Assembly: GCF_030819175.1 (NCBI RefSeq)
Contig: NZ_JAUTBJ010000002.1
Coordinates: forward strand, 2,180,001-2,244,000
Length of the DNA: 64,000 bases
Direction of reading: 5' to 3'
From: Sphingomonas sp. SORGH_AS_0879
Lineage (GTDB): Bacteria > Pseudomonadota > Alphaproteobacteria > Sphingomonadales > Sphingomonadaceae
Made by a program: the position numbers and the translations under genes. The notes under the pieces were generated by a model, which was given only the letters and a program-made list of their open reading frames with translations, searched no databases and had not been told where the DNA came from. The stretch's first letter is position 1; every line of letters starts with the position of its first letter. Shown here piece by piece: positions 1 through 64,000 of the stretch.

Positions 1-1981
1 CCCGGCGCTGGGTGAGATGGGCGACTTCGCGACGGATGTGCGCATGACGCCGCTGGCCAAGGCACCCGCCCGGCCCCGTCCCGCCATCCCAGCGCTGCCC
101 GCCATGAACGCCTGGACCAATGTCCGTGACCTGGGCGTCAAGGGCGACGACACGACCGACGATACCGCCGCACTGCAACGCGCGATCGATACGCACCGCG
201 TGCTTTACCTGCCGATGGGACGCTACCGGGTCGGCGACACGCTGAAGCTGCGGCCGGACAGCGTGCTGATCGCACTGCATCCCAGCCTGACGCATATCTA
301 TCTGGCGGATGACTCGCCCCCCTATCGCGGGGTCGGTTCCGCTCGCGCGCTGATCGAGAGTGCAAAGGGTGGGGCGGGGATGATCTCCGGCGTCGGGCTT
401 TGGACCGGCGGCGTCAATCCGCGCGCCACCGCGCTTCTGTGGAAGGCGGGCGAGGCTTCGCTGGTGGATGACGTTAAGATCCAGGGTGGCGGCGGCACCG
501 TGCTGACGCCCGGCAGTCCGATCGGCTTCGGCAGCGATCGCGCGCGGTTCGACGGCCAATATCCCAGCATCTGGGTGACGGACGGCGGCGGGGGTACGTT
601 CAACGCGCTATGGTCGCCCAATACGCTGGCGTCGGCGGGCTTCCATGTCTCGAACACCACGACGCCGGGCCATGTCTATCAGCTTTCGGCCGAGCATCAC
701 TACCGCGCCGAGATCGTGCTGGATCATGTCGCGAACTGGGAGTTCCTCGCCCCCCAGACCGAGCAGGAGGTGCGCGACGGGGTCAATGCCGTCTCGACCG
801 AATTCCGCCACAGCCGCAACATCCTGTTCGCCAATTACCATGGCTATCGCGTGACACGCACCGCCAAGCCGATGGACGCGGCGGTCAGGCTCTACGATTC
901 GGGCGATATCCGTTTCCGCAACGTCCATGTGAACGCCGAGAGCGGCTTTGCCAGTTGCGACGAAAAGGGGTGCGGCACCTTCATTCGCGCCAGCAAATAT
1001 CCGTTCGAGAACGCGATCAAGGACATGACCCGCCAGACCGAGGTGCGCGAGCGCGAGTTCGCCAGCCTGGACGTGCCGCCCGCGCCCGCAACGGCGGCGG
1101 TCCAGTCCGCCGTGGCGGTGTCGCCGGGCGTTCGCAGGCTGGCGGACGGCTTCTACTCGATCGCCGGAGGCGCGATGGATGCCAAGGGCAAGCTCTATTT
1201 CATCGATCGTTTCTTTCAGCGCATCTATGGCTGGTCGACGGCAGAGGGGCTGAACATCGTCGCCGACGCGCCGCTCGACGCGGTCAATCTGGCGGTCGAT
1301 CGGTCCGGGCGATTGCTGGTCCTGTCCTCGGCGGGGCGTGACGGCACGGTGTACAGCATCGATCCCGCCCGCCCGGCGGCGGTCACGGTCATTCCGCCGA
1401 CGCCATCGCGCCCGCATCAGGGAGCGACGACGCTGCTGCCGGTCAATGTCTGGGCCAATGGCGAGTTCGCCGACCGGATCGACCCGAAAAGCTATGCTTA
1501 TCCGACCATGGCCGACCTCTTCACCGCCAAGATGGGCGAGGCCAAGGCGCAGGAATATGTGTCACCCGATGGTTCGCTGGTGCTCCCGGCCTTCCGCGTG
1601 TGGAACCAGGGGCCGGACGATCACCGGGGCTGGCGCTGGTCGGATACCCTGGATGCCCATGGTTTCGCATCCGCGCCCAGCGGCGGCGAGGTCGTCGTCA
1701 CCAACGAGTCCGAGAACCGGACCTATGCCGGACGGGTTGGGGCGGACGGCATTGTCACCGATTTCCGCGTGCTGGCCGAACGGGGCGGGGAGAGCGTGAC
1801 GCGCGATGCGGCGGGCAATCTCTATGTCGCGAACGGGCAGGTTTTCGTCTATGCGCCGGACGGTCGATTGCTACGCCGGATCTACGTGCCCGAGCGGCCG
1901 CTGCAACTGGTGATGGACAAGGACGGTGCCGGACGGTTGTTCGTCCTGACGCACCATTCGCTCTACGCCGTCGATCTTTGA
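1..1981 (+). CDS. Pectate-lyase-like beta-helix / SMP-30-like beta-propeller protein (5' partial)
   Basis: The frame is open from the window edge, so the gene probably starts upstream; the first internal ATG is at 17. Residues about 30-330 (counted from that ATG) look like the Pectate_lyase_3/GH28-type right-handed beta-helix: an N-terminal block VRDLGVKGDDTTDDTAALQ is followed by the typical YLPMGRYRV segment. From about residue 370 the protein changes to NHL/SMP-30-like blades with repeated GxLYFIDR and GRLLVLSS-type strands. The substrate is not known; a role on plant or microbial polysaccharide is inferred from the fold and from the esterase and GH3 genes next to it. It converges on the SGNH esterase gene, whose annotated 3' end overlaps it by 111 bases. 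Confidence 0.75.
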   Translation, partial: PALGEMGDFATDVRMTPLAKAPARPRPAIPALPAMNAWTNVRDLGVKGDDTTDDTAALQRAIDTHRVLYLPMGRYRVGDTLKLRPDSVLIALHPSLTHIYLADDSPPYRGVGSARALIESAKGGAGMISGVGLWTGGVNPRATALLWKAGEASLVDDVKIQGGGGTVLTPGSPIGFGSDRARFDGQYPSIWVTDGGGGTFNALWSPNTLASAGFHVSNTTTPGHVYQLSAEHHYRAEIVLDHVANWEFLAPQTEQEVRDGVNAVSTEFRHSRNILFANYHGYRVTRTAKPMDAAVRLYDSGDIRFRNVHVNAESGFASCDEKGCGTFIRASKYPFENAIKDMTRQTEVREREFASLDVPPAPATAAVQSAVAVSPGVRRLADGFYSIAGGAMDAKGKLYFIDRFFQRIYGWSTAEGLNIVADAPLDAVNLAVDRSGRLLVLSSAGRDGTVYSIDPARPAAVTVIPPTPSRPHQGATTLLPVNVWANGEFADRIDPKSYAYPTMADLFTAKMGEAKAQEYVSPDGSLVLPAFRVWNQGPDDHRGWRWSDTLDAHGFASAPSGGEVVVTNESENRTYAGRVGADGIVTDFRVLAERGGESVTRDAAGNLYVANGQVFVYAPDGRLLRRIYVPERPLQLVMDKDGAGRLFVLTHHSLYAVDL

Positions 1982-3103
1982 CCGTTTCAACGCCCCCATA
2001 CGCCGGGTACGGCATGCCACCGCCTGGGCGATGGCCGCCGCAATGGCGCGGTCGTCCCCGGTGTCGGGGTGGGAGTCGCATCCCCGGAAGGACAAGCCCG
2101 TCACCGGCACGAAGCTGATCCGCCGTTCGCCTTCGTTCTTTAGCCGGTCGGCCACCTTGTCGACCTCGGCAGCGATTTCGCCATCGGCCAGATCGGTCGC
2201 CCAGAGGACGAAATACGCCTTGGGGTATTTGCGCCGCAGGTCATGGACGAAGGCGACATAGCGGCCTTCGAAATCGCGGTGCAGCGCATCGCGATCGGGC
2301 CAGCGTTCCCCGGCCTTCAATGGCGTGGTGAAGTCGTTGGTGGCCAGGGCGATGACGACGATCTGCGGGTTCCAGCCCGGAGAGCTTGCCGCGATATCGG
2401 AGTCGAACAGGGCGAAGGGATAGGCCTCCGGCAGCGTCGGCGCGGCAAAGCCGCCATAGTTGCGCACGATCCCCCGGCCCGAAATGGCGTTGACCTGATA
2501 GTCCGCGTCATAGCGCGCCGCCGTCACGCCCGCCGGGCCGAGCGAGGTGTTCGTCGTCTCCCAAATGGCGTCCTGGCCGCATTGCCGGGTGAGCGAGGTG
2601 TTTCCGTAGCCGACCGTGTGGGAGTCCCCGATGAACTCGATCTGTCGGGCGCGGGGATGTGGAGCGGCGAGGGGCGTCGTGCCGCCGGGGGCGAACAGGC
2701 CTCGAAACTCGGTCGGCCCCGCCTGGCTTTCGCTGACCACATCGACGCGGATGCGGTGTTCGCCCGCGCCCTGGGCGGTAACACGATACAGGCCGGGCGC
2801 GGGGCGGACGAGCGATATGGGCGCGCCGCCATCGATCGCGATGCGAAGCGAGACGGCACCCGGCCCAATCCCCAGATCGACGGCTGGCCCACGGAAGGCT
2901 CCCTCCCAATAGGTGCCGGGCCATTGCCGACGATAGCTGGTCCCATCGACCACGCGTCCGCCGTTATGGAGGGGCAGGGGATGCCCCGCTGGTGCCTCCG
3001 CCGCCAGCGGTCGGATCGCGCCCTGCGGACCGGTTCGAGCCTGCGAATCGGAAGGCAGGCCGGTCAGCAGCAACAGGCTGGCGGGGATTAGGCTGCGAAG
3101 CAT
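1871..3103 (-). CDS. SGNH/GDSL hydrolase, CE2-like acetyl-(xylan) esterase
   Basis: About 410 residues from the ATG at 3103, which opens a hydrophobic Sec signal peptide (MLRSLIPASLLLL). Residues about 30-130 resemble the N-terminal jelly-roll of carbohydrate esterase family 2. The SGNH domain follows, with block I IEFIGDSHTVGYGN (catalytic Ser in GDS), a block III-like ALATNDF and block V CDSHPD (Asp/His of the triad). The family removes acetyl groups from hemicellulose or oligosaccharides, probably in the periplasm. It is divergent from the GH3 gene, so they may share a 155-base control region. The last 40 or so residues after the catalytic His look unlike a conserved domain and are antisense to the preceding gene; a one-base error near the 3' end is possible, since another frame would stop at 1987. 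Confidence 0.78.
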   Translation of the reverse strand: MLRSLIPASLLLLTGLPSDSQARTGPQGAIRPLAAEAPAGHPLPLHNGGRVVDGTSYRRQWPGTYWEGAFRGPAVDLGIGPGAVSLRIAIDGGAPISLVRPAPGLYRVTAQGAGEHRIRVDVVSESQAGPTEFRGLFAPGGTTPLAAPHPRARQIEFIGDSHTVGYGNTSLTRQCGQDAIWETTNTSLGPAGVTAARYDADYQVNAISGRGIVRNYGGFAAPTLPEAYPFALFDSDIAASSPGWNPQIVVIALATNDFTTPLKAGERWPDRDALHRDFEGRYVAFVHDLRRKYPKAYFVLWATDLADGEIAAEVDKVADRLKNEGERRISFVPVTGLSFRGCDSHPDTGDDRAIAAAIAQAVACRTRRMGALKRSKIDGVERMVRQDEQPSGTVLVHHQLQRPLGHVDPA

Positions 3104-3258
3104 CGTCTCTCCTAAAGGGACATTGTTCGTCTTGCCCCCCACGGATTGCTAACTCCGTCGATATCCGGTGCAATCAAAATCATCGGCCGGATTTGCCTTG
3201 TTGACAGTTTCGTCATGAAACCGGCACGGCAGGGAAAAGCGATAGGAGAGATTTGACG

Positions 3259-5736
3259 ATGGCGTTTTCCCGGAGCCTGGCCATGATCGTGGCCGCGACC
3301 GCCCTGAGCAGCGGCGCGATCGGACAGCAGGCGGCCCCCGTCGCGCCCGACGCCGCAGCGGTGGCGCATCCCGATCTGTGGCCGAAGCTGTCCCTGAAGC
3401 GCCAGCGTGATCCCAAGGTCGAAGCGCGGGTCGAGCAGATCCTGTCGCGGATGAGCGTCGAGGACAAGGTGGGTCAGTTGATCCAAGTCGACATCGCCTC
3501 GATCACGCCCAAGGACCTGGAGACCTATAAGCTCGGCTCGATCCTGAACGGCGGCAATTCCGCGCCCAATAACGACGAATTCGCGCCCGCGCCCGAATGG
3601 CTGAGGCTGTTCGACGCCTTCTGGGACGCCTCGATGAAGCGCAACGACGGTCGCCCGCAGGTGCCGTTGATCTGGGGCACGGACGCGGTGCACGGCGCGA
3701 ACAATATCGTCGGCGCGACGCTGTTCCCGCATAATATCGGGTTGGGTGCGGCGCGCGATCCAGAACTGATCCGCAAGATCGGCGCAGCGACGGCGGCGGA
3801 GACGGCGGCGACCGGCATCGACTGGAGCTTCGCGCCGACCGTCGCGGTGGTGCAGGACGACCGGTGGGGTCGCACCTACGAAAGCTATTCGGAAGATCCC
3901 GCGATCGTCGAATCCTATGCCGGACAGATGGTCGAGGGCATTCAGGGCCGGGTCGGCGGCGACTTCATGAAGCCCGGCCACGTCATTTCCTCGATCAAGC
4001 ATTTCCTGGGCGATGGCGGGACCGGCGGGCGGGACCAGGGCGATACGCGCGTCTCGGAGGAGGTGCTGCGCGATGTGCACGCCGCCGGTTATCGCAGCGG
4101 CCTGGTCGCCGGCGCGCTGACCGTGATGCCCAGCTTCTCCAGTTGGAACGGCACCAAGATGACGGGCAACAAGAGCCTGTTGACCGGCGTGCTGAAGGAC
4201 CGGCTGGGCTTTGACGGCTTCACCATCGGCGACTGGAACGCCCATGGGCAGGTGCCGGGTTGCAGCAACGAGGATTGCCCGGCGGCGATCAATGCCGGGC
4301 TCGACATGTTCATGTACTCCGGGGCGGGCTGGAAACAGCTCTATGACAACACGCTGCGCGAGGCGAAGGACGGAACCATCCCCGCCGCGCGTCTGGACGA
4401 TGCGGTGCGCCGCATCCTGCGGGTGAAGATGCTGGCCGGTTCATTCGAGGCGGGCCGCCCGTCCTCCCGGCCCCTCAGCGGGCAGTTCAAGCTGATCGGC
4501 GCGCCCGAGCATCGCGCCATCGCCCGTCAGGCGGTGCGGGAGTCGCTGGTTCTGCTCAAGAACAATGGCGGTGTCTTGCCGCTGAAACCGGGTGCGAACA
4601 TCCTGGTTGCGGGTCGCGGCGCGGACAATATCGGTCAACAGGCGGGCGGCTGGTCGATCACCTGGCAGGGAACCGGCGTCACCAACGCCAATTTCCCCAA
4701 CGGCCAGTCCATCTGGTCGGGGATCGACGAGGCGGTGCGCGCGGGCGGCGGCAAGGCGACGCTGGCGGTCGATGGCCGCTATGCGACCAAACCCGACGTC
4801 GCCATCATGGTGTTCGGCGAGACCCCCTATGCCGAATTCACCGGCGACCGTCCGACATTGGAATATAGCCCGGAGGACAAGAGCGACCTCGCGCTGCTCA
4901 AGAAATTCAAGGCCGCCGGTATCCCGGTCGTCGCGGTGTTCCTGTCGGGCCGTCCACTCTGGGTGAATCCGGAGCTGAATGCGGCGGACGCCTTCGTCGC
5001 GGCCTTCCTGCCGGGAACCGAGGGCGGCGGCGTGGCCGATGTCCTGATCGCGGGGAGGGACGGCAAGCCGCGCCATGATTTCCACGGCAAGCTCAGCTTC
5101 TCCTGGCCCAAGCGCCTCGACCAATATGTCCTGAACAAGCGCGACCCCGGCTATGATCCGCTGTTCCCGATCGGCTATGGCCTGACCTATGCGCAAGGCG
5201 GAACGGTGCCGATGCTGAGCGAGGCGCGTCCGGCGGTCGCGGCGGGGGATCAGAACGCCCTGTTCGTGCGGGGCCGCGTCGTCGCAGGGGCGCGGCTGGA
5301 CCTGGGCGGCGCGGTGCAGCAGAGCCGTATCGACCGCGCCGCACAGGAGGACAGCCTGCGCTTCGCCTTTGCGGGTAGCGGCCCGGCCCGCGCCGCGATC
5401 GAGGAGGCCAAGCCGATCGACGTGACGCGCGAGTCCAATGGGCAGTTGAGCCTGTTGCTCGATTACCGCGTGACGGCGGCGCCCACGGGCGAGGTCACTC
5501 TGGGCATGGAGGGCGGCAAGGCGGCGTCGGTGCCGATCACCGGTGCGCTCAAGGGCGCGCTCGGCGAATGGCGGCAGTTGGCGGTGCCGTTGCGCTGCTT
5601 CGCCGATGGCGGGGTGGACATGGCCGCCGTATCCCGGCCCTGGGTGCTATCGACCTCGGGCAAGCTGACGCTCGATATCTCTTCGATCCGGATCGCCAGT
5701 GCGCCTCCGGGGCCGGTGAGTTGCGGCGTGCGATGA
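3259..5736 (+). CDS. GH3 exo-beta-glucosidase (ExoP-like)
   Basis: About 825 residues. ATG 3259 is chosen over TTG 3253 because an AGGAGA ribosome site sits ten bases upstream; a signal peptide follows. The GH3 N-terminal TIM barrel shows KHFLGDGGTGGRDQGDT and the nucleophile motif TIGDWNAHG (Asp about 325). The C-terminal alpha/beta sandwich contains LVLLKNNGGVLPLKPG. A further beta-rich tail of about 170 residues matches the exo-1,3/1,4-beta-glucanase (ExoP/1,4-beta-D-glucan glucohydrolase) subgroup. It is expected to release glucose from beta-glucan or cello-oligosaccharides in the periplasm. Its divergent CE2-like neighbour suggests joint attack on acetylated plant oligosaccharides. Confidence 0.92.
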   Translation: MAFSRSLAMIVAATALSSGAIGQQAAPVAPDAAAVAHPDLWPKLSLKRQRDPKVEARVEQILSRMSVEDKVGQLIQVDIASITPKDLETYKLGSILNGGNSAPNNDEFAPAPEWLRLFDAFWDASMKRNDGRPQVPLIWGTDAVHGANNIVGATLFPHNIGLGAARDPELIRKIGAATAAETAATGIDWSFAPTVAVVQDDRWGRTYESYSEDPAIVESYAGQMVEGIQGRVGGDFMKPGHVISSIKHFLGDGGTGGRDQGDTRVSEEVLRDVHAAGYRSGLVAGALTVMPSFSSWNGTKMTGNKSLLTGVLKDRLGFDGFTIGDWNAHGQVPGCSNEDCPAAINAGLDMFMYSGAGWKQLYDNTLREAKDGTIPAARLDDAVRRILRVKMLAGSFEAGRPSSRPLSGQFKLIGAPEHRAIARQAVRESLVLLKNNGGVLPLKPGANILVAGRGADNIGQQAGGWSITWQGTGVTNANFPNGQSIWSGIDEAVRAGGGKATLAVDGRYATKPDVAIMVFGETPYAEFTGDRPTLEYSPEDKSDLALLKKFKAAGIPVVAVFLSGRPLWVNPELNAADAFVAAFLPGTEGGGVADVLIAGRDGKPRHDFHGKLSFSWPKRLDQYVLNKRDPGYDPLFPIGYGLTYAQGGTVPMLSEARPAVAAGDQNALFVRGRVVAGARLDLGGAVQQSRIDRAAQEDSLRFAFAGSGPARAAIEEAKPIDVTRESNGQLSLLLDYRVTAAPTGEVTLGMEGGKAASVPITGALKGALGEWRQLAVPLRCFADGGVDMAAVSRPWVLSTSGKLTLDISSIRIASAPPGPVSCGVR

Positions 5737-5770
5737 GCCGGGGTGGTTGGCAGGGGGCGACCGGTCGCGG

Positions 5771-6061
5771 TCATCCCCCGCCTTGCTCGGCGTTCTCCAG
5801 ACGAAATTCGACGCCGTCCCAGAAACGCTTCAGGCGATCCAGCGCATGTTGCCTGATGCGGCCGACCTCGTCGTCGGTCATCGCCTGAACCCCGGTCGCC
5901 TGCAACCGGCCGAAGTCGCGCAACATGCTCTGCGCCGTTGCGCGACAGGCGCCCACCGGGTCCTTGTCGCCGACAAGCAGCAGCGCGTACAGATTCTCCA
6001 TGATGAAACCATGGGCGGCCAGATTGCCCGCAATGGCCTCCGCGAATTCGTCGTCCAACAC
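5771..6061 (-). CDS. Small conserved-looking helical protein of unknown function
   Basis: 96 residues from GTG 6061, with a strong AAGGAG four bases upstream (TTG 6058 would give better spacing). The composition predicts an all-alpha soluble protein without signal peptide or cysteine. No domain is recognised. It lies 58 bases downstream of the TonB-receptor gene on the same strand and could be co-transcribed with it. Its 3' end faces the GH3 gene 34 bases away. Confidence 0.6.
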   Translation of the reverse strand: MLDDEFAEAIAGNLAAHGFIMENLYALLLVGDKDPVGACRATAQSMLRDFGRLQATGVQAMTDDEVGRIRQHALDRLKRFWDGVEFRLENAEQGGG

Positions 6062-6119
6062 CGATCTCCTTACGCCTTGGTAAGCGTCGGAGCGCGTTGG
6101 AAGTTGCAGGCCCCGCCGA

Positions 6120-8262
6120 TCAGAGCCGAAGGCGCAATTCCGCCAGCAGCGTGCGCGGCTCGCCGGGAAAGCTGCCGGTCTGTGCGGAAAAGCCCGAGGC
6201 GGTATAGCGTTTGTCGAACAGGTTATCGACGCGCAGCATCAACTCCGCGATCCCCAGGCTTTTGGTGATCGAGGCATCGAAGATCATATAGGGCTGCACC
6301 GTCTGGCCCGACAAACTGATCCGGCTGGACAGATATTCGCCGCCGAAGCCGATCGCCGTGCCGATCGGCGCGATCTGGTAGCGTGTCCAGAAACCGAGCT
6401 GATGGCGCGGCGCATTGGCGAAGCGATCGCCGACCGCGTTGGTCAGCGACTGCCCCGCCACCGTGCCGGTGATCTTCGTGTCGTTATAGGCATAGTTGGC
6501 CAGCAGCACCCAATCGGGTGTCAGGTCCGTCGACAGGTCGAACTCGAACCCCTTGCTCGTTACTTCTCCGATCGGACGGAGTTGATCCACGCCGTTGACC
6601 GGCGGCTGGGACGGATCGACCTGAAGCAGGTTGCGCCGGATGATCCGGTAGAGCGCGGCATTGGCCTGAAGTCGCCCGTCCAGCAGCACCGACTTGACCC
6701 CCGCTTCGATCTGCCCGCCCGTCACCGGGGCGAAGGGGCCGCCCGCATCGACATTCTGACTGGCGGCGCTTTGCGGCTCGAAGCTGCCGGACCAACTCGC
6801 ATAGAGCGACAATTGCTCCTGGGGCTTGAAGATCGCTCCTCCGCGATAGGTGAAGCGGCCATCGCGATAGGCCGAGCTTGCCGTCGTCCGTCCGCCGGTG
6901 GCGGTCGTCACGGCGTCATCGAACCGGTCATAGCGAACGCCGCCGACGATCAGCAGAGCGTCGGTGATGCTGATCTGGTCCTGAAGATAGCCGCCCTGCC
7001 GCTTGGTCCGCGTATCGGTGACGGCGAAGGGCAGGACGGCGACGCGCGCGACGTCGCGCCCGGTGACGGTGTAGACCGGCTTGCTCAGCGACAGCGGCGT
7101 GACCCCGTTCCGCAGGATCCGCGAGTCGAGGATGCTGGTCTCGTCATACCAGTCGGCACCGGCCTGGAATTTGTGGGTCATGCCCGCAATTTGGACTTTC
7201 GCGGTCGCGTTGGCCATGAACGACAGGCCGTCGACGCTGCGGATCTGGTCGCGGAACTCGCGCGCGATCAGATCTTTGCTCCCCGCCACGAAGCCGCGCG
7301 GTTCGTGATATTGCTGCGTCTCGGTCGCGTCGAAATAGCGGGCGCCCGCGTCGAACGTCACCGCATCGCCGATCGTGGTGGCGTAACGCGCCTGATAGGC
7401 CTGCGATTTCAGATGGAGGAAGTCGGTCGGCTCATTGGCGTTCCAGCGGATGTCGCCCAGGAAGTTGCCGTCATTGTCGACCGGCACGCCGCGAAGGCGG
7501 TTGGCCCGAAGGAAATTTGTCATAGACGGTCGCCTGGACGGTCAGCTTGCCGCCCGAATTGGTTCGGAACGACAACCCGCCATCGCCGATCAGCGCGCTG
7601 TTCTTCGTATTGTAGCGAAAAGGCTTCATTGCTTCATAGAAGCCGCCGATGCGATAGGTGACGACTCCCTCCGCATCGACCTTGCCCGTCGCCTCCGACG
7701 AAATGCCCGCCCGGTCATAGTTGCCGAGCGTCGCGACCATGCGCAATGCGCTCACCTCGCTCGGTGTCTTGGAGACATAGTTGACGATCCCACCCGGAGA
7801 GCCGGGGCCGAAGAAGAGACCCGCCGGACCTTTCAATACCTCGACGCGGCTGATGTTGAACAGTTGCGGGACCGAGAAGCCGATAAAGGGATTGCCGCGT
7901 TGCCCGTCGTAGAAGGACTGGTCCTGTCGAAAGCCGCGAAAGGTGACCCCGGCATAGCTGAACGCAGTGACGCCCGAGATATTGCGATAAATGTCGGTCG
8001 CATCCCGCGCGCCCTGATCCGTGAACAGGTCGGAATTGATGACCTGCAACGCCTGCGGGATGTTCAACGGGTCTTCGGCGGCCTTTCCGAGCGTGGTGGT
8101 ATCGACCCGGTACAGACGCTGCGCCCGCCCGGTGACGACGACTTCCCTGTCTTGACCCGCGTCTTCTTCGACACGGTCGGACGGGAGGCCGGGCGGCTGT
8201 GCCATAGCGGGCATGCACACCAGTGCCGCGACCCAGCCAGCCGCCATCGTAACAAATTTCAC
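6120..8262 (-). pseudogene. TonB-dependent siderophore receptor, interrupted by a +1 frameshift
   Basis: Two reading frames together make one receptor of about 714 residues. The first (GTG 8262 to 7471) has a signal peptide ending in PAMAQ, a plug domain and the motif RVEVLKGPAGLFFGPGSPGG. The second (continuing to 6120) has the beta-barrel and a C-terminal strand LLAELRLRL, with a terminal aromatic-poor signature seen in some TonB receptors. The frames meet in an AAATTT run at 7513-7518; removing one base there joins VYDKF to LRANRLRGVPVD, as expected in FhuE/ferrichrome-type receptors. The full span is 3n+1 bases. An intact protein would import a ferric siderophore across the outer membrane. 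The break may be a sequencing error. Confidence 0.85.
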
Positions 8263-8273
8263 ATGCCACCCCT

Positions 8274-8296
8274 TTATTGCTATCGCCTCGCATTAA
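8274..8296. promoter_or_regulatory. Possible Fur/Mur-like dyad upstream of siderophore receptor
   Basis: An imperfect inverted repeat, TTATTGC - 9 bases - GCATTAA, lies 11 bases upstream of the receptor start, in the 161-base divergent gap to the MFS gene. Its TGC...GCA arms are reminiscent of alphaproteobacterial Fur/Mur boxes. The internal bases fit poorly, so this is only suggested by the iron-uptake context. Confidence 0.2.
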
Positions 8297-8423
8297 CGAA
8301 ATTAGGATTCCGATGCAACCGTGATGGTCGATGGTCGATGAAGACAGGCAACCGACCGGGGCTTGTGCATCGATCGCGCAGTGCCCGCCATCTTCCGTGA
8401 ACGGAATGCGTTAAGGCGAGATC

Positions 8424-9668
8424 ATGACCGACGCATCGCTCCCCGCCGCCCTCAGCAAGGGCTCTTCCGAATATCGACGCCTGACCCTGGCGATGCTCTT
8501 CGCCGGGTTCGCGACCTTTTCCACACTTTACGCGGTGCAGCCCTTATTGCCGGAACTCGCCCGGCATTATCGCCTGAGCGCCGAGGCCGCCTCGCTCGCC
8601 GTGTCGATGGCGACCGGGCCGCTGGCCATCGGCATTCTGGTGGCGGGGGCGCTTTCCGATCGATGGGGACGCCGCTCGCTGATGACGATCGCCATGATGG
8701 CGGCGGCGATCCTGACCCTCGCCAGCGCGGTCGCGCCAAGTTGGTACGCGCTGCTCGCGCTGCGGCTGCTGGCCGGACTGGCGTTGGCGGGGGTCCCTGC
8801 GGTCGCCATGGCCTATGTCGCCGAGGAGGTGGATGCGGGTTCGATCGGCTCGGCCATGGGCCTTTACATCGCGGGAAGCGCGCTGGGCGGAATGGGCGGC
8901 CGGTTGGTCGCCAGCCTCGTCGCGGCGGTGGCCGATTGGCGCTGGGCGATCGCGGCGGTGGGTCTGGCGGGGCTGGCCATGGCGGAGGCGTTCCGCCGTC
9001 TGGCCCCCGTGTCCCGGCGGTTCGTCGCGGGCGAGGCCGATTGGCTTTCGCTGCCGCGCGGTGCCGTGACCCTGTTTCGCGATCCGGCGCTGCGGCTGCT
9101 TTATGCCGAGAGCTTCCTGCTGATGGGCATGTTCGTCACGGTCTACAACTATGCCGGATTCCATCTGCTGGGACCGCCCTATCATCTGGGACAGGCGACG
9201 GTGGGGGCGGTCTTCCTCCTCTATGTCCTGGGATCATTGAGTTCGAGCTTGTTCGGCGGCCTGGCGGGTAGGGTCGGGCGGCGAAGGATATTCTGGCTTC
9301 CCACTGCGCTGCTGATCGGCGGGGTCGCGCTGACCCTGGCTGCGCCCCTCTGGCTCGTCGTCGCGGGGATCGCCGTCGTGACGATCGGCTTTTTCGGAGC
9401 GCACTCGATCGCCAGCGCCTGGGTCGGCAGGCGCGGCGGTGCGATGCGGGGGCAGGCGGCGGCGTGGTATCTATTCTTTTATTACATGGGGTCGAGCATA
9501 TTGGGCTCCGCCGGGGGGATCGCCTGGACGTACAGGGGTTGGCCCGGTGTGGTCGGTTTCAGCCTGATGCTGGGACTGTTTGCGCTGATCGGCAGCCTGC
9601 TGCTGTTCTGGGTCCGACCCCTGACGGTCGAGCCGGTTTCGACGCCGGTCGTGCCGCCTCAGGCGTGA
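8424..9668 (+). CDS. MFS transporter (YnfM-like)
   Basis: 414 residues with about twelve hydrophobic segments. The conserved MFS loop 2-3 motif appears as GALSDRWGRRSLM, and helix 1 carries TLYAVQPLLPELA, typical of the YnfM/arabinose-efflux-like DHA1 group. These are inner-membrane proton-coupled exporters of drugs or metabolites; the substrate here cannot be read from sequence. ATG 8424 has AAGGCGAG upstream. The gene is divergent from the broken siderophore receptor and is followed 114 bases later by a second MFS gene on the same strand. Confidence 0.88.
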   Translation: MTDASLPAALSKGSSEYRRLTLAMLFAGFATFSTLYAVQPLLPELARHYRLSAEAASLAVSMATGPLAIGILVAGALSDRWGRRSLMTIAMMAAAILTLASAVAPSWYALLALRLLAGLALAGVPAVAMAYVAEEVDAGSIGSAMGLYIAGSALGGMGGRLVASLVAAVADWRWAIAAVGLAGLAMAEAFRRLAPVSRRFVAGEADWLSLPRGAVTLFRDPALRLLYAESFLLMGMFVTVYNYAGFHLLGPPYHLGQATVGAVFLLYVLGSLSSSLFGGLAGRVGRRRIFWLPTALLIGGVALTLAAPLWLVVAGIAVVTIGFFGAHSIASAWVGRRGGAMRGQAAAWYLFFYYMGSSILGSAGGIAWTYRGWPGVVGFSLMLGLFALIGSLLLFWVRPLTVEPVSTPVVPPQA

Positions 9669-9782
9669 TCGACCTCGCCGGAAGGTCGGACTATCGGCGA
9701 TGGTCTCAACCGTCACGGTCCAAGGGCAGACGATGAAACGCTAAGTCGTTGCCGCAAGGGTCGATCGAGGGCAGGGAGGGGC

Positions 9783-10991
9783 ATGTCCCCATCCGGCCCC
9801 GAACCGATCCCGTCACGATCATCGCCTCCTTTATCGCTTTTCGGGCTCGCCAATGTCGGGGGCGTGATCGCGTATCTGCCGCTGCTGACCTTGCTGGTAC
9901 CCTTGAAGGTGGAGGCGATCAGTCCGGACGGGCGGATCGCGCTTCTGTCGCTGATCGCCGTGTCGGGCGCCGTGGTGGCGAGCCTCGCCAATATCCTGTT
10001 CGGCTGGCTCAGCGATCGGTCGGCGCAGGCGGGCCGGGGTCGGCGGCTATGGATAGCGATCGGCTTGGTCGGGATACTGGCAAGCTATGCTTTGATCGGT
10101 CTGGCGACGACCCCCGTCTCGGTGGTCGCGGCGATCCTGTGCTTTCAATTGGCAGTCAACGCCGTGCTTGCACCGTTGATGGCGATCATGGCCGAGGAAA
10201 TCCCGGATGCGAAGCGGGGCATGGCCGGAGCATTGATCGCGCTGGGCAATCCGGCGGCGGCGGCGCTGTCCGCATGGTTGGTCGGCGAAGCGATGCTGGG
10301 AGAGGGCGGGCGGCTCGCGGTCGTCGGCGGAATGATCGCGGTCTGCGTCTTACCGCTGCTCCTGACCCGCGCGCGGGCGCTCAACGCGCCGATGGTTCCC
10401 GAGACGGCGCGATCACGCCCCCCTCGTCGGGACTTGTGGATCGCGGGCCTGTCCAGGCTGCTGATCCAGATTGCGGGGGTCGTGCCCCAAGGCTATCTCC
10501 TTTATTATTTCCAGACGATCGTGCCGCCCGCCGAGCGCGTCGATCTGCCTCGCTGGATCGGGCAGGTCTTCACATTGGGCTTCATCGTACCCCTGCCGAT
10601 CGCATTGCTGTTCGGCCGCGCGGCGGACAGGCCCGAACGGCGCAAATATGTCCTGCTGCTGGCCGCCCTGGTCGCGGCGGCCGGGTTGGTCGCCATGGCC
10701 TCCGCGCAAAGCCGGGAGGCGGGGGCGGCGGCCTTCATCCTCTACACCGCCGGATCGTCGGTGTTCGCCGCGCTGCATTCGGGCCTCAGCTTTCAGTTGC
10801 TGCCCGATCCGCGTCATCGTGGAAGGGATTTGGGGCTGTTCAACCTGACCAATACCCTGCCGAGCCTTTTGGGAGCGATGCTCGCCTGGGTGTTCGCGAC
10901 GCCGCAGGATTTCGACACCGTCCTGCTGGTGCTGGCCCTGATCACCATGTCGGGTGGGTTGGCGATCCTGGGTGTAAGGACATGGCGATGA
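9783..10991 (+). CDS. MFS transporter, possibly sugar-related
   Basis: 402 residues with about twelve hydrophobic helices. The loop after helix 2 reads FGWLSDRSAQAGRGRR, a variant of the MFS signature. The general pattern, with a helix 4-5 block MAIMAEEIPDAKRGMAGA, resembles PUCC/SLC45-like and glycoside-cation families. ATG 9783 follows GGGAGGGG. The substrate is not identifiable. Its neighbours (another MFS, then an esterase) would suit import of plant-derived compounds, but that is inference. Confidence 0.85.
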   Translation: MSPSGPEPIPSRSSPPLSLFGLANVGGVIAYLPLLTLLVPLKVEAISPDGRIALLSLIAVSGAVVASLANILFGWLSDRSAQAGRGRRLWIAIGLVGILASYALIGLATTPVSVVAAILCFQLAVNAVLAPLMAIMAEEIPDAKRGMAGALIALGNPAAAALSAWLVGEAMLGEGGRLAVVGGMIAVCVLPLLLTRARALNAPMVPETARSRPPRRDLWIAGLSRLLIQIAGVVPQGYLLYYFQTIVPPAERVDLPRWIGQVFTLGFIVPLPIALLFGRAADRPERRKYVLLLAALVAAAGLVAMASAQSREAGAAAFILYTAGSSVFAALHSGLSFQLLPDPRHRGRDLGLFNLTNTLPSLLGAMLAWVFATPQDFDTVLLVLALITMSGGLAILGVRTWR

Positions 10992-11064
10992 TGGGCTGTC
11001 CCGGCGTCACGGATGATCGGCGTTCCGACTGGGCGAGCGGGTGAAGGAATTGTAGAACCGCGAT

Positions 11065-11937
11065 ATGCTGAAGTTCCTGCGCCTGCTGACGGCACTGATC
11101 GCCTGTGTCCTTTCCAACGCCGCTCTGGCGGAATGTCGCATGGGCGCTGTGGATGCCTTGCCCGAACGCGCCCTCATCCATCTGCCTTCAAAGCCCTCGA
11201 CCGTCGCGATGCCGTTGCTGGTGCTTCTCCACGGCAGCACCAGCAACGGTGCGGAGATGCTGCGGGACAGCGGGCTGGCCGAAACCGCGGACCGCCATGG
11301 CTTCATCGTCGTGGCGCCAAACGGGGGTATCCCGGCGGGCCGTGGCTTCGTCTGGATTATTCCCGGTGTCCCGACCGTCACGGGCGCATTGCCGCCGAGG
11401 ACGGCTCGTGACGACATCGGCTATCTGACCGGGCTGGTGGACCGCATGATCGCGACCGGCTGTGTTGATGGCGCGCGGGTCTATGCGACGGGCCTGTCCG
11501 GTGGCGGGCGTATGACCTCGCTGCTGGGTTGCCACGTGCCGCACCGATTTGCCGCGATCGCGCCGGTCGTCGGCTTGCGGGCGGGTCGGCCGCTCGAAGG
11601 CGATCCCGACCGCGTCGATCCCTCGACGTGCCGCCCCGGAATTCCGATGCCCGTCCTCGCCTTTTCGGGCGACGCCGATACGACCAACCCCATCAGCGGC
11701 GGTGGTGCGCCCTATTGGCGATATTCGCAGACCACGGCGCTCGCGCGCTGGGCCGCGCTGAATGGCTGTTCGCGCCCCTATGCCCGGACCATCGACGCGA
11801 GCGACTATGAGCAGGGCTATACGCTGTGCAGGGGTGATGCGACCGTCGCAGTGCGCGTGAAGCGGGGCGGGGGGCATAGCTGGTCCACCGTCGATAACGA
11901 GGCGATGTGGGCATTCTTGTCCCACCATACGCGCTGA
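11065..11937 (+). CDS. Secreted alpha/beta-hydrolase, CE1 / PHB-depolymerase (LpqC) family
   Basis: 290 residues with a Sec signal peptide ending near NAALA. The alpha/beta-hydrolase core shows the oxyanion segment LLVLLHGSTSNG, the nucleophile elbow TGLSGGGR, the acid FSGDADTTN and the catalytic His in GGGHSWS. The family covers extracellular polyhydroxybutyrate depolymerases and feruloyl/acetyl-xylan esterases (LpqC type). Given the CE2-like and GH3 genes upstream, a feruloyl-esterase-like role is plausible, but the polymer depolymerase alternative is equally open. The gene starts 73 bases after the MFS gene and ends 10 bases before the convergent DUF2252 gene. Confidence 0.82.
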   Translation: MLKFLRLLTALIACVLSNAALAECRMGAVDALPERALIHLPSKPSTVAMPLLVLLHGSTSNGAEMLRDSGLAETADRHGFIVVAPNGGIPAGRGFVWIIPGVPTVTGALPPRTARDDIGYLTGLVDRMIATGCVDGARVYATGLSGGGRMTSLLGCHVPHRFAAIAPVVGLRAGRPLEGDPDRVDPSTCRPGIPMPVLAFSGDADTTNPISGGGAPYWRYSQTTALARWAALNGCSRPYARTIDASDYEQGYTLCRGDATVAVRVKRGGGHSWSTVDNEAMWAFLSHHTR

Positions 11938-11947
11938 CCTGCGGCGG

Positions 11948-13135
11948 TCAGGCGGCGAGGGCATAGCGGCGGCAATGGTCGAGATAGCCCGCCTCATGGC
12001 TACCCGCGAGCGACACGACGCTTTCCCACAGCCATGACGGGGTATCGAGCGCGCCCCGCCGATCCGCCTCCAACGTCTCCAGCCAGTCGCAACGGGTCCG
12101 GTCATCCATCTGCCGTGCATGGGCCTTGCCCACGACGAAAGCGAGATGACGCGCGGCCTTCACCGCCTCGCCCTGACTGAACTGGTCGACCTCCAGCTTC
12201 AGGTCATGCGGGGTCAATTCGCGGATGAAGAGCGAGCGCTCCAGCATATGCACCGGCATCATCCGCGCGCCCAGATAGGGGGACATTGCGTTCGCCGCCG
12301 TCACGACACGCTCGGCATCGTCCTTCGGCATGGCCGCGCCCGGTGCGGCGGGGGCGATGGGGGTGGTCGCTTCCTTCAGGTCGATCAGGGCATAGGACCA
12401 GTTGCCCTTGCCGGTCTTGAGCCCCACGATCGCAGCATAGCGCAGCAGGCCCAGCGAACTACACCCCTTCATCCAATAGGCCGCATCGACCAGGCGAACC
12501 CCACGCCCCTTTGGCTTGCCCTTCAGCGACAGGACCATCCGGGCGACGTCCTCATCGGCGAACAGCGTGGTCAGGGCCTCGCGTTCCTCTGGCGTCAAAT
12601 CCCAGAATTTCTTGCCGAGCGGGATACGCGGCTCGACGGCGTCCAGCCGTTCCTTGGCAAGGTGCCGCCAACGTCGCCCCAATGCCTCCCGCTCGACGCT
12701 GCGGACGATCTCGGACTCGGCGCCCGGATCATCGCTGCCCGGATCGCGCATTGCGGCGGCATAGCCTTCGACCATTTCCTCCATCATCCGCATGGTGACG
12801 ACGCCGGGCAGGTCGGAGCCACGCGCCGCCGTCGCCAGCGACAGCCCCAACCGGATCAGGTCATGCGCGGGATTGCCGATAACGGCCTGATCCAGATCGC
12901 GGATCTGGATTTCCACCGCGCCCTCGCCGTTCGCGACGGGCCCGAGATTGCCGAGATGGCAGTCGCCGCAAATCCAGATGTCCGGTCCCCGAGGAACCCG
13001 TCGGGCGGAAGGCGATTCCGCCAGCCATTCATAGAATTTCGCCGTATTGCCGCGAACATAGGCATAGGCGGATCGGGCCATTTTAAGGGTGCGTTTGGCC
13101 TCGAGAATGGCGAGACGTTCGGTGGGAAGGGGCAT
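11948..13135 (-). CDS. DUF2252 family protein
   Basis: 395 residues, soluble, with the DUF2252 hallmarks: an N-terminal FYRGS-like segment (YAYVRGNTAKFYEWL), then ICGDCHLGNLGP and IQIRDLDQAVIGNPAHDLIRL. The GDxHxxN and DLD arrangement resembles kinase-like (APH/ABC1-type) phosphotransferase folds, so an ATP-dependent phosphotransferase activity has been suspected for the family. The true function is unknown. It is 80 bases upstream of the beta-lactamase-like gene on the same strand and could share its transcript. Confidence 0.85.
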   Translation of the reverse strand: MPLPTERLAILEAKRTLKMARSAYAYVRGNTAKFYEWLAESPSARRVPRGPDIWICGDCHLGNLGPVANGEGAVEIQIRDLDQAVIGNPAHDLIRLGLSLATAARGSDLPGVVTMRMMEEMVEGYAAAMRDPGSDDPGAESEIVRSVEREALGRRWRHLAKERLDAVEPRIPLGKKFWDLTPEEREALTTLFADEDVARMVLSLKGKPKGRGVRLVDAAYWMKGCSSLGLLRYAAIVGLKTGKGNWSYALIDLKEATTPIAPAAPGAAMPKDDAERVVTAANAMSPYLGARMMPVHMLERSLFIRELTPHDLKLEVDQFSQGEAVKAARHLAFVVGKAHARQMDDRTRCDWLETLEADRRGALDTPSWLWESVVSLAGSHEAGYLDHCRRYALAA

Positions 13136-13215
13136 TTATGATGGAGCCTCGGACGATGGTTGAAGCAATAACGCCGCACGGCCCCAAAAGTGACAAAACA
13201 TTGCTGAGCGGCATG

Positions 13216-14316
13216 CTACCTCGCCGAGCCGACGACCGCGCGCGTCACATCTCCCATCAGGCGCATGCGGGCGGGAATGGATTCCCGCGTGCTGGCGATC
13301 ATGACGGCAACGGCGTAGCGGTGGCCATCGGGCGCGACCAACAGACCGACGTCGTTGTATCCCGTCGAAAGGCTGCCCAGATCCTGCCCGGTCCCCGTCT
13401 TGTGCGCGAGCGTCCAGCCGGGACGAAGCCCGGACTTGAGGCGGAGCGGCCCGGTCTTGCTCGAGCGCATGAGCGTCAGAAGCGAAGACGTCGATCCTGG
13501 GGTCAACAGCTTGCCCTGTGCCAGGAGCGAAAGGCCGAGCGTGACGCCGTTCGCCGACGCGCCGTCCATCGGTGCGGCCAGATAGCGACGCAGCGCCTTT
13601 TCCCGCGCTTCGTAAGTCATCGCGGCGCGGGCCTGGAGGAAGCCCCAGCCGCCGGCCCATTCGGGTCGCCATTGCAAACCGGTGGTCCGCGCCTGCAATT
13701 CCCGCTCGCCGGGGCCGAACTTGACGCCCGCTACGCCCTTTTGGGACAGCATGCGATTGATCGCATCGGGTCCGCCGACCCGCCACAGGAGCACATCGTT
13801 GCATGTATTGTCGCTGCGCGTCATGGCCCCTCGCAGCAACTCGCCGATGGTCGTCCGATAGCCCGTCTTGCCGACAAGGGCGCGGATCGGTTGGTGAAAG
13901 ACGGTCAGGTCCGATCGATTGACGGTGATCGGATCGGAGAGCGACAGGCGACCACGATCGACCGCATCCATGACGGCGATCGCGACCCACAGCTTGCTGA
14001 CGCTTTGTTGCGGGCGGGGACGGTCGCCTTCCCACGCCACGACCCAGCCTTCATCGATATCGCGAACGCTGATGCCCACCTCGCCCTTGAAGGTGCTGCC
14101 AAGAGCCTGAACCGCGTTGAGCAGGTCGGCGGAGGGCTGGGCGCGGGCGGGACGGGCCGGGACCGGCCTGGGACGCGGCGCGGCGGGGGCGGTGGTCTCG
14201 ACCGTGATCGGTACGGCGGCGGGTGGCACGGGTTGGCTGACGGTGGGTACGCATGCGGACGACAGGATCACACAGGCGAGCACAGCGGTGCCGCCGAGCA
14301 GCGATTTCGATACCAA
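13216..14316 (-). CDS. Class A beta-lactamase-like serine hydrolase, probable lipoprotein
   Basis: 366 residues from TTG 14316, chosen because AAGGGAAG lies just upstream and a signal peptide with a possible lipoprotein Cys22 (ILSSAC) follows; a Pro/Ala/Arg linker covers residues 23-60. Active-site motifs are present: Ser105-x-x-Lys108 (SVSK), Ser168-Asp-Asn170, a Glu204 at the omega-loop position (GERELQ, aligned with Glu166 of TEM) and Lys306-Thr-Gly. About 35-40 extra residues follow the omega loop relative to TEM. The enzyme would hydrolyse beta-lactams in the periplasm or act on a related amide or ester. It is divergent from the SDR gene at 14503. Confidence 0.85.
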   Translation of the reverse strand: MVSKSLLGGTAVLACVILSSACVPTVSQPVPPAAVPITVETTAPAAPRPRPVPARPARAQPSADLLNAVQALGSTFKGEVGISVRDIDEGWVVAWEGDRPRPQQSVSKLWVAIAVMDAVDRGRLSLSDPITVNRSDLTVFHQPIRALVGKTGYRTTIGELLRGAMTRSDNTCNDVLLWRVGGPDAINRMLSQKGVAGVKFGPGERELQARTTGLQWRPEWAGGWGFLQARAAMTYEAREKALRRYLAAPMDGASANGVTLGLSLLAQGKLLTPGSTSSLLTLMRSSKTGPLRLKSGLRPGWTLAHKTGTGQDLGSLSTGYNDVGLLVAPDGHRYAVAVMIASTRESIPARMRLMGDVTRAVVGSAR

Positions 14317-14502
14317 CGCAACTTCCCTTTTTCGGCGTCTTTTAGCGGTCCGTCGGGAAAGCGACACCCGATCCCTTTTGTGTTCGACGCTCCTGTCGGT
14401 CCGCTCGTCGCAGGGCGGCGTCGGTGACGACCAAAAGCCGAAACAGGCTGGAACATTCGCGCAGCGCATGGCTTGGCGGTCCGAACATCGAAAGGCTGAT
14501 CC

Positions 14503-15348
14503 ATGTCCTCGTCCACACCCATCTGGTTCATCACGGGCTGCTCGACCGGCTTCGGTCGCGAACTGGCGAAGCTGGTCCTGAAGCAGGGAGCGCGGGCGGT
14601 CGTCACGGCGCGGCGGATCGGCGATGTGGCCGATATCGTCGAGGAGCATCAGGAGAAGGCGCTGGCGCTGGAACTCGACGTGACGAACGACGAGCAGATC
14701 GCGCCGGCGGTGAAGGCGGGACAGGAGCGCTTCGGCGGGATCGATGTGCTGGTGAACAATGCGGGCTATGGATATCAGAGCACGATCGAGGAAGGCGATG
14801 ACGACGCGATCCGCAGGCAGTTCGATGTCAACGTCTTCGGCCTGTTCGCCCTGACCCGTGCCGTCCTGCCCATCATGCGGGCCGCGCGCCGGGGGCATGT
14901 CATCAACATCACGTCGGTGGCGGGGCTGATCGGCTATCCGGGTTCAGGCTATTACGCGGCGTCGAAACATGCGGTGGAGGGCTGGTCCGATGCGCTCGCG
15001 GTCGAAGTCCGGCCGCTGGGCATTCACGTGACCTGCGTCGAGCCCGGCCCTTTCCGGACCGACTGGGCGGGACGTTCACTTCAACAGACGCCCAGCCGGA
15101 TCGCGGACTATGCCGAGACGGCGGGCAAAAGGCTGGCGAGCACGCGGGACATCAGCGGCTCCCAGGCGGGCGACCCGGTCCGGGCGGCCGAGGCAATGAT
15201 CGCGATCACGCAGCAGACGAACCCGCCTCGCCATCTGGTGCTGGGCCGCTGGGGCTTCGACGCGGTCACTGACCGGCTGAAGCAACGTCATGCCGAGATC
15301 GAAGCGAATCGCGACCTCAGCCTGTGTGCCGATTTCCCCGAAAGCTGA
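14503..15348 (+). CDS. Classical short-chain dehydrogenase/reductase
   Basis: 281 residues. The Rossmann glycine motif is TGCSTGFG, followed by NNAG, an ITSVAGLIG strand with catalytic Ser, and YYAASK with catalytic Tyr/Lys; the helix after it carries PGPFRTDW. The fold and length match oxidoreductases of the SDR family annotated as DltE/retinol-dehydrogenase-like proteins. NADP(H) preference is plausible from TARR after strand 2. The substrate is unknown. The gene is divergent from the beta-lactamase-like gene and converges on the nucleotidyltransferase gene 27 bases away. Confidence 0.88.
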   Translation: MSSSTPIWFITGCSTGFGRELAKLVLKQGARAVVTARRIGDVADIVEEHQEKALALELDVTNDEQIAPAVKAGQERFGGIDVLVNNAGYGYQSTIEEGDDDAIRRQFDVNVFGLFALTRAVLPIMRAARRGHVINITSVAGLIGYPGSGYYAASKHAVEGWSDALAVEVRPLGIHVTCVEPGPFRTDWAGRSLQQTPSRIADYAETAGKRLASTRDISGSQAGDPVRAAEAMIAITQQTNPPRHLVLGRWGFDAVTDRLKQRHAEIEANRDLSLCADFPES

Positions 15349-15352
15349 GCCT

Positions 15353-15370
15353 TGGCGGTCCAGGCCGCCA
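15353..15370. terminator. Short hairpin between convergent SDR and nucleotidyltransferase genes
   Basis: TGGCGG and CCGCCA form a 6-bp stem around a 6-base loop in the 27-base convergent gap. There is no U-tract, so it is only a weak terminator candidate. Confidence 0.3.
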
Positions 15371-15375
15371 GGGCG

Positions 15376-16101
15376 TCATGCCGCCCGGCGGCTGGCCGGG
15401 GTTCCGCTATGAAGCCACGCCTCCGCCTTGGCCAGAGCGGGCTGGTCGTCCACGTCGATCCAGTCGACATCGCTGCAATCCAGCGTACGGGCCGTCCCTT
15501 GCTCCGCCAAGACGCGCATCCCCTCGGTCAGCGAGGGGGCATCGAGCCCATGGAGGGCGTCGAACAGACTGTGTCCGATGGCAAAGACGCCGGTGTCGAA
15601 ACAGTCATAGTCGCCCAAGCCCTTGCCGATCTCGACGATCCGCTCGCCCTGGGTCCGGACGCAGGTGACGTCGTCCAGATCGACCCAGTCGCTGTCGATC
15701 CGACGATCGGTCGCCAGCCGGGCCCCGCCACCCGAACCCGCTTCGGCGGTGCGCCGATAGAGTTCGGGATCGGCAAGGTGATCGCACATGGCGAGCAGCG
15801 CGTCCCGGCCGGCGAGCAGAGGTTCGGCCGCGAGCAGCGATACGCCGTTGGGCTTGCGGTAATCCGCCACCCGCACCGTCTCCACGGCAATCGGCCAATT
15901 CCCGGCGGCGAGGTGGCGCTCGATGCTTTCCACACCATAGCCGAGCACCACCACCGCTCGCCGCAATCCCGCTATCGCCAGCCCGTGCAGTGCATGGTCG
16001 ATCAGCGCCCGGCCGCCCACATGGCACAGCGGCTTGTACGGGGCGGCGGAACGCAGGCGGCTGCCTTCGCCCGCCGCCAGCAGGATCGCGGTATCGATCA
16101 T
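15376..16101 (-). CDS. NTP-transferase family protein, candidate inositol-1-phosphate cytidylyltransferase
   Basis: 241 residues from ATG 16101. The nucleotidyltransferase signature LLAAGEGSRLRS is at the N-terminus, with PLCHVGGRALIDHAL and a metal-binding MCDHLAD further on. The length suits sugar-phosphate or phosphocholine cytidylyltransferase-like enzymes. The gene follows the inositol-phosphate synthase gene with one base between stop and start, as the last gene of a three-gene operon. In hyperthermophiles a related domain (IPCT) makes CDP-inositol from inositol-1-phosphate and is paired or fused with a CDP-alcohol phosphotransferase; the same pairing here suggests CDP-inositol formation. 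That specific activity is inference from context. Confidence 0.8.
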   Translation of the reverse strand: MIDTAILLAAGEGSRLRSAAPYKPLCHVGGRALIDHALHGLAIAGLRRAVVVLGYGVESIERHLAAGNWPIAVETVRVADYRKPNGVSLLAAEPLLAGRDALLAMCDHLADPELYRRTAEAGSGGGARLATDRRIDSDWVDLDDVTCVRTQGERIVEIGKGLGDYDCFDTGVFAIGHSLFDALHGLDAPSLTEGMRVLAEQGTARTLDCSDVDWIDVDDQPALAKAEAWLHSGTPASRRAA

Positions 16102-16102
16102 C

Positions 16103-17194
16103 TTACTGGATCGTGATGAAGTCTTCGACCGCCTGGGCGGCAAGATCGTCGGTCATCTGGGTGCGGGGATGCTTGCAGAAATAGGCAGATGCCGCGTCGA
16201 TCGGACCGGCGAGGCCACGATCCTTGGCGAGCTTGGCGCAACGGATCATGTCGATGGCGACGCCCGCGCTGTTCGGGCTGTCCTCGACCGAGAGGCGGAG
16301 TTCGAGGTTCATCGGCACGCCGCCGAACATCGAGCCTTCCATGCGCAGGAAGCAGACCTTGTTGTCGTTCTGCCACGGCACATAGTCCGACGGGCCGATA
16401 TGGACATTCTCATCGTCCAGCCGCTCGGCGGCGACCGACTGAACCGCCTCGGTCTTGGAAATCTTCTTCGAGGCGAGGCGGCGATGGTTCGACATGTTGA
16501 GGAAGTCGGTATTGCCGCCGGTGTTCAGCTGATAGGTGCGCTCCAGCTTGACGCCGCGCTTGGCGAACAGATCGGTCAGCACGCGGTGGACGATGGTCGC
16601 GCCGAGCTGTGCCTTGATGTCGTCGCCGATGATCGGCACGCCCGCCGCTTCGAACTTCGCCGCCCATTCGGGGTTGCTGGCGATGAAGACGGGGATGTTG
16701 TTGACGAAGGCGACGCCCGCCTCCAGCGCGCATTCGGCGTAGAATTCGCTCGCCTTCTGGCTGCCGACGGGCAGGTAGTTCATCAGCACGTCGGTCTTGG
16801 ACTCGCGCAGCGCCGCGACGACCTCCTCCTTGGTCGGTTCCGGCGCGTCGGCGAGCAGGAAGGTGCGGTCGTCCTGATACTCGGCCATATGCTCGGCCAC
16901 GCCGTCCAGGATCTTGCCCATGCGCACGGTCGCGCCGGTCGTCTCGATCGTTTCGCAGAAGATGGCGGTGCAGTTCGGCTTGGCGAAGATCGCCTCGGCC
17001 ACGTCCTTGCCCACCTTGCGGGTGTCGACATCCCAGGCCGCGACGACCTTGATATCGCTGGGCCGATAGCCGCCCAGGTCCCAGTGCATCAGGCCGATCG
17101 TATCATTTGCCCCGTCGCGATAGTGCGACAGTCCCTGAACCAGTGAGCTGGCACAATTGCCGACGCCGACCACAGCGATATTGATGCTCGTCAT
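16103..17194 (-). CDS. myo-Inositol-1-phosphate synthase
   Basis: 363 residues. The NAD-binding start INIAVVGVGNCASSLVQG and the catalytic signatures NYLPVGSQKA, GDDIKAQLGATI and NTGGNTDFLN identify the short archaeal/actinobacterial-type inositol-3-phosphate synthase. It converts glucose-6-phosphate to 1D-myo-inositol 3-phosphate in an NAD-dependent, redox-neutral cyclisation. ATG 17194 overlaps the stop of the upstream CDP-alcohol phosphotransferase gene as ATGA, so translation is coupled. It is the committed step feeding the cassette; its presence predicts de novo inositol synthesis. Confidence 0.93.
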   Translation of the reverse strand: MTSINIAVVGVGNCASSLVQGLSHYRDGANDTIGLMHWDLGGYRPSDIKVVAAWDVDTRKVGKDVAEAIFAKPNCTAIFCETIETTGATVRMGKILDGVAEHMAEYQDDRTFLLADAPEPTKEEVVAALRESKTDVLMNYLPVGSQKASEFYAECALEAGVAFVNNIPVFIASNPEWAAKFEAAGVPIIGDDIKAQLGATIVHRVLTDLFAKRGVKLERTYQLNTGGNTDFLNMSNHRRLASKKISKTEAVQSVAAERLDDENVHIGPSDYVPWQNDNKVCFLRMEGSMFGGVPMNLELRLSVEDSPNSAGVAIDMIRCAKLAKDRGLAGPIDAASAYFCKHPRTQMTDDLAAQAVEDFITIQ

Positions 17195-18060
17195 TGGGTG
17201 TTCATGTCCTTCGAGTGGATCAGGTTTTGTTGATGGAAAGGGGTGTCGGGCCGGATCAGTCGGCGCTCCACCTGGCGATGCCAGACCAGCCCGATGAGCA
17301 GGACCAGCGTCAGCGGCCCGAGTTCGGCCCACCAGAACCAGCGGGGATCGCCCGCCAGACAGGCGAGGAAGATGGTATAGACGCGGACATTGGCGCTCAG
17401 CAGGCTCATCAACCGCATCGGCGGGACGGCCGCGACGCCATAGGTGGTGGCGAGCGACATGGGATCGCTCTGACGCCCCAACGCCACGTCGAAGCGTCCG
17501 GCAAAGCGTTCCAGCGTCCCCGCGACCCAATCATAACAGCGGACCAGCGGGTTGCGGCTGTGCGGCGTAGCGGCGGGGGCGGTCAGCCCCTTGCACCGGC
17601 GGTGGAACCGCGCCCGCTCGCTTTCATAATAGTTGGACTGGACGGCATGGGCCGCTCCGGCGGCGATCGCGAGCAGCCAGCCGCCCATCGTTCCGATCGA
17701 CCAGGCCAGAACGATATAGATCAGCGCGAAGACGCCATGGTCGCACAGGCCGTCCAATGCCCGGCCGAGCGGACTCGCCGTACCCGTCGCGCGAGCGATC
17801 ATCCCGTCCAGCCCATCGGCGATCAGCCAGCAGATGGAGAGGATCAGGCCGAACAGGACGAAACGCCAATCCTGCCACTGGGCATAGCTGATCGCCGCCG
17901 ATGCCCCGAGAAGGAGGCCGCCGACCGACACCATATTGGCCGATATCCGGCGGGCAACGAACCAAGGCAGCAGCAAATCGGCCGCTGGGTGTACGATCCA
18001 GAGATTGGTCGGATCCTCGATCCGGCGATCCCGCGACCGGTCCGGTGGGGGACGTGTCAT
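17191..18060 (-). CDS. CDP-alcohol phosphatidyltransferase family membrane enzyme
   Basis: 289 residues from ATG 18060. The family motif D-G-x2-A-R-x8-G-x3-D-x3-D is complete (DGMIARATG ... LGRALDGLCDHG), followed by several transmembrane helices. Such enzymes displace CMP from a CDP-linked donor by an alcohol or phosphorylated alcohol, in the inner membrane. The N-terminus is charged and cytosolic (about residues 1-20), and a YYESERARFHRR loop follows the fourth helix. It is the first gene of the inositol cassette and overlaps the synthase by ATGA. Likely products are a phosphatidylinositol-type lipid or a di-inositol phosphate-like solute; sequence alone does not decide. Confidence 0.88.
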   Translation of the reverse strand: MTRPPPDRSRDRRIEDPTNLWIVHPAADLLLPWFVARRISANMVSVGGLLLGASAAISYAQWQDWRFVLFGLILSICWLIADGLDGMIARATGTASPLGRALDGLCDHGVFALIYIVLAWSIGTMGGWLLAIAAGAAHAVQSNYYESERARFHRRCKGLTAPAATPHSRNPLVRCYDWVAGTLERFAGRFDVALGRQSDPMSLATTYGVAAVPPMRLMSLLSANVRVYTIFLACLAGDPRWFWWAELGPLTLVLLIGLVWHRQVERRLIRPDTPFHQQNLIHSKDMNTQ

Positions 18061-18276
18061 GCAGATGTCACATACAGCGCCTCCACGAGGTCCGGCAAGC
18101 GATTTGCCTGACCTTCCAATAAAAAGACCGGTCGCGTCGCTTTTCGGACGCGCGATGGAGCCGGGGGACGTCCAGCGCCATCCGCCAAGCTCGTTTTCGT
18201 AGAGGCCGCGTGCGATCAACGACTTGTGCGAGGTGCGGTCGCCGTTAGCTTGGGCGGCGGACAAAGGGGGAAGATC

Positions 18277-19962
18277 ATGCGCGACTTCATGCTCGGACTG
18301 GCGATCACGGCTTCGGTCCTGGCTCAGCCCGCCGCGGCGCGGCAGGTGAAGGTCGAAGAGGTATCGATCGACCAGTTGCAGGCGATAATGGCGAAGGGGC
18401 AGGCGACCAGCGCCGATATCACACGCGCCTATCTGGCCCGGATCGCGGCGATGGATCGCAAGGGCCCGACCTTGCGCAGCGTCATCGCGCTCAACCCCGA
18501 TGCCGTTGCCCAGGCCCGCATACTCGACGAGGAACGACGGCGCGGCCGGGTTCGCGGACCGCTGCATGGCATTCCGATCCTGATCAAGGACAATATCGAG
18601 ACCGCCGATCGGGCCCCGACGACGGCGGGCAGCCTTGCCCTGGCCGACAACGTCACCGGACGCGATGCGCCGGTGGTCGCGCTGCTGCGGCGGGCGGGGG
18701 CGGTCATCCTGGGCAAGACGAACCTGTCGGAATGGGCCAATATCCGCTCGACCCATTCGATGAGCGGATGGAGCGCGGTCGGCGGGCTGGTGCGCAACCC
18801 CTATGCACTCGATCGTACCGCCTGTGGCTCGTCCTCGGGTTCGGGGGCCGCCGTCGCGGCGAGCTTCGCGGCGATCGCGGTCGGCACCGAGACCGATGGA
18901 TCGGTGGTCTGCCCCTCGTCGGTCAACGGCCTGGTCGGGTTCAAGCCCTCGATCGGTCTGGTCAGTCGTACCCATGTCGTGCCGATCAGCCATAGCCAGG
19001 ATACGCCGGGCCCCATGGGTCGCAGCGTCCGGGACGTCGCGACGATGCTGTCGGCCATGGTGGGCCGCGATCCCGCCGATCCGGCGACGGCGAAGGCCAT
19101 GGCCCGCGACTATACGACCGGCCTGTCGACCAGCGCCTTGTCGGGAATGCGAGTCGGGGTGATCCGGCCCAAATCGATGTCGGCACCCCTGCGCGAGCGG
19201 TATGATCAAGCTCTGGACACGCTCAGGGCGGCGGGTGCCATTCTGGTCGATGTGACGGTGCCCGAACTAAAGGGGCTGGGCGATGCCGAACAGACCGTGC
19301 TGATGACCGAGTTGAAGGCCGATCTCGACGCCTATCTCGCCACCACGCCCGCCGCCGTGAAGACACGGACACTCGATCAGGTCATCGCCTTCAATCGCGA
19401 GCACGCGGTCGAGGAAATGCCGTTCTTCGCACAGGAATTGTTCGAGAAGGCGGCGAAGACGAAGGGCTTGAAGGATCCCGCCTATCTCGAAGCCCGGCGG
19501 ACATCCCTGCGGCTGGCGGGCGAGGACGGTATCGATGCGATGTTGAAGACGGCGCGCGTGCAGGTGCTGGTCGCGCCGACCTATGATGCGGCGTGGCTGA
19601 GCGATCCGATACAGGGCGATCAGTATGACGGACCCTCGGCCTCCGAACTGCCGGCGGTGGCGGGGTATCCGCATCTGACCGTACCGATGGGGCTGGTCCG
19701 GGGAATGCCGGTCGGCCTGTCCTTCATCGCTAACGGAGATGCCGACGCGGTCGTGCTGGGGGCGGGCTATGCCTATGAACAGCGTGCCAGGGCCCGGCGG
19801 GTGCCGCGCTATCTGCCGCAGGCCGATGTGGGGAAGGGACTGGACGGACGGCAAGAAAAAGGCCCCGGCGGGAACCGGGGCCTTTCTCGTTCAGGGCGAA
19901 GCGCGTTTAGAAGGTGCCGCGCAGACCGATCAGGAACTGGCGACCGGGCTTGTACTGGGTGA
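18277..19962 (+). CDS. Amidase-signature family hydrolase, secreted
   Basis: 561 residues from ATG 18277, preceded by AAAGGGGGAAG; a signal peptide ends around AAAR. The amidase signature is clear: Lys of the Ser-cisSer-Lys triad in GIPILIKDNIE, the glycine/serine loop ACGSSSGSGAAVAA and ETDGSVVCPSS with the nucleophile. It hydrolyses an unidentified amide, probably in the periplasm. The final 45 or so residues pass through a bidirectional terminator hairpin and overlap the 3' end of the convergent TonB-receptor gene by 56 bases. These terminal residues are probably not part of the fold. Confidence 0.88.
   Translation: MRDFMLGLAITASVLAQPAAARQVKVEEVSIDQLQAIMAKGQATSADITRAYLARIAAMDRKGPTLRSVIALNPDAVAQARILDEERRRGRVRGPLHGIPILIKDNIETADRAPTTAGSLALADNVTGRDAPVVALLRRAGAVILGKTNLSEWANIRSTHSMSGWSAVGGLVRNPYALDRTACGSSSGSGAAVAASFAAIAVGTETDGSVVCPSSVNGLVGFKPSIGLVSRTHVVPISHSQDTPGPMGRSVRDVATMLSAMVGRDPADPATAKAMARDYTTGLSTSALSGMRVGVIRPKSMSAPLRERYDQALDTLRAAGAILVDVTVPELKGLGDAEQTVLMTELKADLDAYLATTPAAVKTRTLDQVIAFNREHAVEEMPFFAQELFEKAAKTKGLKDPAYLEARRTSLRLAGEDGIDAMLKTARVQVLVAPTYDAAWLSDPIQGDQYDGPSASELPAVAGYPHLTVPMGLVRGMPVGLSFIANGDADAVVLGAGYAYEQRARARRVPRYLPQADVGKGLDGRQEKGPGGNRGLSRSGRSAFRRCRADRSGTGDRACTG
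19858..19885. terminator. Bidirectional Rho-independent terminator
   Basis: An 11-bp perfect stem, AAAGGCCCCGG / CCGGGGCCTTT, around a 6-base loop, with flanking A and T tracts. It serves the convergent amidase and TonB-receptor genes, although the amidase frame as written continues through it. Confidence 0.85.
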
Positions 19963-22900
19963 AGGTCGCATTCTCGAACTGGAAATAGGACCGCAGCGTC
20001 GCATTGGTGAAGTTGGCGACGTTGATGGTCAACTGCGGCGCACCGGGGATACCGAAAATCTTGTCGAGGTCGAACGCCGACGAGAAGTCGTAGGTGGTAT
20101 AGTCGGTCCCGAACAATGCGGCGGCGGGGATGCCGTTCTGCGCCGCGCCGCTATTCTGCGATCCCTGCCGCGAGGTGGTGGCGACGCGCAGCATCACGCC
20201 GTTCTTCTCGTAATAACCGGTGATGTTGTAGGTGAAGGGCGCGACGCCGAAGGCGATGGCCGGGCCGTCGCTGCGCTGGTCGACGATCGTGGCGTTGGCG
20301 TTGAAGCCGAAGCCCGTGATGCCGATCGCGCGGGTCAGGAAGTCGAGCGGCTGGACCCACTGGAACTCCAGGCCATTGATGGTCAGCTTGTTGGGCACGT
20401 TGACCTGCGACGTGACCTGGACCTGCGCCTGACCGGGCCCGCCGCGCGCGTTGATCGCGATCTGCTGCGTCGGGTTCAGCGTGTCATAGGTGATGCCATA
20501 CTGCGCCAGGTTGGAGAAGGGCACGGTGTTGATCGCCGTCGTCGTGAAACCCTCGATCGACTTGCGGAAGGCATTGAAGCTGACCACGCCCTCACGACCG
20601 GTGTAATATTCGAAGCCCAGGTCGAGATTGGTCGACAGATAGGGCGCGAGCGCCGGGTTGCCGATCGACGCCTGATCCGCCGAGGGCGCGCCGAAATTGA
20701 CGCCCGGAAGCTGCGCCGACGGATCGGGCCGGGTCATGGTGCGCGATCCGGCGACGCGGACCACCGCATGTTCGCCGACATCATAGGCGAAGGTCGCGGC
20801 GGGCAGCCATTCGGAATAGACGTTGCGCGTCTCGGCGATGTTGACGATGTTCGGATAGCGGCTGCCATCCGGGAGCGACCCGCCGCCCGCCGGCGCGTTG
20901 CGCGGATCGGGCAGCGAGACGCGGCCCGAGATCGTCTGGATCGTGTTGACGTAGCGCAGGCCGACATTGAAGCGTAGCGTGTTGCCGCCCAGGTCCTGCG
21001 CGCCGTTCAGGGTCGCGAAGGCCGACTTGACGACTTCGCGGATGAAGCCGCCGCTGGCGCCGGTGTTCGCCGCACCCGTCTCCGGCGCATTGTCATGAAA
21101 ATACTGGTAGTTGCTGGCGGCGGCGAAGGCGGGCCAGTCGACCGTCACGAATCCGGCAGGGCCCGGCTTCAGATAGCTGGGTGCGGCGCTGTTGGGGATC
21201 AGCGATCCACCATAGCTGACCTGGCCGTTCGTGCCCGAACTGAAACCCGTGCCATAACCCGGATAGGTCGGATAACCGGCGGGCGCAGCACCAGGGGCGT
21301 TCAGTCCTTCGCACGGCGGCTGGGAGTTGGGCGAGGGGACGGCGACGTTGGGATTGTTGCCGCACACCGCATTCTGCCAGAACTGGCTGTTGTCGAAACC
21401 GCGGATCTGGCGCGACGTATTGTCATAGGCACCGCCGACCTTCAGGTTCAGCGCGGTGTCGCCCCAGGTCAGGTCGCCCCGGAACCCCTTGTTGATGTTG
21501 AGGCGGCGTTCGTCCTGAAGGTTGACGCGACTGCCCGCATACCAGCCGAAATTCTTCGGATCGTTCAGATCGAGCGCGCTGCTGATCGTCGGCAGGCCAC
21601 CATCGTTCGAATAGGTGACGGTATTGCCGACGCCCAGCGGCGTAGACATCCCGACGGTCGGGCTTTCGCGGTGGAAGGTCGAGCGCGCGTAGTTGCCCTG
21701 GAAGTTCAGCTTGAGCTTGTCAGCAATCTCCCATTCGCCGCCGGGATTGACGCTCCAGAGGTGTGTCGTCTCGGTATAGGGGCGGAATTCGTTGAAGAAC
21801 TGGACATTGGCGAAGGTGCCGCCGGTGACCGTGCAGCCCGCGCTGCAATCCGCCTTGTCGAACGTCAGATTGGTCGGGATGATCGCGCCGTTGCGGACGA
21901 TCCACGCCATGTTCTCACGGGTCAGTTCGTTCTTCTTGTAGCCATAGAGGCCATCGAGATAGAAATGCAGCGTATCGGTCGGGCGATACTCCGCGCTGAC
22001 GATCGCGTTGACGCGGTCGCGCGGACCCCGGATGCTGGTGAAGCGGCCAAGACGCGGCAACAGGCCGTTGTCGATCTGCTGGATCGTCGCGCCCGGATTG
22101 TTGGCTAGCAGGAAGGCGGAGTCGATCGTCGTACCAGGGACCAGCCCGCCCCCGGCTCCGTTCGGAACCACCGCCGGAATCGTCCAGTTGCCGCCGCCGG
22201 TGCCGTTGCATCCGGTCGCCGCGCCACACTGCGCGGCGGTCAGGGCAGGGTTAGTGTAGCCGATCGTCTCATACCCGCGCGTGTCGGTGAAGATACGCTG
22301 CGCCGAGACGCCCGCCAGGATGCCGAAGGTGTCGTTGCGCCAGCTTCCGATCAGCGATCCACGCGCGCCGATGCGATCTTCCGGCGTCTGCTTTGTGCCC
22401 TGGATGTTATAGGCCAGGAACGGCCCATTGCGGTCGAACGGCCGGGCCGAGCGCAGGTCGATATTGCCCGCCGCGCCACCTTCCAGCAGGTCGGCGGTGT
22501 AGCTCTTGTTCACGGTCAGCTTGGTGAACAGGTCGGTCGGGAAGAAGCTGAGATCGACCGAGCGGTCGGTGCCTTGCGCGTCAGTCGCGCCCGACGAGGC
22601 GACAGCGATCGGCGCGCCGTTCAGCGTAACGTTGGTGAAATTCGAACCGAGCCCGCGAATGGCGACGTTGGTGCCCTCGCCGGTCACGTCGCGGGTGATG
22701 GTGACGCCGGGAATGCGGTTGAAGGATTCCGCGATGTTGGTGTCGGGAAACTTGCCGATATCCTCGGCGAAGATCGAGTCGGTGAAGCCGGTCGAGGCGC
22801 GCTTGGCGTTGGTCGACTTGGCAAGGCTGGAGCGATAGCCGGTGACGACGATATCCTCGCTCGGCGTCCCCTGGGTCTGGTCGGTCTGCGGCGCCGGCGG

Positions 22901-23053
22901 CGTCGAGGGGCCGCTGTCCTGGCCATCCGCCGGGACCTGTTCCTGGGGTGGGGGAACAGCCTGGGCCAGGGCCGTAGAGGCGGTCACCGCGCCGACCGCC
23001 GTGGCGCACAGCAGCGTCAGGCGGCACAGACGGATATGGGGTGTGGATTTCAT
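19907..23053 (-). CDS. Large TonB-dependent receptor (TIGR01782-type), glucuronoxylan unit
   Basis: 1048 residues from ATG 23053, which has AGAGAGGA upstream and a signal peptide ending in TALAQ. The plug begins EDIVVTGYRSSL and contains DIGKFPDTNIAESFNRIPGV, diagnostic of the Xanthomonas-Caulobacter carbohydrate-linked receptor class. The 22-strand barrel ends in the terminal strand RQFLIGLRGTF with a C-terminal Phe. These receptors take up large oligosaccharides across the outer membrane using TonB/ExbBD. Position next to GH67 and hexuronate genes, and a shared operator candidate, point to aldouronic oligosaccharides as ligand (inference). Transcription comes from the 498-base gap before the glucuronidase gene. 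Confidence 0.92.
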   Translation of the reverse strand: MKSTPHIRLCRLTLLCATAVGAVTASTALAQAVPPPQEQVPADGQDSGPSTPPAPQTDQTQGTPSEDIVVTGYRSSLAKSTNAKRASTGFTDSIFAEDIGKFPDTNIAESFNRIPGVTITRDVTGEGTNVAIRGLGSNFTNVTLNGAPIAVASSGATDAQGTDRSVDLSFFPTDLFTKLTVNKSYTADLLEGGAAGNIDLRSARPFDRNGPFLAYNIQGTKQTPEDRIGARGSLIGSWRNDTFGILAGVSAQRIFTDTRGYETIGYTNPALTAAQCGAATGCNGTGGGNWTIPAVVPNGAGGGLVPGTTIDSAFLLANNPGATIQQIDNGLLPRLGRFTSIRGPRDRVNAIVSAEYRPTDTLHFYLDGLYGYKKNELTRENMAWIVRNGAIIPTNLTFDKADCSAGCTVTGGTFANVQFFNEFRPYTETTHLWSVNPGGEWEIADKLKLNFQGNYARSTFHRESPTVGMSTPLGVGNTVTYSNDGGLPTISSALDLNDPKNFGWYAGSRVNLQDERRLNINKGFRGDLTWGDTALNLKVGGAYDNTSRQIRGFDNSQFWQNAVCGNNPNVAVPSPNSQPPCEGLNAPGAAPAGYPTYPGYGTGFSSGTNGQVSYGGSLIPNSAAPSYLKPGPAGFVTVDWPAFAAASNYQYFHDNAPETGAANTGASGGFIREVVKSAFATLNGAQDLGGNTLRFNVGLRYVNTIQTISGRVSLPDPRNAPAGGGSLPDGSRYPNIVNIAETRNVYSEWLPAATFAYDVGEHAVVRVAGSRTMTRPDPSAQLPGVNFGAPSADQASIGNPALAPYLSTNLDLGFEYYTGREGVVSFNAFRKSIEGFTTTAINTVPFSNLAQYGITYDTLNPTQQIAINARGGPGQAQVQVTSQVNVPNKLTINGLEFQWVQPLDFLTRAIGITGFGFNANATIVDQRSDGPAIAFGVAPFTYNITGYYEKNGVMLRVATTSRQGSQNSGAAQNGIPAAALFGTDYTTYDFSSAFDLDKIFGIPGAPQLTINVANFTNATLRSYFQFENATFTQYKPGRQFLIGLRGTF

Positions 23054-23256
23054 GTCAGGTCCTCTCTGTCGACCCGCTGCCGTTCGTCGCGGCATGCGGG
23101 GGCATTCATGTGATGATGAAGATGATCGAAGCGCCGCGATCAGGCGGTGGAGGCGGGTTGTCGTCGAAAGGGCGCGCGGCATCGGTCGAAGCCGGAAATG
23201 CTATTGCCCTGGAAACCATTCCGCTTCCCCCTCATGGCCGTCTGGCGCGGCATTGC

Positions 23257-23270
23257 TGATAGCGCTATCG
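23257..23270 (+). promoter_or_regulatory. LacI-type operator candidate, copy 1
   Basis: TGATAGCGCTATCG contains a perfect 12-bp palindrome (GATAGCGCTATC) with the central CG of LacI-family sites. It lies about 205 bases upstream of the receptor start. Copy 2 upstream of the GH67 gene shares 12 of 14 bases. Confidence 0.6.
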
Positions 23271-23343
23271 ATATGCCTATCGGTCAGGAAGTCAAATGCA
23301 AATTGGTTAGGCCGAACTGGGGAGCAGGAAATTCACAATGAAG

Positions 23344-23392
23344 TCACGATCGGGCGCGGCGTAGGGCTTGCTTCGACCCTACATAGTCGTGA
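23344..23392. repeat. Nested inverted repeat in receptor upstream region
   Basis: Outer arms TCACGA (23344-23349) and TCGTGA (23387-23392) enclose inner arms GTAGGG (23361-23366) and CCCTAC (23377-23382). Read on the minus strand, it could form a two-part hairpin in the receptor leader or after the glucuronidase transcript. Confidence 0.4.
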
Positions 23393-23551
23393 TTGCGTAA
23401 GAAAAACGTCCATTATCAATGAAGAAAATTCGCTTTTGGCAATCGGACGGACCAAACGGCAATCGTTGGTCAGATGGAAGGGCTTGGCGATTCGGCCGGC
23501 GTGCGACGACGCTGATGAGGCTCACCGGTCCGTCCGCGGACCCTGTCATTT

Positions 23552-25645
23552 CTAATGGGCTTGACCAGGCGCATATGGAAATTGCTGCGACCTGTACCAC
23601 GCCAGATCATGCTCGGGGGGGCGAACGCCCGAGGGAAGCGGGCGATGGTTGACCGACATCCAATAGGCCAGGCTCGCATCCCGCCACCAGCGCGCCTCGC
23701 GTCCCTGAACGGCGAGATAGGTCGCGGTCTTCTGCCAGCGCTCCGCATCGATCCGGTCGCGTAGGCCGTCCCACTGCCGCTGCATCTGTTCGACATAGGC
23801 GACGCCCCGATCGTAACGCGCCACCAGATTTGTCCACAGGGTCTGCCCATTGGCCATGCGCCGGTCCCATGACACGTGATGGAACCAGAGGAGCATCGAC
23901 TCCGGCGTCGTCTCGGGCTTGGCGAATACCCTGGCGACGGGCCCGGCATATTGGCCGACCGCGTTGCTGCCCGACGCAGTCCGATCGAATCCGATCCCGG
24001 CGGCGTCGGCCCGGTGATAATAGACGGGGTTCCATTCTGGCCGTGCCAGTTCCGACACCCAGGGGCCGGGCCCATAATGGTGGCCGGTCGCCATCAGGTG
24101 CGCCAGCCCGAATGCGCCGGTATAGTCGACGACCGCTTCGCGCGATCCCATCATCATGGCAGTGATCGTGTCGACGATCTGGGGATCGGTGCCGAAGGTC
24201 TGCGCGACCCATGCGCGGGCGATCCCCTCCGCCGACAGGTCGGGGTCCCAGGCGAGGCGACCGAAGGCATACCAATTGGCTTGGTTGAAGGTCGATCCGC
24301 TCCAGTCCCGGTCACGCCCGATATTCGCGACGCCCGCCATGCCGGACAGCTTGTGGTGCTCGGCTTGCCCGTCGACGACATCGGCCACCGTCTCGCCCGG
24401 CTTCTGCCCGGTGCGGGCGTCGAGTGTCTCCGTAAAGAGCGGGCCGAGATAGGCCAGGTGGGTCGCGAAGCCGAGATACTCCTTGGTGATCTGGAACTCG
24501 ATCATCAGCGGCGTGCGCGGCATGGCGCCGAACAGCGGGTGGAAGGGCTCGCGCGGCTGGAAATCGATCGCGCCGTTCTTCACCTGAACCAGCACATTGT
24601 CGGCGAATTTGCCGTCCAAAGGCTTGAATTCGGTATAGGCCTGCTTCGCGCGATCCTCGGGGTCGGTCTCGGCATAGACGAAAGCCCGCCACATCACGAT
24701 ACCGCCATGGTCGCGCACGGCGGCGGCGAGCATGTTCGCGCCGTCGGCATGGCTCGCGCCATAATCGCGCGGGCCTGGCTGGCCCTCGCTATTGGCCTTG
24801 ACCAGAAAGCCGCCGAAGTCGGGAATCGCGCGGTAGATTTCGTCCGCCTTGGCCTTCCACCAGGCCGCGACCGCCGGATCGCGCGGGTCGGCGGTCTTCA
24901 GTCCTCCGAGTTCGATGGGCGCGGAGAAGCGGACCGACAGGTAGACGCGGATACCCCATGGCCGGAACACTTCCGCCAGCGCCGCCGCCTTGGCGATATA
25001 GGCGGGGGTCAGGCTGTCGGCCTTGGCGTTGACGTTGTTGAGGACCGTGCCGTTGATCCCGATCGACGCATTGGCGCGGGCATAGTCGGTATAGCGCGGA
25101 TCACGAAAGTCGGGGAGCGTCCACCAGTCCCAGAGCGATTGCCCGGCATAGCCACGCTCCACCGATCCATCCAGATTGTCCCAGTGGTTGAGGACGCGCA
25201 GTTTCACCTTGGGGCTGGAGCGGAGAGTTAGAGCGTCGGTTTTGCCGCCCGTCGCAAGATGGCGGATGAGCGCGAATGCCCCATATAGAACGCCCCGATC
25301 GCTATTGCCCGCGATGAGGAGGACCCGCTGCCCGTCCAGCGTCACATTGCGAATCAGATAGCCCTCATCACCCAGATTTTCGGCGGTGAGACGCAGTGAC
25401 TGAAGACCGGAAGCCGACGTGGTTCCGATGACGATGGGCGGGGTTACGGCGGAAATGTCGCGACGAAGCTCAGATTCCGCCAGGCGGAGGGTGGGCGTAT
25501 CGCCTAACCGCTTTATATTTATCTGTCTGACCGATGAAGGGGCTGGGCGCAGCCAAAGGGCATAGCCATCATCCGCACGCGCAGAAATCGGCAGCGTTGC
25601 CAGCGGGATAGACAGCGCTCCCAGCAATAGACGTATCCGGTTCAT
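23552..25645 (-). CDS. Alpha-glucuronidase, GH67
   Basis: 697 residues from ATG 25645, with GGGAGAGA upstream and a signal peptide ending near ISARA. The N-terminal domain carries RLTAENLGDEGYLI. The catalytic barrel has LRVLNHWDNLDGSVERGYAG, VKANSEGQPGP with a conserved Glu, MWRAFVY, IDFQPREPFHPLFG and EFQITKEYLGF, the last two carrying the Asp and Glu proposed as catalytic in GH67. It removes (4-O-methyl)-glucuronic acid from the ends of xylo-oligosaccharides, probably in the periplasm. It is divergent from the mannonate dehydratase-hexuronate transporter pair, which handles the released uronate. Confidence 0.94.
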   Translation of the reverse strand: MNRIRLLLGALSIPLATLPISARADDGYALWLRPAPSSVRQINIKRLGDTPTLRLAESELRRDISAVTPPIVIGTTSASGLQSLRLTAENLGDEGYLIRNVTLDGQRVLLIAGNSDRGVLYGAFALIRHLATGGKTDALTLRSSPKVKLRVLNHWDNLDGSVERGYAGQSLWDWWTLPDFRDPRYTDYARANASIGINGTVLNNVNAKADSLTPAYIAKAAALAEVFRPWGIRVYLSVRFSAPIELGGLKTADPRDPAVAAWWKAKADEIYRAIPDFGGFLVKANSEGQPGPRDYGASHADGANMLAAAVRDHGGIVMWRAFVYAETDPEDRAKQAYTEFKPLDGKFADNVLVQVKNGAIDFQPREPFHPLFGAMPRTPLMIEFQITKEYLGFATHLAYLGPLFTETLDARTGQKPGETVADVVDGQAEHHKLSGMAGVANIGRDRDWSGSTFNQANWYAFGRLAWDPDLSAEGIARAWVAQTFGTDPQIVDTITAMMMGSREAVVDYTGAFGLAHLMATGHHYGPGPWVSELARPEWNPVYYHRADAAGIGFDRTASGSNAVGQYAGPVARVFAKPETTPESMLLWFHHVSWDRRMANGQTLWTNLVARYDRGVAYVEQMQRQWDGLRDRIDAERWQKTATYLAVQGREARWWRDASLAYWMSVNHRPLPSGVRPPEHDLAWYRSQQFPYAPGQAH

Positions 25646-25696
25646 GCCATTCTCTCCCGCTGCACCGCCGATTGACAAGCTGGCGCTTGATCATCA

Positions 25697-25710
25697 CGGT
25701 ACCGCTATCA
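25697..25710 (-). promoter_or_regulatory. LacI-type operator candidate, copy 2
   Basis: On the minus strand this reads TGATAGCGGTACCG, matching copy 1 at 12 of 14 positions. It lies about 50 bases upstream of the GH67 start and 200 upstream of the mannonate dehydratase start, so one repressor could control both directions. A CCAATTGG palindrome (25713-25720) is next to it. Confidence 0.55.
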
Positions 25711-25760
25711 GACCAATTGGCAAGTCGATTGAACGACTTTTGGACAGAGGAGAGGGTGCG

Positions 25761-25898
25761 ATGGCCCATAAACCGGACCTGCCCCACCGGGTCGTGGCGA
25801 TGAATGCCCCCGCGCACGCCCTTCGCGCCTCGTCCGCCCATGGGTTTCTCGATGCCGCTCGTGGCGACGCCATCGCCGTCGTCATCGATATCGCCTGA
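25761..25898 (+). CDS. Possible 45-residue leader ORF
   Basis: ATG 25761 has AGGAGAG seven bases upstream, better than the site of the next gene. The frame ends with TGA ten bases before the mannonate dehydratase start. The peptide ([19 protein letters not shown]...) shows no known domain. It could be a translated leader coupling ribosomes to the dehydratase gene or a chance ORF in the 5' untranslated region. Confidence 0.3.
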
Positions 25899-25908
25899 AG
25901 GACCGTTC

Positions 25909-27120
25909 ATGCCCAAAATCGTTGCCGCCCGCCTGATCGTGACCTCGCCGGGGCGCAATTTCGTCACGCTGAAGATCGAATGCGACGACGGCACCACCGG
26001 TCTGGGCGACGCGACGCTCAACGGACGTGAACTCGCGGTGGCCAGCTATCTTCAGGATCATGTCATTCCCTGCCTGATCGGCCGCGACGCGCATCGGATC
26101 GAGGATATCTGGCAGTATCTCTACAAGGGCGCCTATTGGCGGCGCGGCCCGGTAACGATGACGGCGATCGCGGCGGTCGACATGGCGCTGTGGGATATCA
26201 AGGGCAAACTCGCCGGCATGCCGGTCTATCAACTCCTTGGCGGCGCATCGCGCGAGGCGTGCCTCGTCTATTGCCACGCCAACGGCACCACTATCGAGGA
26301 TACGATCGCCACCGCAATCCGTCACCGGGACGAGGGCTATCGCGCGATCCGTCTGCAATGCGGGGTGCCGGGGCTTGCTTCGACCTATGGCGTCGCCAAG
26401 GCGGGGCAGCGCTACGAACCCGCCGATGCCGATCTGCCGAGCGAGAGCGTCTGGTCGACCGAGAAATATCTGCGGATCGTCCCCGAACTATTCGCCGCCG
26501 CGCGTGAGGCTTTGGGTTGGGACGTGCATCTGCTTCACGATGTGCACCACCGGCTGACGCCGATCGAGGCCGGGCGACTGGGCAAGGATTTGGAGCCCTA
26601 TCGTCCCTTTTGGATCGAGGATGCGACCCCTGCCGAGAACCAGGACGCCTTCCGCCTGATCCGCCAGCATACCACCACGCCGATCGCGGTGGGCGAGGTG
26701 TTCGATTCGATCTGGGATGCCAAGCATCTGATCGAAAACCAGTTGATCGACTATATCCGCGCGACCGTGGTCCATGCGGGTGGCCTGACCCATTTGCGGC
26801 GGATCGCGGCGCTGGCCGAATTGTATCAGGTCCGCACCGGCTGTCACGGCGCGACCGATCTGTCGCCCGTCACGATGGCGGCGGCGCTGCACTTCGGCCT
26901 GTCGGTGCCCAATTTCGGCATTCAGGAGCATATGCCCCATACAGAGGAGACGGATGCGGTCTTCCCGCATCATTACCGGTTCGAGGACGGCATGATGCAT
27001 CCTGGCGACGCGCTGGGCCTGGGGGTCGAGATCGACGAGGAACGGGCAGCGACCTATCCCTATAAGCGCGCCTATCTGCCGGTGAACCGCCTGGAAGACG
27101 GCACGCTGTGGAGCTGGTGA
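25909..27120 (+). CDS. manD: D-mannonate dehydratase, ManD (enolase superfamily)
   Basis: 403 residues from ATG 25909; upstream in-frame codons lack domain similarity. Enolase-superfamily ManD signatures are all seen: YCHANG, the acid/base region [11 protein letters not shown], metal ligands in [10 protein letters not shown] and VGEVFDS, and HGATDLSPV. The protein matches the sphingomonad ManD type characterised from Novosphingobium, which dehydrates D-mannonate to 2-keto-3-deoxygluconate. It belongs to the hexuronate pathway fed by glucuronic acid from the divergent GH67 enzyme. The transporter gene begins one base after its stop. Confidence 0.92.
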
Positions 27121-27121
27121 T

Positions 27122-28438
27122 ATGAGCGACCTGACCCAGGCGGCCGAGACCGCGCCGGACACCGCCGCCCACGCCGTACCTCCGCCGCGCGGTCGGGTGC
27201 GATGGGTGATTTGCGGCCTGCTCTTCGCGGCGGTGGTGCTCAGCTATATCGACCGGCTGGTATTGGGGGTGCTCAAGCCGCAGCTTACCGCGCTCTATGG
27301 TTGGACCAATAGCGGCTATGGCGACGTCACGGGCTATTTCCAGGTCGCCTATGGCTTCGGCTTCCTGTTGTTCGGCTGGCTGATCGACCGGATCGGACCG
27401 CGCGCGGGGTATCTGGTGGCAATGGGGGCGTGGACGGTCGGGCATTTCGCCCAGACGCTCGTCACCTCGACCACCGGTTTCGCCATCGCCCGCATTCCGC
27501 TGGCCTTTGGCGAGGCGGGCACCTTTCCCTCCGCGCTGGCCGCCGCGTCGCAATGGTTTCCGAAGAAGGAACGTGCGTTCGCGATCGGTATCTTCAACGC
27601 CGGGGCGAATGTCGGGGCGGTGGTCACGCCGCTGCTGATTGGTTTCCTGATCGCCGATCTGGTGCTCGACTGGCGCTGGGCGTTCATCATCACCGGACTG
27701 TTCAACCTCGTCTGGCTGACCGCTTGGTGGCGGCTCTACCATCCGCCGCACGCCCATCCGCGGATCACGCCCGAGGAACGCGCCTGGATCGAGGCGGAGC
27801 CGGTCGAAACCACGGGCCGCGCGGGGTTCCTGACCGTCATGCGGCACCGGGAAGCCTGGTCCTATATGACCGGGCGCTTCCTGATCGATCCGGTGTGGTG
27901 GACATTCCTCTTCTGGCTGCCGGACTTTTTCCACAGCCGCTATGGCTATGACCTGAAGAGCTTCGGGCCGCCGCTGGTCGCCATTTACATCATGGCCGAT
28001 GTCGGGGCGATCGTCGGCGGCTGGTATTCTTCACGCCTGCTCAAGCAGGGGATCGCGACCGGTCGGGCCCGCAAGCGGGCGATGTTCGTCTGCGCGCTGT
28101 TCGCACTGCCGGTCATGTTCGCGGCGCAGGCCAGCAGCATCTGGATCGCGGTGGCGATGATCGGTCTGGCCTGTGCCGCGCATCAGGGGTTTTCGACCAA
28201 TTTGTTCGCACTGCCCGGCGATCAGTTCCCGCGTTATGCGCAAGGGACACTGATCGGCCTTGGCGGGTTCGCCGGGGCGACAGGCGGGTTCATCGCGTCG
28301 AAGGCGCTGGGCGTCCTGCTCGACCGGGTGGGCAGCTATCAGCCCTTCTTCATCGCGTGCGGCGTGGCCTATCTGGTCGCACTGCTGATCTTCCATCTGC
28401 TCAATCCGCGCTACCGGGACGTGCGGATCGCGACGTAA
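27122..28438 (+). CDS. MFS transporter, hexuronate (ExuT-like, ACS family)
   Basis: 438 residues with about twelve membrane helices. The first helix region has LSYIDRLVLGVLKPQL and the first loop FGWLIDRIGPRAGYLV; helix 4 contains RIPLAFGEAGTFPSALAA, typical of the anion:cation symporter family of hexuronate/glucarate permeases. It should bring glucuronate or aldouronate from the periplasm into the cytosol. Start ATG 27122 is one base after the manD stop, so the two are one operon, ended by a strong hairpin at 28443. Confidence 0.9.
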   Translation: MSDLTQAAETAPDTAAHAVPPPRGRVRWVICGLLFAAVVLSYIDRLVLGVLKPQLTALYGWTNSGYGDVTGYFQVAYGFGFLLFGWLIDRIGPRAGYLVAMGAWTVGHFAQTLVTSTTGFAIARIPLAFGEAGTFPSALAAASQWFPKKERAFAIGIFNAGANVGAVVTPLLIGFLIADLVLDWRWAFIITGLFNLVWLTAWWRLYHPPHAHPRITPEERAWIEAEPVETTGRAGFLTVMRHREAWSYMTGRFLIDPVWWTFLFWLPDFFHSRYGYDLKSFGPPLVAIYIMADVGAIVGGWYSSRLLKQGIATGRARKRAMFVCALFALPVMFAAQASSIWIAVAMIGLACAAHQGFSTNLFALPGDQFPRYAQGTLIGLGGFAGATGGFIASKALGVLLDRVGSYQPFFIACGVAYLVALLIFHLLNPRYRDVRIAT

Positions 28439-28442
28439 GGGC

Positions 28443-28477
28443 GGACAGGATCCCGGCGGCGGGCCGGGATCCTGTCC
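28443..28477. terminator. Strong bidirectional hairpin terminator
   Basis: A 15-bp perfect stem (GGACAGGATCCCGGC and its complement) around a 5-base loop fills the 49-base gap between the convergent hexuronate transporter and katE genes. Only a short T-run follows. Confidence 0.85.
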
Positions 28478-28487
28478 TTGGCGAGCG

Positions 28488-30671
<2,184 letters not shown>

Positions 30672-30693
30672 GTTGCTCTCTTTCGCTATTGAT

Positions 30694-30706
30694 CGGGATC
30701 ATCCCG
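30694..30706. promoter_or_regulatory. Palindrome in katE upstream region
   Basis: CGGGAT-C-ATCCCG, a 6-1-6 inverted repeat about 23 bases upstream of the katE start. It could be an operator or part of the leader. No regulator is identified. Confidence 0.3.
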
Positions 30707-30787
30707 TCAACGCGCGAATCCCGACTTCGCCCGACATTTAAATGATTGATATGCGTCAAGTCGGGTTCGGCAGTGGACCTCGATGGT

Positions 30788-31849
30788 TCAGGGGATCAGG
30801 CGATTTTGGCGGAGTTGCTGGAAAAGGGCGTAGAACGCATCGTCGGTCGGTCGATAGTCGGTGAAGCCCAGGCGACGGCTCTTGCTCATGTCGGTCACCA
30901 CTTCGATCGGGCGGCCGAGGTCCGCGTCGGTGTGCCATGGCGAGGCCAGCCGGTTCAAATCCGGCTCGACCAGCCCATCGCGCTCGGCGATCCGACGCCA
31001 GAGTGCCGCGTCGTCCGCCATTTGCTGTTCCAGAGGACGGACCGTGCCGTCGAAGGGGGCAGGCGTGACCCCGAACCACGCGGCGATACGGCCCCACATC
31101 CATTGCCACCGAAAGACATCGCCATTGACGACATTGAAGGCTTCGTCATGCGCCGCCTCCGTCTCGGTCGCCCAGAGGAGATGGCGGGCGAGTTGGCGGG
31201 CGTCGGTCATGTCGGTCAGCCCGGACCACTGCGCTGCGGAGCCCGGAAAAGTGAAGGGTCGCCCCGTCTCGCGGCATAGCGTCGCATAGACGGCGAGCGT
31301 CGTCCCCATGTTCATCGCATTGCCCACGGCCAGCCCGATGACCGTATGGGGCCGGTGGACGCTCCAGGTAAAACCGTCGCGGGCGGCGGCGGCGAAGACC
31401 TCGTCCTCCTGCGCGTAATAGAAATTCTCGACGTCCAGCCGCCCCTGTTCCTCGCGGAAAGGCGTCTGCGGCAGCGTGCCCTTCCCATAGGCTTCGAACG
31501 GGCCGAGATAATGCTTGAGCCCGGTGACCAGCGCGACATGGCGTGGCCCCTTGGGCTTGGGGAGGCCGTCGAGCAGGTTGCGAACCATCGCGCCGTTCAC
31601 GCGGATATTCTCCGCCTCGCTGTCCTGGCGCAGCCATGTGGTAATGAAGACGGCATCGGGGTTCAGGTCGCGTAACGCCTCATCCGTGGCGGTCGCATCC
31701 TGCAGGTCGGCTGCGACCGGACGGACGCCGTTCTGTTCGTGAGGGCGACGGGCGAGCCCGTGAACGTCCCAACCCTGTTCCACGAGCAGTTTCGCCGTCG
31801 CGCTGCCCACGATACCGCTCGCGCCCACCACCAATGCCGTTTTCGTCAT
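30788..31849 (-). CDS. SDR of the progesterone 5-beta-reductase/iridoid synthase-like (PRISE) group
   Basis: 353 residues. The N-terminal NAD(P) motif is VVGASGIVGSA. The catalytic Lys lies in the diagnostic TGLKHYLGPFE and the catalytic Tyr in NFYYAQED, both hallmarks of the PRISE enone reductases known from plants and some bacteria. These enzymes reduce activated C=C bonds of enones with NADPH, often acting on small reactive aldehydes or ketones. The gene is divergent from an HxlR regulator with palindromes between them, which predicts induction by an electrophile. Confidence 0.88.
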   Translation of the reverse strand: MTKTALVVGASGIVGSATAKLLVEQGWDVHGLARRPHEQNGVRPVAADLQDATATDEALRDLNPDAVFITTWLRQDSEAENIRVNGAMVRNLLDGLPKPKGPRHVALVTGLKHYLGPFEAYGKGTLPQTPFREEQGRLDVENFYYAQEDEVFAAAARDGFTWSVHRPHTVIGLAVGNAMNMGTTLAVYATLCRETGRPFTFPGSAAQWSGLTDMTDARQLARHLLWATETEAAHDEAFNVVNGDVFRWQWMWGRIAAWFGVTPAPFDGTVRPLEQQMADDAALWRRIAERDGLVEPDLNRLASPWHTDADLGRPIEVVTDMSKSRRLGFTDYRPTDDAFYALFQQLRQNRLIP

Positions 31850-31902
31850 GAAGAACTCCTTGTCGCCAGAGAGTTAGGCATGGCTGGACAGGTGTTCCAG
31901 AA

Positions 31903-31931
31903 GGCACCATCTGGTGCCCTGGGTACCAGGG
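31903..31931. promoter_or_regulatory. Tandem palindromes between PRISE and HxlR genes
   Basis: GGCACCA-TC-TGGTGCC (31903-31918) is immediately followed, with a two-base overlap, by CCCTGG-GTA-CCAGGG (31917-31931). Both lie between the divergent starts, just upstream of the regulator's ribosome site. They are good candidates for HxlR binding and autoregulation. Confidence 0.6.
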
Positions 31932-31940
31932 AGTAACCAT

Positions 31941-32321
31941 GTGAAGCCAGGCACGGCGGACGACGAATGGCGGGAAGACTGCGCACCCCGGCGCGTCTTG
32001 GAACTCTTTGCCACCAAATGGACGAGCATGGTCCTGCACACCCTCCATGCCCGCCATCAGGGGGCGGCGCGGACCGGCATATTGCTCCGCAGCCTGCCGG
32101 GCATCTCGAAGAAGATGCTGACCCAAACCGTCCGCGACATGGAAACGAGCGGCCTGATCAGTCGCCACGTCCAAAGCGCGATCCCGCCGATGGTCGAGTA
32201 TCGTCTGACGGAATTGGGCCGACGTTTCGTGGAGCCGGTCGAATTGCTGTACGGCTGGGGTCGGGACAATGCCGACGCGCTGGACCAGTTGTTACCGCGC
32301 CCCGGTTCCCGACGCGGTTAG
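31941..32321 (+). CDS. HxlR-family winged-helix transcriptional regulator
   Basis: 126 residues from GTG 31941, with GGGAG nine bases upstream; the earlier GTG 31914 lies inside a palindrome and is less likely. The HxlR domain spans most of the protein: CAPRRVLELFATKWTSMVLHTL, RSLPGISKKMLTQTVRDMETSGLI, and the wing PPMVEYRLTELG. The single Cys near the N-terminus (EDCAPRR) is at the redox-sensing position of electrophile-responsive members (HypR/QorR type). The divergent enone-reductase gene is the obvious target. Its 3' end overlaps the convergent Gfo/Idh/MocA gene by 30 bases. Confidence 0.88.
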   Translation: MKPGTADDEWREDCAPRRVLELFATKWTSMVLHTLHARHQGAARTGILLRSLPGISKKMLTQTVRDMETSGLISRHVQSAIPPMVEYRLTELGRRFVEPVELLYGWGRDNADALDQLLPRPGSRRG

Positions 32322-33227
32322 CGGCCTTTCGATCGAACGCTCCGCGTGCAGCGCCACGGCTTCGCATAGGGCGTGGGTGGCGATGATCGCATCCGCCTGG
32401 GTTCGGCCGCCGTCGCGCACCGCCGTCAGGAAGGCGGTGCACATCGCCTCGAATCCGCGCTGTTGCCCGACCGGCGTCCAGTCCCCCCGGCGATGGCGGC
32501 ATTCGGTGCCGTCCATATGGACCTGCTCGGAAATGTTGAGAACGGAGCGCCGCATGCCGTTCCCCATCACATCCAGCCGCTCTTCGTTCAGCCCGCTGTC
32601 CCGGTGCATGGTCCCGATCGCGGTGAAGTCCCGACCCGCCAGCATCAGGGTGACCGCCGTCAGCATTCCGCGCTCCACCTGGGTTTCGATGGACTGACGC
32701 TCCACCACGCCCGGCGCCAGGAAGAGAAGCGTGTCGATGACATGAATGAAGTCGTCGAAGATCACCCGGCGCGGCGTATCGGGCTGCCTATGGCGGTGCT
32801 TTTCCATGACGATCAGGTTCGCTGACGATCCCCGGAGCTCGGTATAGCTGGGTGCGAAACGGCGGTTGAAGCCGACGCTTAGTAACGTCTGCTGTCGCGC
32901 GGACAGGGCCACCAGTCGCTCGGCCTCCGCCAGATTGTCGGCAAGCGGCTTGTCCACGAATGTCGGTATCCGACGCTCCAGCAATGTGCGTACCAATGCG
33001 GGATGCGCTTCGGTTGCGGCGTGAACGAAGGCGGCGTCGAAGTCCGCGCCATCGATCGCATCCGCAAGGCTGTGATGCAAGGATGCGGCGTGGAAGGCCT
33101 TGGCCGCATGGTCGAGGACCTGCGCGTCGCGGGTCACCAGATGCAGTTCGATGTCGGGCCGCGTGCTCAATATCGGCAGATAGGCCTTGCGCGCGATATC
33201 GCCCAAACCGATGACCAGCACGCGCAT
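32292..33227 (-). CDS. Gfo/Idh/MocA family oxidoreductase
   Basis: 311 residues from ATG 33227, chosen over ATG 33233 because GAGGGAG is then seven bases away. The Rossmann start VLVIGLGDIARKAYLPIL and the FVDKPLADNLAEAERL block with catalytic-type Lys identify the family; the C-terminal half is the alpha/beta substrate domain. Members oxidise or reduce sugars and their derivatives with NAD(P). The substrate is unknown, and no sugar operon is attached. Confidence 0.85.
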   Translation of the reverse strand: MRVLVIGLGDIARKAYLPILSTRPDIELHLVTRDAQVLDHAAKAFHAASLHHSLADAIDGADFDAAFVHAATEAHPALVRTLLERRIPTFVDKPLADNLAEAERLVALSARQQTLLSVGFNRRFAPSYTELRGSSANLIVMEKHRHRQPDTPRRVIFDDFIHVIDTLLFLAPGVVERQSIETQVERGMLTAVTLMLAGRDFTAIGTMHRDSGLNEERLDVMGNGMRRSVLNISEQVHMDGTECRHRRGDWTPVGQQRGFEAMCTAFLTAVRDGGRTQADAIIATHALCEAVALHAERSIERPLTASGTGAR

Positions 33228-33289
33228 TTCCATCTCCCTCGCTATCATGGCGGATTGCGCCACCTATCGCGAATGTCTACCAAATTCGG

Positions 33290-33862
33290 GTGCATCCTGT
33301 CCCATCCGATCCTTTCGAGGCGCGCGTCGAATTGTGCGACGCGCTGGATCGTATCGGGTCGGAGGACCGGGACGCGCTGAGCGAGCTTTATCGGATGACA
33401 TCGGCCAGGCTGTTCGGCATCTGCCTGCGCATCTGCGGTGATCGCAGCGCGGCCGAGGATGTCCTCCACGATGTCTATGCGACGATCTGGAAAAGGGCCG
33501 GGGCCTATGAGCCGGGTCCCGCAAGCCCGATGGCCTGGCTCGCGACGATCGCGCGCAACCGTTCGATCGATTGGGTCCGGGCGCGGCGCAAGCGTCCCAC
33601 GTCGCCGATCGATGAGGCGGCGGAGATCGCGGACGAGACACCCGACCAGGCCCTGACCGCTGAACGGACCGAAACCGCACGGCGTCTGCACGAATGCCTG
33701 GAGGCGCTGGAGGGGCGGCAAAGGGACGCTATCCGAACCGCCTTTTTCGACGGCAAGACCTATGCCGAACTGGCCGATGCCAAGGGGGTCCCGCTCAGTA
33801 CGATGAAGAGCTGGGTCCGGCGCGGGCTGATGCAGTTGCGGGGGTGCGTCGGTGACGACTGA
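33290..33862 (+). CDS. ECF sigma factor, SigK-like
   Basis: 190 residues from GTG 33290. Region 2 appears as LFGICLRICGDRSAAEDVLHD and TIWKRAGAYEP, and region 4 as ALEGRQRDAIRTAFF with the helix-turn-helix TYAELADAKGVPLSTMKSWVRRGL. It lacks regions 1 and 3, as expected of ECF factors. The downstream gene is an RskA-type anti-sigma factor overlapping by 11 bases, so the pair is co-expressed and the sigma factor held at the membrane until a signal releases it. The regulon cannot be read here. Confidence 0.92.
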   Translation: MHPVPSDPFEARVELCDALDRIGSEDRDALSELYRMTSARLFGICLRICGDRSAAEDVLHDVYATIWKRAGAYEPGPASPMAWLATIARNRSIDWVRARRKRPTSPIDEAAEIADETPDQALTAERTETARRLHECLEALEGRQRDAIRTAFFDGKTYAELADAKGVPLSTMKSWVRRGLMQLRGCVGDD

Positions 33863-34529
33863 GCCCGATCCCGACATGATGGCCGCCGAACTGGTGCTGG
33901 GTTTGCTCGACGGAGAGGAACGCGCGGCGGCGCTTCGTCGCACCCTATCGGATCGCGATTTCGCGCGGGAGGTGGATTGGTGGCGCCGTCACCTTGGCGA
34001 TCTGTTCGACGAGTATCGCCCGGTCCAGGCACCGCAGGATATCGTAGATCGGATCGCGGCACCGCCACCTTCCGCCTCACGGCGCCCGCTATGGGCGGCG
34101 GTTGCCGTGGCGATGGCGGTTGCGGCTGTCCTCCTGCTTCTCGTGCTCCAGCGACCGGAGCCGGTTTCACTCCCCCGGCCTGAGGCTCCATCCTCGAACG
34201 TCATGATCGCCGCGCTGGCGCCGAGCGACAAGCGCCTCACCCCGACCGGCGCGACGGTCGATACGGATCGGGGTGAGATTCGGGTCGCCGCGACCGAGCT
34301 GGCACCGCCGGACAAGGCCGCACAGCTCTGGATCATTCGGGATGGCACGCCGCGGTCGCTGGGGCTGCTGAACCGGGCGGGAGCGACGCGGATCGCGCTC
34401 CCCATCGGCGAGCGGGCGAACCTTCGGAGCGGGGCCGTGCTGGCCATTTCGATCGAGCCGCCAGGCGGATCGCCGAAGCCGGTGCCGACCGGTCCGGTCG
34501 TCGCCACCGGCACGCTCGCAGCAACCTGA
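33852..34529 (+). CDS. RskA-type membrane anti-sigma factor
   Basis: 225 residues from GTG 33852, inside the end of the sigma gene. The cytosolic N-terminus (MMAAELVLGLLDGEERAAA and FAREVDWWRRHLGDL) is the sigma-binding part. One transmembrane helix lies near residues 80-98 (LWAAVAVAMAVAAVLLLLVL). The periplasmic RskA domain has the conserved AAQLWIIRDGTPRSLGLL. It is expected to bind the ECF sigma factor and release it after regulated proteolysis. Confidence 0.92.
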   Translation: MTTEPDPDMMAAELVLGLLDGEERAAALRRTLSDRDFAREVDWWRRHLGDLFDEYRPVQAPQDIVDRIAAPPPSASRRPLWAAVAVAMAVAAVLLLLVLQRPEPVSLPRPEAPSSNVMIAALAPSDKRLTPTGATVDTDRGEIRVAATELAPPDKAAQLWIIRDGTPRSLGLLNRAGATRIALPIGERANLRSGAVLAISIEPPGGSPKPVPTGPVVATGTLAAT

Positions 34530-34530
34530 T

Positions 34531-35349
34531 CTAGAAGAGCAGCGCCCCGCCGGTGACGAGGCGCAGGCCGGGAGAGGCGTGATTGAGGCCCGCGACGGCC
34601 AGAACGTCCAATTGCATGACCTTTGTCGGTCGCCACGCGGCGGACAGCGCGGCCAAGGCCATCGTTTCGTGCTGATCAGGTTCGTTGTCGCGCTCCAGCG
34701 ATAGCTCGGCGGTCGCGGTGACCTTTTCGGTGAATTTGTACCGCAGCCCGGTGATCTCGCTATAGGCCAGGTGTCGACCCATTCCTGACTGATTGGCGGC
34801 GGCATCCGCCTCGCCGGTCAAGGCGATACCGAGTTTCTCGGTCAGGTCATATTGGACCGGCACGATCACGCCGGTCGACCAGGTCCCCGCACCGACGGGA
34901 TAGCGACCGGTAGGGGCGGTGACATAGGCCTGGACTCCGGCGGAAAAAGCCTTGCCCTTCTGCCCGACCAGATGCTGGCGGATCGCGAAGGTCAGATCGC
35001 CAATGCCGGTCACGCTATCGATGCTGCCGTCGGCCTTGTCCCGCGTGCGATCGCGGCCATAACCCACCCAGTCGAGTTGCAACTCGGTGTTCTTGCCGAC
35101 GCCGACACGCGTCAGGATATCGGCGGTGACGATCCGGTCCTCCCGCTGGTCGGGTTGATCGTCGCGTTGCCAGTCCAGGGTCGAAACCTCGACATGGACG
35201 CGACCGGGCTCTGTAGTGCAACTGGAGCCGCCGATGCTCGGGCGGGTGGGGCAGAAGCGGGGTTCGTCATCTTCGGCGAACACGGGCGCTGCGGCGAGCG
35301 TCGCCATGACGCCGGCGGCCGCCATCATCGTACGTGCCACCCGCATCAT
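34531..35349 (-). CDS. Outer-membrane transporter-like protein (phenol MetA-pathway family)
   Basis: 272 residues from ATG 35349, preceded by AGGGGGA; a signal peptide ends near PVFA. The mature part alternates beta strands and turns, including VQAYVTAPTGRYPVGAG and a final strand GLRLVTGGALLF, as in PF13557 proteins annotated as MetA-pathway phenol transporters. It is probably a small outer-membrane beta-barrel. The substrate is unknown. Its end lies one base from the anti-sigma stop, in convergent orientation. Confidence 0.75.
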   Translation of the reverse strand: MMRVARTMMAAAGVMATLAAAPVFAEDDEPRFCPTRPSIGGSSCTTEPGRVHVEVSTLDWQRDDQPDQREDRIVTADILTRVGVGKNTELQLDWVGYGRDRTRDKADGSIDSVTGIGDLTFAIRQHLVGQKGKAFSAGVQAYVTAPTGRYPVGAGTWSTGVIVPVQYDLTEKLGIALTGEADAAANQSGMGRHLAYSEITGLRYKFTEKVTATAELSLERDNEPDQHETMALAALSAAWRPTKVMQLDVLAVAGLNHASPGLRLVTGGALLF

Positions 35350-35407
35350 ATTCCCCCTAACCATTTGAAATACGACTTAGCCCTTTGTCCCGTCACCGTC
35401 CAACGCA

Positions 35408-35998
35408 TCAATAGGGCGGGGATGTCCGGGCACGTTGCTCGCGCGCGGCGGAGGTCCACCAGGCCAGATCGTCTGCGAAGCGTGGAAAGGCGCGGGTCAG
35501 CGCGGCTCCGCCGTCGCCGGTCGGCTTTCCCTCTGCATCCAGTGTTTGGCTGATCCCGCCGACGGTCAGCGTGCTGGAGACGACCACCATACCCATCTCC
35601 GACAGCGTTCCATGCCAGGCGACGCTGGCATGCGCCCCCGCCAGCCGCCCCGCCGAATAGCTGGCGATCGCGGCGGGGCGCCAGAACCATTCCTCCAGGA
35701 AATGGTCCGTCAGGTTCTTGAGGCCCGGCTGCTGTCCCCAATTATATTCGCCGGTCACGAAGACGAAGGCATCCGCGTCGCGGATTTTGCTCGCCAGCCG
35801 CTCCATGGCCTCCGGCGCTTCACCCTTCGGATATTCCTTGTACATGCGGTCCAGCATCGGAAGGCCGATCGCCTTGGCGTCGATCAACTCAGGCTCCGCA
35901 CCGCGCTCGGTGAAGGAGCGGACGAGGAAATCCGCCAGACGGATACCCTGTCGATCCGAGCGGTAGGAGCCGTAGAGGATCAGAATGCGGTCGGCCAT
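35408..35998 (-). CDS. NADPH-dependent FMN reductase family protein
   Basis: 196 residues with a flavodoxin-like fold. The FMN phosphate loop is LYGSYRSDRQGIRLAD, and the second flavin loop is VTGEYNWGQQPGLKNLTDHF, typical of the family. It reduces FMN, quinones or similar acceptors with NAD(P)H. Such genes often serve redox protection; nothing nearby fixes the substrate. Transcription is in the same direction as the outer-membrane protein gene 58 bases downstream. Confidence 0.88.
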   Translation of the reverse strand: MADRILILYGSYRSDRQGIRLADFLVRSFTERGAEPELIDAKAIGLPMLDRMYKEYPKGEAPEAMERLASKIRDADAFVFVTGEYNWGQQPGLKNLTDHFLEEWFWRPAAIASYSAGRLAGAHASVAWHGTLSEMGMVVVSSTLTVGGISQTLDAEGKPTGDGGAALTRAFPRFADDLAWWTSAAREQRARTSPPY

Positions 35999-36063
35999 CG
36001 CTCACCTCCGGGTCGTGGAACGACAGGATCAACGCCAGTGCGGGTCGGACGATCCCGCGCGCC

Positions 36064-37647
36064 TCATCCCTTCGCCGCGATCGCCCCCAGTTCCTCCAAG
36101 TCGAGGTCATGTTCTAGGTCATGCAACGTCTCGTCATCGATCCGCCCGGCGCGGTGCAGACGGACCAGTTCGGCGCGCCCCGCCTGCACGGCGGCGATGA
36201 TGACGTTGAAATGGCTTTCGATTGCGACGGTGCGCTCCTCCGCCGTCCCTGCGAAATTCTCGCCCGCCGTCGCGCGCGTGCGATATCGGCGGAGCAATTG
36301 CGGATGGATGACCTGTCCTTCGGCGTCATGCGCCTCGCGCTCCACCGCCGCCAACTGGGCCCGGAACATCGCATGTTCGGCGGCATGAAGATCGAGTGAC
36401 GGGCGGGATGCCTCGTCCTCGGCCGGCTTCGCCCACCGGATCATCCAACCGAGCGACGTACCCTGGACCAGCACCGTGACCAGGATGGCCACGAAGGCGG
36501 TCACCAGCATCAGGTCGCGGGCGGGCATGGTTTCGGGCAGGGACAGGGCGACGGCGAGCGTCACCACGCCGCGCATCCCCGCCCAACTCATCACCAGCGC
36601 GGCGCGATGTCCGAGCGGGCGGGCACTTCTCCATCCCATCCGGCGCAGTGCCGCGACGATCGCGTCGATGCCGAAAATCCATAGGAACCGTGCCACGATG
36701 ACCGCCACCACGATCCACAGCACGGGCGCCGCCATCCGTTCGAGGAACGCCGCCGGATCGCCGACCCGCTCCAGCAAGCCGCGCAAGGACAGGCCGATCA
36801 GCGTGAACACCGCCGCTTCCAGCAGGAAAACCAGCACCTGCCAGAAGGCCAGCGCGCGGATGCGCACGCTCGCGCTGAAGACGACATGCTGGTGCCAGCC
36901 ACAGGTCAGGCCGGCGGTTACCACTGCGATGACGCCGGAGACATGGAGCAACTCCCCAGCGATATAGGCGCTCCAGCATACCAGCAAAGTCGCCGCGATC
37001 ATCAGCGTGTCGTCGCCCAGACGCCGGAGCAGCAGCACCCACAGCGTCCCGATCGCCGCGCCGACCGCAACGCCGCCGATGACCAGCAGGAAGAAACTGC
37101 CGGTCGCCGTGCCCAGGCTGAACGTCCCCGTGAGCACGGCGGCCACCGCGAAGCGGAACAGGACAAGCCCGGCCGCATCGTTCAACAGGCTTTCCCCCTC
37201 CAACAGGGTGGACAGCCTTCGCGGGAGCCGCACGCGCTGAAGCACGGCCCGCGCCGATACCGCGTCAGGGGGCGAGAGGATCGCACCCAATGCGACACAG
37301 GCCGCCCATGGCAGATCGGGCGCGAGCAATCTGGCGACTACCGCGACGACCGCCGTCGTGAAGAAGACGGCTCCGACGGCCAGCGACAATATACCCGCCA
37401 TATGGCGGCGAAACGCAGCGATGGCGGTGAACCAAGCCCCGTCCATCAGCAGCGGCGGCAGGAACAAGACCAGCACCAGTTCGGGATCGATCGCGATGCT
37501 CGGCAGGCCCGGAACGAACGCGATGGCCCCGCCGCCCAGGATCAGTGCGGCAGCGGGCGGCAATGACAGGCGGTGCGCGAGATAGTGCAGACCGATCACC
37601 ACGAGAAACATCGCGATGATCAACTCAAAACCCGCCGCTGCATGCAT
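36064..37647 (-). CDS. CPA1-family Na+/H+ antiporter
   Basis: 527 residues with about twelve membrane helices across residues 5-415. Key CPA1 segments are seen: LFLPPLLMDGAWF, ALGAILSPPDAVSARAVL with the ion-binding Asp, LEGESLLNDAAGLVLFRFA and SWAGMRGVVTLAVALSLP. A charged cytosolic C-terminal domain of about 100 residues follows, as in NhaP/TIGR00831 proteins. It exchanges sodium (or potassium) for protons across the inner membrane, controlling pH and salt. Confidence 0.93.
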   Translation of the reverse strand: MHAAAGFELIIAMFLVVIGLHYLAHRLSLPPAAALILGGGAIAFVPGLPSIAIDPELVLVLFLPPLLMDGAWFTAIAAFRRHMAGILSLAVGAVFFTTAVVAVVARLLAPDLPWAACVALGAILSPPDAVSARAVLQRVRLPRRLSTLLEGESLLNDAAGLVLFRFAVAAVLTGTFSLGTATGSFFLLVIGGVAVGAAIGTLWVLLLRRLGDDTLMIAATLLVCWSAYIAGELLHVSGVIAVVTAGLTCGWHQHVVFSASVRIRALAFWQVLVFLLEAAVFTLIGLSLRGLLERVGDPAAFLERMAAPVLWIVVAVIVARFLWIFGIDAIVAALRRMGWRSARPLGHRAALVMSWAGMRGVVTLAVALSLPETMPARDLMLVTAFVAILVTVLVQGTSLGWMIRWAKPAEDEASRPSLDLHAAEHAMFRAQLAAVEREAHDAEGQVIHPQLLRRYRTRATAGENFAGTAEERTVAIESHFNVIIAAVQAGRAELVRLHRAGRIDDETLHDLEHDLDLEELGAIAAKG

Positions 37648-37738
37648 ATCGCCGCTCCCCCGATTTGGCTTATCGGGGCAAAGCGGAAAAAGCCCGCCTA
37701 ATCAATATGGATGCGCACCGACCCTGGAGGAAGTTCGA

Positions 37739-38308
37739 CTACGGGCCCGTCCGACCGAAGGCCCAACCGCTTGCGATCCCCCGCGCGCGTTCCTCCAGCC
37801 TTTGCCAGACGGCACGCTCTTCCGCCGCATCGGCCAGCGCGCGATGCTCCGGCGTGGCTTGCTTGGTGGCGGTCGCCCATGCGACCAGATCCGTCGTCAT
37901 CGGCTCCAGCCGCTCGGGCGGCAGCACGTCATGCAGGATGCGCGTCGCGCTCTCCCGCAAAGCGACATCGGTATCCTTCAGTCGCAGGGCGTGCCGGGGC
38001 AATCCCGCCGTGCGCAGCAACAGGCTGAGCCATTTCCCGTCCCAGGACGGTGCGCTGGCAAAGAGATCATGGCCGGAAAGCTGTTCCAGCATTCGACGCG
38101 CGACCATGTCATGGGGTGCGCCTTCGTTGTTCAAGGTCGCAGGCGAAATCCCGTGGATACGCTCCGCCGCCTCATCCCAGTCGTCCCAGGTCGGGGCGGG
38201 GGCGATCAGGTGGCTTTCCGACCGGCCATCCTCAAATATCCAGGCGACTTCGATCGGGTGACTCTTGTCGGAAAGCGAGGATGCCTCGAAATCCAGAAAG
38301 ACGTTCAT
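37739..38308 (-). CDS. DEDDh-type 3'-5' exonuclease-like protein
   Basis: 189 residues from ATG 38308, which overlaps the upstream stop as ATGA and has GGAGG eight bases upstream. The exonuclease I motif VFLDFEASSL gives Asp and Glu, HGISPATL follows as in RNase T folds, and HRALADA near the C-terminus supplies the His and Asp of motif III. The motif II Asp is probably in SAPSWDGKWLS. It likely trims DNA or RNA ends in the cytosol. It is the last of three translationally coupled genes. Confidence 0.8.
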   Translation of the reverse strand: MNVFLDFEASSLSDKSHPIEVAWIFEDGRSESHLIAPAPTWDDWDEAAERIHGISPATLNNEGAPHDMVARRMLEQLSGHDLFASAPSWDGKWLSLLLRTAGLPRHALRLKDTDVALRESATRILHDVLPPERLEPMTTDLVAWATATKQATPEHRALADAAEERAVWQRLEERARGIASGWAFGRTGP

Positions 38309-38646
38309 CGGTCGTCCTCCAGGCCCGCATACCAAGGCGCATAGATGGTATTACGCGCCATCCGGCGGTTCAGGTCCAGGCTGCCATCATCCCACCAGAC
38401 CGGCCCGCGCTCGCCCAGGCCCGTCTTGGCAGACTGTACCCTGGAACGCGCGAGGCGAAGCGCCGCGTCGTCGCCCCTTTGCATCGCGCCACGCACCGCG
38501 CGCCGCGCATTCATGAGGTCGTCGACAAGCGCCTGCCGTTCTTCTGCCCCCAGATGGGGATTGCTCGTCCGCCACAACCGTCCCCGGACGACGATGTAAC
38601 GGCCATCCGGTGTCGTCGGTGGCGCGCCATCGGCGGTCCGCGTCAC
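38305..38646 (-). CDS. Conserved hypothetical protein, 113 residues
   Basis: Starts at GTG 38646, overlapping the upstream SDR stop as GTGA, and ends inside the exonuclease start as ATGA. The protein is highly charged, with a WWDDGSLDLNRRMARN tail and a GRYIVVRGRLWRTSNPHL start; it has no signal peptide. No function is recognised. The double coupling implies co-translation with both neighbours. Confidence 0.75.
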   Translation of the reverse strand: MTRTADGAPPTTPDGRYIVVRGRLWRTSNPHLGAEERQALVDDLMNARRAVRGAMQRGDDAALRLARSRVQSAKTGLGERGPVWWDDGSLDLNRRMARNTIYAPWYAGLEDDR

Positions 38647-39416
38647 TCGTTGCCGGCCTCCCGCTGCTGGGCGGCGCGTTCGGTAAGGGTCTTCAACGTT
38701 TTGTCGAAGCGTCCTTCGCGTTCGGCCTGGCGGAGGAACTGGACCTCATCGACCAGGATCTCGGATGGCGTCGGCGACCGGGCGAACTGCGCCGCCACGG
38801 CGTCGGCAAAGGCGTCGAGTGGCATATAGCCGGGCCGGTTGGCCTGCCCCGGCGTCAGGTCGGTCTGAACGCCCGGCGGGGCCAGTTCGATGATCTCGAC
38901 TTTGCCCGCCAACTGGGTCCGCAGCGACACGGTGTAGGAATGGATGGCCGCCTTGGTCGCCGAATAGGTCGGTGCGGCAACGAGGGGCACATAGGCAAGC
39001 CCGGACGTGACGTTGACGATCGCGGCATCGGGAACGCCGATAAGATGGTCGATCAGCGCATTGGTCAGGCGGATGGGGCCCAGAATGTTGATCGCGAGGG
39101 TCGCCTCGGCATCGGACAGGTCGCGACGTCGCGTCAGGTCCTCGAACTTCATGATCCCGGCATTGTTGAACAGCACGTTCAGAGCGGGGAAATCTCTGAC
39201 GATCTTCCGAGCGAACGCATCGACCGCTTCGGCATCCTCGACGTCCAGGACGGCGGTATGGATACGCTCACGCCCGGCGGCGGCGCGGTCCAGCGCGTCC
39301 TGACGCCGCCCGGCGATGATTACGGTATCGCCCCGATCGTGGAAGCGATGGGCCAGCGCCTCGCCTATGCCGCTGCCGCCGCCGGTCATCAGGATGGTGT
39401 TGCCGCTGGTCTTCAT
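38643..39416 (-). CDS. DltE-like short-chain dehydrogenase
   Basis: 257 residues. Rossmann motif TGGGSGIGEALA, FNNAG, the Ser of VNVTSGLAYVP, and the catalytic YSATK are all present. The C-terminus has PPGVQTDLTPGQ, seen in DltE-like SDRs. The substrate is unknown. It is first of a coupled trio with a hypothetical protein and an exonuclease-like protein, an unusual partnership. Confidence 0.87.
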   Translation of the reverse strand: MKTSGNTILMTGGGSGIGEALAHRFHDRGDTVIIAGRRQDALDRAAAGRERIHTAVLDVEDAEAVDAFARKIVRDFPALNVLFNNAGIMKFEDLTRRRDLSDAEATLAINILGPIRLTNALIDHLIGVPDAAIVNVTSGLAYVPLVAAPTYSATKAAIHSYTVSLRTQLAGKVEIIELAPPGVQTDLTPGQANRPGYMPLDAFADAVAAQFARSPTPSEILVDEVQFLRQAEREGRFDKTLKTLTERAAQQREAGNE

Positions 39417-39588
39417 GCCGGATCGCTTTCAATTGCTGTGGTGCCGTGTGGGCCAAGGGGCGGCGGTTCACCGATCGCGATGGAGCAGCCCCCTGGCCGG
39501 GTCGATGGCCTGTCAACTCAAGCGGTGAAGGCACGTTCCGGTTGCGTGAATTTTCCGTCACGACATTCCAAGTTGCTGGCGCCGTTGT

Positions 39589-41679
39589 TCAAATCTCCAG
39601 CCTCAGCGACGCGCGAACGGTTCGGGGGGCACCCGGATAGATCCACAACCGGCTGTAGGAGCTGGCCGCATAGCGCGCGTCGAACAAATTGTCGGCCTCC
39701 AAACGGAACCGCAAGCTGTCGGTCACGGGCGCTTCGATGGCCGCCTTCGCCTTGGCATATTCGGGCAGGACCAGCGGCTGGGCGTCGAGCGATCCCGCCC
39801 GGTCGCCGACATAGGCGACACCGCCGCTCAACTGCCATTCCCGTCCGGCAAAGGGCAGGCGGTGGACGACGAGGACGGTACCCGAATGTTCGGGCACGCC
39901 GAGGACGGCGGGCGTGGCGAAGCTCTTGTCGTCGTTGCGCGCATCGACCCAGCTATAATTCGCGATGACCTGCCAGCGATTGCCCAGGCGCAGCGACGCA
40001 TCCGCCTCGATCCCCCGGCTGTTCAACTGGCCCACGGGGGCGTTGAAGCCCGGATCGACGGGATCGGTCGTCAGGATATTGCTCTTGGAGATGTCGAACC
40101 AGGTCATTCCGACATCCAGTCCGGCCCAGCGTCCGGCGATGCCGACTTCATAGCCACGCGCTTCCTCGGGCTGGAAACCTTCCCCGGTCCGTCCGGTCCC
40201 TGAGTTCAGCAGGAAGGACTCGCCCCAATTGGCATGGACCGAAACATGGTCGTCCACGGCATAGCGGGCGCCCGCGCGGAACTTGACCGGCTGCTCGACG
40301 ATCCGGCCCACGCCGCCGGTCTGGTTGTTGACGATCTTCTGCCGATAGGGATCGACCCGGGCACCGCCCACCAGGGTCAGCCGGTCGGTCACCGCCCACA
40401 TGTCCTGGACATAGACCGTCCCCGCCCAACGGTTCTCATCATTATTGGTGAAGGGCAGCAGCGGCGCAGTGGTACCGCCGTAGCTCGATGCCGGATCGTA
40501 GAGATCCACCGCATAGGGCGACGCGGCGGAGGGATTGCGTCGCATCCACCGCTCGCCATAGGTCATACGATAGCCCTTGAGGCCCAGGCTGACCTGGTGC
40601 CGCCCGATCCGCCCGGCCAGTTCCATCCGGGCGGCCAGATCGTCGATCACGAAGTCGCGCGACCGCCGTTGCCGCCAGACCTGTGTGCCAACGATCCGCG
40701 ACTGATCCGCCGAGAAGCCCTTGAGCGATCCGGTCCGCCAGACGATGCCGCCATTGAGCGTCCAGCCGTCACCCAGTTGCGCCAGTCCCGTCACCTGATG
40801 CCGCTCGTTGCGGAAGCGGGTGAGGCCGTTCGACGGCTCGCCATAATAGTTGGAACGGGGCAGGGCGTTGGCATCGTTGCCGACGGCCGGAATACCCCGG
40901 TCGAAGGGCGTGTCGAACTGCATGAACTCGGCGAGATAGGTCAGCCGTACCGCGTCGCTGGGCCGCCAGGTGAGCGAGGGCGACACGACTCGGCGGCGCA
41001 GCGTGATCGTGTCGCGCCACCCGTCGCTATCCTCCGCCGCGACGACGATGCGGGCGGCCAGGCTGTCGGACAGCGGCCCGGTGGAGTCGATCTCCGCGCG
41101 CCGGGTATTGAACGAGCCATAGGTGATCGTGGCCCGCGCGGCGGGCGCGAAGCGCGGTACCTTGGACACGATGTTGACACGGCCACCCGGATCGATGTCG
41201 CCGAAGATCGCCCCCGCCGGGCCTTTCAGTACTTCGATCCGCTCGACGGTCGCCGGATCGCGCGGCGGCACCATGCCGCGATTGGCGATGAACCCGTCGA
41301 CATAGAATTCCGCACCGCCGTCCGGTGTGCCCAGAAAGCCCCGGATCGCGAAATTGTCGAGCACGCCGCCGCGATTATTCTGCTGGCTGAACCCGCTGAC
41401 GAGTTCCAGTGCATCGTTCAGCCGATAGGTTCCGGCCGCCTGCAACACATCCTGCTCGAGCGATCGGCTCGACTGAGACATGCGCTCGGTCGCCGGATCG
41501 GAGGACAGGGTGCGGTCGATCGTGCTCCGTGTTCCGAGCACCACGATATCGCTGCGCGTCTCGGTCTCCTCGCGCGCCTCCCCCTCCTTCTGTTCCGCCA
41601 GCGCGGGGGTCGCACACCATGCCATTGCCAAGCCCAATGCGGAGATACGAAGACGCGAACTGGCCAGTGCAGTGAACAT
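39589..41679 (-). CDS. TonB-dependent siderophore receptor
   Basis: 696 residues from ATG 41679, with GGAGC eight bases upstream and a signal peptide ending in PALAEQ. The plug region has DIVVLGTRSTIDRT, FAIRGFLGTPDGG and the siderophore-receptor motif IEVLKGPAGAIFGDIDPGG. The barrel finishes with IYPGAPRTVRASLRLEI. It imports a ferric siderophore or similar chelate with TonB energy. An imperfect palindrome 28 bases upstream of the start could be a regulator site. Confidence 0.93.
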   Translation of the reverse strand: MFTALASSRLRISALGLAMAWCATPALAEQKEGEAREETETRSDIVVLGTRSTIDRTLSSDPATERMSQSSRSLEQDVLQAAGTYRLNDALELVSGFSQQNNRGGVLDNFAIRGFLGTPDGGAEFYVDGFIANRGMVPPRDPATVERIEVLKGPAGAIFGDIDPGGRVNIVSKVPRFAPAARATITYGSFNTRRAEIDSTGPLSDSLAARIVVAAEDSDGWRDTITLRRRVVSPSLTWRPSDAVRLTYLAEFMQFDTPFDRGIPAVGNDANALPRSNYYGEPSNGLTRFRNERHQVTGLAQLGDGWTLNGGIVWRTGSLKGFSADQSRIVGTQVWRQRRSRDFVIDDLAARMELAGRIGRHQVSLGLKGYRMTYGERWMRRNPSAASPYAVDLYDPASSYGGTTAPLLPFTNNDENRWAGTVYVQDMWAVTDRLTLVGGARVDPYRQKIVNNQTGGVGRIVEQPVKFRAGARYAVDDHVSVHANWGESFLLNSGTGRTGEGFQPEEARGYEVGIAGRWAGLDVGMTWFDISKSNILTTDPVDPGFNAPVGQLNSRGIEADASLRLGNRWQVIANYSWVDARNDDKSFATPAVLGVPEHSGTVLVVHRLPFAGREWQLSGGVAYVGDRAGSLDAQPLVLPEYAKAKAAIEAPVTDSLRFRLEADNLFDARYAASSYSRLWIYPGAPRTVRASLRLEI

Positions 41680-41706
41680 GGATGCTCCAGATAGGGAAGT
41701 GTCGAC

Positions 41707-41726
41707 TACCCCTTGATGAAAGGGTA
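41707..41726. promoter_or_regulatory. Imperfect palindrome upstream of siderophore receptor
   Basis: TACCC...GGGTA arms flank a CTTGATGAAA core, with most of the 20 bases pairing. It sits 28 bases before the receptor ATG. It could be an operator or an RNA hairpin in the leader; no match to a known iron-regulator consensus is seen. Confidence 0.25.
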
Positions 41727-41816
41727 TGTTGCAACGTCTCATAATCAGCGAGCGTGGCAAATCAACTGCTCAATTTGGAGGCAGCACGGTGGGGCTTGCC
41801 GGTCGAGCCATAAGAT

Positions 41817-41850
41817 AATGGCCCGGTTTTCCTGCGAAAACCGAGCCATT
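41817..41850. terminator. Terminator hairpin after ugd
   Basis: AATGGC-C-CGGTTTT pairs with AAAACCG-A-GCCATT (13 pairs, one mismatch) around a CCTGCG loop, 28 bases past the expected ugd stop. The frame as written runs through it, further evidence that the ugd frame is broken. Confidence 0.75.
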
Positions 41851-41877
41851 GCCATGTGTCGCCTGAAGCGAGCGCCG

Positions 41878-43045
41878 TCAGTCGGAGCCGAAGATATCGC
41901 GTGTGAACAGCTTTTCGGGGACATCGGCCAGTTCGGGCGCGTTGCGGTTGGCGATGATGACATCGGACTCCGCCTTGAACGCGTCGAGATCGCGGATCAC
42001 GCGCGATCCGAAGAACCTGGTCTTCCTCCAGCGCGGGCTCGTAGACGATCACTTCGATGCCCTTGGCCTTGACCCGCTTCATGATCCCCTGGATCGACGA
42101 CTGGCGGAAATTGTCCGATCCCGCCTTCATGGTCAGGCGATAGACGCCCATCTTGCGCGGTGCGCGGGCGATGATCTGATCCGCCAGGAAATCCTTGCGG
42201 GTGCGGTTCGCGTCCACGATCGCGCGGATCAGGTTCTGCGGCACTTCCGAATAATTGGCGAGGAGCTGCTTGGTATCCTTGGGAAGGCAATAGCCACCAT
42301 AGCCGAAGCTCGGATTGTTGTAATGCGTGCCGACGCGGGGGTCGAGGCCGACGCCCTCGATGATCTGGCGCGTGTCCATGCCGCCCGCGATCGCATAGCT
42401 GTCGAGTTCGTTGAAGAAGGCGACGCGCATGGCGAGATAGGTGTTGGCGAACAGCTTGATCGCCTCGGCCTCGCGTGCGTCGGTGAACAGGACGGGGGCG
42501 TCCTTCTTCTCGGCACCCTGGACAAGCAGTTCGGCGAAGATGCGTGCCCGCTCAGACCGTTCGCCGACGATCACGCGCGACGGATGGAGATTGTCGTACA
42601 GCGCCCGGCCTTCGCGCAGGAATTCCGGGCTAAAGATCACCTGCGTCGTGTTCAGGCGCGCGCGGACGTCGTCGACGAAGCCGACCGGGATGGTCGACTT
42701 GACGATGACGGTCGCGTCGGGCGCATGCTCCTTCGCCAACTGGATCACCGCCTCGACCGAGCCGGTGTTGAACTTGTTCGTCTCGACGTCATAGTTGGTC
42801 GGCGTCGCCACGATGACATAGTCCGCAGCCGCCAGCGCCTCGGCCGCATCGGTGGTCGCCGACAGGTTCAGCGTGCGGTTGGTCAGGAACTCCTCCAACT
42901 CGGCGTCGATGATCGGGGAGATGCGCGCGTTGACCTGCGCCACACGCTCTTCCGATATGTCGACCGCAACGACCTGATTATGCTGCGCCAGGAGAACGGC
43001 ATTGGACATGCCGACATAGCCGAGGCCGAAAACAGCGATCTTCAT
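41878..43045 (-). pseudogene. ugd: UDP-glucose 6-dehydrogenase with a single-base insertion
   Basis: The first 343 codons match the 388-residue Ugd of E. coli closely: [42 protein letters not shown] and the catalytic [14 protein letters not shown]. At 42016-42017 an extra base (GG on the minus strand) shifts the frame after EEDQ. Dropping one base restores [16 protein letters not shown] and the expected end FTRDIFGSD, with a stop at 41878; as written the frame runs to 41762. The enzyme oxidises UDP-glucose to UDP-glucuronate, which the exopolysaccharide glycosyltransferases here would need. It is divergent from the initiating transferase gene. Confidence 0.92.
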
Positions 43046-43442
43046 TCGTCAAACCCCATATCCGTGGGTGGAGCCCGTTCAGGTCCGGTACGTCACTGCG
43101 ACTAGCCGTCCCGGTCGATCGACCACAACCCCATTTCATGACGCGAAAGACAGGCAATTTGCCCAAGCGCGGGACTTTTATTGTTAAGCACTTAACCCTT
43201 GTCCCACGCTCCAGGAAATTAATTGATGCTGCAGTGCGATGCAATCTTGACTTTTCCGAACGTGCGAGGGTCCACCCCGGTTTAGCGATGGTGGACGCCT
43301 GATTAACGGCGCGTTGCCAAAAATTCAGGCTTTTCGACCTATTCCACGGTGAGACGCTGCTGCGGCGCAAAATATCTAGTCCCGCAGCGGCCTTGGGGCT
43401 ACATTCTGCCTCATTCAAAGAAATCAGGGCAGGTCGGCTATC
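43046..43442. promoter_or_regulatory. Divergent control region of ugd and the priming transferase
   Basis: 397 bases with no convincing gene. It is AT-richer than its flanks and contains a perfect palindrome GTTAAG-CA-CTTAAC (43183-43196) and an AATTAATT stretch near 43217. It must carry the promoters for both exopolysaccharide transcripts. Confidence 0.55.
43183..43196. promoter_or_regulatory. Palindromic operator candidate in EPS control region
   Basis: GTTAAG-CA-CTTAAC, a perfect 6-2-6 inverted repeat, about 140 bases upstream of ugd and 245 upstream of the priming transferase. Confidence 0.4.
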
Positions 43443-44831
43443 ATGGATATGGGAAGATTCCATAGCAAGGCGCCGATGCAGAGGGTAAGGCGCTTGAGTA
43501 TTCCAGCTTCGATATTGCGCTTTCGGGCGCTGATTACCCTCATCCTGATAGATTTGATCTGTGTCGCGGCAGGTTTTGCTGGAGCCGCCTATTTCCGCTT
43601 CGTCCTTTTGGGTCACACCCGCTGGACGCTTGCGATTGTGACATTGTTGTCAGTTTACTTCCTGACTTCCTTCTCGATCCGCGCCTATGATCAGGAAAAC
43701 CTGACCAATCCGCGCCATGCTGCAGCGCAAGGTGCCAAGGCGCTGCTGCTCTCGGTCTGTGCGGTCATCCTGGTGGCCTTCGTTTTTCAGGCCAGCGAGG
43801 ATTTTCCCCGCGTCGTCATAGCCCTGGGCGCGCTGATCGGGACCCTGCTGATCGCCTCCGCCCGTTATGCCTTCGTCCGAAATATGGCACAGCTTATCGG
43901 CGGCAACCCCTTTACCGTTATGCTGCTTCACGATGGCCGCTCGCCGATTCCGCAGGGAGAGTTTTCGCAGGTCATCGAGACCGGCGATCGTTTCGACCCC
44001 AATCTGCACGACCCGATCATGTATGATCGCCTCGCCCGGCTGGTCGCCAGTGCCGATCGCGTCGTGGTGGCATGTGCGCCCGATACGCGGATCGCCTGGG
44101 CGAATGCGTTGAAGGGGACGGGTGTCCAGAGCGAGATCTTCGTACCCGAACTCAGCCAGCTCGCGCCGCTCGGCATCTCTTCCTGTGCCGCGACGCCGAC
44201 CATGATCGTGGCGGTCGGGCCGCTCGGTCTTTTCGATCGCTTTCTGAAGCGTCTGTTCGATATCGCGGTGTCGGGACTGGCACTGTTCCTGCTCGCGCCG
44301 GTGCTGGGGATCATTGCCCTGCTCGTTCGCCTGGACAGTCCGGGGCCGATCCTGTTCCGACAGGTTCGCATCGGATGGGGGAACGAGATGTTCCACATCC
44401 TCAAGTTCCGCAGCATGTATGTCGAGGGCAGCGATGGGGCGGGGCATCGCTCCGCCTCGCGCGATGACGACCGCATCACGCGCGTCGGGCGGTTCATCCG
44501 CATGACAAGCATGGACGAGCTTCCCCAGATCATCAACGTGCTGAAGGGCGATATGAGCATCGTCGGCCCGCGCCCCCATGCGCTGGGTTCGCGCGCGGCC
44601 GAGAAGCTGTTCTGGGAAGTCGATGGGCGCTATTGGCAGCGCCACTCGGTCAAGCCGGGCTTGACCGGTCTGGCGCAGGTGCGGGGGTATCGCGGTGCCA
44701 CCCTGATCGAGGACGATCTGCGCAACCGACTGCAGGCCGATCTCGAATATCTGGAGCATTGGTCGATCTGGCGCGACATACGGATCGTGCTTCAGACGTT
44801 CCAGGTTCTGCTCCACCGCAACGCCTATTGA
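43443..44831 (+). CDS. Exopolysaccharide priming polyprenyl glycosylphosphotransferase
   Basis: 462 residues. The N-terminal third has about four membrane helices and a soluble loop; the C-terminal half is the bacterial sugar-transferase domain, beginning KRLFDIAVSGLALFLLAP and continuing with DSPGPILFRQVRIG, ILKFRSMYV, MDELPQIINVLKGDMSIVGPRP and KPGLTGLAQVRGYRG. It transfers a sugar-1-phosphate, probably glucose-1-phosphate as in SpsB/GelB/WcaJ, to undecaprenyl phosphate on the cytosolic face and so starts repeat-unit assembly. It is divergent from ugd and faces the glycosyltransferase operon across a 168-base gap. Confidence 0.93.
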   Translation: MDMGRFHSKAPMQRVRRLSIPASILRFRALITLILIDLICVAAGFAGAAYFRFVLLGHTRWTLAIVTLLSVYFLTSFSIRAYDQENLTNPRHAAAQGAKALLLSVCAVILVAFVFQASEDFPRVVIALGALIGTLLIASARYAFVRNMAQLIGGNPFTVMLLHDGRSPIPQGEFSQVIETGDRFDPNLHDPIMYDRLARLVASADRVVVACAPDTRIAWANALKGTGVQSEIFVPELSQLAPLGISSCAATPTMIVAVGPLGLFDRFLKRLFDIAVSGLALFLLAPVLGIIALLVRLDSPGPILFRQVRIGWGNEMFHILKFRSMYVEGSDGAGHRSASRDDDRITRVGRFIRMTSMDELPQIINVLKGDMSIVGPRPHALGSRAAEKLFWEVDGRYWQRHSVKPGLTGLAQVRGYRGATLIEDDLRNRLQADLEYLEHWSIWRDIRIVLQTFQVLLHRNAY

Positions 44832-44969
44832 GGATGCGGCGGGGACGGAGGGCCTCGCTTGGCCCCTTGGTTCTGGCCGAATAGCGCGATCGACGTGGCC
44901 GATCTGGAGCGGACTTGCGGCTGTTCTCCCGTCCATCGGACCAATGAGATAAATCGCATTCCTGCCTAA

Positions 44970-44998
44970 TAGGGTCCCGAATGGGGAAGGGGGCCCTA
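44970..44998. terminator. Hairpin between convergent EPS genes
   Basis: TAGGGTCCC pairs with GGGGCCCTA (nine pairs, one G-U) around an 11-base loop at the end of the glycosyltransferase operon. It may end transcription from both sides, though no clear U-tract follows. Confidence 0.45.
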
Positions 44999-44999
44999 C

Positions 45000-45953
45000 T
45001 TATCCCTTCAGCTTCGACGGCGCATATTCCTGATAGGAATGGCCCAATATGCCCATGGTCAGCCCGGCCCCCCGCAGCAGGTGGACCATCGCCCGTCCGC
45101 CCCAATAGGGCGAAACCAGCATCGCGGGCGACATCGCCGCGCCCAGGCCCATGCGGACCACGCCACGGGCCAGTTGCTTGGCCTTCTCACCACGCGACCC
45201 CTCGATCCGGGTCGCGACGGCGAAGGTGTTGCCCAGCCGATACTGGCGCTGCCGCTGCCACTTCATGGTCAGCCGGTTGACCGGGAACATGTCGTAGACG
45301 AGCGCCTGATCCGACCAGTGGATTCGGATACCCCGTCGCCAGGCCTGGTTGAAGAACAGATAGTCGCTGCCGCCGGTGAAGCGCATCCGCGCATCGAAGC
45401 GCAGATCGAGTTCGCGAAACCGCGCCAGATCGAACATGACGTTGTTCGACGCCGCGAAGTTCAGTCTCTGGCCCTCGGCATAGCGTTTGCGATCGTAAAG
45501 ACGGCTGCGACGCAGCCAGTCGTCCACCGGCCCCTCGAAAACGGGCTCGATCGGTCCATAGACGCAATCGGCGCCGGTCGCCTCGCGCGTCCGCAGCATC
45601 GAATCGAGCCAGCCATCGACCGGCCATTCGTCGTCGTCCAGGAAACAGAAGAGCTCGGTCCCTTCGGGCGCGCTGTCCATCGCGCGATTGCGGGCGATGG
45701 GGATGCCCTGCTGCGGCTCGACGACATAATGGAGGTCATATTCGGGGCGACCGGCATGGGCCATCACCGCCTCTCGGCTGCTGCCCGACGCGTCGTTATC
45801 GACGACCACGATGCTGAGCCGCCAGGGTCGCGCGGGGTCGCAATGCTGGTTCCGCATGATGCGAAGCAGCTTGTCGATCCCCTCCGGTCGCCGAAAGGTC
45901 AGGACGCCCAAAGTGATGTGGATCGGGGCGCGGTCGGCGGACATGGCGCTCAC
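45000..45953 (-). CDS. Family 2 glycosyltransferase
   Basis: 317 residues from GTG 45953, overlapping the upstream stop as GTGA (ATG 45944 is the alternative). GT-A features: LGVLTFRRPEGIDKLL, SIVVVDNDASG, a QQGIPIARNRAMD region and the metal-binding FLDDDEWPVDGWLD. One C-terminal hydrophobic stretch may touch the membrane. It likely adds one sugar to the lipid-linked repeat. It is the last gene of the seven-gene operon. Confidence 0.88.
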   Translation of the reverse strand: MSAMSADRAPIHITLGVLTFRRPEGIDKLLRIMRNQHCDPARPWRLSIVVVDNDASGSSREAVMAHAGRPEYDLHYVVEPQQGIPIARNRAMDSAPEGTELFCFLDDDEWPVDGWLDSMLRTREATGADCVYGPIEPVFEGPVDDWLRRSRLYDRKRYAEGQRLNFAASNNVMFDLARFRELDLRFDARMRFTGGSDYLFFNQAWRRGIRIHWSDQALVYDMFPVNRLTMKWQRQRQYRLGNTFAVATRIEGSRGEKAKQLARGVVRMGLGAAMSPAMLVSPYWGGRAMVHLLRGAGLTMGILGHSYQEYAPSKLKG

Positions 45954-46840
45954 CGGCCCAGCAGCGACCGGGCCGCGCCGGTGATGCGCTTGCGGATGAC
46001 CTGCGTCGTCAGATTCTGCCGGGTCCAGCCCATGCCGCGTGCCTCGCGTGCGACGCGATCGATCTCGGCCAGCGTGTCGGTAATGCCCAGATGCGCATCG
46101 GCTATGCCGCCGGTGACCAGGCTCTTGCCCATCCGGCCCAATCCGTCGAACCGACGCGCCAGATGCAGGCCGGTCGCCATCATGATCTGCGGCTTCAGCG
46201 ACTTGGCGCGATCAGTGTTGGTGTAGCGATTATTCTCGTGCAGCCGCTGGAAGGTCAGCGGGGTCTCGACCAGCACGCCTGGTGCCAGATAGGCCGCCGC
46301 GAACTTCAGGTAATTGTCGCTCAGCACGACGTCGTCGGCCAGCGGCATCGGCAGGATCTGCGACAGGATCGACCGATGGAAGGTCAGGCCGGACGTCGGA
46401 ACGGGCAGGGTCGGGAAGCCACCCGCGCGCATCGTCTCGCGCTTGTCGATCGGCGTGATCGCGATCTCGTCGGGAACCGCCCCGCCTTCGTCATTCGTCA
46501 CGCGGTCGAAACACCAGCCGACCTGCCGCTGGGCATAGATGTCGGCGATGCGCGTCAGTTTGCCGGGAAGAAAGAAATCGTCCGCGTCGAGCATCATCAG
46601 CACGTCGCCGGTCGACGCCGCAAAGCCCGCATTGAAGCTGGAGGCCTGTCCGCCATTGGGCTTGAGCACCGGCGTCACCGCGTCGCCATAGCTGGCGATC
46701 ACCGAACGGGATTCGTCGGTCGATCCGTCATCGACCACGATGATTTCCGCGCCGAGGTGATTTTGCGACAACACGCTGTCGATGCAGGCGCGCAAATACC
46801 GGGCATAATTATAATTGTTGATGAGGACCGACAGCTTCAT
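45950..46840 (-). CDS. Family 2 glycosyltransferase
   Basis: 296 residues from ATG 46840 with GGGGAAG upstream. GT-A features: VLINNYNYARYLRACIDSVL, IIVVDDGSTDES, and the DxD in MMLDADDFFLPGKL. It resembles glycosyltransferases of capsule and exopolysaccharide loci. The 100-base gap to the preceding acyltransferase is the only sizeable spacing in the operon, so a minor internal promoter is possible. Confidence 0.9.
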   Translation of the reverse strand: MKLSVLINNYNYARYLRACIDSVLSQNHLGAEIIVVDDGSTDESRSVIASYGDAVTPVLKPNGGQASSFNAGFAASTGDVLMMLDADDFFLPGKLTRIADIYAQRQVGWCFDRVTNDEGGAVPDEIAITPIDKRETMRAGGFPTLPVPTSGLTFHRSILSQILPMPLADDVVLSDNYLKFAAAYLAPGVLVETPLTFQRLHENNRYTNTDRAKSLKPQIMMATGLHLARRFDGLGRMGKSLVTGGIADAHLGITDTLAEIDRVAREARGMGWTRQNLTTQVIRKRITGAARSLLGR

Positions 46841-46940
46841 TGCACTTCCCCGTTTGCCCTCAAAAACATGTCGCTCTGCAGCATTAGCATAAGCGGGCGC
46901 ATGTCCGCGATGACGAACCATTGCTGTCCCATAAGAAAAT

Positions 46941-47426
46941 TCATTCCGGCTGATCCGCCGTCACCGCCTCGTCGGCACCGATCCGGCCATAACGGGCGAC
47001 GATGCGCAGGTTGCTGCGAATGACGCGCGCGGGATTGCCGGCGACCAGCGAATTGGGGGGAACGTCCTTCGTCACCACCGATCCCGAGCCGATGACGCAT
47101 TCGTCTCCGATCCGAATCCCCGGCAGGATGATGCTGCGCGCGCCGATGAAGCAGCGACGGCCGATCCAGGTGTCCAGGTACAGGCCGCGCGTCAGATCAT
47201 GCGTCAGGATCGCCGCGTCGAACGCGACGTAGCTCTCCTCGCCGATATGCAGCCCTTTCGGGTTCGTCCGATCGAACTTCGCCGATAGGGAGAATTGCGC
47301 GGTGGGGTGGATGTCCATCCCCCAGAACCGGACATACCAGAAGCGCTTGGCTTCCACGAAGATGTTGCGCAGCTTCTTGAGGCGGTTGAGGCCCCATTGC
47401 GGCTTGGCTCCGCTGGTGCGTGCCAC
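46941..47426 (-). CDS. Hexapeptide-repeat acyltransferase (WcaF-like)
   Basis: 161 residues from GTG 47426, with GGAGGA eight bases upstream, right after the preceding stop. The left-handed beta-helix repeats run from about residue 60 (TAQFSLSAKF, IGEESYVAFDAAILTHD, IGRRCFIGARSIILPG, IGDECVIGSGSVVTKDV), with VVTKDVPPNSLVAGNPARVI closing the fold. Such proteins O-acetylate sugars of exopolysaccharides using acetyl-CoA. The His of HDL is the likely catalytic residue. Confidence 0.88.
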   Translation of the reverse strand: MARTSGAKPQWGLNRLKKLRNIFVEAKRFWYVRFWGMDIHPTAQFSLSAKFDRTNPKGLHIGEESYVAFDAAILTHDLTRGLYLDTWIGRRCFIGARSIILPGIRIGDECVIGSGSVVTKDVPPNSLVAGNPARVIRSNLRIVARYGRIGADEAVTADQPE

Positions 47427-47428
47427 GA

Positions 47429-48595
47429 TCAGTTCCTCCGATAATCCGCGAGGACGCGGTCGTAATAGTCTTCGAGCAGGCGGGTCTGCGCATGCAGGTC
47501 GAAACGCTCCGCCACCCATTCCGGGGCCCGCCGATGGAAAGCACACCAGCGGTCGTCGTCCGACAACAGGCCACCGACGGCGTTGACCATCGCGGCAACG
47601 TCCCGCTCTTCCGCGAGCAGTCCGGTGCGCCCTTCCTCCACCGCCTCGCCGACGCCGCCCGAACGGAAGGCGATCACCGGGGTGCCCACCGCCTGCGCCT
47701 CCAGATTGGCGATCCCGAATGCCTCGGCATGGCCGTTGTCCAGCGTCACGCTGCCGTGCAGATAGAGTTGCGCCCGGCCCAACTCGGCACGGATCGCGTT
47801 CTGGCTGAGGCGGGCGTGATGGGTCACGCGCGGCAGGTTGGCGCGGGCATAGTCCAGCGTCACCGCCGCTTCGGGGCCGTCGCCGATCATCACATAATCG
47901 ACCGGAACGCCCCGAGCCGCGACGCGGGCCAGCGCATCGATCATGTAGCGATAGCCCTTATACTCGACGAAGCGCGCGATCGACACGACGCGGCCCGGGA
48001 TGCGGGGGCTGGGATCGGGGTGGAAGAGGCCGCGATCGACGCCGATATAATGGCGATGGATGGACTCCGCCGGGAAGCCCAGGTCGAGCAACCGGTCGCG
48101 GATGAAGTCCGAAACCGCGATATGATAACCGCCCGCGCCCGCCATCTGCGCACGCCCCTTCGCAAAGAAGCGGACCTGGTTGAACCCGCCCGGCTTTTTC
48201 GGATCGCCGCGATAGGTCGCGTCGAAACCGTGGAAGGTCGTCACCAACGGCTTGTCCATCGCTCGGGCGAGCGGGGAGAGGACATAGCCATTCTTGCCGA
48301 AATGCGCATGGATCAGATCGGCACGGGCCAGCGGGGGAAACAGGGCAGGCGCCGCGATCCGTGGGATCTTCAACAAAAGCGACCCCGCCTTCATCAGCGG
48401 CGAATTCGCGATGGAATGGACGGGCAGGTCGGTTTCCGCACCATGGCCGTCACCCATGCGCTGGCCGACCAGAAATTCGGGCGAATAGCGTTCATAGCCG
48501 CGCGCCTGCGCCAGCACGAAAGCCTGACTGGGTGGAAGAAAGCGCTCGACGAAGATCGCGACACGCTTGCCGTCACGGCTCGGTGCGGCGCTCAT
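47429..48595 (-). CDS. Family 4 glycosyltransferase
   Basis: 388 residues from ATG 48595 (ATGA overlap with the GH10 stop). GT-B fold: an N-terminal domain with HAHFGKNGYVLSPLA and TFHGFDATYRGD, then SIARFVEYKGYRYMIDAL and the nucleotide-sugar site GHAEAFGIANLEAQAVGTPVIA with the EX7E pattern. It should be a retaining transferase working on the cytosolic face of the membrane on the growing repeat unit. Confidence 0.9.
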   Translation of the reverse strand: MSAAPSRDGKRVAIFVERFLPPSQAFVLAQARGYERYSPEFLVGQRMGDGHGAETDLPVHSIANSPLMKAGSLLLKIPRIAAPALFPPLARADLIHAHFGKNGYVLSPLARAMDKPLVTTFHGFDATYRGDPKKPGGFNQVRFFAKGRAQMAGAGGYHIAVSDFIRDRLLDLGFPAESIHRHYIGVDRGLFHPDPSPRIPGRVVSIARFVEYKGYRYMIDALARVAARGVPVDYVMIGDGPEAAVTLDYARANLPRVTHHARLSQNAIRAELGRAQLYLHGSVTLDNGHAEAFGIANLEAQAVGTPVIAFRSGGVGEAVEEGRTGLLAEERDVAAMVNAVGGLLSDDDRWCAFHRRAPEWVAERFDLHAQTRLLEDYYDRVLADYRRN

Positions 48596-49680
48596 CGGCC
48601 GGGCCCCGCCTGACGCAAAGCGCCCGCCAGCGCATCGAGCGCGGGCAGGGGCACCATATTCTCGTCATAGAGCAGCGCGCGGGCGCGACAGCCATGGCCC
48701 TGCGCCGCCTCGGCCTTGCTGAACTTCTCGCGAAGACCCCAGGTCGTCACCCCGCGCAACGTGCCCGAGGCCGATACGGTACGGACGAGGTCGGCGAAGG
48801 TCCGGCCATAGACGTCGGGATCGGGATCGCGCAGACGATGCGCGAACTTGCACGACCCGTCCATCTCCGTGATGTAGGTGCCCAGACCCAGCCGCTTGGT
48901 CTCACGCAGGAAGGCGCTCAGCGCGGGAGCGTCGAGGCGGTCGAAACCGGGACGGAAATGGGCCTGAAGGCCGATGGCATGGACCGGGACATTGGCGGCG
49001 CGCAATTCCCGCAACATGTCGAGCATCATCGCCCGCCGCGCATCGTAATTGGCGCCCGCCTTTTCGAGATGGGTTTCGTTGATGACGAGCGTCGCCTTCG
49101 GATCGGCCCGGTGCGCGCGCTCGAACGCCTCGCGCACATGGTCCTTGCCGAGCAGGCGATAGAAGACCGACGGTCGCCACTGGGCGGAGTCATATTCCAT
49201 CACTTCGTTGACCACGTCCCAGGCATAGACCTGACCGCGAAAATGGCCGACCGTCTCGTCAATATGACGGTTCATCGCGTCGCGAAGCTCGGCGGGATCG
49301 GTGATCGCGTCGACCCAACGGGGCACGCGGTACCAGACCAACGTATGGCCATAGAGGCCCGCACCGATCTCCTTGGCGAAGGCGGCGATCTTGTCCGCAT
49401 CGTTGAACTGGACATGGCCCGGCTGCTTTTCGGTGCCCACCCATTTCAAGGCATTGCGCGGGGTCAGCGACGAGCAATGGCGGCGAAACAATTCGCGCAT
49501 GGCGGGGTCGCGCAAATCCTCGATATCGATCGCCGCGCCGAACCGGATCCCGCGCGTGAGATTGCGCAGGCTGAGGTCGTCGGCCGCCGCGCTCGGCCTC
49601 CCCATCGTCAGCGCCGTCGCGCCGCCACCCAGGAGCAATCCACGCCGGGTCAAGGCCATGTCCTTGGCACCCTTCGCCAT
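48592..49680 (-). CDS. Tat-exported GH10-family glycoside hydrolase within the EPS operon
   Basis: 362 residues from ATG 49680, sharing a TAATG junction with the PssE-like gene. A twin-arginine signal TRRGLLLGGG is at residues 11-20. GH10 signatures: NALKW, catalytic acid WDVVNE (Glu159), VINET, GLQAHF and nucleophile ITEMD (Glu272). The usual LVWH of GH10 is LVWY here (Tyr117), removing a conserved subsite -1 His. The family is xylanases, but the exact coupling between glycosyltransferase genes suggests it trims or processes this exopolysaccharide in the periplasm instead. That role is inference. Confidence 0.88.
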   Translation of the reverse strand: MAKGAKDMALTRRGLLLGGGATALTMGRPSAAADDLSLRNLTRGIRFGAAIDIEDLRDPAMRELFRRHCSSLTPRNALKWVGTEKQPGHVQFNDADKIAAFAKEIGAGLYGHTLVWYRVPRWVDAITDPAELRDAMNRHIDETVGHFRGQVYAWDVVNEVMEYDSAQWRPSVFYRLLGKDHVREAFERAHRADPKATLVINETHLEKAGANYDARRAMMLDMLRELRAANVPVHAIGLQAHFRPGFDRLDAPALSAFLRETKRLGLGTYITEMDGSCKFAHRLRDPDPDVYGRTFADLVRTVSASGTLRGVTTWGLREKFSKAEAAQGHGCRARALLYDENMVPLPALDALAGALRQAGPGR

Positions 49681-50165
49681 TACCGCGCCCCGGCGCTGCG
49701 GATGATCGAATCGAGATGCTGCATCAATCGCTGGCGCCCGGGCGGGACCACGTCGCCACCCGGGGGCGGCGCGAGATCGCTGGCAAGAAGCGTGTGAAGC
49801 TCCTCTGCGGTCCGCGCGACATAGAGGCCGGGCCGCCCCTCCAGCTGCGACACGGTCGCCATCTGGTGATCGTTGCGATGTTCGCCATGCGCGGCGAGGC
49901 GCGGGAAGAGAATGGCGGGGCGACCGACCCGCTGACAGGTCAGGATCGTGCCGATACCGGCATGGGCGACCACGACCCGCGCGCGCCCGAAATAGGCGTC
50001 GACATCCAGCGGGCGGATGCGCGGACTCCATTCGATATTGCGGGGGACATAGGTCGACTTGCCGGTCTGGGCGAAGATCGGTTCGTCCAGGGTCGGGGCG
50101 ATGGCGTCGATCGCCTCGATCAGCCGGTCGAAGGGCAGTTGCGTGCCGACGGTGACGAAGATCAC
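49680..50165 (-). CDS. PssE/Alg13-like glycosyltransferase catalytic subunit
   Basis: 161 residues from GTG 50165, overlapping the PssD-like stop as GTGA. It starts IFVTVGTQLPFDRLIEAID and has VVVAHAGIGTILTC plus a PRLAAHGEHRNDHQ donor-binding loop, as in the C-terminal GT28 domain of Alg13/PssE/EpsF. It forms a two-subunit transferase with the membrane partner encoded just upstream. In Rhizobium and sphingans the corresponding pair or enzyme adds beta-1,4-linked glucuronic acid to lipid-linked glucose, which would explain the need for ugd. Confidence 0.88.
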   Translation of the reverse strand: MIFVTVGTQLPFDRLIEAIDAIAPTLDEPIFAQTGKSTYVPRNIEWSPRIRPLDVDAYFGRARVVVAHAGIGTILTCQRVGRPAILFPRLAAHGEHRNDHQMATVSQLEGRPGLYVARTAEELHTLLASDLAPPPGGDVVPPGRQRLMQHLDSIIRSAGAR

Positions 50166-50644
50166 AATACGGCCCCCGCGTGATGCGGCCCGTTCGGCTT
50201 GGCGAGATGGGACCATTGGGTCAGCCATTCGGTCGCGACGAATCGCGCCAATGTCCCACTTTTGGACAGTTGCTCGACATTGGCGACGCTGTCGATCCAC
50301 ACGGTTCGCGCGCCGATCAGACGTCCGGCGAGAAGACAGAAGAAACCAGGGGCCGCGCCGGTGGAGATGATGACGGCGGGACGTAGCGAGAATACGGTGC
50401 CGAACGACCGGATGAGGCACTTGAGGCTTTGAAGGGGTTCGTTGCGGTTGCAGTCGGGCAGGACGATCCCGTCGGTGATGCCCGCTTTTTCGAGCAGGTC
50501 CGGCTCGGTCGTCGCGAAGCGGGTGGCATGGGTGTCGAGCATGCTGCGGAGCAGCATCATCTGCTCCCAATGGCCGCCCTGCGATGCGACCGCGAGAACC
50601 CGAGGGCCTGATCGGCCGTCTGCGGATTTGCCGTTCAAAGCCAT
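50162..50644 (-). CDS. PssD/Alg14-like membrane subunit of glycosyltransferase
   Basis: 160 residues from ATG 50644 with GGAGG seven bases upstream. The Alg14 pattern is seen: VLAVASQGGHWEQMMLLRSML, ATTEPDLLEKAG, and ISTGAAPGFFCLLAGRLIGARTVWIDS. It anchors the PssE-like partner to the membrane and presents the lipid acceptor. It opens the seven-gene operon, transcribed from the 310-base gap to the co-polymerase gene. Confidence 0.88.
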   Translation of the reverse strand: MALNGKSADGRSGPRVLAVASQGGHWEQMMLLRSMLDTHATRFATTEPDLLEKAGITDGIVLPDCNRNEPLQSLKCLIRSFGTVFSLRPAVIISTGAAPGFFCLLAGRLIGARTVWIDSVANVEQLSKSGTLARFVATEWLTQWSHLAKPNGPHHAGAVL

Positions 50645-50954
50645 CTCGCAACCTCCCATTGCAAAGGGCGATCCTGTTCGCCCGACACCCCGCGACATGC
50701 GGCGTGTCTTTGAGGCGGTAGCCTATATCAGGTGCTTCGTAACCCGCAAAAGCCAACATTTATGGGACAGTTGCGGTGCAGCAAAATTTGCCCGAAGACG
50801 GTGCCGGCTGTACGGGCGCGCCTGTCCTATGACGGATCGGTGGCGTTCCGGGGGACGATGCGCATTACCTTGCGTCAAGGTCGGAGACACCGGTACACAG
50901 CCGGATGACCAACCACGGCGCAGGATATCAAATGGTCGGGACGGAGATACGAGT
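50645..50954. promoter_or_regulatory. Divergent control region of glycosyltransferase operon and co-polymerase gene
   Basis: 310 bases with no convincing gene. A GGGCGA/TCGCCC hairpin (around 50665-50682) and a CCTTG-CGT-CAAGG repeat (near 50870) are the only structures seen. Promoters for both directions must lie here. Confidence 0.5.
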
Positions 50955-53081
50955 ATGAACCCGCTGGTGCCTGTCGAACAGGATTCGGCCAAGATCATCG
51001 ATATCGGCGCGGTCATGAATGCGGTCCGTCGGCGTATCATTCCCATCGCGATCACGATGGCGATCGTCCTGGTGCTCACCGCGATCAGCTACAAGATGGC
51101 CACCCCGCGCTACAGCGCCGAAGGGCAGGTGGGTATCGAGCGGACCAACGAGGAAATCGTCAACGCGCAGCAGGATCAGCGCCAGCAGCCGCTGACAACA
51201 GACTCGTCTTCGGTCGACACCGAAGTCGCGCAGATCCTGTCACCCGAAACGCTGGGGCGCGTCGTCGACCGGCTCGGCCTTGCAAAGAACCCGAACTTCG
51301 TCGGCACCGATCCGCTCGATCCGACGACCGCACGGAACAACGCGATCGGTGCGCTGACCGGGCAATTGTCGGCGAAGCGTGCGGGCACCTCCTATGCGAT
51401 CGACGTCAGCTTTTCGTCGACCGATCCCGTTCTGGCGGCAAAGATCGTCAACACGGTCATGGACGAGTATCTGAACCGTCAGCAGATCCAGAAGCGTGAC
51501 GAGCGGAACAAGGAAATCGCCCTGCTCAGCTCGCGCATCGCCAGCGCGCGCGGCGAATTGCAGGGTGCCGAAACCGAGGTCGCCCGTTTCCGTGCCGCGA
51601 CCAACCTGGTCGATATCCAGAACCAGAGCACCAATGCGCAGCAGTCGATCGCAGTGCTGAACCAGCAGCTGGCCGACGCGCAGGCGCAACAGGCGGTGGC
51701 GGAAGCGCGCAACACCGCCCGCAGCGCCAGCAGCGCGGGCGCGGGGTCCGCCGTGACGTCGCCCGTGTTGCAGCAGCTCCGTACCGAAGAGGCGGCCTTA
51801 AGCGCGCAGCAGGCGTCGCTGTCCGAGCGTTATGGCGACCGCCATCCGCAGGTCATCGAAATCAACGAAAAGCTGCGCGAAACGCGCCGTCAGATCACCA
51901 GCGAAACCGCGCGGGTCCGCCAGAGCCTCGCCGCCGAAGCGGATGTGGCGCGTCGCCGGACCTCCTCGATCGTCTCGTCGCTGGGTGCGCAGAAGGGGCA
52001 GTTGCTGGAGGGCAATGCCGCCTCGGTCCGTCTTGGCGAATTGGAACGCAAGGCGACGACGCTGAAGGGCCTCTACGAGGCGCTGCTCGAACGGTATCAG
52101 CAGGCAGTCGCCCGCCAGGGCACCGAGCGTAGCGCGGCGTACATCATTGCCCGTGCCTTCGTTCCGCAAAAGCCGGACAGCCCCAAGAAGATCGTCTATG
52201 GCGGCGGTGGCCTGCTCGCCGCGATGCTCGCGGGGGCGCTGGTCCTTGCCGGGCTCGAAATGGCGGAGAATGGCTTCACCACGCGCCGCCAGGTGGAGCG
52301 GGCGCTCGGCCTGCCGGTATTGGCGTCGATCCCCGACCTGAGGACGCTCGACCGCAACCGGATCAAGTCGCCGACTCCGGCGACGATCAGCCATCATCTG
52401 GTGGAGCATCCGGGCAGCGTCTTCTCCGAGGCGTATCGCTCGATCCGTACGGCGTTGAAGGTCGGGCGCGAGGAGCAGTCGGTGAAGGTCGTCGCCATAT
52501 CCTCGGCCCTGCCGGGGGAAGGCAAGACCTCGACCTCCTTCTCGCTGGCGCGTTCCTCGGCGCTGGCGGGGATCACGACGGTGCTGGTCGATTGCGATCT
52601 GCGTCGCCAGGCAACCAGCCGCCAGATGGAAGGTGCGATTCAATACGGGCTCGCCGACCTGCTGCGTGGCGAGGCGACGCTGGATCAGGTGCTGGTCCGC
52701 GACAGCGCCAGCGGAGCCTTCCTGTTGCCGCAGCGTCCGACCACCGGCGACACCGGCTATGACTTGATCGCGTCCAGTGCGATGCAGAACCTGGTCGAAT
52801 TGCTCCGTGAGCGTTTCGATCTGGTGATCCTCGACACCGCGCCGTTGCTGGCGATCGCGGACTCCCGCGCGATCGCCTCGATGGCGGATGTCGCGCTGCT
52901 CGCGGTCCGGTGGCGCAAGACGCCCGCTCCCGCGGTTCGACTGGCGCTGGACCATCTGTCGATGGCGGATGCGCGCATCGGCGGTATCCTCATGACCATG
53001 GTCGATTTGAAGGCGCAGCGTCGCGCGGGTGCCGGTGACGAGCTCCGTTATTACGATCGTTATTCCAGCTATTATAACTGA
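50955..53081 (+). CDS. Wzc-like polysaccharide co-polymerase / BY-tyrosine kinase
   Basis: 708 residues from ATG 50955 with GGAG upstream. A Wzz domain with helices near residues 28-48 and 415-440 brackets a long coiled-coil periplasmic section. The cytosolic kinase has Walker A ALPGEGKTSTS (about 515-525), Walker A' VLVDCDLRRQ and Walker B LVILDTAPLLAIAD. The C-terminus is Tyr-rich (YYDRYSSYY), the site of autophosphorylation in Wzc/ExoP. It sets exopolysaccharide chain length and couples polymerisation to export. It is divergent from the glycosyltransferase operon and ends at a clear terminator. Confidence 0.93.
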   Translation: MNPLVPVEQDSAKIIDIGAVMNAVRRRIIPIAITMAIVLVLTAISYKMATPRYSAEGQVGIERTNEEIVNAQQDQRQQPLTTDSSSVDTEVAQILSPETLGRVVDRLGLAKNPNFVGTDPLDPTTARNNAIGALTGQLSAKRAGTSYAIDVSFSSTDPVLAAKIVNTVMDEYLNRQQIQKRDERNKEIALLSSRIASARGELQGAETEVARFRAATNLVDIQNQSTNAQQSIAVLNQQLADAQAQQAVAEARNTARSASSAGAGSAVTSPVLQQLRTEEAALSAQQASLSERYGDRHPQVIEINEKLRETRRQITSETARVRQSLAAEADVARRRTSSIVSSLGAQKGQLLEGNAASVRLGELERKATTLKGLYEALLERYQQAVARQGTERSAAYIIARAFVPQKPDSPKKIVYGGGGLLAAMLAGALVLAGLEMAENGFTTRRQVERALGLPVLASIPDLRTLDRNRIKSPTPATISHHLVEHPGSVFSEAYRSIRTALKVGREEQSVKVVAISSALPGEGKTSTSFSLARSSALAGITTVLVDCDLRRQATSRQMEGAIQYGLADLLRGEATLDQVLVRDSASGAFLLPQRPTTGDTGYDLIASSAMQNLVELLRERFDLVILDTAPLLAIADSRAIASMADVALLAVRWRKTPAPAVRLALDHLSMADARIGGILMTMVDLKAQRRAGAGDELRYYDRYSSYYN

Positions 53082-53121
53082 TCCCTGGGACCAGCCGGAT
53101 CGGTAGCGATCCGATCTGTAG

Positions 53122-53152
53122 AGCCGCCAGTGCCTTCGTGGTGCTGGCGGCT
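53122..53152 (+). terminator. Rho-independent terminator after Wzc-like gene
   Basis: AGCCGCCAG pairs with CTGGCGGCT (9 bp) around a 13-base loop, followed by TTT. It lies 41 bases after the stop codon. Confidence 0.8.
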
Positions 53153-53296
53153 TTTCGCTATCCGGCACCGCCGGTTCGAGCAGCCCCAGCCCTGTCCGGG
53201 ACGCCCGTTGCCGCATAAGGCGTTGCAATGCGCGCATACCCCGATTAGGGCGACGCCACTTCCAGCCAACCCCCTATCAGGAGCTGCGTGACCATC

Positions 53297-53718
<422 letters not shown>

Positions 53719-53719
<1 letters not shown>

Positions 53720-54237
53720 TGGAATGGCGGCTGCGACGGGCGAGGGCGGGCGATGCGCACGCTTTGTCGCTCGTCGCAGCCGCGACGTTCCTGGAAACCT
53801 TTGTCGGGATCATCGCCGGTCCCGACATGGTCCGCCACTGTTCGACGAACAGCTCGCCGACCAAGTTCGACCGATGGATCGCCGATCCGCAATGCGTAGC
53901 CACGCTGGCCGAACATCGCGATGGCGCGGCGCCCGTCGGCTATACGCTGCTGACCCCGCCCGACCTTCCTGTCGAGACTTACGAACGCGATATCGAATTG
54001 CGCCGCATCTATACGCTGCTGCCCGCGCGCGGCACCGGTCTGGGCCATGCCCTGATGGCTCGGGCGATCGATGACGCACGGGCGTTGGGGGGCAAGCGGA
54101 TACTATTGGGCGTGCTGGGCATCAACCATGTCGCGCGCGCCTTTTACGAGCGGGAAGGCTTCGAGCTCGCGGGCATGCGCCAGTTTCAGGTCGGCGACAC
54201 GGTTTTTGACGACGCGATCTACGCCCGCGCCATCTAA
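53719..54237 (+). CDS. GNAT-family N-acetyltransferase
   Basis: 172 residues; ATG 53719 shares its A with the ndk stop (TGATG). The acetyl-CoA loop reads LLPARGTGLGHALMARAID, and the C-terminal NHVARAFYEREGFELAGM is typical GNAT. It transfers an acetyl group to an unknown amine. Coupling to ndk is common in sphingomonads but has no clear meaning. Confidence 0.9.
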
Positions 54238-54241
54238 TCGT

Positions 54242-54841
54242 TCAGGGTCGGGCGCTGGCCCATGCCGCCGCCAGCTTGGCGGGTGTGCCCACCCGGTCCC
54301 GCAGCCGCAATCCCTCCAGGCGTAGCGTGCGACCGCGTAGCAGGCGTCCTTCGGTCCGCCAGATGATGTCATAGAGACCCGTCGCCGTCCGTGCGGTATC
54401 GCCGTCCCAGTAACGTGCGGTGATCAGCACCGGCAAACGCCCCTCGCGTTCGTCCGACCCGCCATCGGTCAGCGCCAGCAGCGGCGCCGCTATCGGTGCC
54501 GCCTCGATCGCGGGGGCGGAGAGGGGCGTCTGACGCTCGATCCCGGAGCCCTTGGGAAATTCGATGGTCAGGTCCGACAGGTCATGGCGGGGATCGCGAA
54601 GCGCGATACGGCGTCCGCCCTGTTCGACATCGGCCAGCAGATCGAGCCGACCACGCTCATGTCGCTGCGCACTGGCGGTGGCGGCCTTGTCCGCCGCGTC
54701 GCTCCGCCGTTGCGACCAGTTGAGATAGAGGGTCAGCGCGGCGACCATCAGCCCCGCCACCGCCACGAACTCCGCCAGCGTCAACAGTCGCCGCCGCGAC
54801 CGCGCGCCGGGCGACGATGCGTCCCCGGCCTTGTCGCTCAT
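54242..54841 (-). CDS. Single-pass membrane protein of unknown function
   Basis: 199 residues from ATG 54841, which overlaps the upstream stop as ATGA. One transmembrane helix near residues 19-43 (TLAEFVAVAGLMVAALTLYL) follows a basic start; the rest is charged and probably periplasmic, with YWDGDTARTATGLYDIIWR. No known domain. It is third in a coupled run after purN and the YjbR-like gene. Confidence 0.7.
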   Translation of the reverse strand: MSDKAGDASSPGARSRRRLLTLAEFVAVAGLMVAALTLYLNWSQRRSDAADKAATASAQRHERGRLDLLADVEQGGRRIALRDPRHDLSDLTIEFPKGSGIERQTPLSAPAIEAAPIAAPLLALTDGGSDEREGRLPVLITARYWDGDTARTATGLYDIIWRTEGRLLRGRTLRLEGLRLRDRVGTPAKLAAAWASARP

Positions 54842-55125
54842 CGTCCGCCCGCTTCCAGCAGAGCGGTCGGCGCGACCAATTCCCAACTCCGCGCGATCCG
54901 ATCCTCGACCAGCCTCCAGTCGACATCGCCGCCCAACGGAATATCCGCCCAGCAGGGCTCGTTGCTGGGATCGGCGGTGCAGACGTGCAGCGTGGCCGCT
55001 TCGGTCGACACACGAACGAACGCCTCTCCCTCAACCAGGAAGCATGCTTCGCCATCCTTTGCTTCCTCGGTCGTGCCGGGCAACAGCATGGCGATGTCAC
55101 GGACGCGGGAGAGGGGATCGGTCAT
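54838..55125 (-). CDS. Small MmcQ/YjbR-like protein
   Basis: 95 residues, coupled by ATGA both to purN upstream and to the membrane-protein gene downstream. The beginning DPLSRVRDIAMLLPGTTEEA and the FVRV strand resemble the CyaY-like fold of MmcQ/YjbR proteins, though shorter than usual. Function unknown, probably nucleic-acid or phosphate binding in the cytosol. Confidence 0.7.
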   Translation of the reverse strand: MTDPLSRVRDIAMLLPGTTEEAKDGEACFLVEGEAFVRVSTEAATLHVCTADPSNEPCWADIPLGGDVDWRLVEDRIARSWELVAPTALLEAGGR

Positions 55126-55700
55126 CGGCGCACAAACTCCGTCAGGACGCGAGGATAGAGACGATGCTCCTCGACCAGCACGCGCGCCGCCAAGGCATCG
55201 GCGTCGTCGCCGGGCAGGATCGGCACTTCCGCCTGGCCCAGCACCTCGCCATCATCCAGTTCCTCGGTCACGATATGTACCGAGCACCCCGCCTTGTCGT
55301 CGCCCGCCGCGATCGCGCGAGCATGAGTGTCCAGCCCCTTGTACAGCGGCAATAACGACGGATGGATGTTGACGATCCGTCCGCGCCACTTCGCGACGAA
55401 ATCGCCCGACAAGAGCCGCATGTAACCGGCCAGCGCGATCACCTCCACGCCCGCCTCACGAAGCGCGGCGTCGATCGCGGCCTCATAGGTGGGCTTGCCG
55501 ATTCCCTTGGGCGACAGGGCGAAGGTCGCGATGCCCTGCTCGGCGGCCCAGGCGAGCCCCGCAGCCTCGGGCTTGTCGGACGCGACGAGCGCCACGGTAT
55601 AGGCCGCACCCTCCGCCTGCGAGGCGACGACGAGCGACTGCATATTGGAGCCGCGGCCCGAAATCAGGATGCCGACCTTGACCGGCGTGTCAGGCCGCAT
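55122..55700 (-). CDS. purN: Phosphoribosylglycinamide formyltransferase
   Basis: 192 residues. Formyltransferase motifs: [15 protein letters not shown], a GYMRLLSG loop, the catalytic Asn and His in [10 protein letters not shown], and the catalytic Asp in the [15 protein letters not shown] region. It uses 10-formyl-THF to formylate GAR in purine synthesis. Its ATG lies 11 bases inside the end of purM, and its stop overlaps the next gene. Confidence 0.96.
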
Positions 55701-56823
55701 GGGTCGCCGTCCAGTCGGCCTTGGCGCTCCAGGTGCCCGCCGAGCCCTTGACGGTGCAGCCGCGTTCGCCTGCCTCGACCCGGCCGATCGTCACGACCGT
55801 CTCGCCCGCCGTGCGCAGCGTTTCGGCCAGCGCCTCGGCCTGGTCGGCAGCCACGATCACCGCCATGCCGATCCCGCAATTGAAGGTGCGGGCCATTTCC
55901 TCGGGCTCGATCCCGCCCTGGGCCTGGAGGAAGGCCATCAGGCGGGGCTGTTCCCAGCCATCGGCATCGACCACTGCGTGAGCCCCCACGGGCAGGACAC
56001 GCGGGATGTTTTCGAGCAGCCCGCCGCCGGTGATGTGAGCCAGCCCCTTGATGGTCCCCGCCTTGAGCGAGGGGAGCAGCGAGCGGACATAGATGCGAGT
56101 CGGGGCCATCAGCGCCTCGATCAGCAACCGCTCCTGATCGAACAGGGCCGGTCGGTCGAGCTTCCACCCCTTGTCCGCCGCCAGCCGCCGGACGAGCGAG
56201 AAGCCGTTGGAATGGACGCCCGACGAAGCCAGGCCCAGGATCACGTCGCCGTCCGCAATGCTCGCCCCGGTCAGCACCTGGGTCCGCTCCACCGCGCCGA
56301 CGCAGAAGCCGGCCAGATCGTAGTCGCCGGGAGCATACATGCCGGGCATCTCCGCGGTTTCGCCACCGATCAGCGCGCAGCCCGCGATGCGGCAGCCCTC
56401 GGCGATCGAAGCGATTACTCGCTCGGGAACATCGCCCTCCAGCTTGGCGGTCGCGTAATAATCGAGGAAGAACAGGGGCTCCGCGCCCTGGACCACCAGG
56501 TCGTTGGCGCACATGGCCACCAGGTCGATGCCGACGCCGTCGTGGCGATCATGCTCGATGGCGAGCTTCAACTTGGTGCCCACGCCGTCATTCGCCGCGA
56601 CCAGCAGGGGATCGGTGAAACCCGCCGCCTTGAGGTCGAAGAAACCGCCGAATCCTCCCAGGTCCGCATCGGCCCCGGGCCGCCGCGTCGCCTTGGCCAG
56701 CGGGCCGATCGCGCGGACCAGCGCATTGCCCGCGGCGATCGAAACCCCCGCATCGGCATAGGTGTAGGACGTGCCGGAAGCGGCGGGCGACGGGGTGGCG
56801 GACGGCGTGCTGTTGTCGGTCAT
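55690..56823 (-). CDS. purM: Phosphoribosylformylglycinamidine cyclo-ligase
   Basis: 377 residues. AIR-synthetase signatures: [52 protein letters not shown] and [19 protein letters not shown]. It closes the imidazole ring of AIR using ATP. It overlaps purN, giving the usual purMN operon. The divergent DUF2066-like gene starts 60 bases away. Confidence 0.96.
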
Positions 56824-56882
56824 GTTTGCCCGTTAGCTATATCGCGCTTGGATTTCCACGCCTGCTTCGCCAAAAGGCCGCG

Positions 56883-58142
56883 ATGCGTTTGCGATTGCCC
56901 TCCGTGATGTTCGGTCTGGCCGCTCTTGCCGGCCTAGGCGTCGGGGGCGGTGCCGTGCTTGCCCAGATCGAGGGGCAGGCGCGCGGCGTCACCCCGATCG
57001 ACAGTGGCGGCGCCTATGAGGTGACCGGCGTGTCCGTCGACGTGGCGGGCAAGACGGCGGAGGCCGCGCGTCTGGGCGGCTGGCGGATCGCGCAGCGCAA
57101 GGCATGGGCCGTACTGGCGCAGCGGCTGGGGCGTGGCGGCGTCGGCGCGTCCGATGGCCTGCTCGATTCGCTGGTCAGCGGCATCGTCGTCGAGAATGAG
57201 CAGATCGGCCCGAATCGCTATGTCGCGCGGCTGGGCGTGCTGTTCGATCGGGTGCGGGCGGCGGGCGTGCTGGGCGTGTCCGCCTATGCCGACCGGTCGC
57301 CGCCGATGCTGGTCCTGCCGCTTCAGGTGTCGGGCGGCACGCCGCAGATGTTCGAGGCGCGGACGCCCTGGCAACAGGCCTGGGCGCGTTTCCGCACCGG
57401 CAACAGTTCGATCGACTATATCCGGCCATCGGGCACGGGTTCGGACCCGCTGCTGCTGAATGCCGGGCAAATCGGGCGGCGGTCGCGCGGCTGGTGGCGG
57501 ACGATCCTCGACCAATATGGTGCGTCCGACATCCTGATCCCCGTCGTTCATCTCTATCGCCAATGGCCCGGTGGCCCGGTGATCGGCCTGTTCGAGGCGC
57601 GGCATGGACCCGACAATGCCCTGATCGACACGGTGACGCTGCGGGTCGGGAGCACGGACGCGATCAACCAGTTGCTCGATACCGGCGTGGCCCGCCTGGA
57701 CGGCATCTATCAGCGCGCCCTGGCCAGCGGGATGCTGCATCCCGACGCGACGCTGAACCCGCCGCCCAAGCCCGAGGAAACGGTGATCGACGATACCTCA
57801 CCGGGCGAGGAACCGATTTCGGGCCTGGATGCGGTCATCGGCTCGACGGGTGCGGGGATCGCCGTCACGCTGCAATATGACGCGCCCAGCGCCAGTGCGG
57901 TGGCGAACGCAGAAAGTCTTATCCGCTCCATTCCCGGCGTCGTGCGCGCAGGCACGACCAGCCTGGCGCTGGGTGGCGTATCGCTGATGGCCGTCACCTA
58001 TGACGGTGATCCCGAGCAGCTTCGTCGTGCGCTGGAACAACGCGGATTGCAGGTGTCCGGCTCGGGCACGACCTTGCGCATCCGGCGCGCGGCTCAGGTG
58101 CCCGCGCCCGCGCTCCCTTCGGATAATGCGATTACCGGATGA
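56883..58142 (+). CDS. DUF2066-like exported protein
   Basis: 419 residues from ATG 56883, with a hydrophobic signal sequence ending near GGAVLAQ. The mature N-terminus has TGVSVDVAGKTAEAARLGGWRIAQRKAW, like DUF2066 proteins. The same gene neighbourhood (purN, purM, DUF2066, hda) is seen in Pseudomonas, supporting the assignment. The function is not known; a periplasmic or membrane-anchored role is inferred. Its stop overlaps the hdaA start as ATGA. Confidence 0.75.
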   Translation: MRLRLPSVMFGLAALAGLGVGGGAVLAQIEGQARGVTPIDSGGAYEVTGVSVDVAGKTAEAARLGGWRIAQRKAWAVLAQRLGRGGVGASDGLLDSLVSGIVVENEQIGPNRYVARLGVLFDRVRAAGVLGVSAYADRSPPMLVLPLQVSGGTPQMFEARTPWQQAWARFRTGNSSIDYIRPSGTGSDPLLLNAGQIGRRSRGWWRTILDQYGASDILIPVVHLYRQWPGGPVIGLFEARHGPDNALIDTVTLRVGSTDAINQLLDTGVARLDGIYQRALASGMLHPDATLNPPPKPEETVIDDTSPGEEPISGLDAVIGSTGAGIAVTLQYDAPSASAVANAESLIRSIPGVVRAGTTSLALGGVSLMAVTYDGDPEQLRRALEQRGLQVSGSGTTLRIRRAAQVPAPALPSDNAITG

Positions 58143-58748
58143 ACCAGATGGCGTTGCCGCTGCAATGGCCGGCGGACCCCCGATCAGATGCGTTTCTGCT
58201 GACCGATTCGAACCGGATGGCGGCCAGGATGCTCGACCAGTGGGAGGCGTGGCCGACCATGGCCGCGATCCTGACCGGGCCGCGCAAGTCGGGCCGGTCG
58301 CTGCTCGCCCGCATCTTCGCCGCGCGCAGCGGTGGCACGATCATAGACGATGCCGAACGCATGCCGGAGGTGCAGATCTTCCACGCCTGGAACAATGCCC
58401 AGGCGGAGCGTCGGCCGCTGCTGATCGTCGCGGACGCGCCGCCGCCCCGCTGGCAGGTCAAGCTGCCCGACCTTCGCTCGCGCCTCGCCAACAGCAGCCT
58501 GGCCGAGATCGCCGCACCCCGACGACGAACTGGTCGCGGCGCTGTTCGAGCTGCTGTTCCAGCGGCGCGGGCTGGATGCCCGTCCCGATCTGATCGAGTG
58601 GCTGACGCTGCGGATCGAGCGTAGTCACCTTTCTGTCATCCGAGCAGTGGATATGCTGGATCAGGGGGCGATGGAACGGCGTGCGCGCTTGTCCATTCCC
58701 CTTGCACGATCCACCCTGACTGCGGCTGGCCTGATCGCCGAGCCGTAA
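58139..58748 (+). pseudogene. hdaA: DnaA-inactivator HdaA homologue with a single-base insertion
   Basis: The ATG at 58139 opens a DnaA-like AAA domain without a full Walker A (TGPRKSGRSLLAR) and continues to LANSSLAEIAAP. A CCCC run at 58517-58520 then shifts the frame. Removing one C gives [30 protein letters not shown] and SIPLARSTL, the normal C-terminal part of Hda proteins, and a stop at 58748; the span is 3n+1. Hda homologues promote hydrolysis of DnaA-bound ATP with the sliding clamp. The N-terminal LPLQW is a plausible clamp-binding motif. Loss would be costly, so an error in the sequence is likely. Confidence 0.88.
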
Positions 58749-58765
58749 GCCGCAAGCGAGCAAAG

Positions 58766-60934
58766 ATGACCCGTCCAGCCCATATCGCGCAAATGTCCGA
58801 ACCGGACGACGACCATTTCGCGGCTGAGCCGAACGGGCGGTATTTCAACCGCGAACTCTCCTGGCTGGCGTTCAACCGCCGCGTGCTGGAGGAAGCGTGC
58901 AACAGCGCGCATCCGCTGCTGGAGCGTCTGCGGTTCCTGTCGATCTCCGGATCGAACCTGGACGAATTCTTCATGGTCCGCGTTGCGGGGCTGAAGGGAC
59001 AGCAGGCGCAGGACGTCGAGCAGCGCTCGGTCGACGGACTGACCCCGGCACAACAGTTGAGCGGTATCGTCGCCGAGGCGGATCGCCTGATGGCCAGCCA
59101 GCAGGAAGTATGGGGGGACCTGCGCGTCCTGTTGGACGAGGCGGGGATATTCGTCCTGCGGCGTGACGCGATCGACCAGGAAGCCAGCGCCTGGCTGGAA
59201 ACCCATGTCCGGGAGCAGATATTCCCGATCCTGACGCCCCAGGCGCTCGACCCGGCCCATCCCTTTCCGTTCATTCCCAACAAGGGTCTGTCGATGATCT
59301 TCGACCTGACCCGCGTGTCGGACAAGGCACCGATCCGCGAGTTGGTGATGATCCCCGCGACGATGCCGCGCTTCGTCCGATTGCCGGGAGAGGGCGCGCG
59401 CTATGTCGCGATCGAGACGATCCTGCGGCGCTTCTCTGGGCTGCTGTTCCCCGGCTATGTCGTCAACGGTGCCGCGACCTTCCGCGTGCTGCGCGACAGC
59501 GATATCGAGATCGAGGAAGAGGCCGAGGATCTGGTCCGTTACTTCGTCAATGCGATCAAGCGACGTCGGCGCGGTCGGGTGATCCGGCTGGAGCTTGAGA
59601 CGGGCATGCCGGACGAGTTGGCCGATGTGCTGCGTGACGAACTGGGCGGGGCCGACGCGATCATCACCGAGAGCGGCAATCTGCTGGGCATCGGCGACCT
59701 CGACATGTTGGTCGACGAGAACCGGCCCGACCTGAAATTCCCGCCCTATGCACCGCGCTTTCCCGAGCGAATCCGCGAATTTGCGGGCGATTGCTTCGCC
59801 GCGATCAAGGCCAAGGACATCGTCGTCCACCACCCGTACGAGACGTTCGAGGTGGTCATAGCCTTTCTGAAGCAGGCCGCCGCCGATCCCGATGTGGTGG
59901 CGATCAAGCAGACGCTCTATCGCGCGGGCAAGCAGTCGGCGGTGATCAACGCGCTGATCGCCGCTGCCGAGGCGGGCAAGTCGGTCACCGCCATCGTGGA
60001 ACTGAAGGCGCGGTTCGACGAAGAGCAGAATCTCTACTGGGCCTCCGCCCTGGAACGCGCGGGCGTGCAGGTCGTCTATGGCTTCATCGACTGGAAGACC
60101 CATGCGAAGGTGTCGATGGTGGTGCGGCGCGAAGGGAACGACTTCCGCACCTATTGCCACTTCGGCACCGGCAATTATCACCCGATTACCGCGCGCATCT
60201 ACACCGATATCAGCTTCTTCACCGCGGACCCGCTGATCGGGCGCGATGCGGCGCAGATGTTCAACTATATCACCGGCTATGTCGAACCGGCGGCCATGAA
60301 CCGGGTCAGCCTGTCGCCGCGCGACCTCCGCCACAATTTGATGGCCTTGATCGATGCCGAGATCGCCCATGCCCGCGCCGGTCGTTCCGGTAGCCTGTGG
60401 GCGAAGGTCAACTCGCTGGTCGACCCGCAGGTCATCGAAAAGCTCTATGAGGCGAGCGGTGCGGGGGTGGAGATCGACCTGATCGTACGCGGCATCTGCT
60501 GCCTGCGCCCCGGCGTTCCCGGCATGTCCGAAAATATCCGGGTCAAGTCGGTCGTCGGCCGCTTCCTGGAGCATAGCCGCATCTGGGCGTTCGGCGACGG
60601 AAAGCCGCTGCCGCATGACGCGGCCAAGGTCTTCATCTCCTCGGCAGACTGGATGCCGCGCAATTTCGACCGGCGGGTCGAATATATGCTGCCCATCCTG
60701 AACCCGACCGTCCATGACCAGATATTGGACCAGGTGATGGTCGCCAATCTGCTGGACAATGAACAGAGCTGGGAACTGGAGCCGGACGGCAGCTATGTTC
60801 GCGAAGAGCCGGGCGACCAGCGTCCCTTCAACCTGCATCGGTATTTCATGACCAATCCTTCCCTATCCGGGCGCGGCGCCGCGCTCGACACCAGCAAGGC
60901 GGTGCCGACCCTGTCGCTCCGGCGGCAACGTTGA
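58766..60934 (+). CDS. ppk1: Polyphosphate kinase 1
   Basis: 722 residues (ATG 58766; ATG 58793 is possible). PPK1 landmarks: [35 protein letters not shown], the phosphate-binding [14 protein letters not shown], and the phosphorylated His region [10 protein letters not shown]. It makes polyphosphate from ATP reversibly. The exopolyphosphatase gene follows 17 bases later, forming the classical ppk-ppx pair. Confidence 0.97.
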
Positions 60935-60951
60935 CGCGGCTTCGCTGATCG

Positions 60952-62424
60952 ATGGCGGAACCTCGCGCGCCGCGTACGGCGATCATCGACATCGGGTCCA
61001 ACTCGGTCCGTCTGGTCGTCTATCAGGGACCGGCACGGCTGCCCGCGATCCTGTTCAACGAGAAGGTGATGGCCGGGCTGGGACGCGGTCTGGCCGCCAC
61101 TGGGGCGATCGATCCCGCCGCCCTGGCCAAGGCGCAGGTGGCCGTGGCGCGCTTCGCCATACTGGCGCGGGAAATGGGGGTGACGAGCCTTCGCACCGTG
61201 GCGACGGCGGCCGTGCGCGATGCGGCCAATGGCGGCGAGTTGATCGCCTGTGCCGAGTCGCTGGGGCTAGAAGTCGAACTGCTGTCGGGCGAGCAGGAGG
61301 CCAAGGCGGCGGGCGAGGGCGTCCTGTCGGCCATTCCCGACGCGGACGGCATTGTCGGCGATCTTGGTGGCGGCAGCCTTGAACTGGTTCGCGTTCGGGA
61401 AGGGGATGTCGAGGATCGCGTATCCTTCCCGTTGGGCGTTTTGCGCATTCCTGCCTTACGCGAACGCGGCGGGAAGGCGTTCGAGCGGCACATCGCCCGG
61501 CTGATCGAGGATGCGGGCTGGGAAGGCCGGGGCAGGGGGCTGCCCTTCTATATGGTCGGCGGCTCGTGGCGCGCGCTGGCGCGGCTGGACATGACGCTGG
61601 CCGATTATCCCCTGCCGGTGCTTCATCATTACGAACTTACGCCGGTCGATATCCTGCGTCTGTCGCGGACCATTCCGCATCTCGGCAAGGCGCGCCTGCG
61701 TGAAGTGCAGGGCCTGTCGTCCAGTCGCGCCGCCACGCTGGGCGATGCGACCGCGCTGCTCAGCGTGTTGCTCAAGCATCTGGGGAGCAGCACCACGGTC
61801 GTCTCCGCCTTCGGTCTGCGGGAAGGGTTGTTGTTCGGCGCGCTCGACGCCCGGACACGTTCGCTCGATCCGCTGATCGTCGCGGCGCGGGAGGAGGGGC
61901 GGTTGCTGGGCCGCTTTCCCGAGCATGGCGATCTGCTCGACGGCTGGATCTCGCCCTTGTTCGAGGAGGAAGCGGCAGCCGATGCCCGGCTCCGTCATGC
62001 CGCCTGTCTGCTCGCCGATGTCGGTTGGCGTGCCAATCCCGAATTTCGGGCCGAACGCGGCGTGGAGATCGCCCTGCACGGCAATTGGGTGGGGATCGAC
62101 GCGACCGGGCGCGCCATGCTCGCACAGGCGCTTCACACCAGTCTGGGCGGCGGGCTGGCCGTGCCCGTGCCGCTGACGGAACTGGCGACCCCGGCCCAGT
62201 TGAAACAGGCGACGAACTGGGGCCTGGCGATGCGGCTGGGTCAACGGCTGAGCGGCGGTCTGGCCGGGCCATTGGAGCGCACCGGGCTGGTCATGGGCGA
62301 CACGACGCTCGCGCTCGCCATGCGGGATGAGGATCGGGGCTTTTATGGCGAAGCGGTCGAGCGCCGCCACGCCGCATTGGCCACGGCCTTGGGAAGGACG
62401 GCGGAGCGGATCAGCCGCACTTGA
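60952..62424 (+). CDS. ppx: Exopolyphosphatase, Ppx/GppA family
   Basis: 490 residues. The ASKHA-fold phosphate-1 motif is AIIDIGSNSVRLVVY, with TVATAAVRDAANG, SGEQEAKAAGEGV and VGDLGGGSLELV. A C-terminal HD-like domain (residues about 310-490) is present. It hydrolyses polyphosphate ends or pppGpp. It is transcribed with ppk, and its 3' end overlaps the convergent I78 inhibitor gene by 14 bases. Confidence 0.94.
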   Translation: MAEPRAPRTAIIDIGSNSVRLVVYQGPARLPAILFNEKVMAGLGRGLAATGAIDPAALAKAQVAVARFAILAREMGVTSLRTVATAAVRDAANGGELIACAESLGLEVELLSGEQEAKAAGEGVLSAIPDADGIVGDLGGGSLELVRVREGDVEDRVSFPLGVLRIPALRERGGKAFERHIARLIEDAGWEGRGRGLPFYMVGGSWRALARLDMTLADYPLPVLHHYELTPVDILRLSRTIPHLGKARLREVQGLSSSRAATLGDATALLSVLLKHLGSSTTVVSAFGLREGLLFGALDARTRSLDPLIVAAREEGRLLGRFPEHGDLLDGWISPLFEEEAAADARLRHAACLLADVGWRANPEFRAERGVEIALHGNWVGIDATGRAMLAQALHTSLGGGLAVPVPLTELATPAQLKQATNWGLAMRLGQRLSGGLAGPLERTGLVMGDTTLALAMRDEDRGFYGEAVERRHAALATALGRTAERISRT

Positions 62425-62698
62425 AGCGGATGATCCGACCCTGTGCGTCGGTCTCGACGTTCAGCCGGTCGGGCCGGAAGTCCATCGTGACGACCGTGTC
62501 GGGCGCGATGACCCGCAAAGTGCGCGCGCCGGAGGTCTTCATGACCTGATCCCGCATCGATTCGGCCCAGACCTTGCCGACGAGCCTGGCAACCTTGCCA
62601 TCGCCACAGCCGAGATCGTCGGTCATGGTTTCCGTCCTGGGCGCGGGGGCACAAGCGGCGAGACCGAACGAAACGGCCAGGGCGAGGACGCGGATCAT
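62411..62698 (-). CDS. I78-family peptidase-inhibitor lipoprotein
   Basis: 95 residues from ATG 62698, which overlaps the rnd stop as ATGA. A lipobox LAAC gives a predicted lipidated Cys16. The inhibitor signature VTMDFRPDRLNVETDAQG and terminal FKCG match Inhibitor_I78. It probably protects periplasmic proteins from serine proteases. Confidence 0.88.
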   Translation of the reverse strand: MIRVLALAVSFGLAACAPAPRTETMTDDLGCGDGKVARLVGKVWAESMRDQVMKTSGARTLRVIAPDTVVTMDFRPDRLNVETDAQGRIIRFKCG

Positions 62699-63873
62699 GA
62701 TTCTTCCTCCGCGGTGCGGACCATCTTCAACTTGCCGCCCTTGACGACGAAGCCGGTCCGCCCCTCGACCAGATCGAGCGCATCGCGGCCGAACTGCTCG
62801 AATCGCCAGCCATCCAGTATCGAAAGGCCGCTGCGAACCCCCGCCGCGAGCATTTCCAGATCGTCGGCGCGGGCAAGAAGGCGCGGTGCCACATCGATGT
62901 CGCGCGCGCGGATCTTGAGCAACAACTTGAGCAGATCGGCCACCAGGGCACCCTCACGCCCCATGCCCGGCTTGCGATCGTCGCGCGCGGGCAGTTCGTC
63001 GGCGCCCAGCGGCGCGGCACTTTCCAGCGCATCCATCAGGCGACTGCCGATATCGTTGCTCGCCCATGTCGCCGACAACCCGCGCACCTTCGCCAGATCG
63101 ACCTGCTTGCGCGGCGGATGGCCCGCCAGATCGGCCAGCGTCTCGTCCTTGACGATACGGCCGCGCGGCAGGTCCTTGGCCTGCGCCTCCAACTCGCGCC
63201 AACGGGCCAGCGCCTTCAGGCGGCCCAGCATGTCGGGCTTGCGGCCCGATACGCGCACCCGCTTCCAGGCGCAGTCGGGATCATTGGCATAGTGCGACGG
63301 ATCGGCGAGCCGCTCCATTTCCTGATCCAGCCATGCCCCGCGCCCGGTCTTGCGCAGCCGCTCCAGCATCTTGGGAAAGATCGCCGACAAATGCGTGACG
63401 TCGCCGATCGCATAATCGACCTGGCGCTGGTCGAGCGGGCGGCGTGACCAGTCGGTGAAGCGCGCGCCCTTGTCGACCTGGATACCAAGCCAGCTGTCGA
63501 CCAGGTTCGAATAGCCGATCTGTTCGCCTTGCCCCAGCGCCATCGCCGCGATCTGCGTGTCGAACAGCGGATGCGGGGTCTTGCCGGTCAGGTTATAGAT
63601 GATCTCGATATCCTGCCCACCGGCATGAAAGACCTTGAGCACCGCGTCATTGTTGACCAGCAGGTCGAGCAGCGGCGTCATGTCCAGCCCCGGCGCCTTC
63701 GGATCGATCGCCGCCGCTTCCTCGGTGTCGGCGATCTGGATCAGGCAGAGCTCGGGCCAATAGGTGCTCTCGCGCATGAATTCGGTATCGACCATGACAT
63801 AGTCGGCTTGCGACAGGCGGGCACAGAGATTGGCGAGCGTGGCGCTGTCGGTAATCAACGGATGAACGTGCAT
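62695..63873 (-). CDS. rnd: Ribonuclease D
   Basis: 392 residues from ATG 63873; the same frame stays open to the window end, so a longer form cannot be excluded. DEDDy exonuclease motifs: VMVDTEFMREST, VFHAGGQDIEI, and DYAIGDVTHL with the catalytic Tyr. HRDC-like helices follow from about residue 210. It trims tRNA 3' ends and other RNAs in the cytosol. The I78 gene is coupled behind it. Confidence 0.94.
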   Translation of the reverse strand: MHVHPLITDSATLANLCARLSQADYVMVDTEFMRESTYWPELCLIQIADTEEAAAIDPKAPGLDMTPLLDLLVNNDAVLKVFHAGGQDIEIIYNLTGKTPHPLFDTQIAAMALGQGEQIGYSNLVDSWLGIQVDKGARFTDWSRRPLDQRQVDYAIGDVTHLSAIFPKMLERLRKTGRGAWLDQEMERLADPSHYANDPDCAWKRVRVSGRKPDMLGRLKALARWRELEAQAKDLPRGRIVKDETLADLAGHPPRKQVDLAKVRGLSATWASNDIGSRLMDALESAAPLGADELPARDDRKPGMGREGALVADLLKLLLKIRARDIDVAPRLLARADDLEMLAAGVRSGLSILDGWRFEQFGRDALDLVEGRTGFVVKGGKLKMVRTAEEES

Positions 63874-64000
63874 CGCCTGCACATAGCCCGGCCCGCGCGG
63901 GTTGACAAAGAGGAACGCGCGGGCGGCCCATTCGGGCACATTGGGATTGACAAAAGGGGGGTAGGCGGGGAAGCGGCTGGGCTTTCCCAGACGTTCAGAG

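Follow-up and report, generated by a model that had tools for sequence, protein, structure and literature searches.

Work by Jorge et al. from 2015 is said to have described CDP-inositol-dependent synthesis of dialkylether glycerophosphoinositol in Rhodothermus marinus, with a lipid synthase whose acceptor is reportedly dialkyl glycerol, and to have noted homologues in Alphaproteobacteria. Eukaryotic AUR1-type inositol phosphorylceramide synthases use phosphatidylinositol as donor, and sphingomonads carry glycosphingolipids in place of LPS.

According to PMC9246714, inositol lipids are comparatively uncommon among bacteria, and in Bacteroides vulgatus and Prevotella an NTP transferase and a CDP-alcohol phosphotransferase (CDP-AP) are encoded near inositol phosphate synthase; CDP-inositol formation was proposed for this cluster, and a HAD hydrolase was proposed to shift phosphoinositol from phosphatidylinositol to dihydroceramide. 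The same paper reports a lipid consistent with phosphoinositol-dihydroceramide in Novosphingobium acidiphilum, which is given there as having no known gene cluster for it and, per the authors, no homology to the alternative inositol-lipid cluster of Bacteroides. In the Caulobacter ceramide diphosphoglycerate pathway, as described in PMC12275187 and PMC11324152, a cytidylyltransferase (CpgD) makes a CDP-activated head-group donor, in this case CDP-glycerate, a CDP-alcohol-domain protein (CC_1159) takes part, and there is a ceramide kinase step.

Here we describe a cassette in a 64,000-nucleotide stretch of the Sphingomonas sp. SORGH_AS_0879 genome (the window) that encodes a CDP-AP, a myo-inositol phosphate synthase (ino1) and a nucleotidyltransferase (NTase). 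As reported for R. marinus, the inositol and not the lipid would be activated with CTP and the CDP-AP would transfer phosphoinositol to the lipid; the R. marinus acceptor is reportedly an ether glycerolipid, whereas the gene linkage reported here points to ceramide. The gene set also resembles the Bacteroides/Prevotella cluster, and a CDP-activated head-group donor would be shared with the Caulobacter pathway, which differs in the donor and in the kinase step. We read the cassette as encoding an inositol sphingolipid pathway of the Kennedy type, with ceramide as the somewhat favoured acceptor. It supplies candidate genes for the phosphoinositol-ceramide-like lipid of N. acidiphilum, which PMC9246714 leaves without genes. 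Beyond the initial annotation, we report that relatives have the cassette linked to ceramide clusters, that there is a second type of cassette and that there is a connection with capsule export.

Architecture and protein families of the cassette

The three genes lie head to tail with every frame open and intact (Table 1), flanked by a short-chain dehydrogenase (14503-15348) and an amidase (18226-19962); no HAD hydrolase was found beside the NTase and CDP-AP in the window. The spacing given in the initial annotation is correct to the base, as judged by coordinates and start and stop codons, and its three family assignments agree with Pfam, profile and motif data. Specifically, the CDP-AP matches CDP-OH_P_transf (PF01066; 7.6e-10), ino1 matches Inos-1-P_synth (PF01658; 7.1e-38) and the NTase matches NTP_transf_3 (7.2e-11), each match exceeding its curated cut-off.

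Table 1. Positions of the cassette features in the window
Feature	Position	Strand	Description
CDP-alcohol phosphotransferase (CDP-AP), proposed CDP-inositol:ceramide (or diacylglycerol) phosphoinositol transferase	17191..18060	-	first gene, 289 aa, ATG...TGA
ATGA overlap, CDP-AP stop / ino1 start	17191..17194	-	4 bases, sequence
myo-inositol phosphate synthase (ino1), actinobacterial type	16103..17194	-	363 aa, ATG...TAA
Gap, ino1 stop / NTase start	16102..16102	-	1 base, sequence
Nucleotidyltransferase (NTase), proposed CTP:L-myo-inositol-1-phosphate cytidylyltransferase	15376..16101	-	241 aa, ATG...TGA

The CDP-AP carries the complete family motif D-x2-D-G-x2-A-R-x8-G-x3-D-x3-D at residues 82-107, and this motif is invariant across 38 aligned sequences. 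Structural comparison with IPCT/DIPPS, suggested in the initial annotation, placed the predicted CDP-AP structure with the archaeal AF2299 and IPCT-DIPPS folds (Foldseek-type search, VIA-align). As a single sequence the CDP-AP ranked choline phosphotransferases first, weakly (1.9e-4), and matched 4mnd no better than at E 0.4; with the profile, AF2299 came first and CEPT1 second (4.1e-10). Its score against the IPCT/DIPPS family model NF041135 was 21.4 bits, far below the cut-off of 580. For ino1 the best solved relative is 1gr0 (E 9.5e-120), which we take to be an inositol-phosphate synthase of the M. tuberculosis type; the score against the TIGR03450 equivalog was 452.8 bits, below the cut-off of 638.

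The three top-ranked solved relatives of the NTase are the IPCTs 2xme (1.6e-34 with profile A1) and 4mnd (4.1e-34) and then 4jd0 (8.2e-27), deposited as 'nucleotidyl transferase' and presumably the Thermotoga IPCT, and the next protein follows at 5e-14. In the NTase alignments NG-x-S, DH, IGK, D-x-G-x-F and W-x-D-x-D are invariant or almost so, and NG-x-S and DTG-x-F are common to the window NTase and the A. fulgidus IPCT (HMMER alignment). Against NF041135 the NTase scored 91.2 bits (cut-off 580), the model being that of a fused bifunctional Thermococcales protein. Both proteins resemble Archaeoglobus IPCT-DIPPS (4mnd) and AF2299 (4o6m, 4q7c) in NTase and CDP-AP folds, and the former also in the proposed CDP-inositol chemistry, but the archaeal proteins are fused or domain-bearing whereas the genes are separate here, and in a bacterium.

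In the pathway that we propose, ino1 would convert glucose 6-phosphate to 1D-myo-inositol 3-phosphate (= 1L-myo-inositol 1-phosphate), from which the NTase would form CDP-inositol with CTP, and the CDP-AP, a multi-helix membrane enzyme, would transfer phosphoinositol directly to ceramide, giving inositol phosphoceramide and CMP. Ceramide would be supplied by the serine palmitoyltransferase (SPT) pathway located elsewhere in the genome. The substrates of all three enzymes are predicted, and our confidence differs between the steps: CDP-inositol formation by the cassette is very probable, and that a lipid is the acceptor is only slightly less so. The product would be that of the eukaryotic AUR1-type synthase, made by an unrelated enzyme.

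Co-inheritance and distribution

Within the genus, the set of genomes with the NTase (E≤1e-22) and the set with the CDP-AP (E≤1e-12) are identical, 66 of 101 in each case, and the joint occurrence is therefore not due to chance. In the family draw the NTase (E≤1e-30) was present in 14 of 119 genomes, each of which also has the CDP-AP (E≤1e-20); the only further genome with the CDP-AP, the fifteenth, is G092, where the gene sits on a 4.7-kb contig that breaks off within ino1. The trio is clustered in 12 of these 14 genomes and scattered in two (G036 and G068). Moreover, pairwise distances among the three proteins in 46 loci are correlated (r = 0.90-0.94, reached in 0 of 2000 permutations), which is partly due to shared species history. 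Of 149 Novosphingobium genomes, 91 have a related NTase. The trio has no companions in most of the loci read and therefore probably makes up the whole pathway, with an inositol-phosphate lipid as its end product. Our named loci are the best 80 of 264, a set that includes neither N. acidiphilum nor S. paucimobilis.

Neighbours of the type II cassette, e.g. a Cu/Zn superoxide dismutase (PF00080), were read as unrelated, the others by eye. In a plasmid collection the CDP-AP of genome G512 (see below) gave one Sphingomonas match, and its NTase gave none.

Linkage to ceramide genes

That the host is a sphingolipid maker, as assumed in the initial annotation, agrees with the presence of ceramide genes 1.07 Mb from the cassette. 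The SPT gene (G000:C2:1127947-1129152; NF047603 832.7 bits, cut-off 670) is accompanied by genes for acyl carrier protein, reductase, two LptF/G-type permeases and a protein homologous to the GNAT protein of G512. Closer linkage is seen in three non-sphingomonad alphaproteobacterial genomes (G512, G422 and Caulobacter sp. S45), where the same CDP-AP and NTase lie within ceramide-gene clusters. In G512, GT32, ino1, NTase and CDP-AP genes all run in one direction between two sets of ceramide genes. The first set comprises SPT (NF047599 667 bits, cut-off 500) and acyl carrier protein, the second fatty acyl-AMP ligase, reductase, GNAT protein and fatty acid hydroxylase. One G422 contig carries SPT, hydroxylase, GNAT, ino1, NTase and GT32, and a second has a piece of SPT at its end together with reductase, acyl-AMP ligase, CDP-AP, two LptF/G genes and GT4. 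The Caulobacter sp. S45 cluster holds SPT, acyl carrier protein, reductase, acyl-AMP ligase, GNAT, CDP-AP and NTase within 12.3 kb, and no ino1 was found in 40 of its 43 kb. The NTase also lies about 8 kb from SPT in Novosphingobium aerophilum and N. piscinae, two of the 13 genomes with both positions known; in the other 11 the two genes are not close together or are on different contigs.

The ceramide-linked CDP-APs all belong to the other two clades; within the clade that includes the window CDP-AP (types I and A), none was seen to adjoin ceramide genes. G512 and G422 are not two independent cases, since their CDP-APs are each other's nearest relatives.

Among 337 Alphaproteobacteria, three have the CDP-AP type of the window (E≤1e-25), the window genome being one of them, and each of the three belongs to the 49 genomes that have an SPT match (hypergeometric p ~0.003). 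SPT matches were defined by E≤1e-85 to the G512 protein, and family models were checked for the SPTs of G512 and the window genome. Every sphingomonad checked has SPT (19 of 19 carriers, leaving aside the Caulobacter, and five of five in another set) and its presence there consequently discriminates little. Of the 27 genomes with an NTase match, 20 also belong to the 49 of 337 with SPT (p 1.6e-13). We did not take this overlap as evidence for ceramide because 18 of the 27 belong to a weaker NTase group, which is probably CpgD-like, and only three of the nine genomes with a strong IPCT-like NTase have SPT; the CDP-AP type was used for the comparison instead. The remaining six IPCT-like genomes have a different, longer or fused CDP-AP. 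Wide context was covered for 12 of the 27 genomes, plus G504, G479 and G294.

Acceptor and end product

Ceramide is favoured as acceptor because the CDP-AP and NTase lie in ceramide clusters of three genomes and the CDP-AP type coincides with SPT in three of three. The main rival is diacylglycerol, to which we give a real but clearly minor likelihood: the CDP-AP would move phosphoinositol from CDP-inositol to diacylglycerol, yielding phosphatidylinositol, and any ceramide form would arise only later, by exchange. To our knowledge the sole known CDP-inositol lipid synthase, that of R. marinus, reportedly uses a glycerolipid, which counts for diacylglycerol, and so do the choline phosphotransferases and CEPT1 in the CDP-AP searches. 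Diacylglycerol was also proposed for the Bacteroides NTP-transferase cluster (B. vulgatus), and a Sphingomonas paucimobilis lipid reported without the 241 m/z inositol fragment counts against ceramide (both in PMC9246714). Also weighing against ceramide are the lack of observed ceramide linkage in the CDP-AP clade of the window, the 1.07 Mb to SPT in the window genome, the 11 Novosphingobium genomes in which NTase and SPT are not close together, the Caulobacter cluster in which no ino1 was seen, the six IPCT-like genomes outside the SPT set and the capsule-cluster position of the cassette in several lineages. Set against this are the ceramide-gene linkage in the three non-sphingomonad genomes and in two Novosphingobium species, and the restriction of the CDP-AP type to SPT-bearing genomes in the class draw.

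The remaining readings concern the end product or the donor. CDP-inositol might feed a surface glycan, the CDP-AP making a capsule lipid anchor or adding inositol phosphate to the glycan. In seven family loci the gene after the NTase is of the Wzi family (one scanned: PF14052 3.5e-63), group B loci have ABC ATPase, KpsM-like and KpsE-like genes together with GT4 enzymes, and KpsE-like and ABC-2 genes are present in 12, and Wza-like genes in nine, of the best 80 of 264 loci; in one locus (L098) the genes from ABC ATPase through GT4 and another CDP-AP as far as the NTase form a same-strand run, nearly likewise in another locus (L032). However, no such genes were seen beside the trio in most loci of Sphingomonas and most named loci of Novosphingobium, and the cassette of the window is 24 kb from the closest polysaccharide genes, so that we regard a glycan role as improbable as the main function; the lipid may serve this purpose in addition. 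An NTase that activates another compound, e.g. phosphoglycerate as for Caulobacter CpgD, with ino1 a mere neighbour, would fit the SPT found in 17 of 18 genomes of the weaker NTase group, and CpgD is a cytidylyltransferase required for a sphingolipid head group (PMC12275187). That group, called CpgD-like from its ceramide-type neighbours, mostly has DN-x-x-SC and ESIG where the window NTase has the IPCT-type NG-x-S and DTG-x-F, which the group lacks; the window NTase is without DN-x-x-SC, DDMKV and ESIG, and ino1 is inside the stretch covered in 78 of the 80 loci. After this segment comparison a CpgD-type substrate was put low and is very unlikely. The di-myo-inositol phosphate osmolyte of hyperthermophiles, the other product considered in the initial annotation, is less probable still, given the score of the CDP-AP, a separate membrane protein, against the IPCT/DIPPS model, the poor single-sequence match to 4mnd and the position of related CDP-APs in ceramide (envelope lipid) or capsule clusters. 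The host bacteria are mesophiles, which also counts against it. By contrast, the phosphoinositol lipid named in the same annotation is well supported.

CDP-inositol-dependent lipid synthesis is already known, as reported for Rhodothermus; direct transfer to ceramide would be new. Should ceramide be the acceptor, inositol phosphoceramide synthesis, known in a fungal and a Bacteroides form, would have a third form in which the donor is CDP-inositol instead of phosphatidylinositol. The cassette would be a direct bacterial route to lipids made differently in fungi and plants, and sphingomonads would gain an extra anionic sphingolipid. Open-licence literature on CDP-inositol/ceramide and phosphoinositol-dihydroceramide had no title on a sphingomonad cassette among the matches listed.

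In some relatives the product probably undergoes further glycosylation, given the GT32 and GT4 genes alongside, or acts as a surface-glycan anchor, given the capsule genes alongside. Tentatively, Alphaproteobacteria might hold a full route to glycosyl inositol phosphoceramides, resembling the plant and fungal ones, via CDP-inositol and ceramide, with GT32, GT4 and perhaps a PIG-L-type deacetylase extending the product in the G512/G422 lineage, a lipid that anchors an exported capsule in Erythrobacter/Croceibacterium relatives, and the window cassette as the minimal form. Among the CDP-AP relatives of the G512/G422 lineage are proteins labelled, for example, Azospirillum, Nitrospirillum and Acetobacteraceae.

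Layout and distribution of the cassette

The initial annotation placed a CDP-inositol cassette at 15376..18060, and its coordinates, gene description and enzyme assignments were all borne out by intact reading frames and by placement in Pfam and PDB searches. The genes for the CDP-alcohol phosphotransferase (CDP-AP), the inositol-phosphate synthase (ino1) and the nucleotidyltransferase (NTase) are arranged head to tail, with a 4-base overlap between CDP-AP and ino1 and a 1-base gap between ino1 and NTase. On either side, the neighbouring gene lies on the strand opposite to the trio; one encodes a short-chain dehydrogenase, the other an amidase.

Genes of the cassette, with positions in the window
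Gene	Position	Strand	Description
CDP-AP	18060-17191	-	First gene of cassette; intact; CDP-alcohol phosphotransferase (Pfam and PDB searches)
ino1	17194-16103	-	Intact; inositol phosphate synthase, 1gr0 type, E 9.5e-120 (Pfam and PDB searches)
NTase	16101-15376	-	Intact; nucleotidyltransferase (Pfam and PDB searches)

The cassette is real and conserved. CDP-AP (E≤1e-12) and NTase (E≤1e-22) were detected in exactly the same 66 of 101 genomes of the genus, where type I (44 genomes, window-like) has a CDP-AP with 52% identity or more and on the same strand as NTase, and type II (22 genomes) one with 28-34% identity and on the opposite strand. The two types replace each other, as none of the 66 carriers has both; one genome of this draw (G172) carries a further CDP-AP, a partial one, where a contig begins. 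In the family draw (119 genomes) CDP-AP (E≤1e-20) was present in 15 genomes and NTase (E≤1e-30) in 14 of those, two of which (G036 and G068) have the three genes scattered. Strong ino1 matches (E≤1e-140) were found in 29 of the 119 genomes; thus ino1 also occurs without the cassette.

Among the best 80 of 264 loci from a genome scan, named carriers include 11 named Novosphingobium species, Croceibacterium, Aurantiacibacter, Erythrobacter, Sphingomonas adhaesiva, S. corticis, S. ginsenosidimutans and Caulobacter sp. S45, and within the fetched stretch ino1 is present in 78 and CDP-AP in 68 of these 80 named loci. NTase was found in 91/149 genomes of the genus Novosphingobium. Sphingomonas parapaucimobilis YK209 has the trio on the 853-kb plasmid record NZ_CP155750.1 (L078).

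Predicted substrate of the nucleotidyltransferase

In a single-sequence search the best solved relatives of the NTase were the Archaeoglobus inositol-1-phosphate cytidylyltransferases (IPCTs; 2xme and 4mnd) and the 4jd0 protein. GlmU-type enzymes ranked next, and a profile of 22 sequences widened the gap (1.6e-34, 4.1e-34 and 8.2e-27, respectively; next protein 5e-14). Conserved stretches that align with the Archaeoglobus IPCT include NG-x-S, a DH pair, IGK, D-x-G-x-F and W-x-D-x-D, and a Novosphingobium relative already carries the annotation '1L-myo-inositol 1-phosphate cytidylyltransferase' in one annotation source. Sequence likeness thus predicts the trio NTase to be an IPCT-like enzyme. 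A Thermotoga IPCT structure is cited among the references of PMC13228409, and the CDP-inositol proposal for Bacteroidota is restated in PMC10191378.

A more distant NTase group, retrieved in the class search, carries mostly DN-x-x-SC, DDMKV and ESIG at the equivalent positions, and in several of its loci a ceramide-type GNAT gene adjoins NTase. This group is probably similar to CpgD, the Caulobacter cytidylyltransferase for the sphingolipid head group, as judged by the description in PMC12275187 rather than by the CpgD sequence; the Caulobacter phosphoglycerate route is described there and in PMC11324152.

Linkage to ceramide genes

The host has a serine palmitoyltransferase (SPT) gene at G000:C2:1127947-1129152 (NF047603, 832.7 bits, cut-off 670), 1.07 Mb from the cassette, and since genes for an acyl carrier protein, a reductase, a GNAT homologue, a fatty acid desaturase and two LptF/G permeases are located nearby, the gene content indicates that the host would be able to make ceramide. 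SPT was present in all 19 named carriers searched, which tells little because it was also present in each of four other Sphingomonadaceae genomes of the class draw, all without the cassette.

Among 337 Alphaproteobacteria, SPT (E≤1e-85) was matched in 49 genomes, NTase (E≤1e-22) in 27 and both in 20 (Fisher p 1.6e-13), and most of this signal comes from the probably CpgD-like group (17/18 with SPT). IPCT-like NTases are present in nine genomes, of which only three, the window's genome and two outside the sphingomonads (G512 and G422), have SPT; the same three are the only ones with the window's type of CDP-AP (E≤1e-25). Therefore the short CDP-AP tracks ceramide (3/3, a small number, with one being the window's genome and the other two related to each other), but the NTase alone does not (3/9). 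The six IPCT-like NTase genomes without an SPT match (G223, G230, G264, G270, G343 and G407) have other CDP-APs, several of them longer or NTase-fused. Their loci (L229-L234), in which ino1 accompanies the IPCT-like NTase, possibly represent a separate CDP-inositol pathway.

The G512 genome carries GT32, ino1, NTase and CDP-AP, in this order, inside a stretch with SPT (NF047599, 667 bits vs cut-off 500) and genes for an acyl carrier protein, a fatty acyl-AMP ligase, a reductase, a GNAT protein, a fatty acid hydroxylase, LptF and a GT4; G422 has the same kinds of genes on two contigs, each with an SPT piece at one end. Caulobacter sp. S45 has SPT, ACP, reductase, acyl-AMP ligase, GNAT, CDP-AP and NTase within 12.3 kb, and no ino1 was found in the 40 kb read around this cluster. 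NTase is approximately 8 kb from SPT in N. aerophilum and N. piscinae (2/13 Novosphingobium genomes with both positions known), and in 2/17 type II loci two proteins from the ceramide locus of the host, the GNAT protein and the fatty acid desaturase, have homologues 5-6 kb away. The place of its gene suggests that the GNAT protein is a ceramide synthase; for Caulobacter, cerS is one of the five ceramide genes listed in PMC11324152.

In a tree of 66 CDP-APs, which carries a long-branch warning for Caulobacter S45 among others, three main branches stand out. The first holds types I and A together with the window, the second G036, G512 and G422, and the third Caulobacter S45, group B, Novosphingobium and type II. 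The ceramide-linked CDP-APs belong to the second and third, none to the window's branch.

A PIG-L-like protein and a GT4 adjoin the ceramide/inositol clusters of G422 and G512 (L266:9244-10005; L227:37-597) and recall GlcNAc-inositol chemistry; the PIG-L match is under the Pfam cut-off (26.9 vs 28.2) and the likeness to MshB weak (0.015). A search of solved structures gave no close relative of the GT32 protein. Together, the GT32, GT4 and PIG-L-like genes hint at glycosylated forms of the product.

Proposed product and gene surroundings

The trio would supply inositol phosphate, activate it and then transfer it. The context survey covered 60 rows (59 fetched loci and the window), and for most Sphingomonas cassettes the surroundings vary with no shared function seen among the neighbours; since the trio is solitary in most loci read, the three enzymes probably form the end product from common metabolites. 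The initial annotation left open a phosphoinositol lipid or an osmolyte; the membrane CDP-AP and the neighbouring genes point to a lipid, probably an inositol sphingolipid. Gene linkage favours ceramide over diacylglycerol as acceptor, and we consider ceramide somewhat better than an even prospect and diacylglycerol rather unlikely. To our knowledge, direct transfer from CDP-inositol to ceramide has no known counterpart: fungal IPC synthase uses phosphatidylinositol (PI) as donor, whereas the trio's donor would be CDP-inositol. For Bacteroides, PMC9246714 proposes that BT_1522 or a HAD protein converts PI into the corresponding ceramide lipid. The same paper reports that N. acidiphilum, 'despite lacking homology' to both of the Bacteroides clusters, makes a lipid that fits phosphoinositol-dihydroceramide, and that the S. 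paucimobilis lipid lacks the 241 fragment although its head group has the same mass.

Some cassettes have capsule-type neighbours. A Wzi family gene follows NTase in seven family loci (one of them domain-scanned), and group B combines the cassette with an ABC ATPase, GT4 enzymes, a KpsM-like permease (NF050053, 1.1e-26) and a KpsE-like protein (TIGR01010, 1.2e-95), the latter two under the curated cut-offs. A genus member (G144, L098) has, on one strand, an ABC ATPase, a GT4, a Poly_export/SLBB protein (labelled Wza-like), a GT4, a second CDP-AP and the trio, and G032 (L032) has a similar run. KpsE-like and ABC-2 genes occur in 12, and a Wza-like gene in 9, of the 80 named loci (best 80 of 264). 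Capsule-type export clusters (KpsE-like, ABC-2, ABC ATPase, Wza-like, GTs) surround cassettes with two CDP-APs in L119, L143, L171, L183, L185, L187, L189 and L190, from Croceibacterium, Aurantiacibacter, a Novosphingobium and Erythrobacter relatives. In several family members (L031:7441-8793, L043:9166-10428, L032:8244-9338) a second CDP-AP adjoins the cassette; it has roughly 125-210 extra residues ahead of the CDP-AP domain, the only domain recognised by Pfam; for the L031 protein the best solved relative is the archaeal bifunctional IPCT-DIPPS.

Elsewhere in the window, 41762-53081 is an exopolysaccharide cluster with a UDP-glucose dehydrogenase type protein, a priming sugar transferase, two GT2, a Wzz/tyrosine-kinase-like protein and one GT4, which is 34% identical to the G422 GT4. 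A DUF2252 protein is encoded at 11948-13135; near it, at 13216-14898, is a Beta-lactamase-fold protein (Beta-lactamase2, 6.3e-42), which probably starts later than its open frame does.
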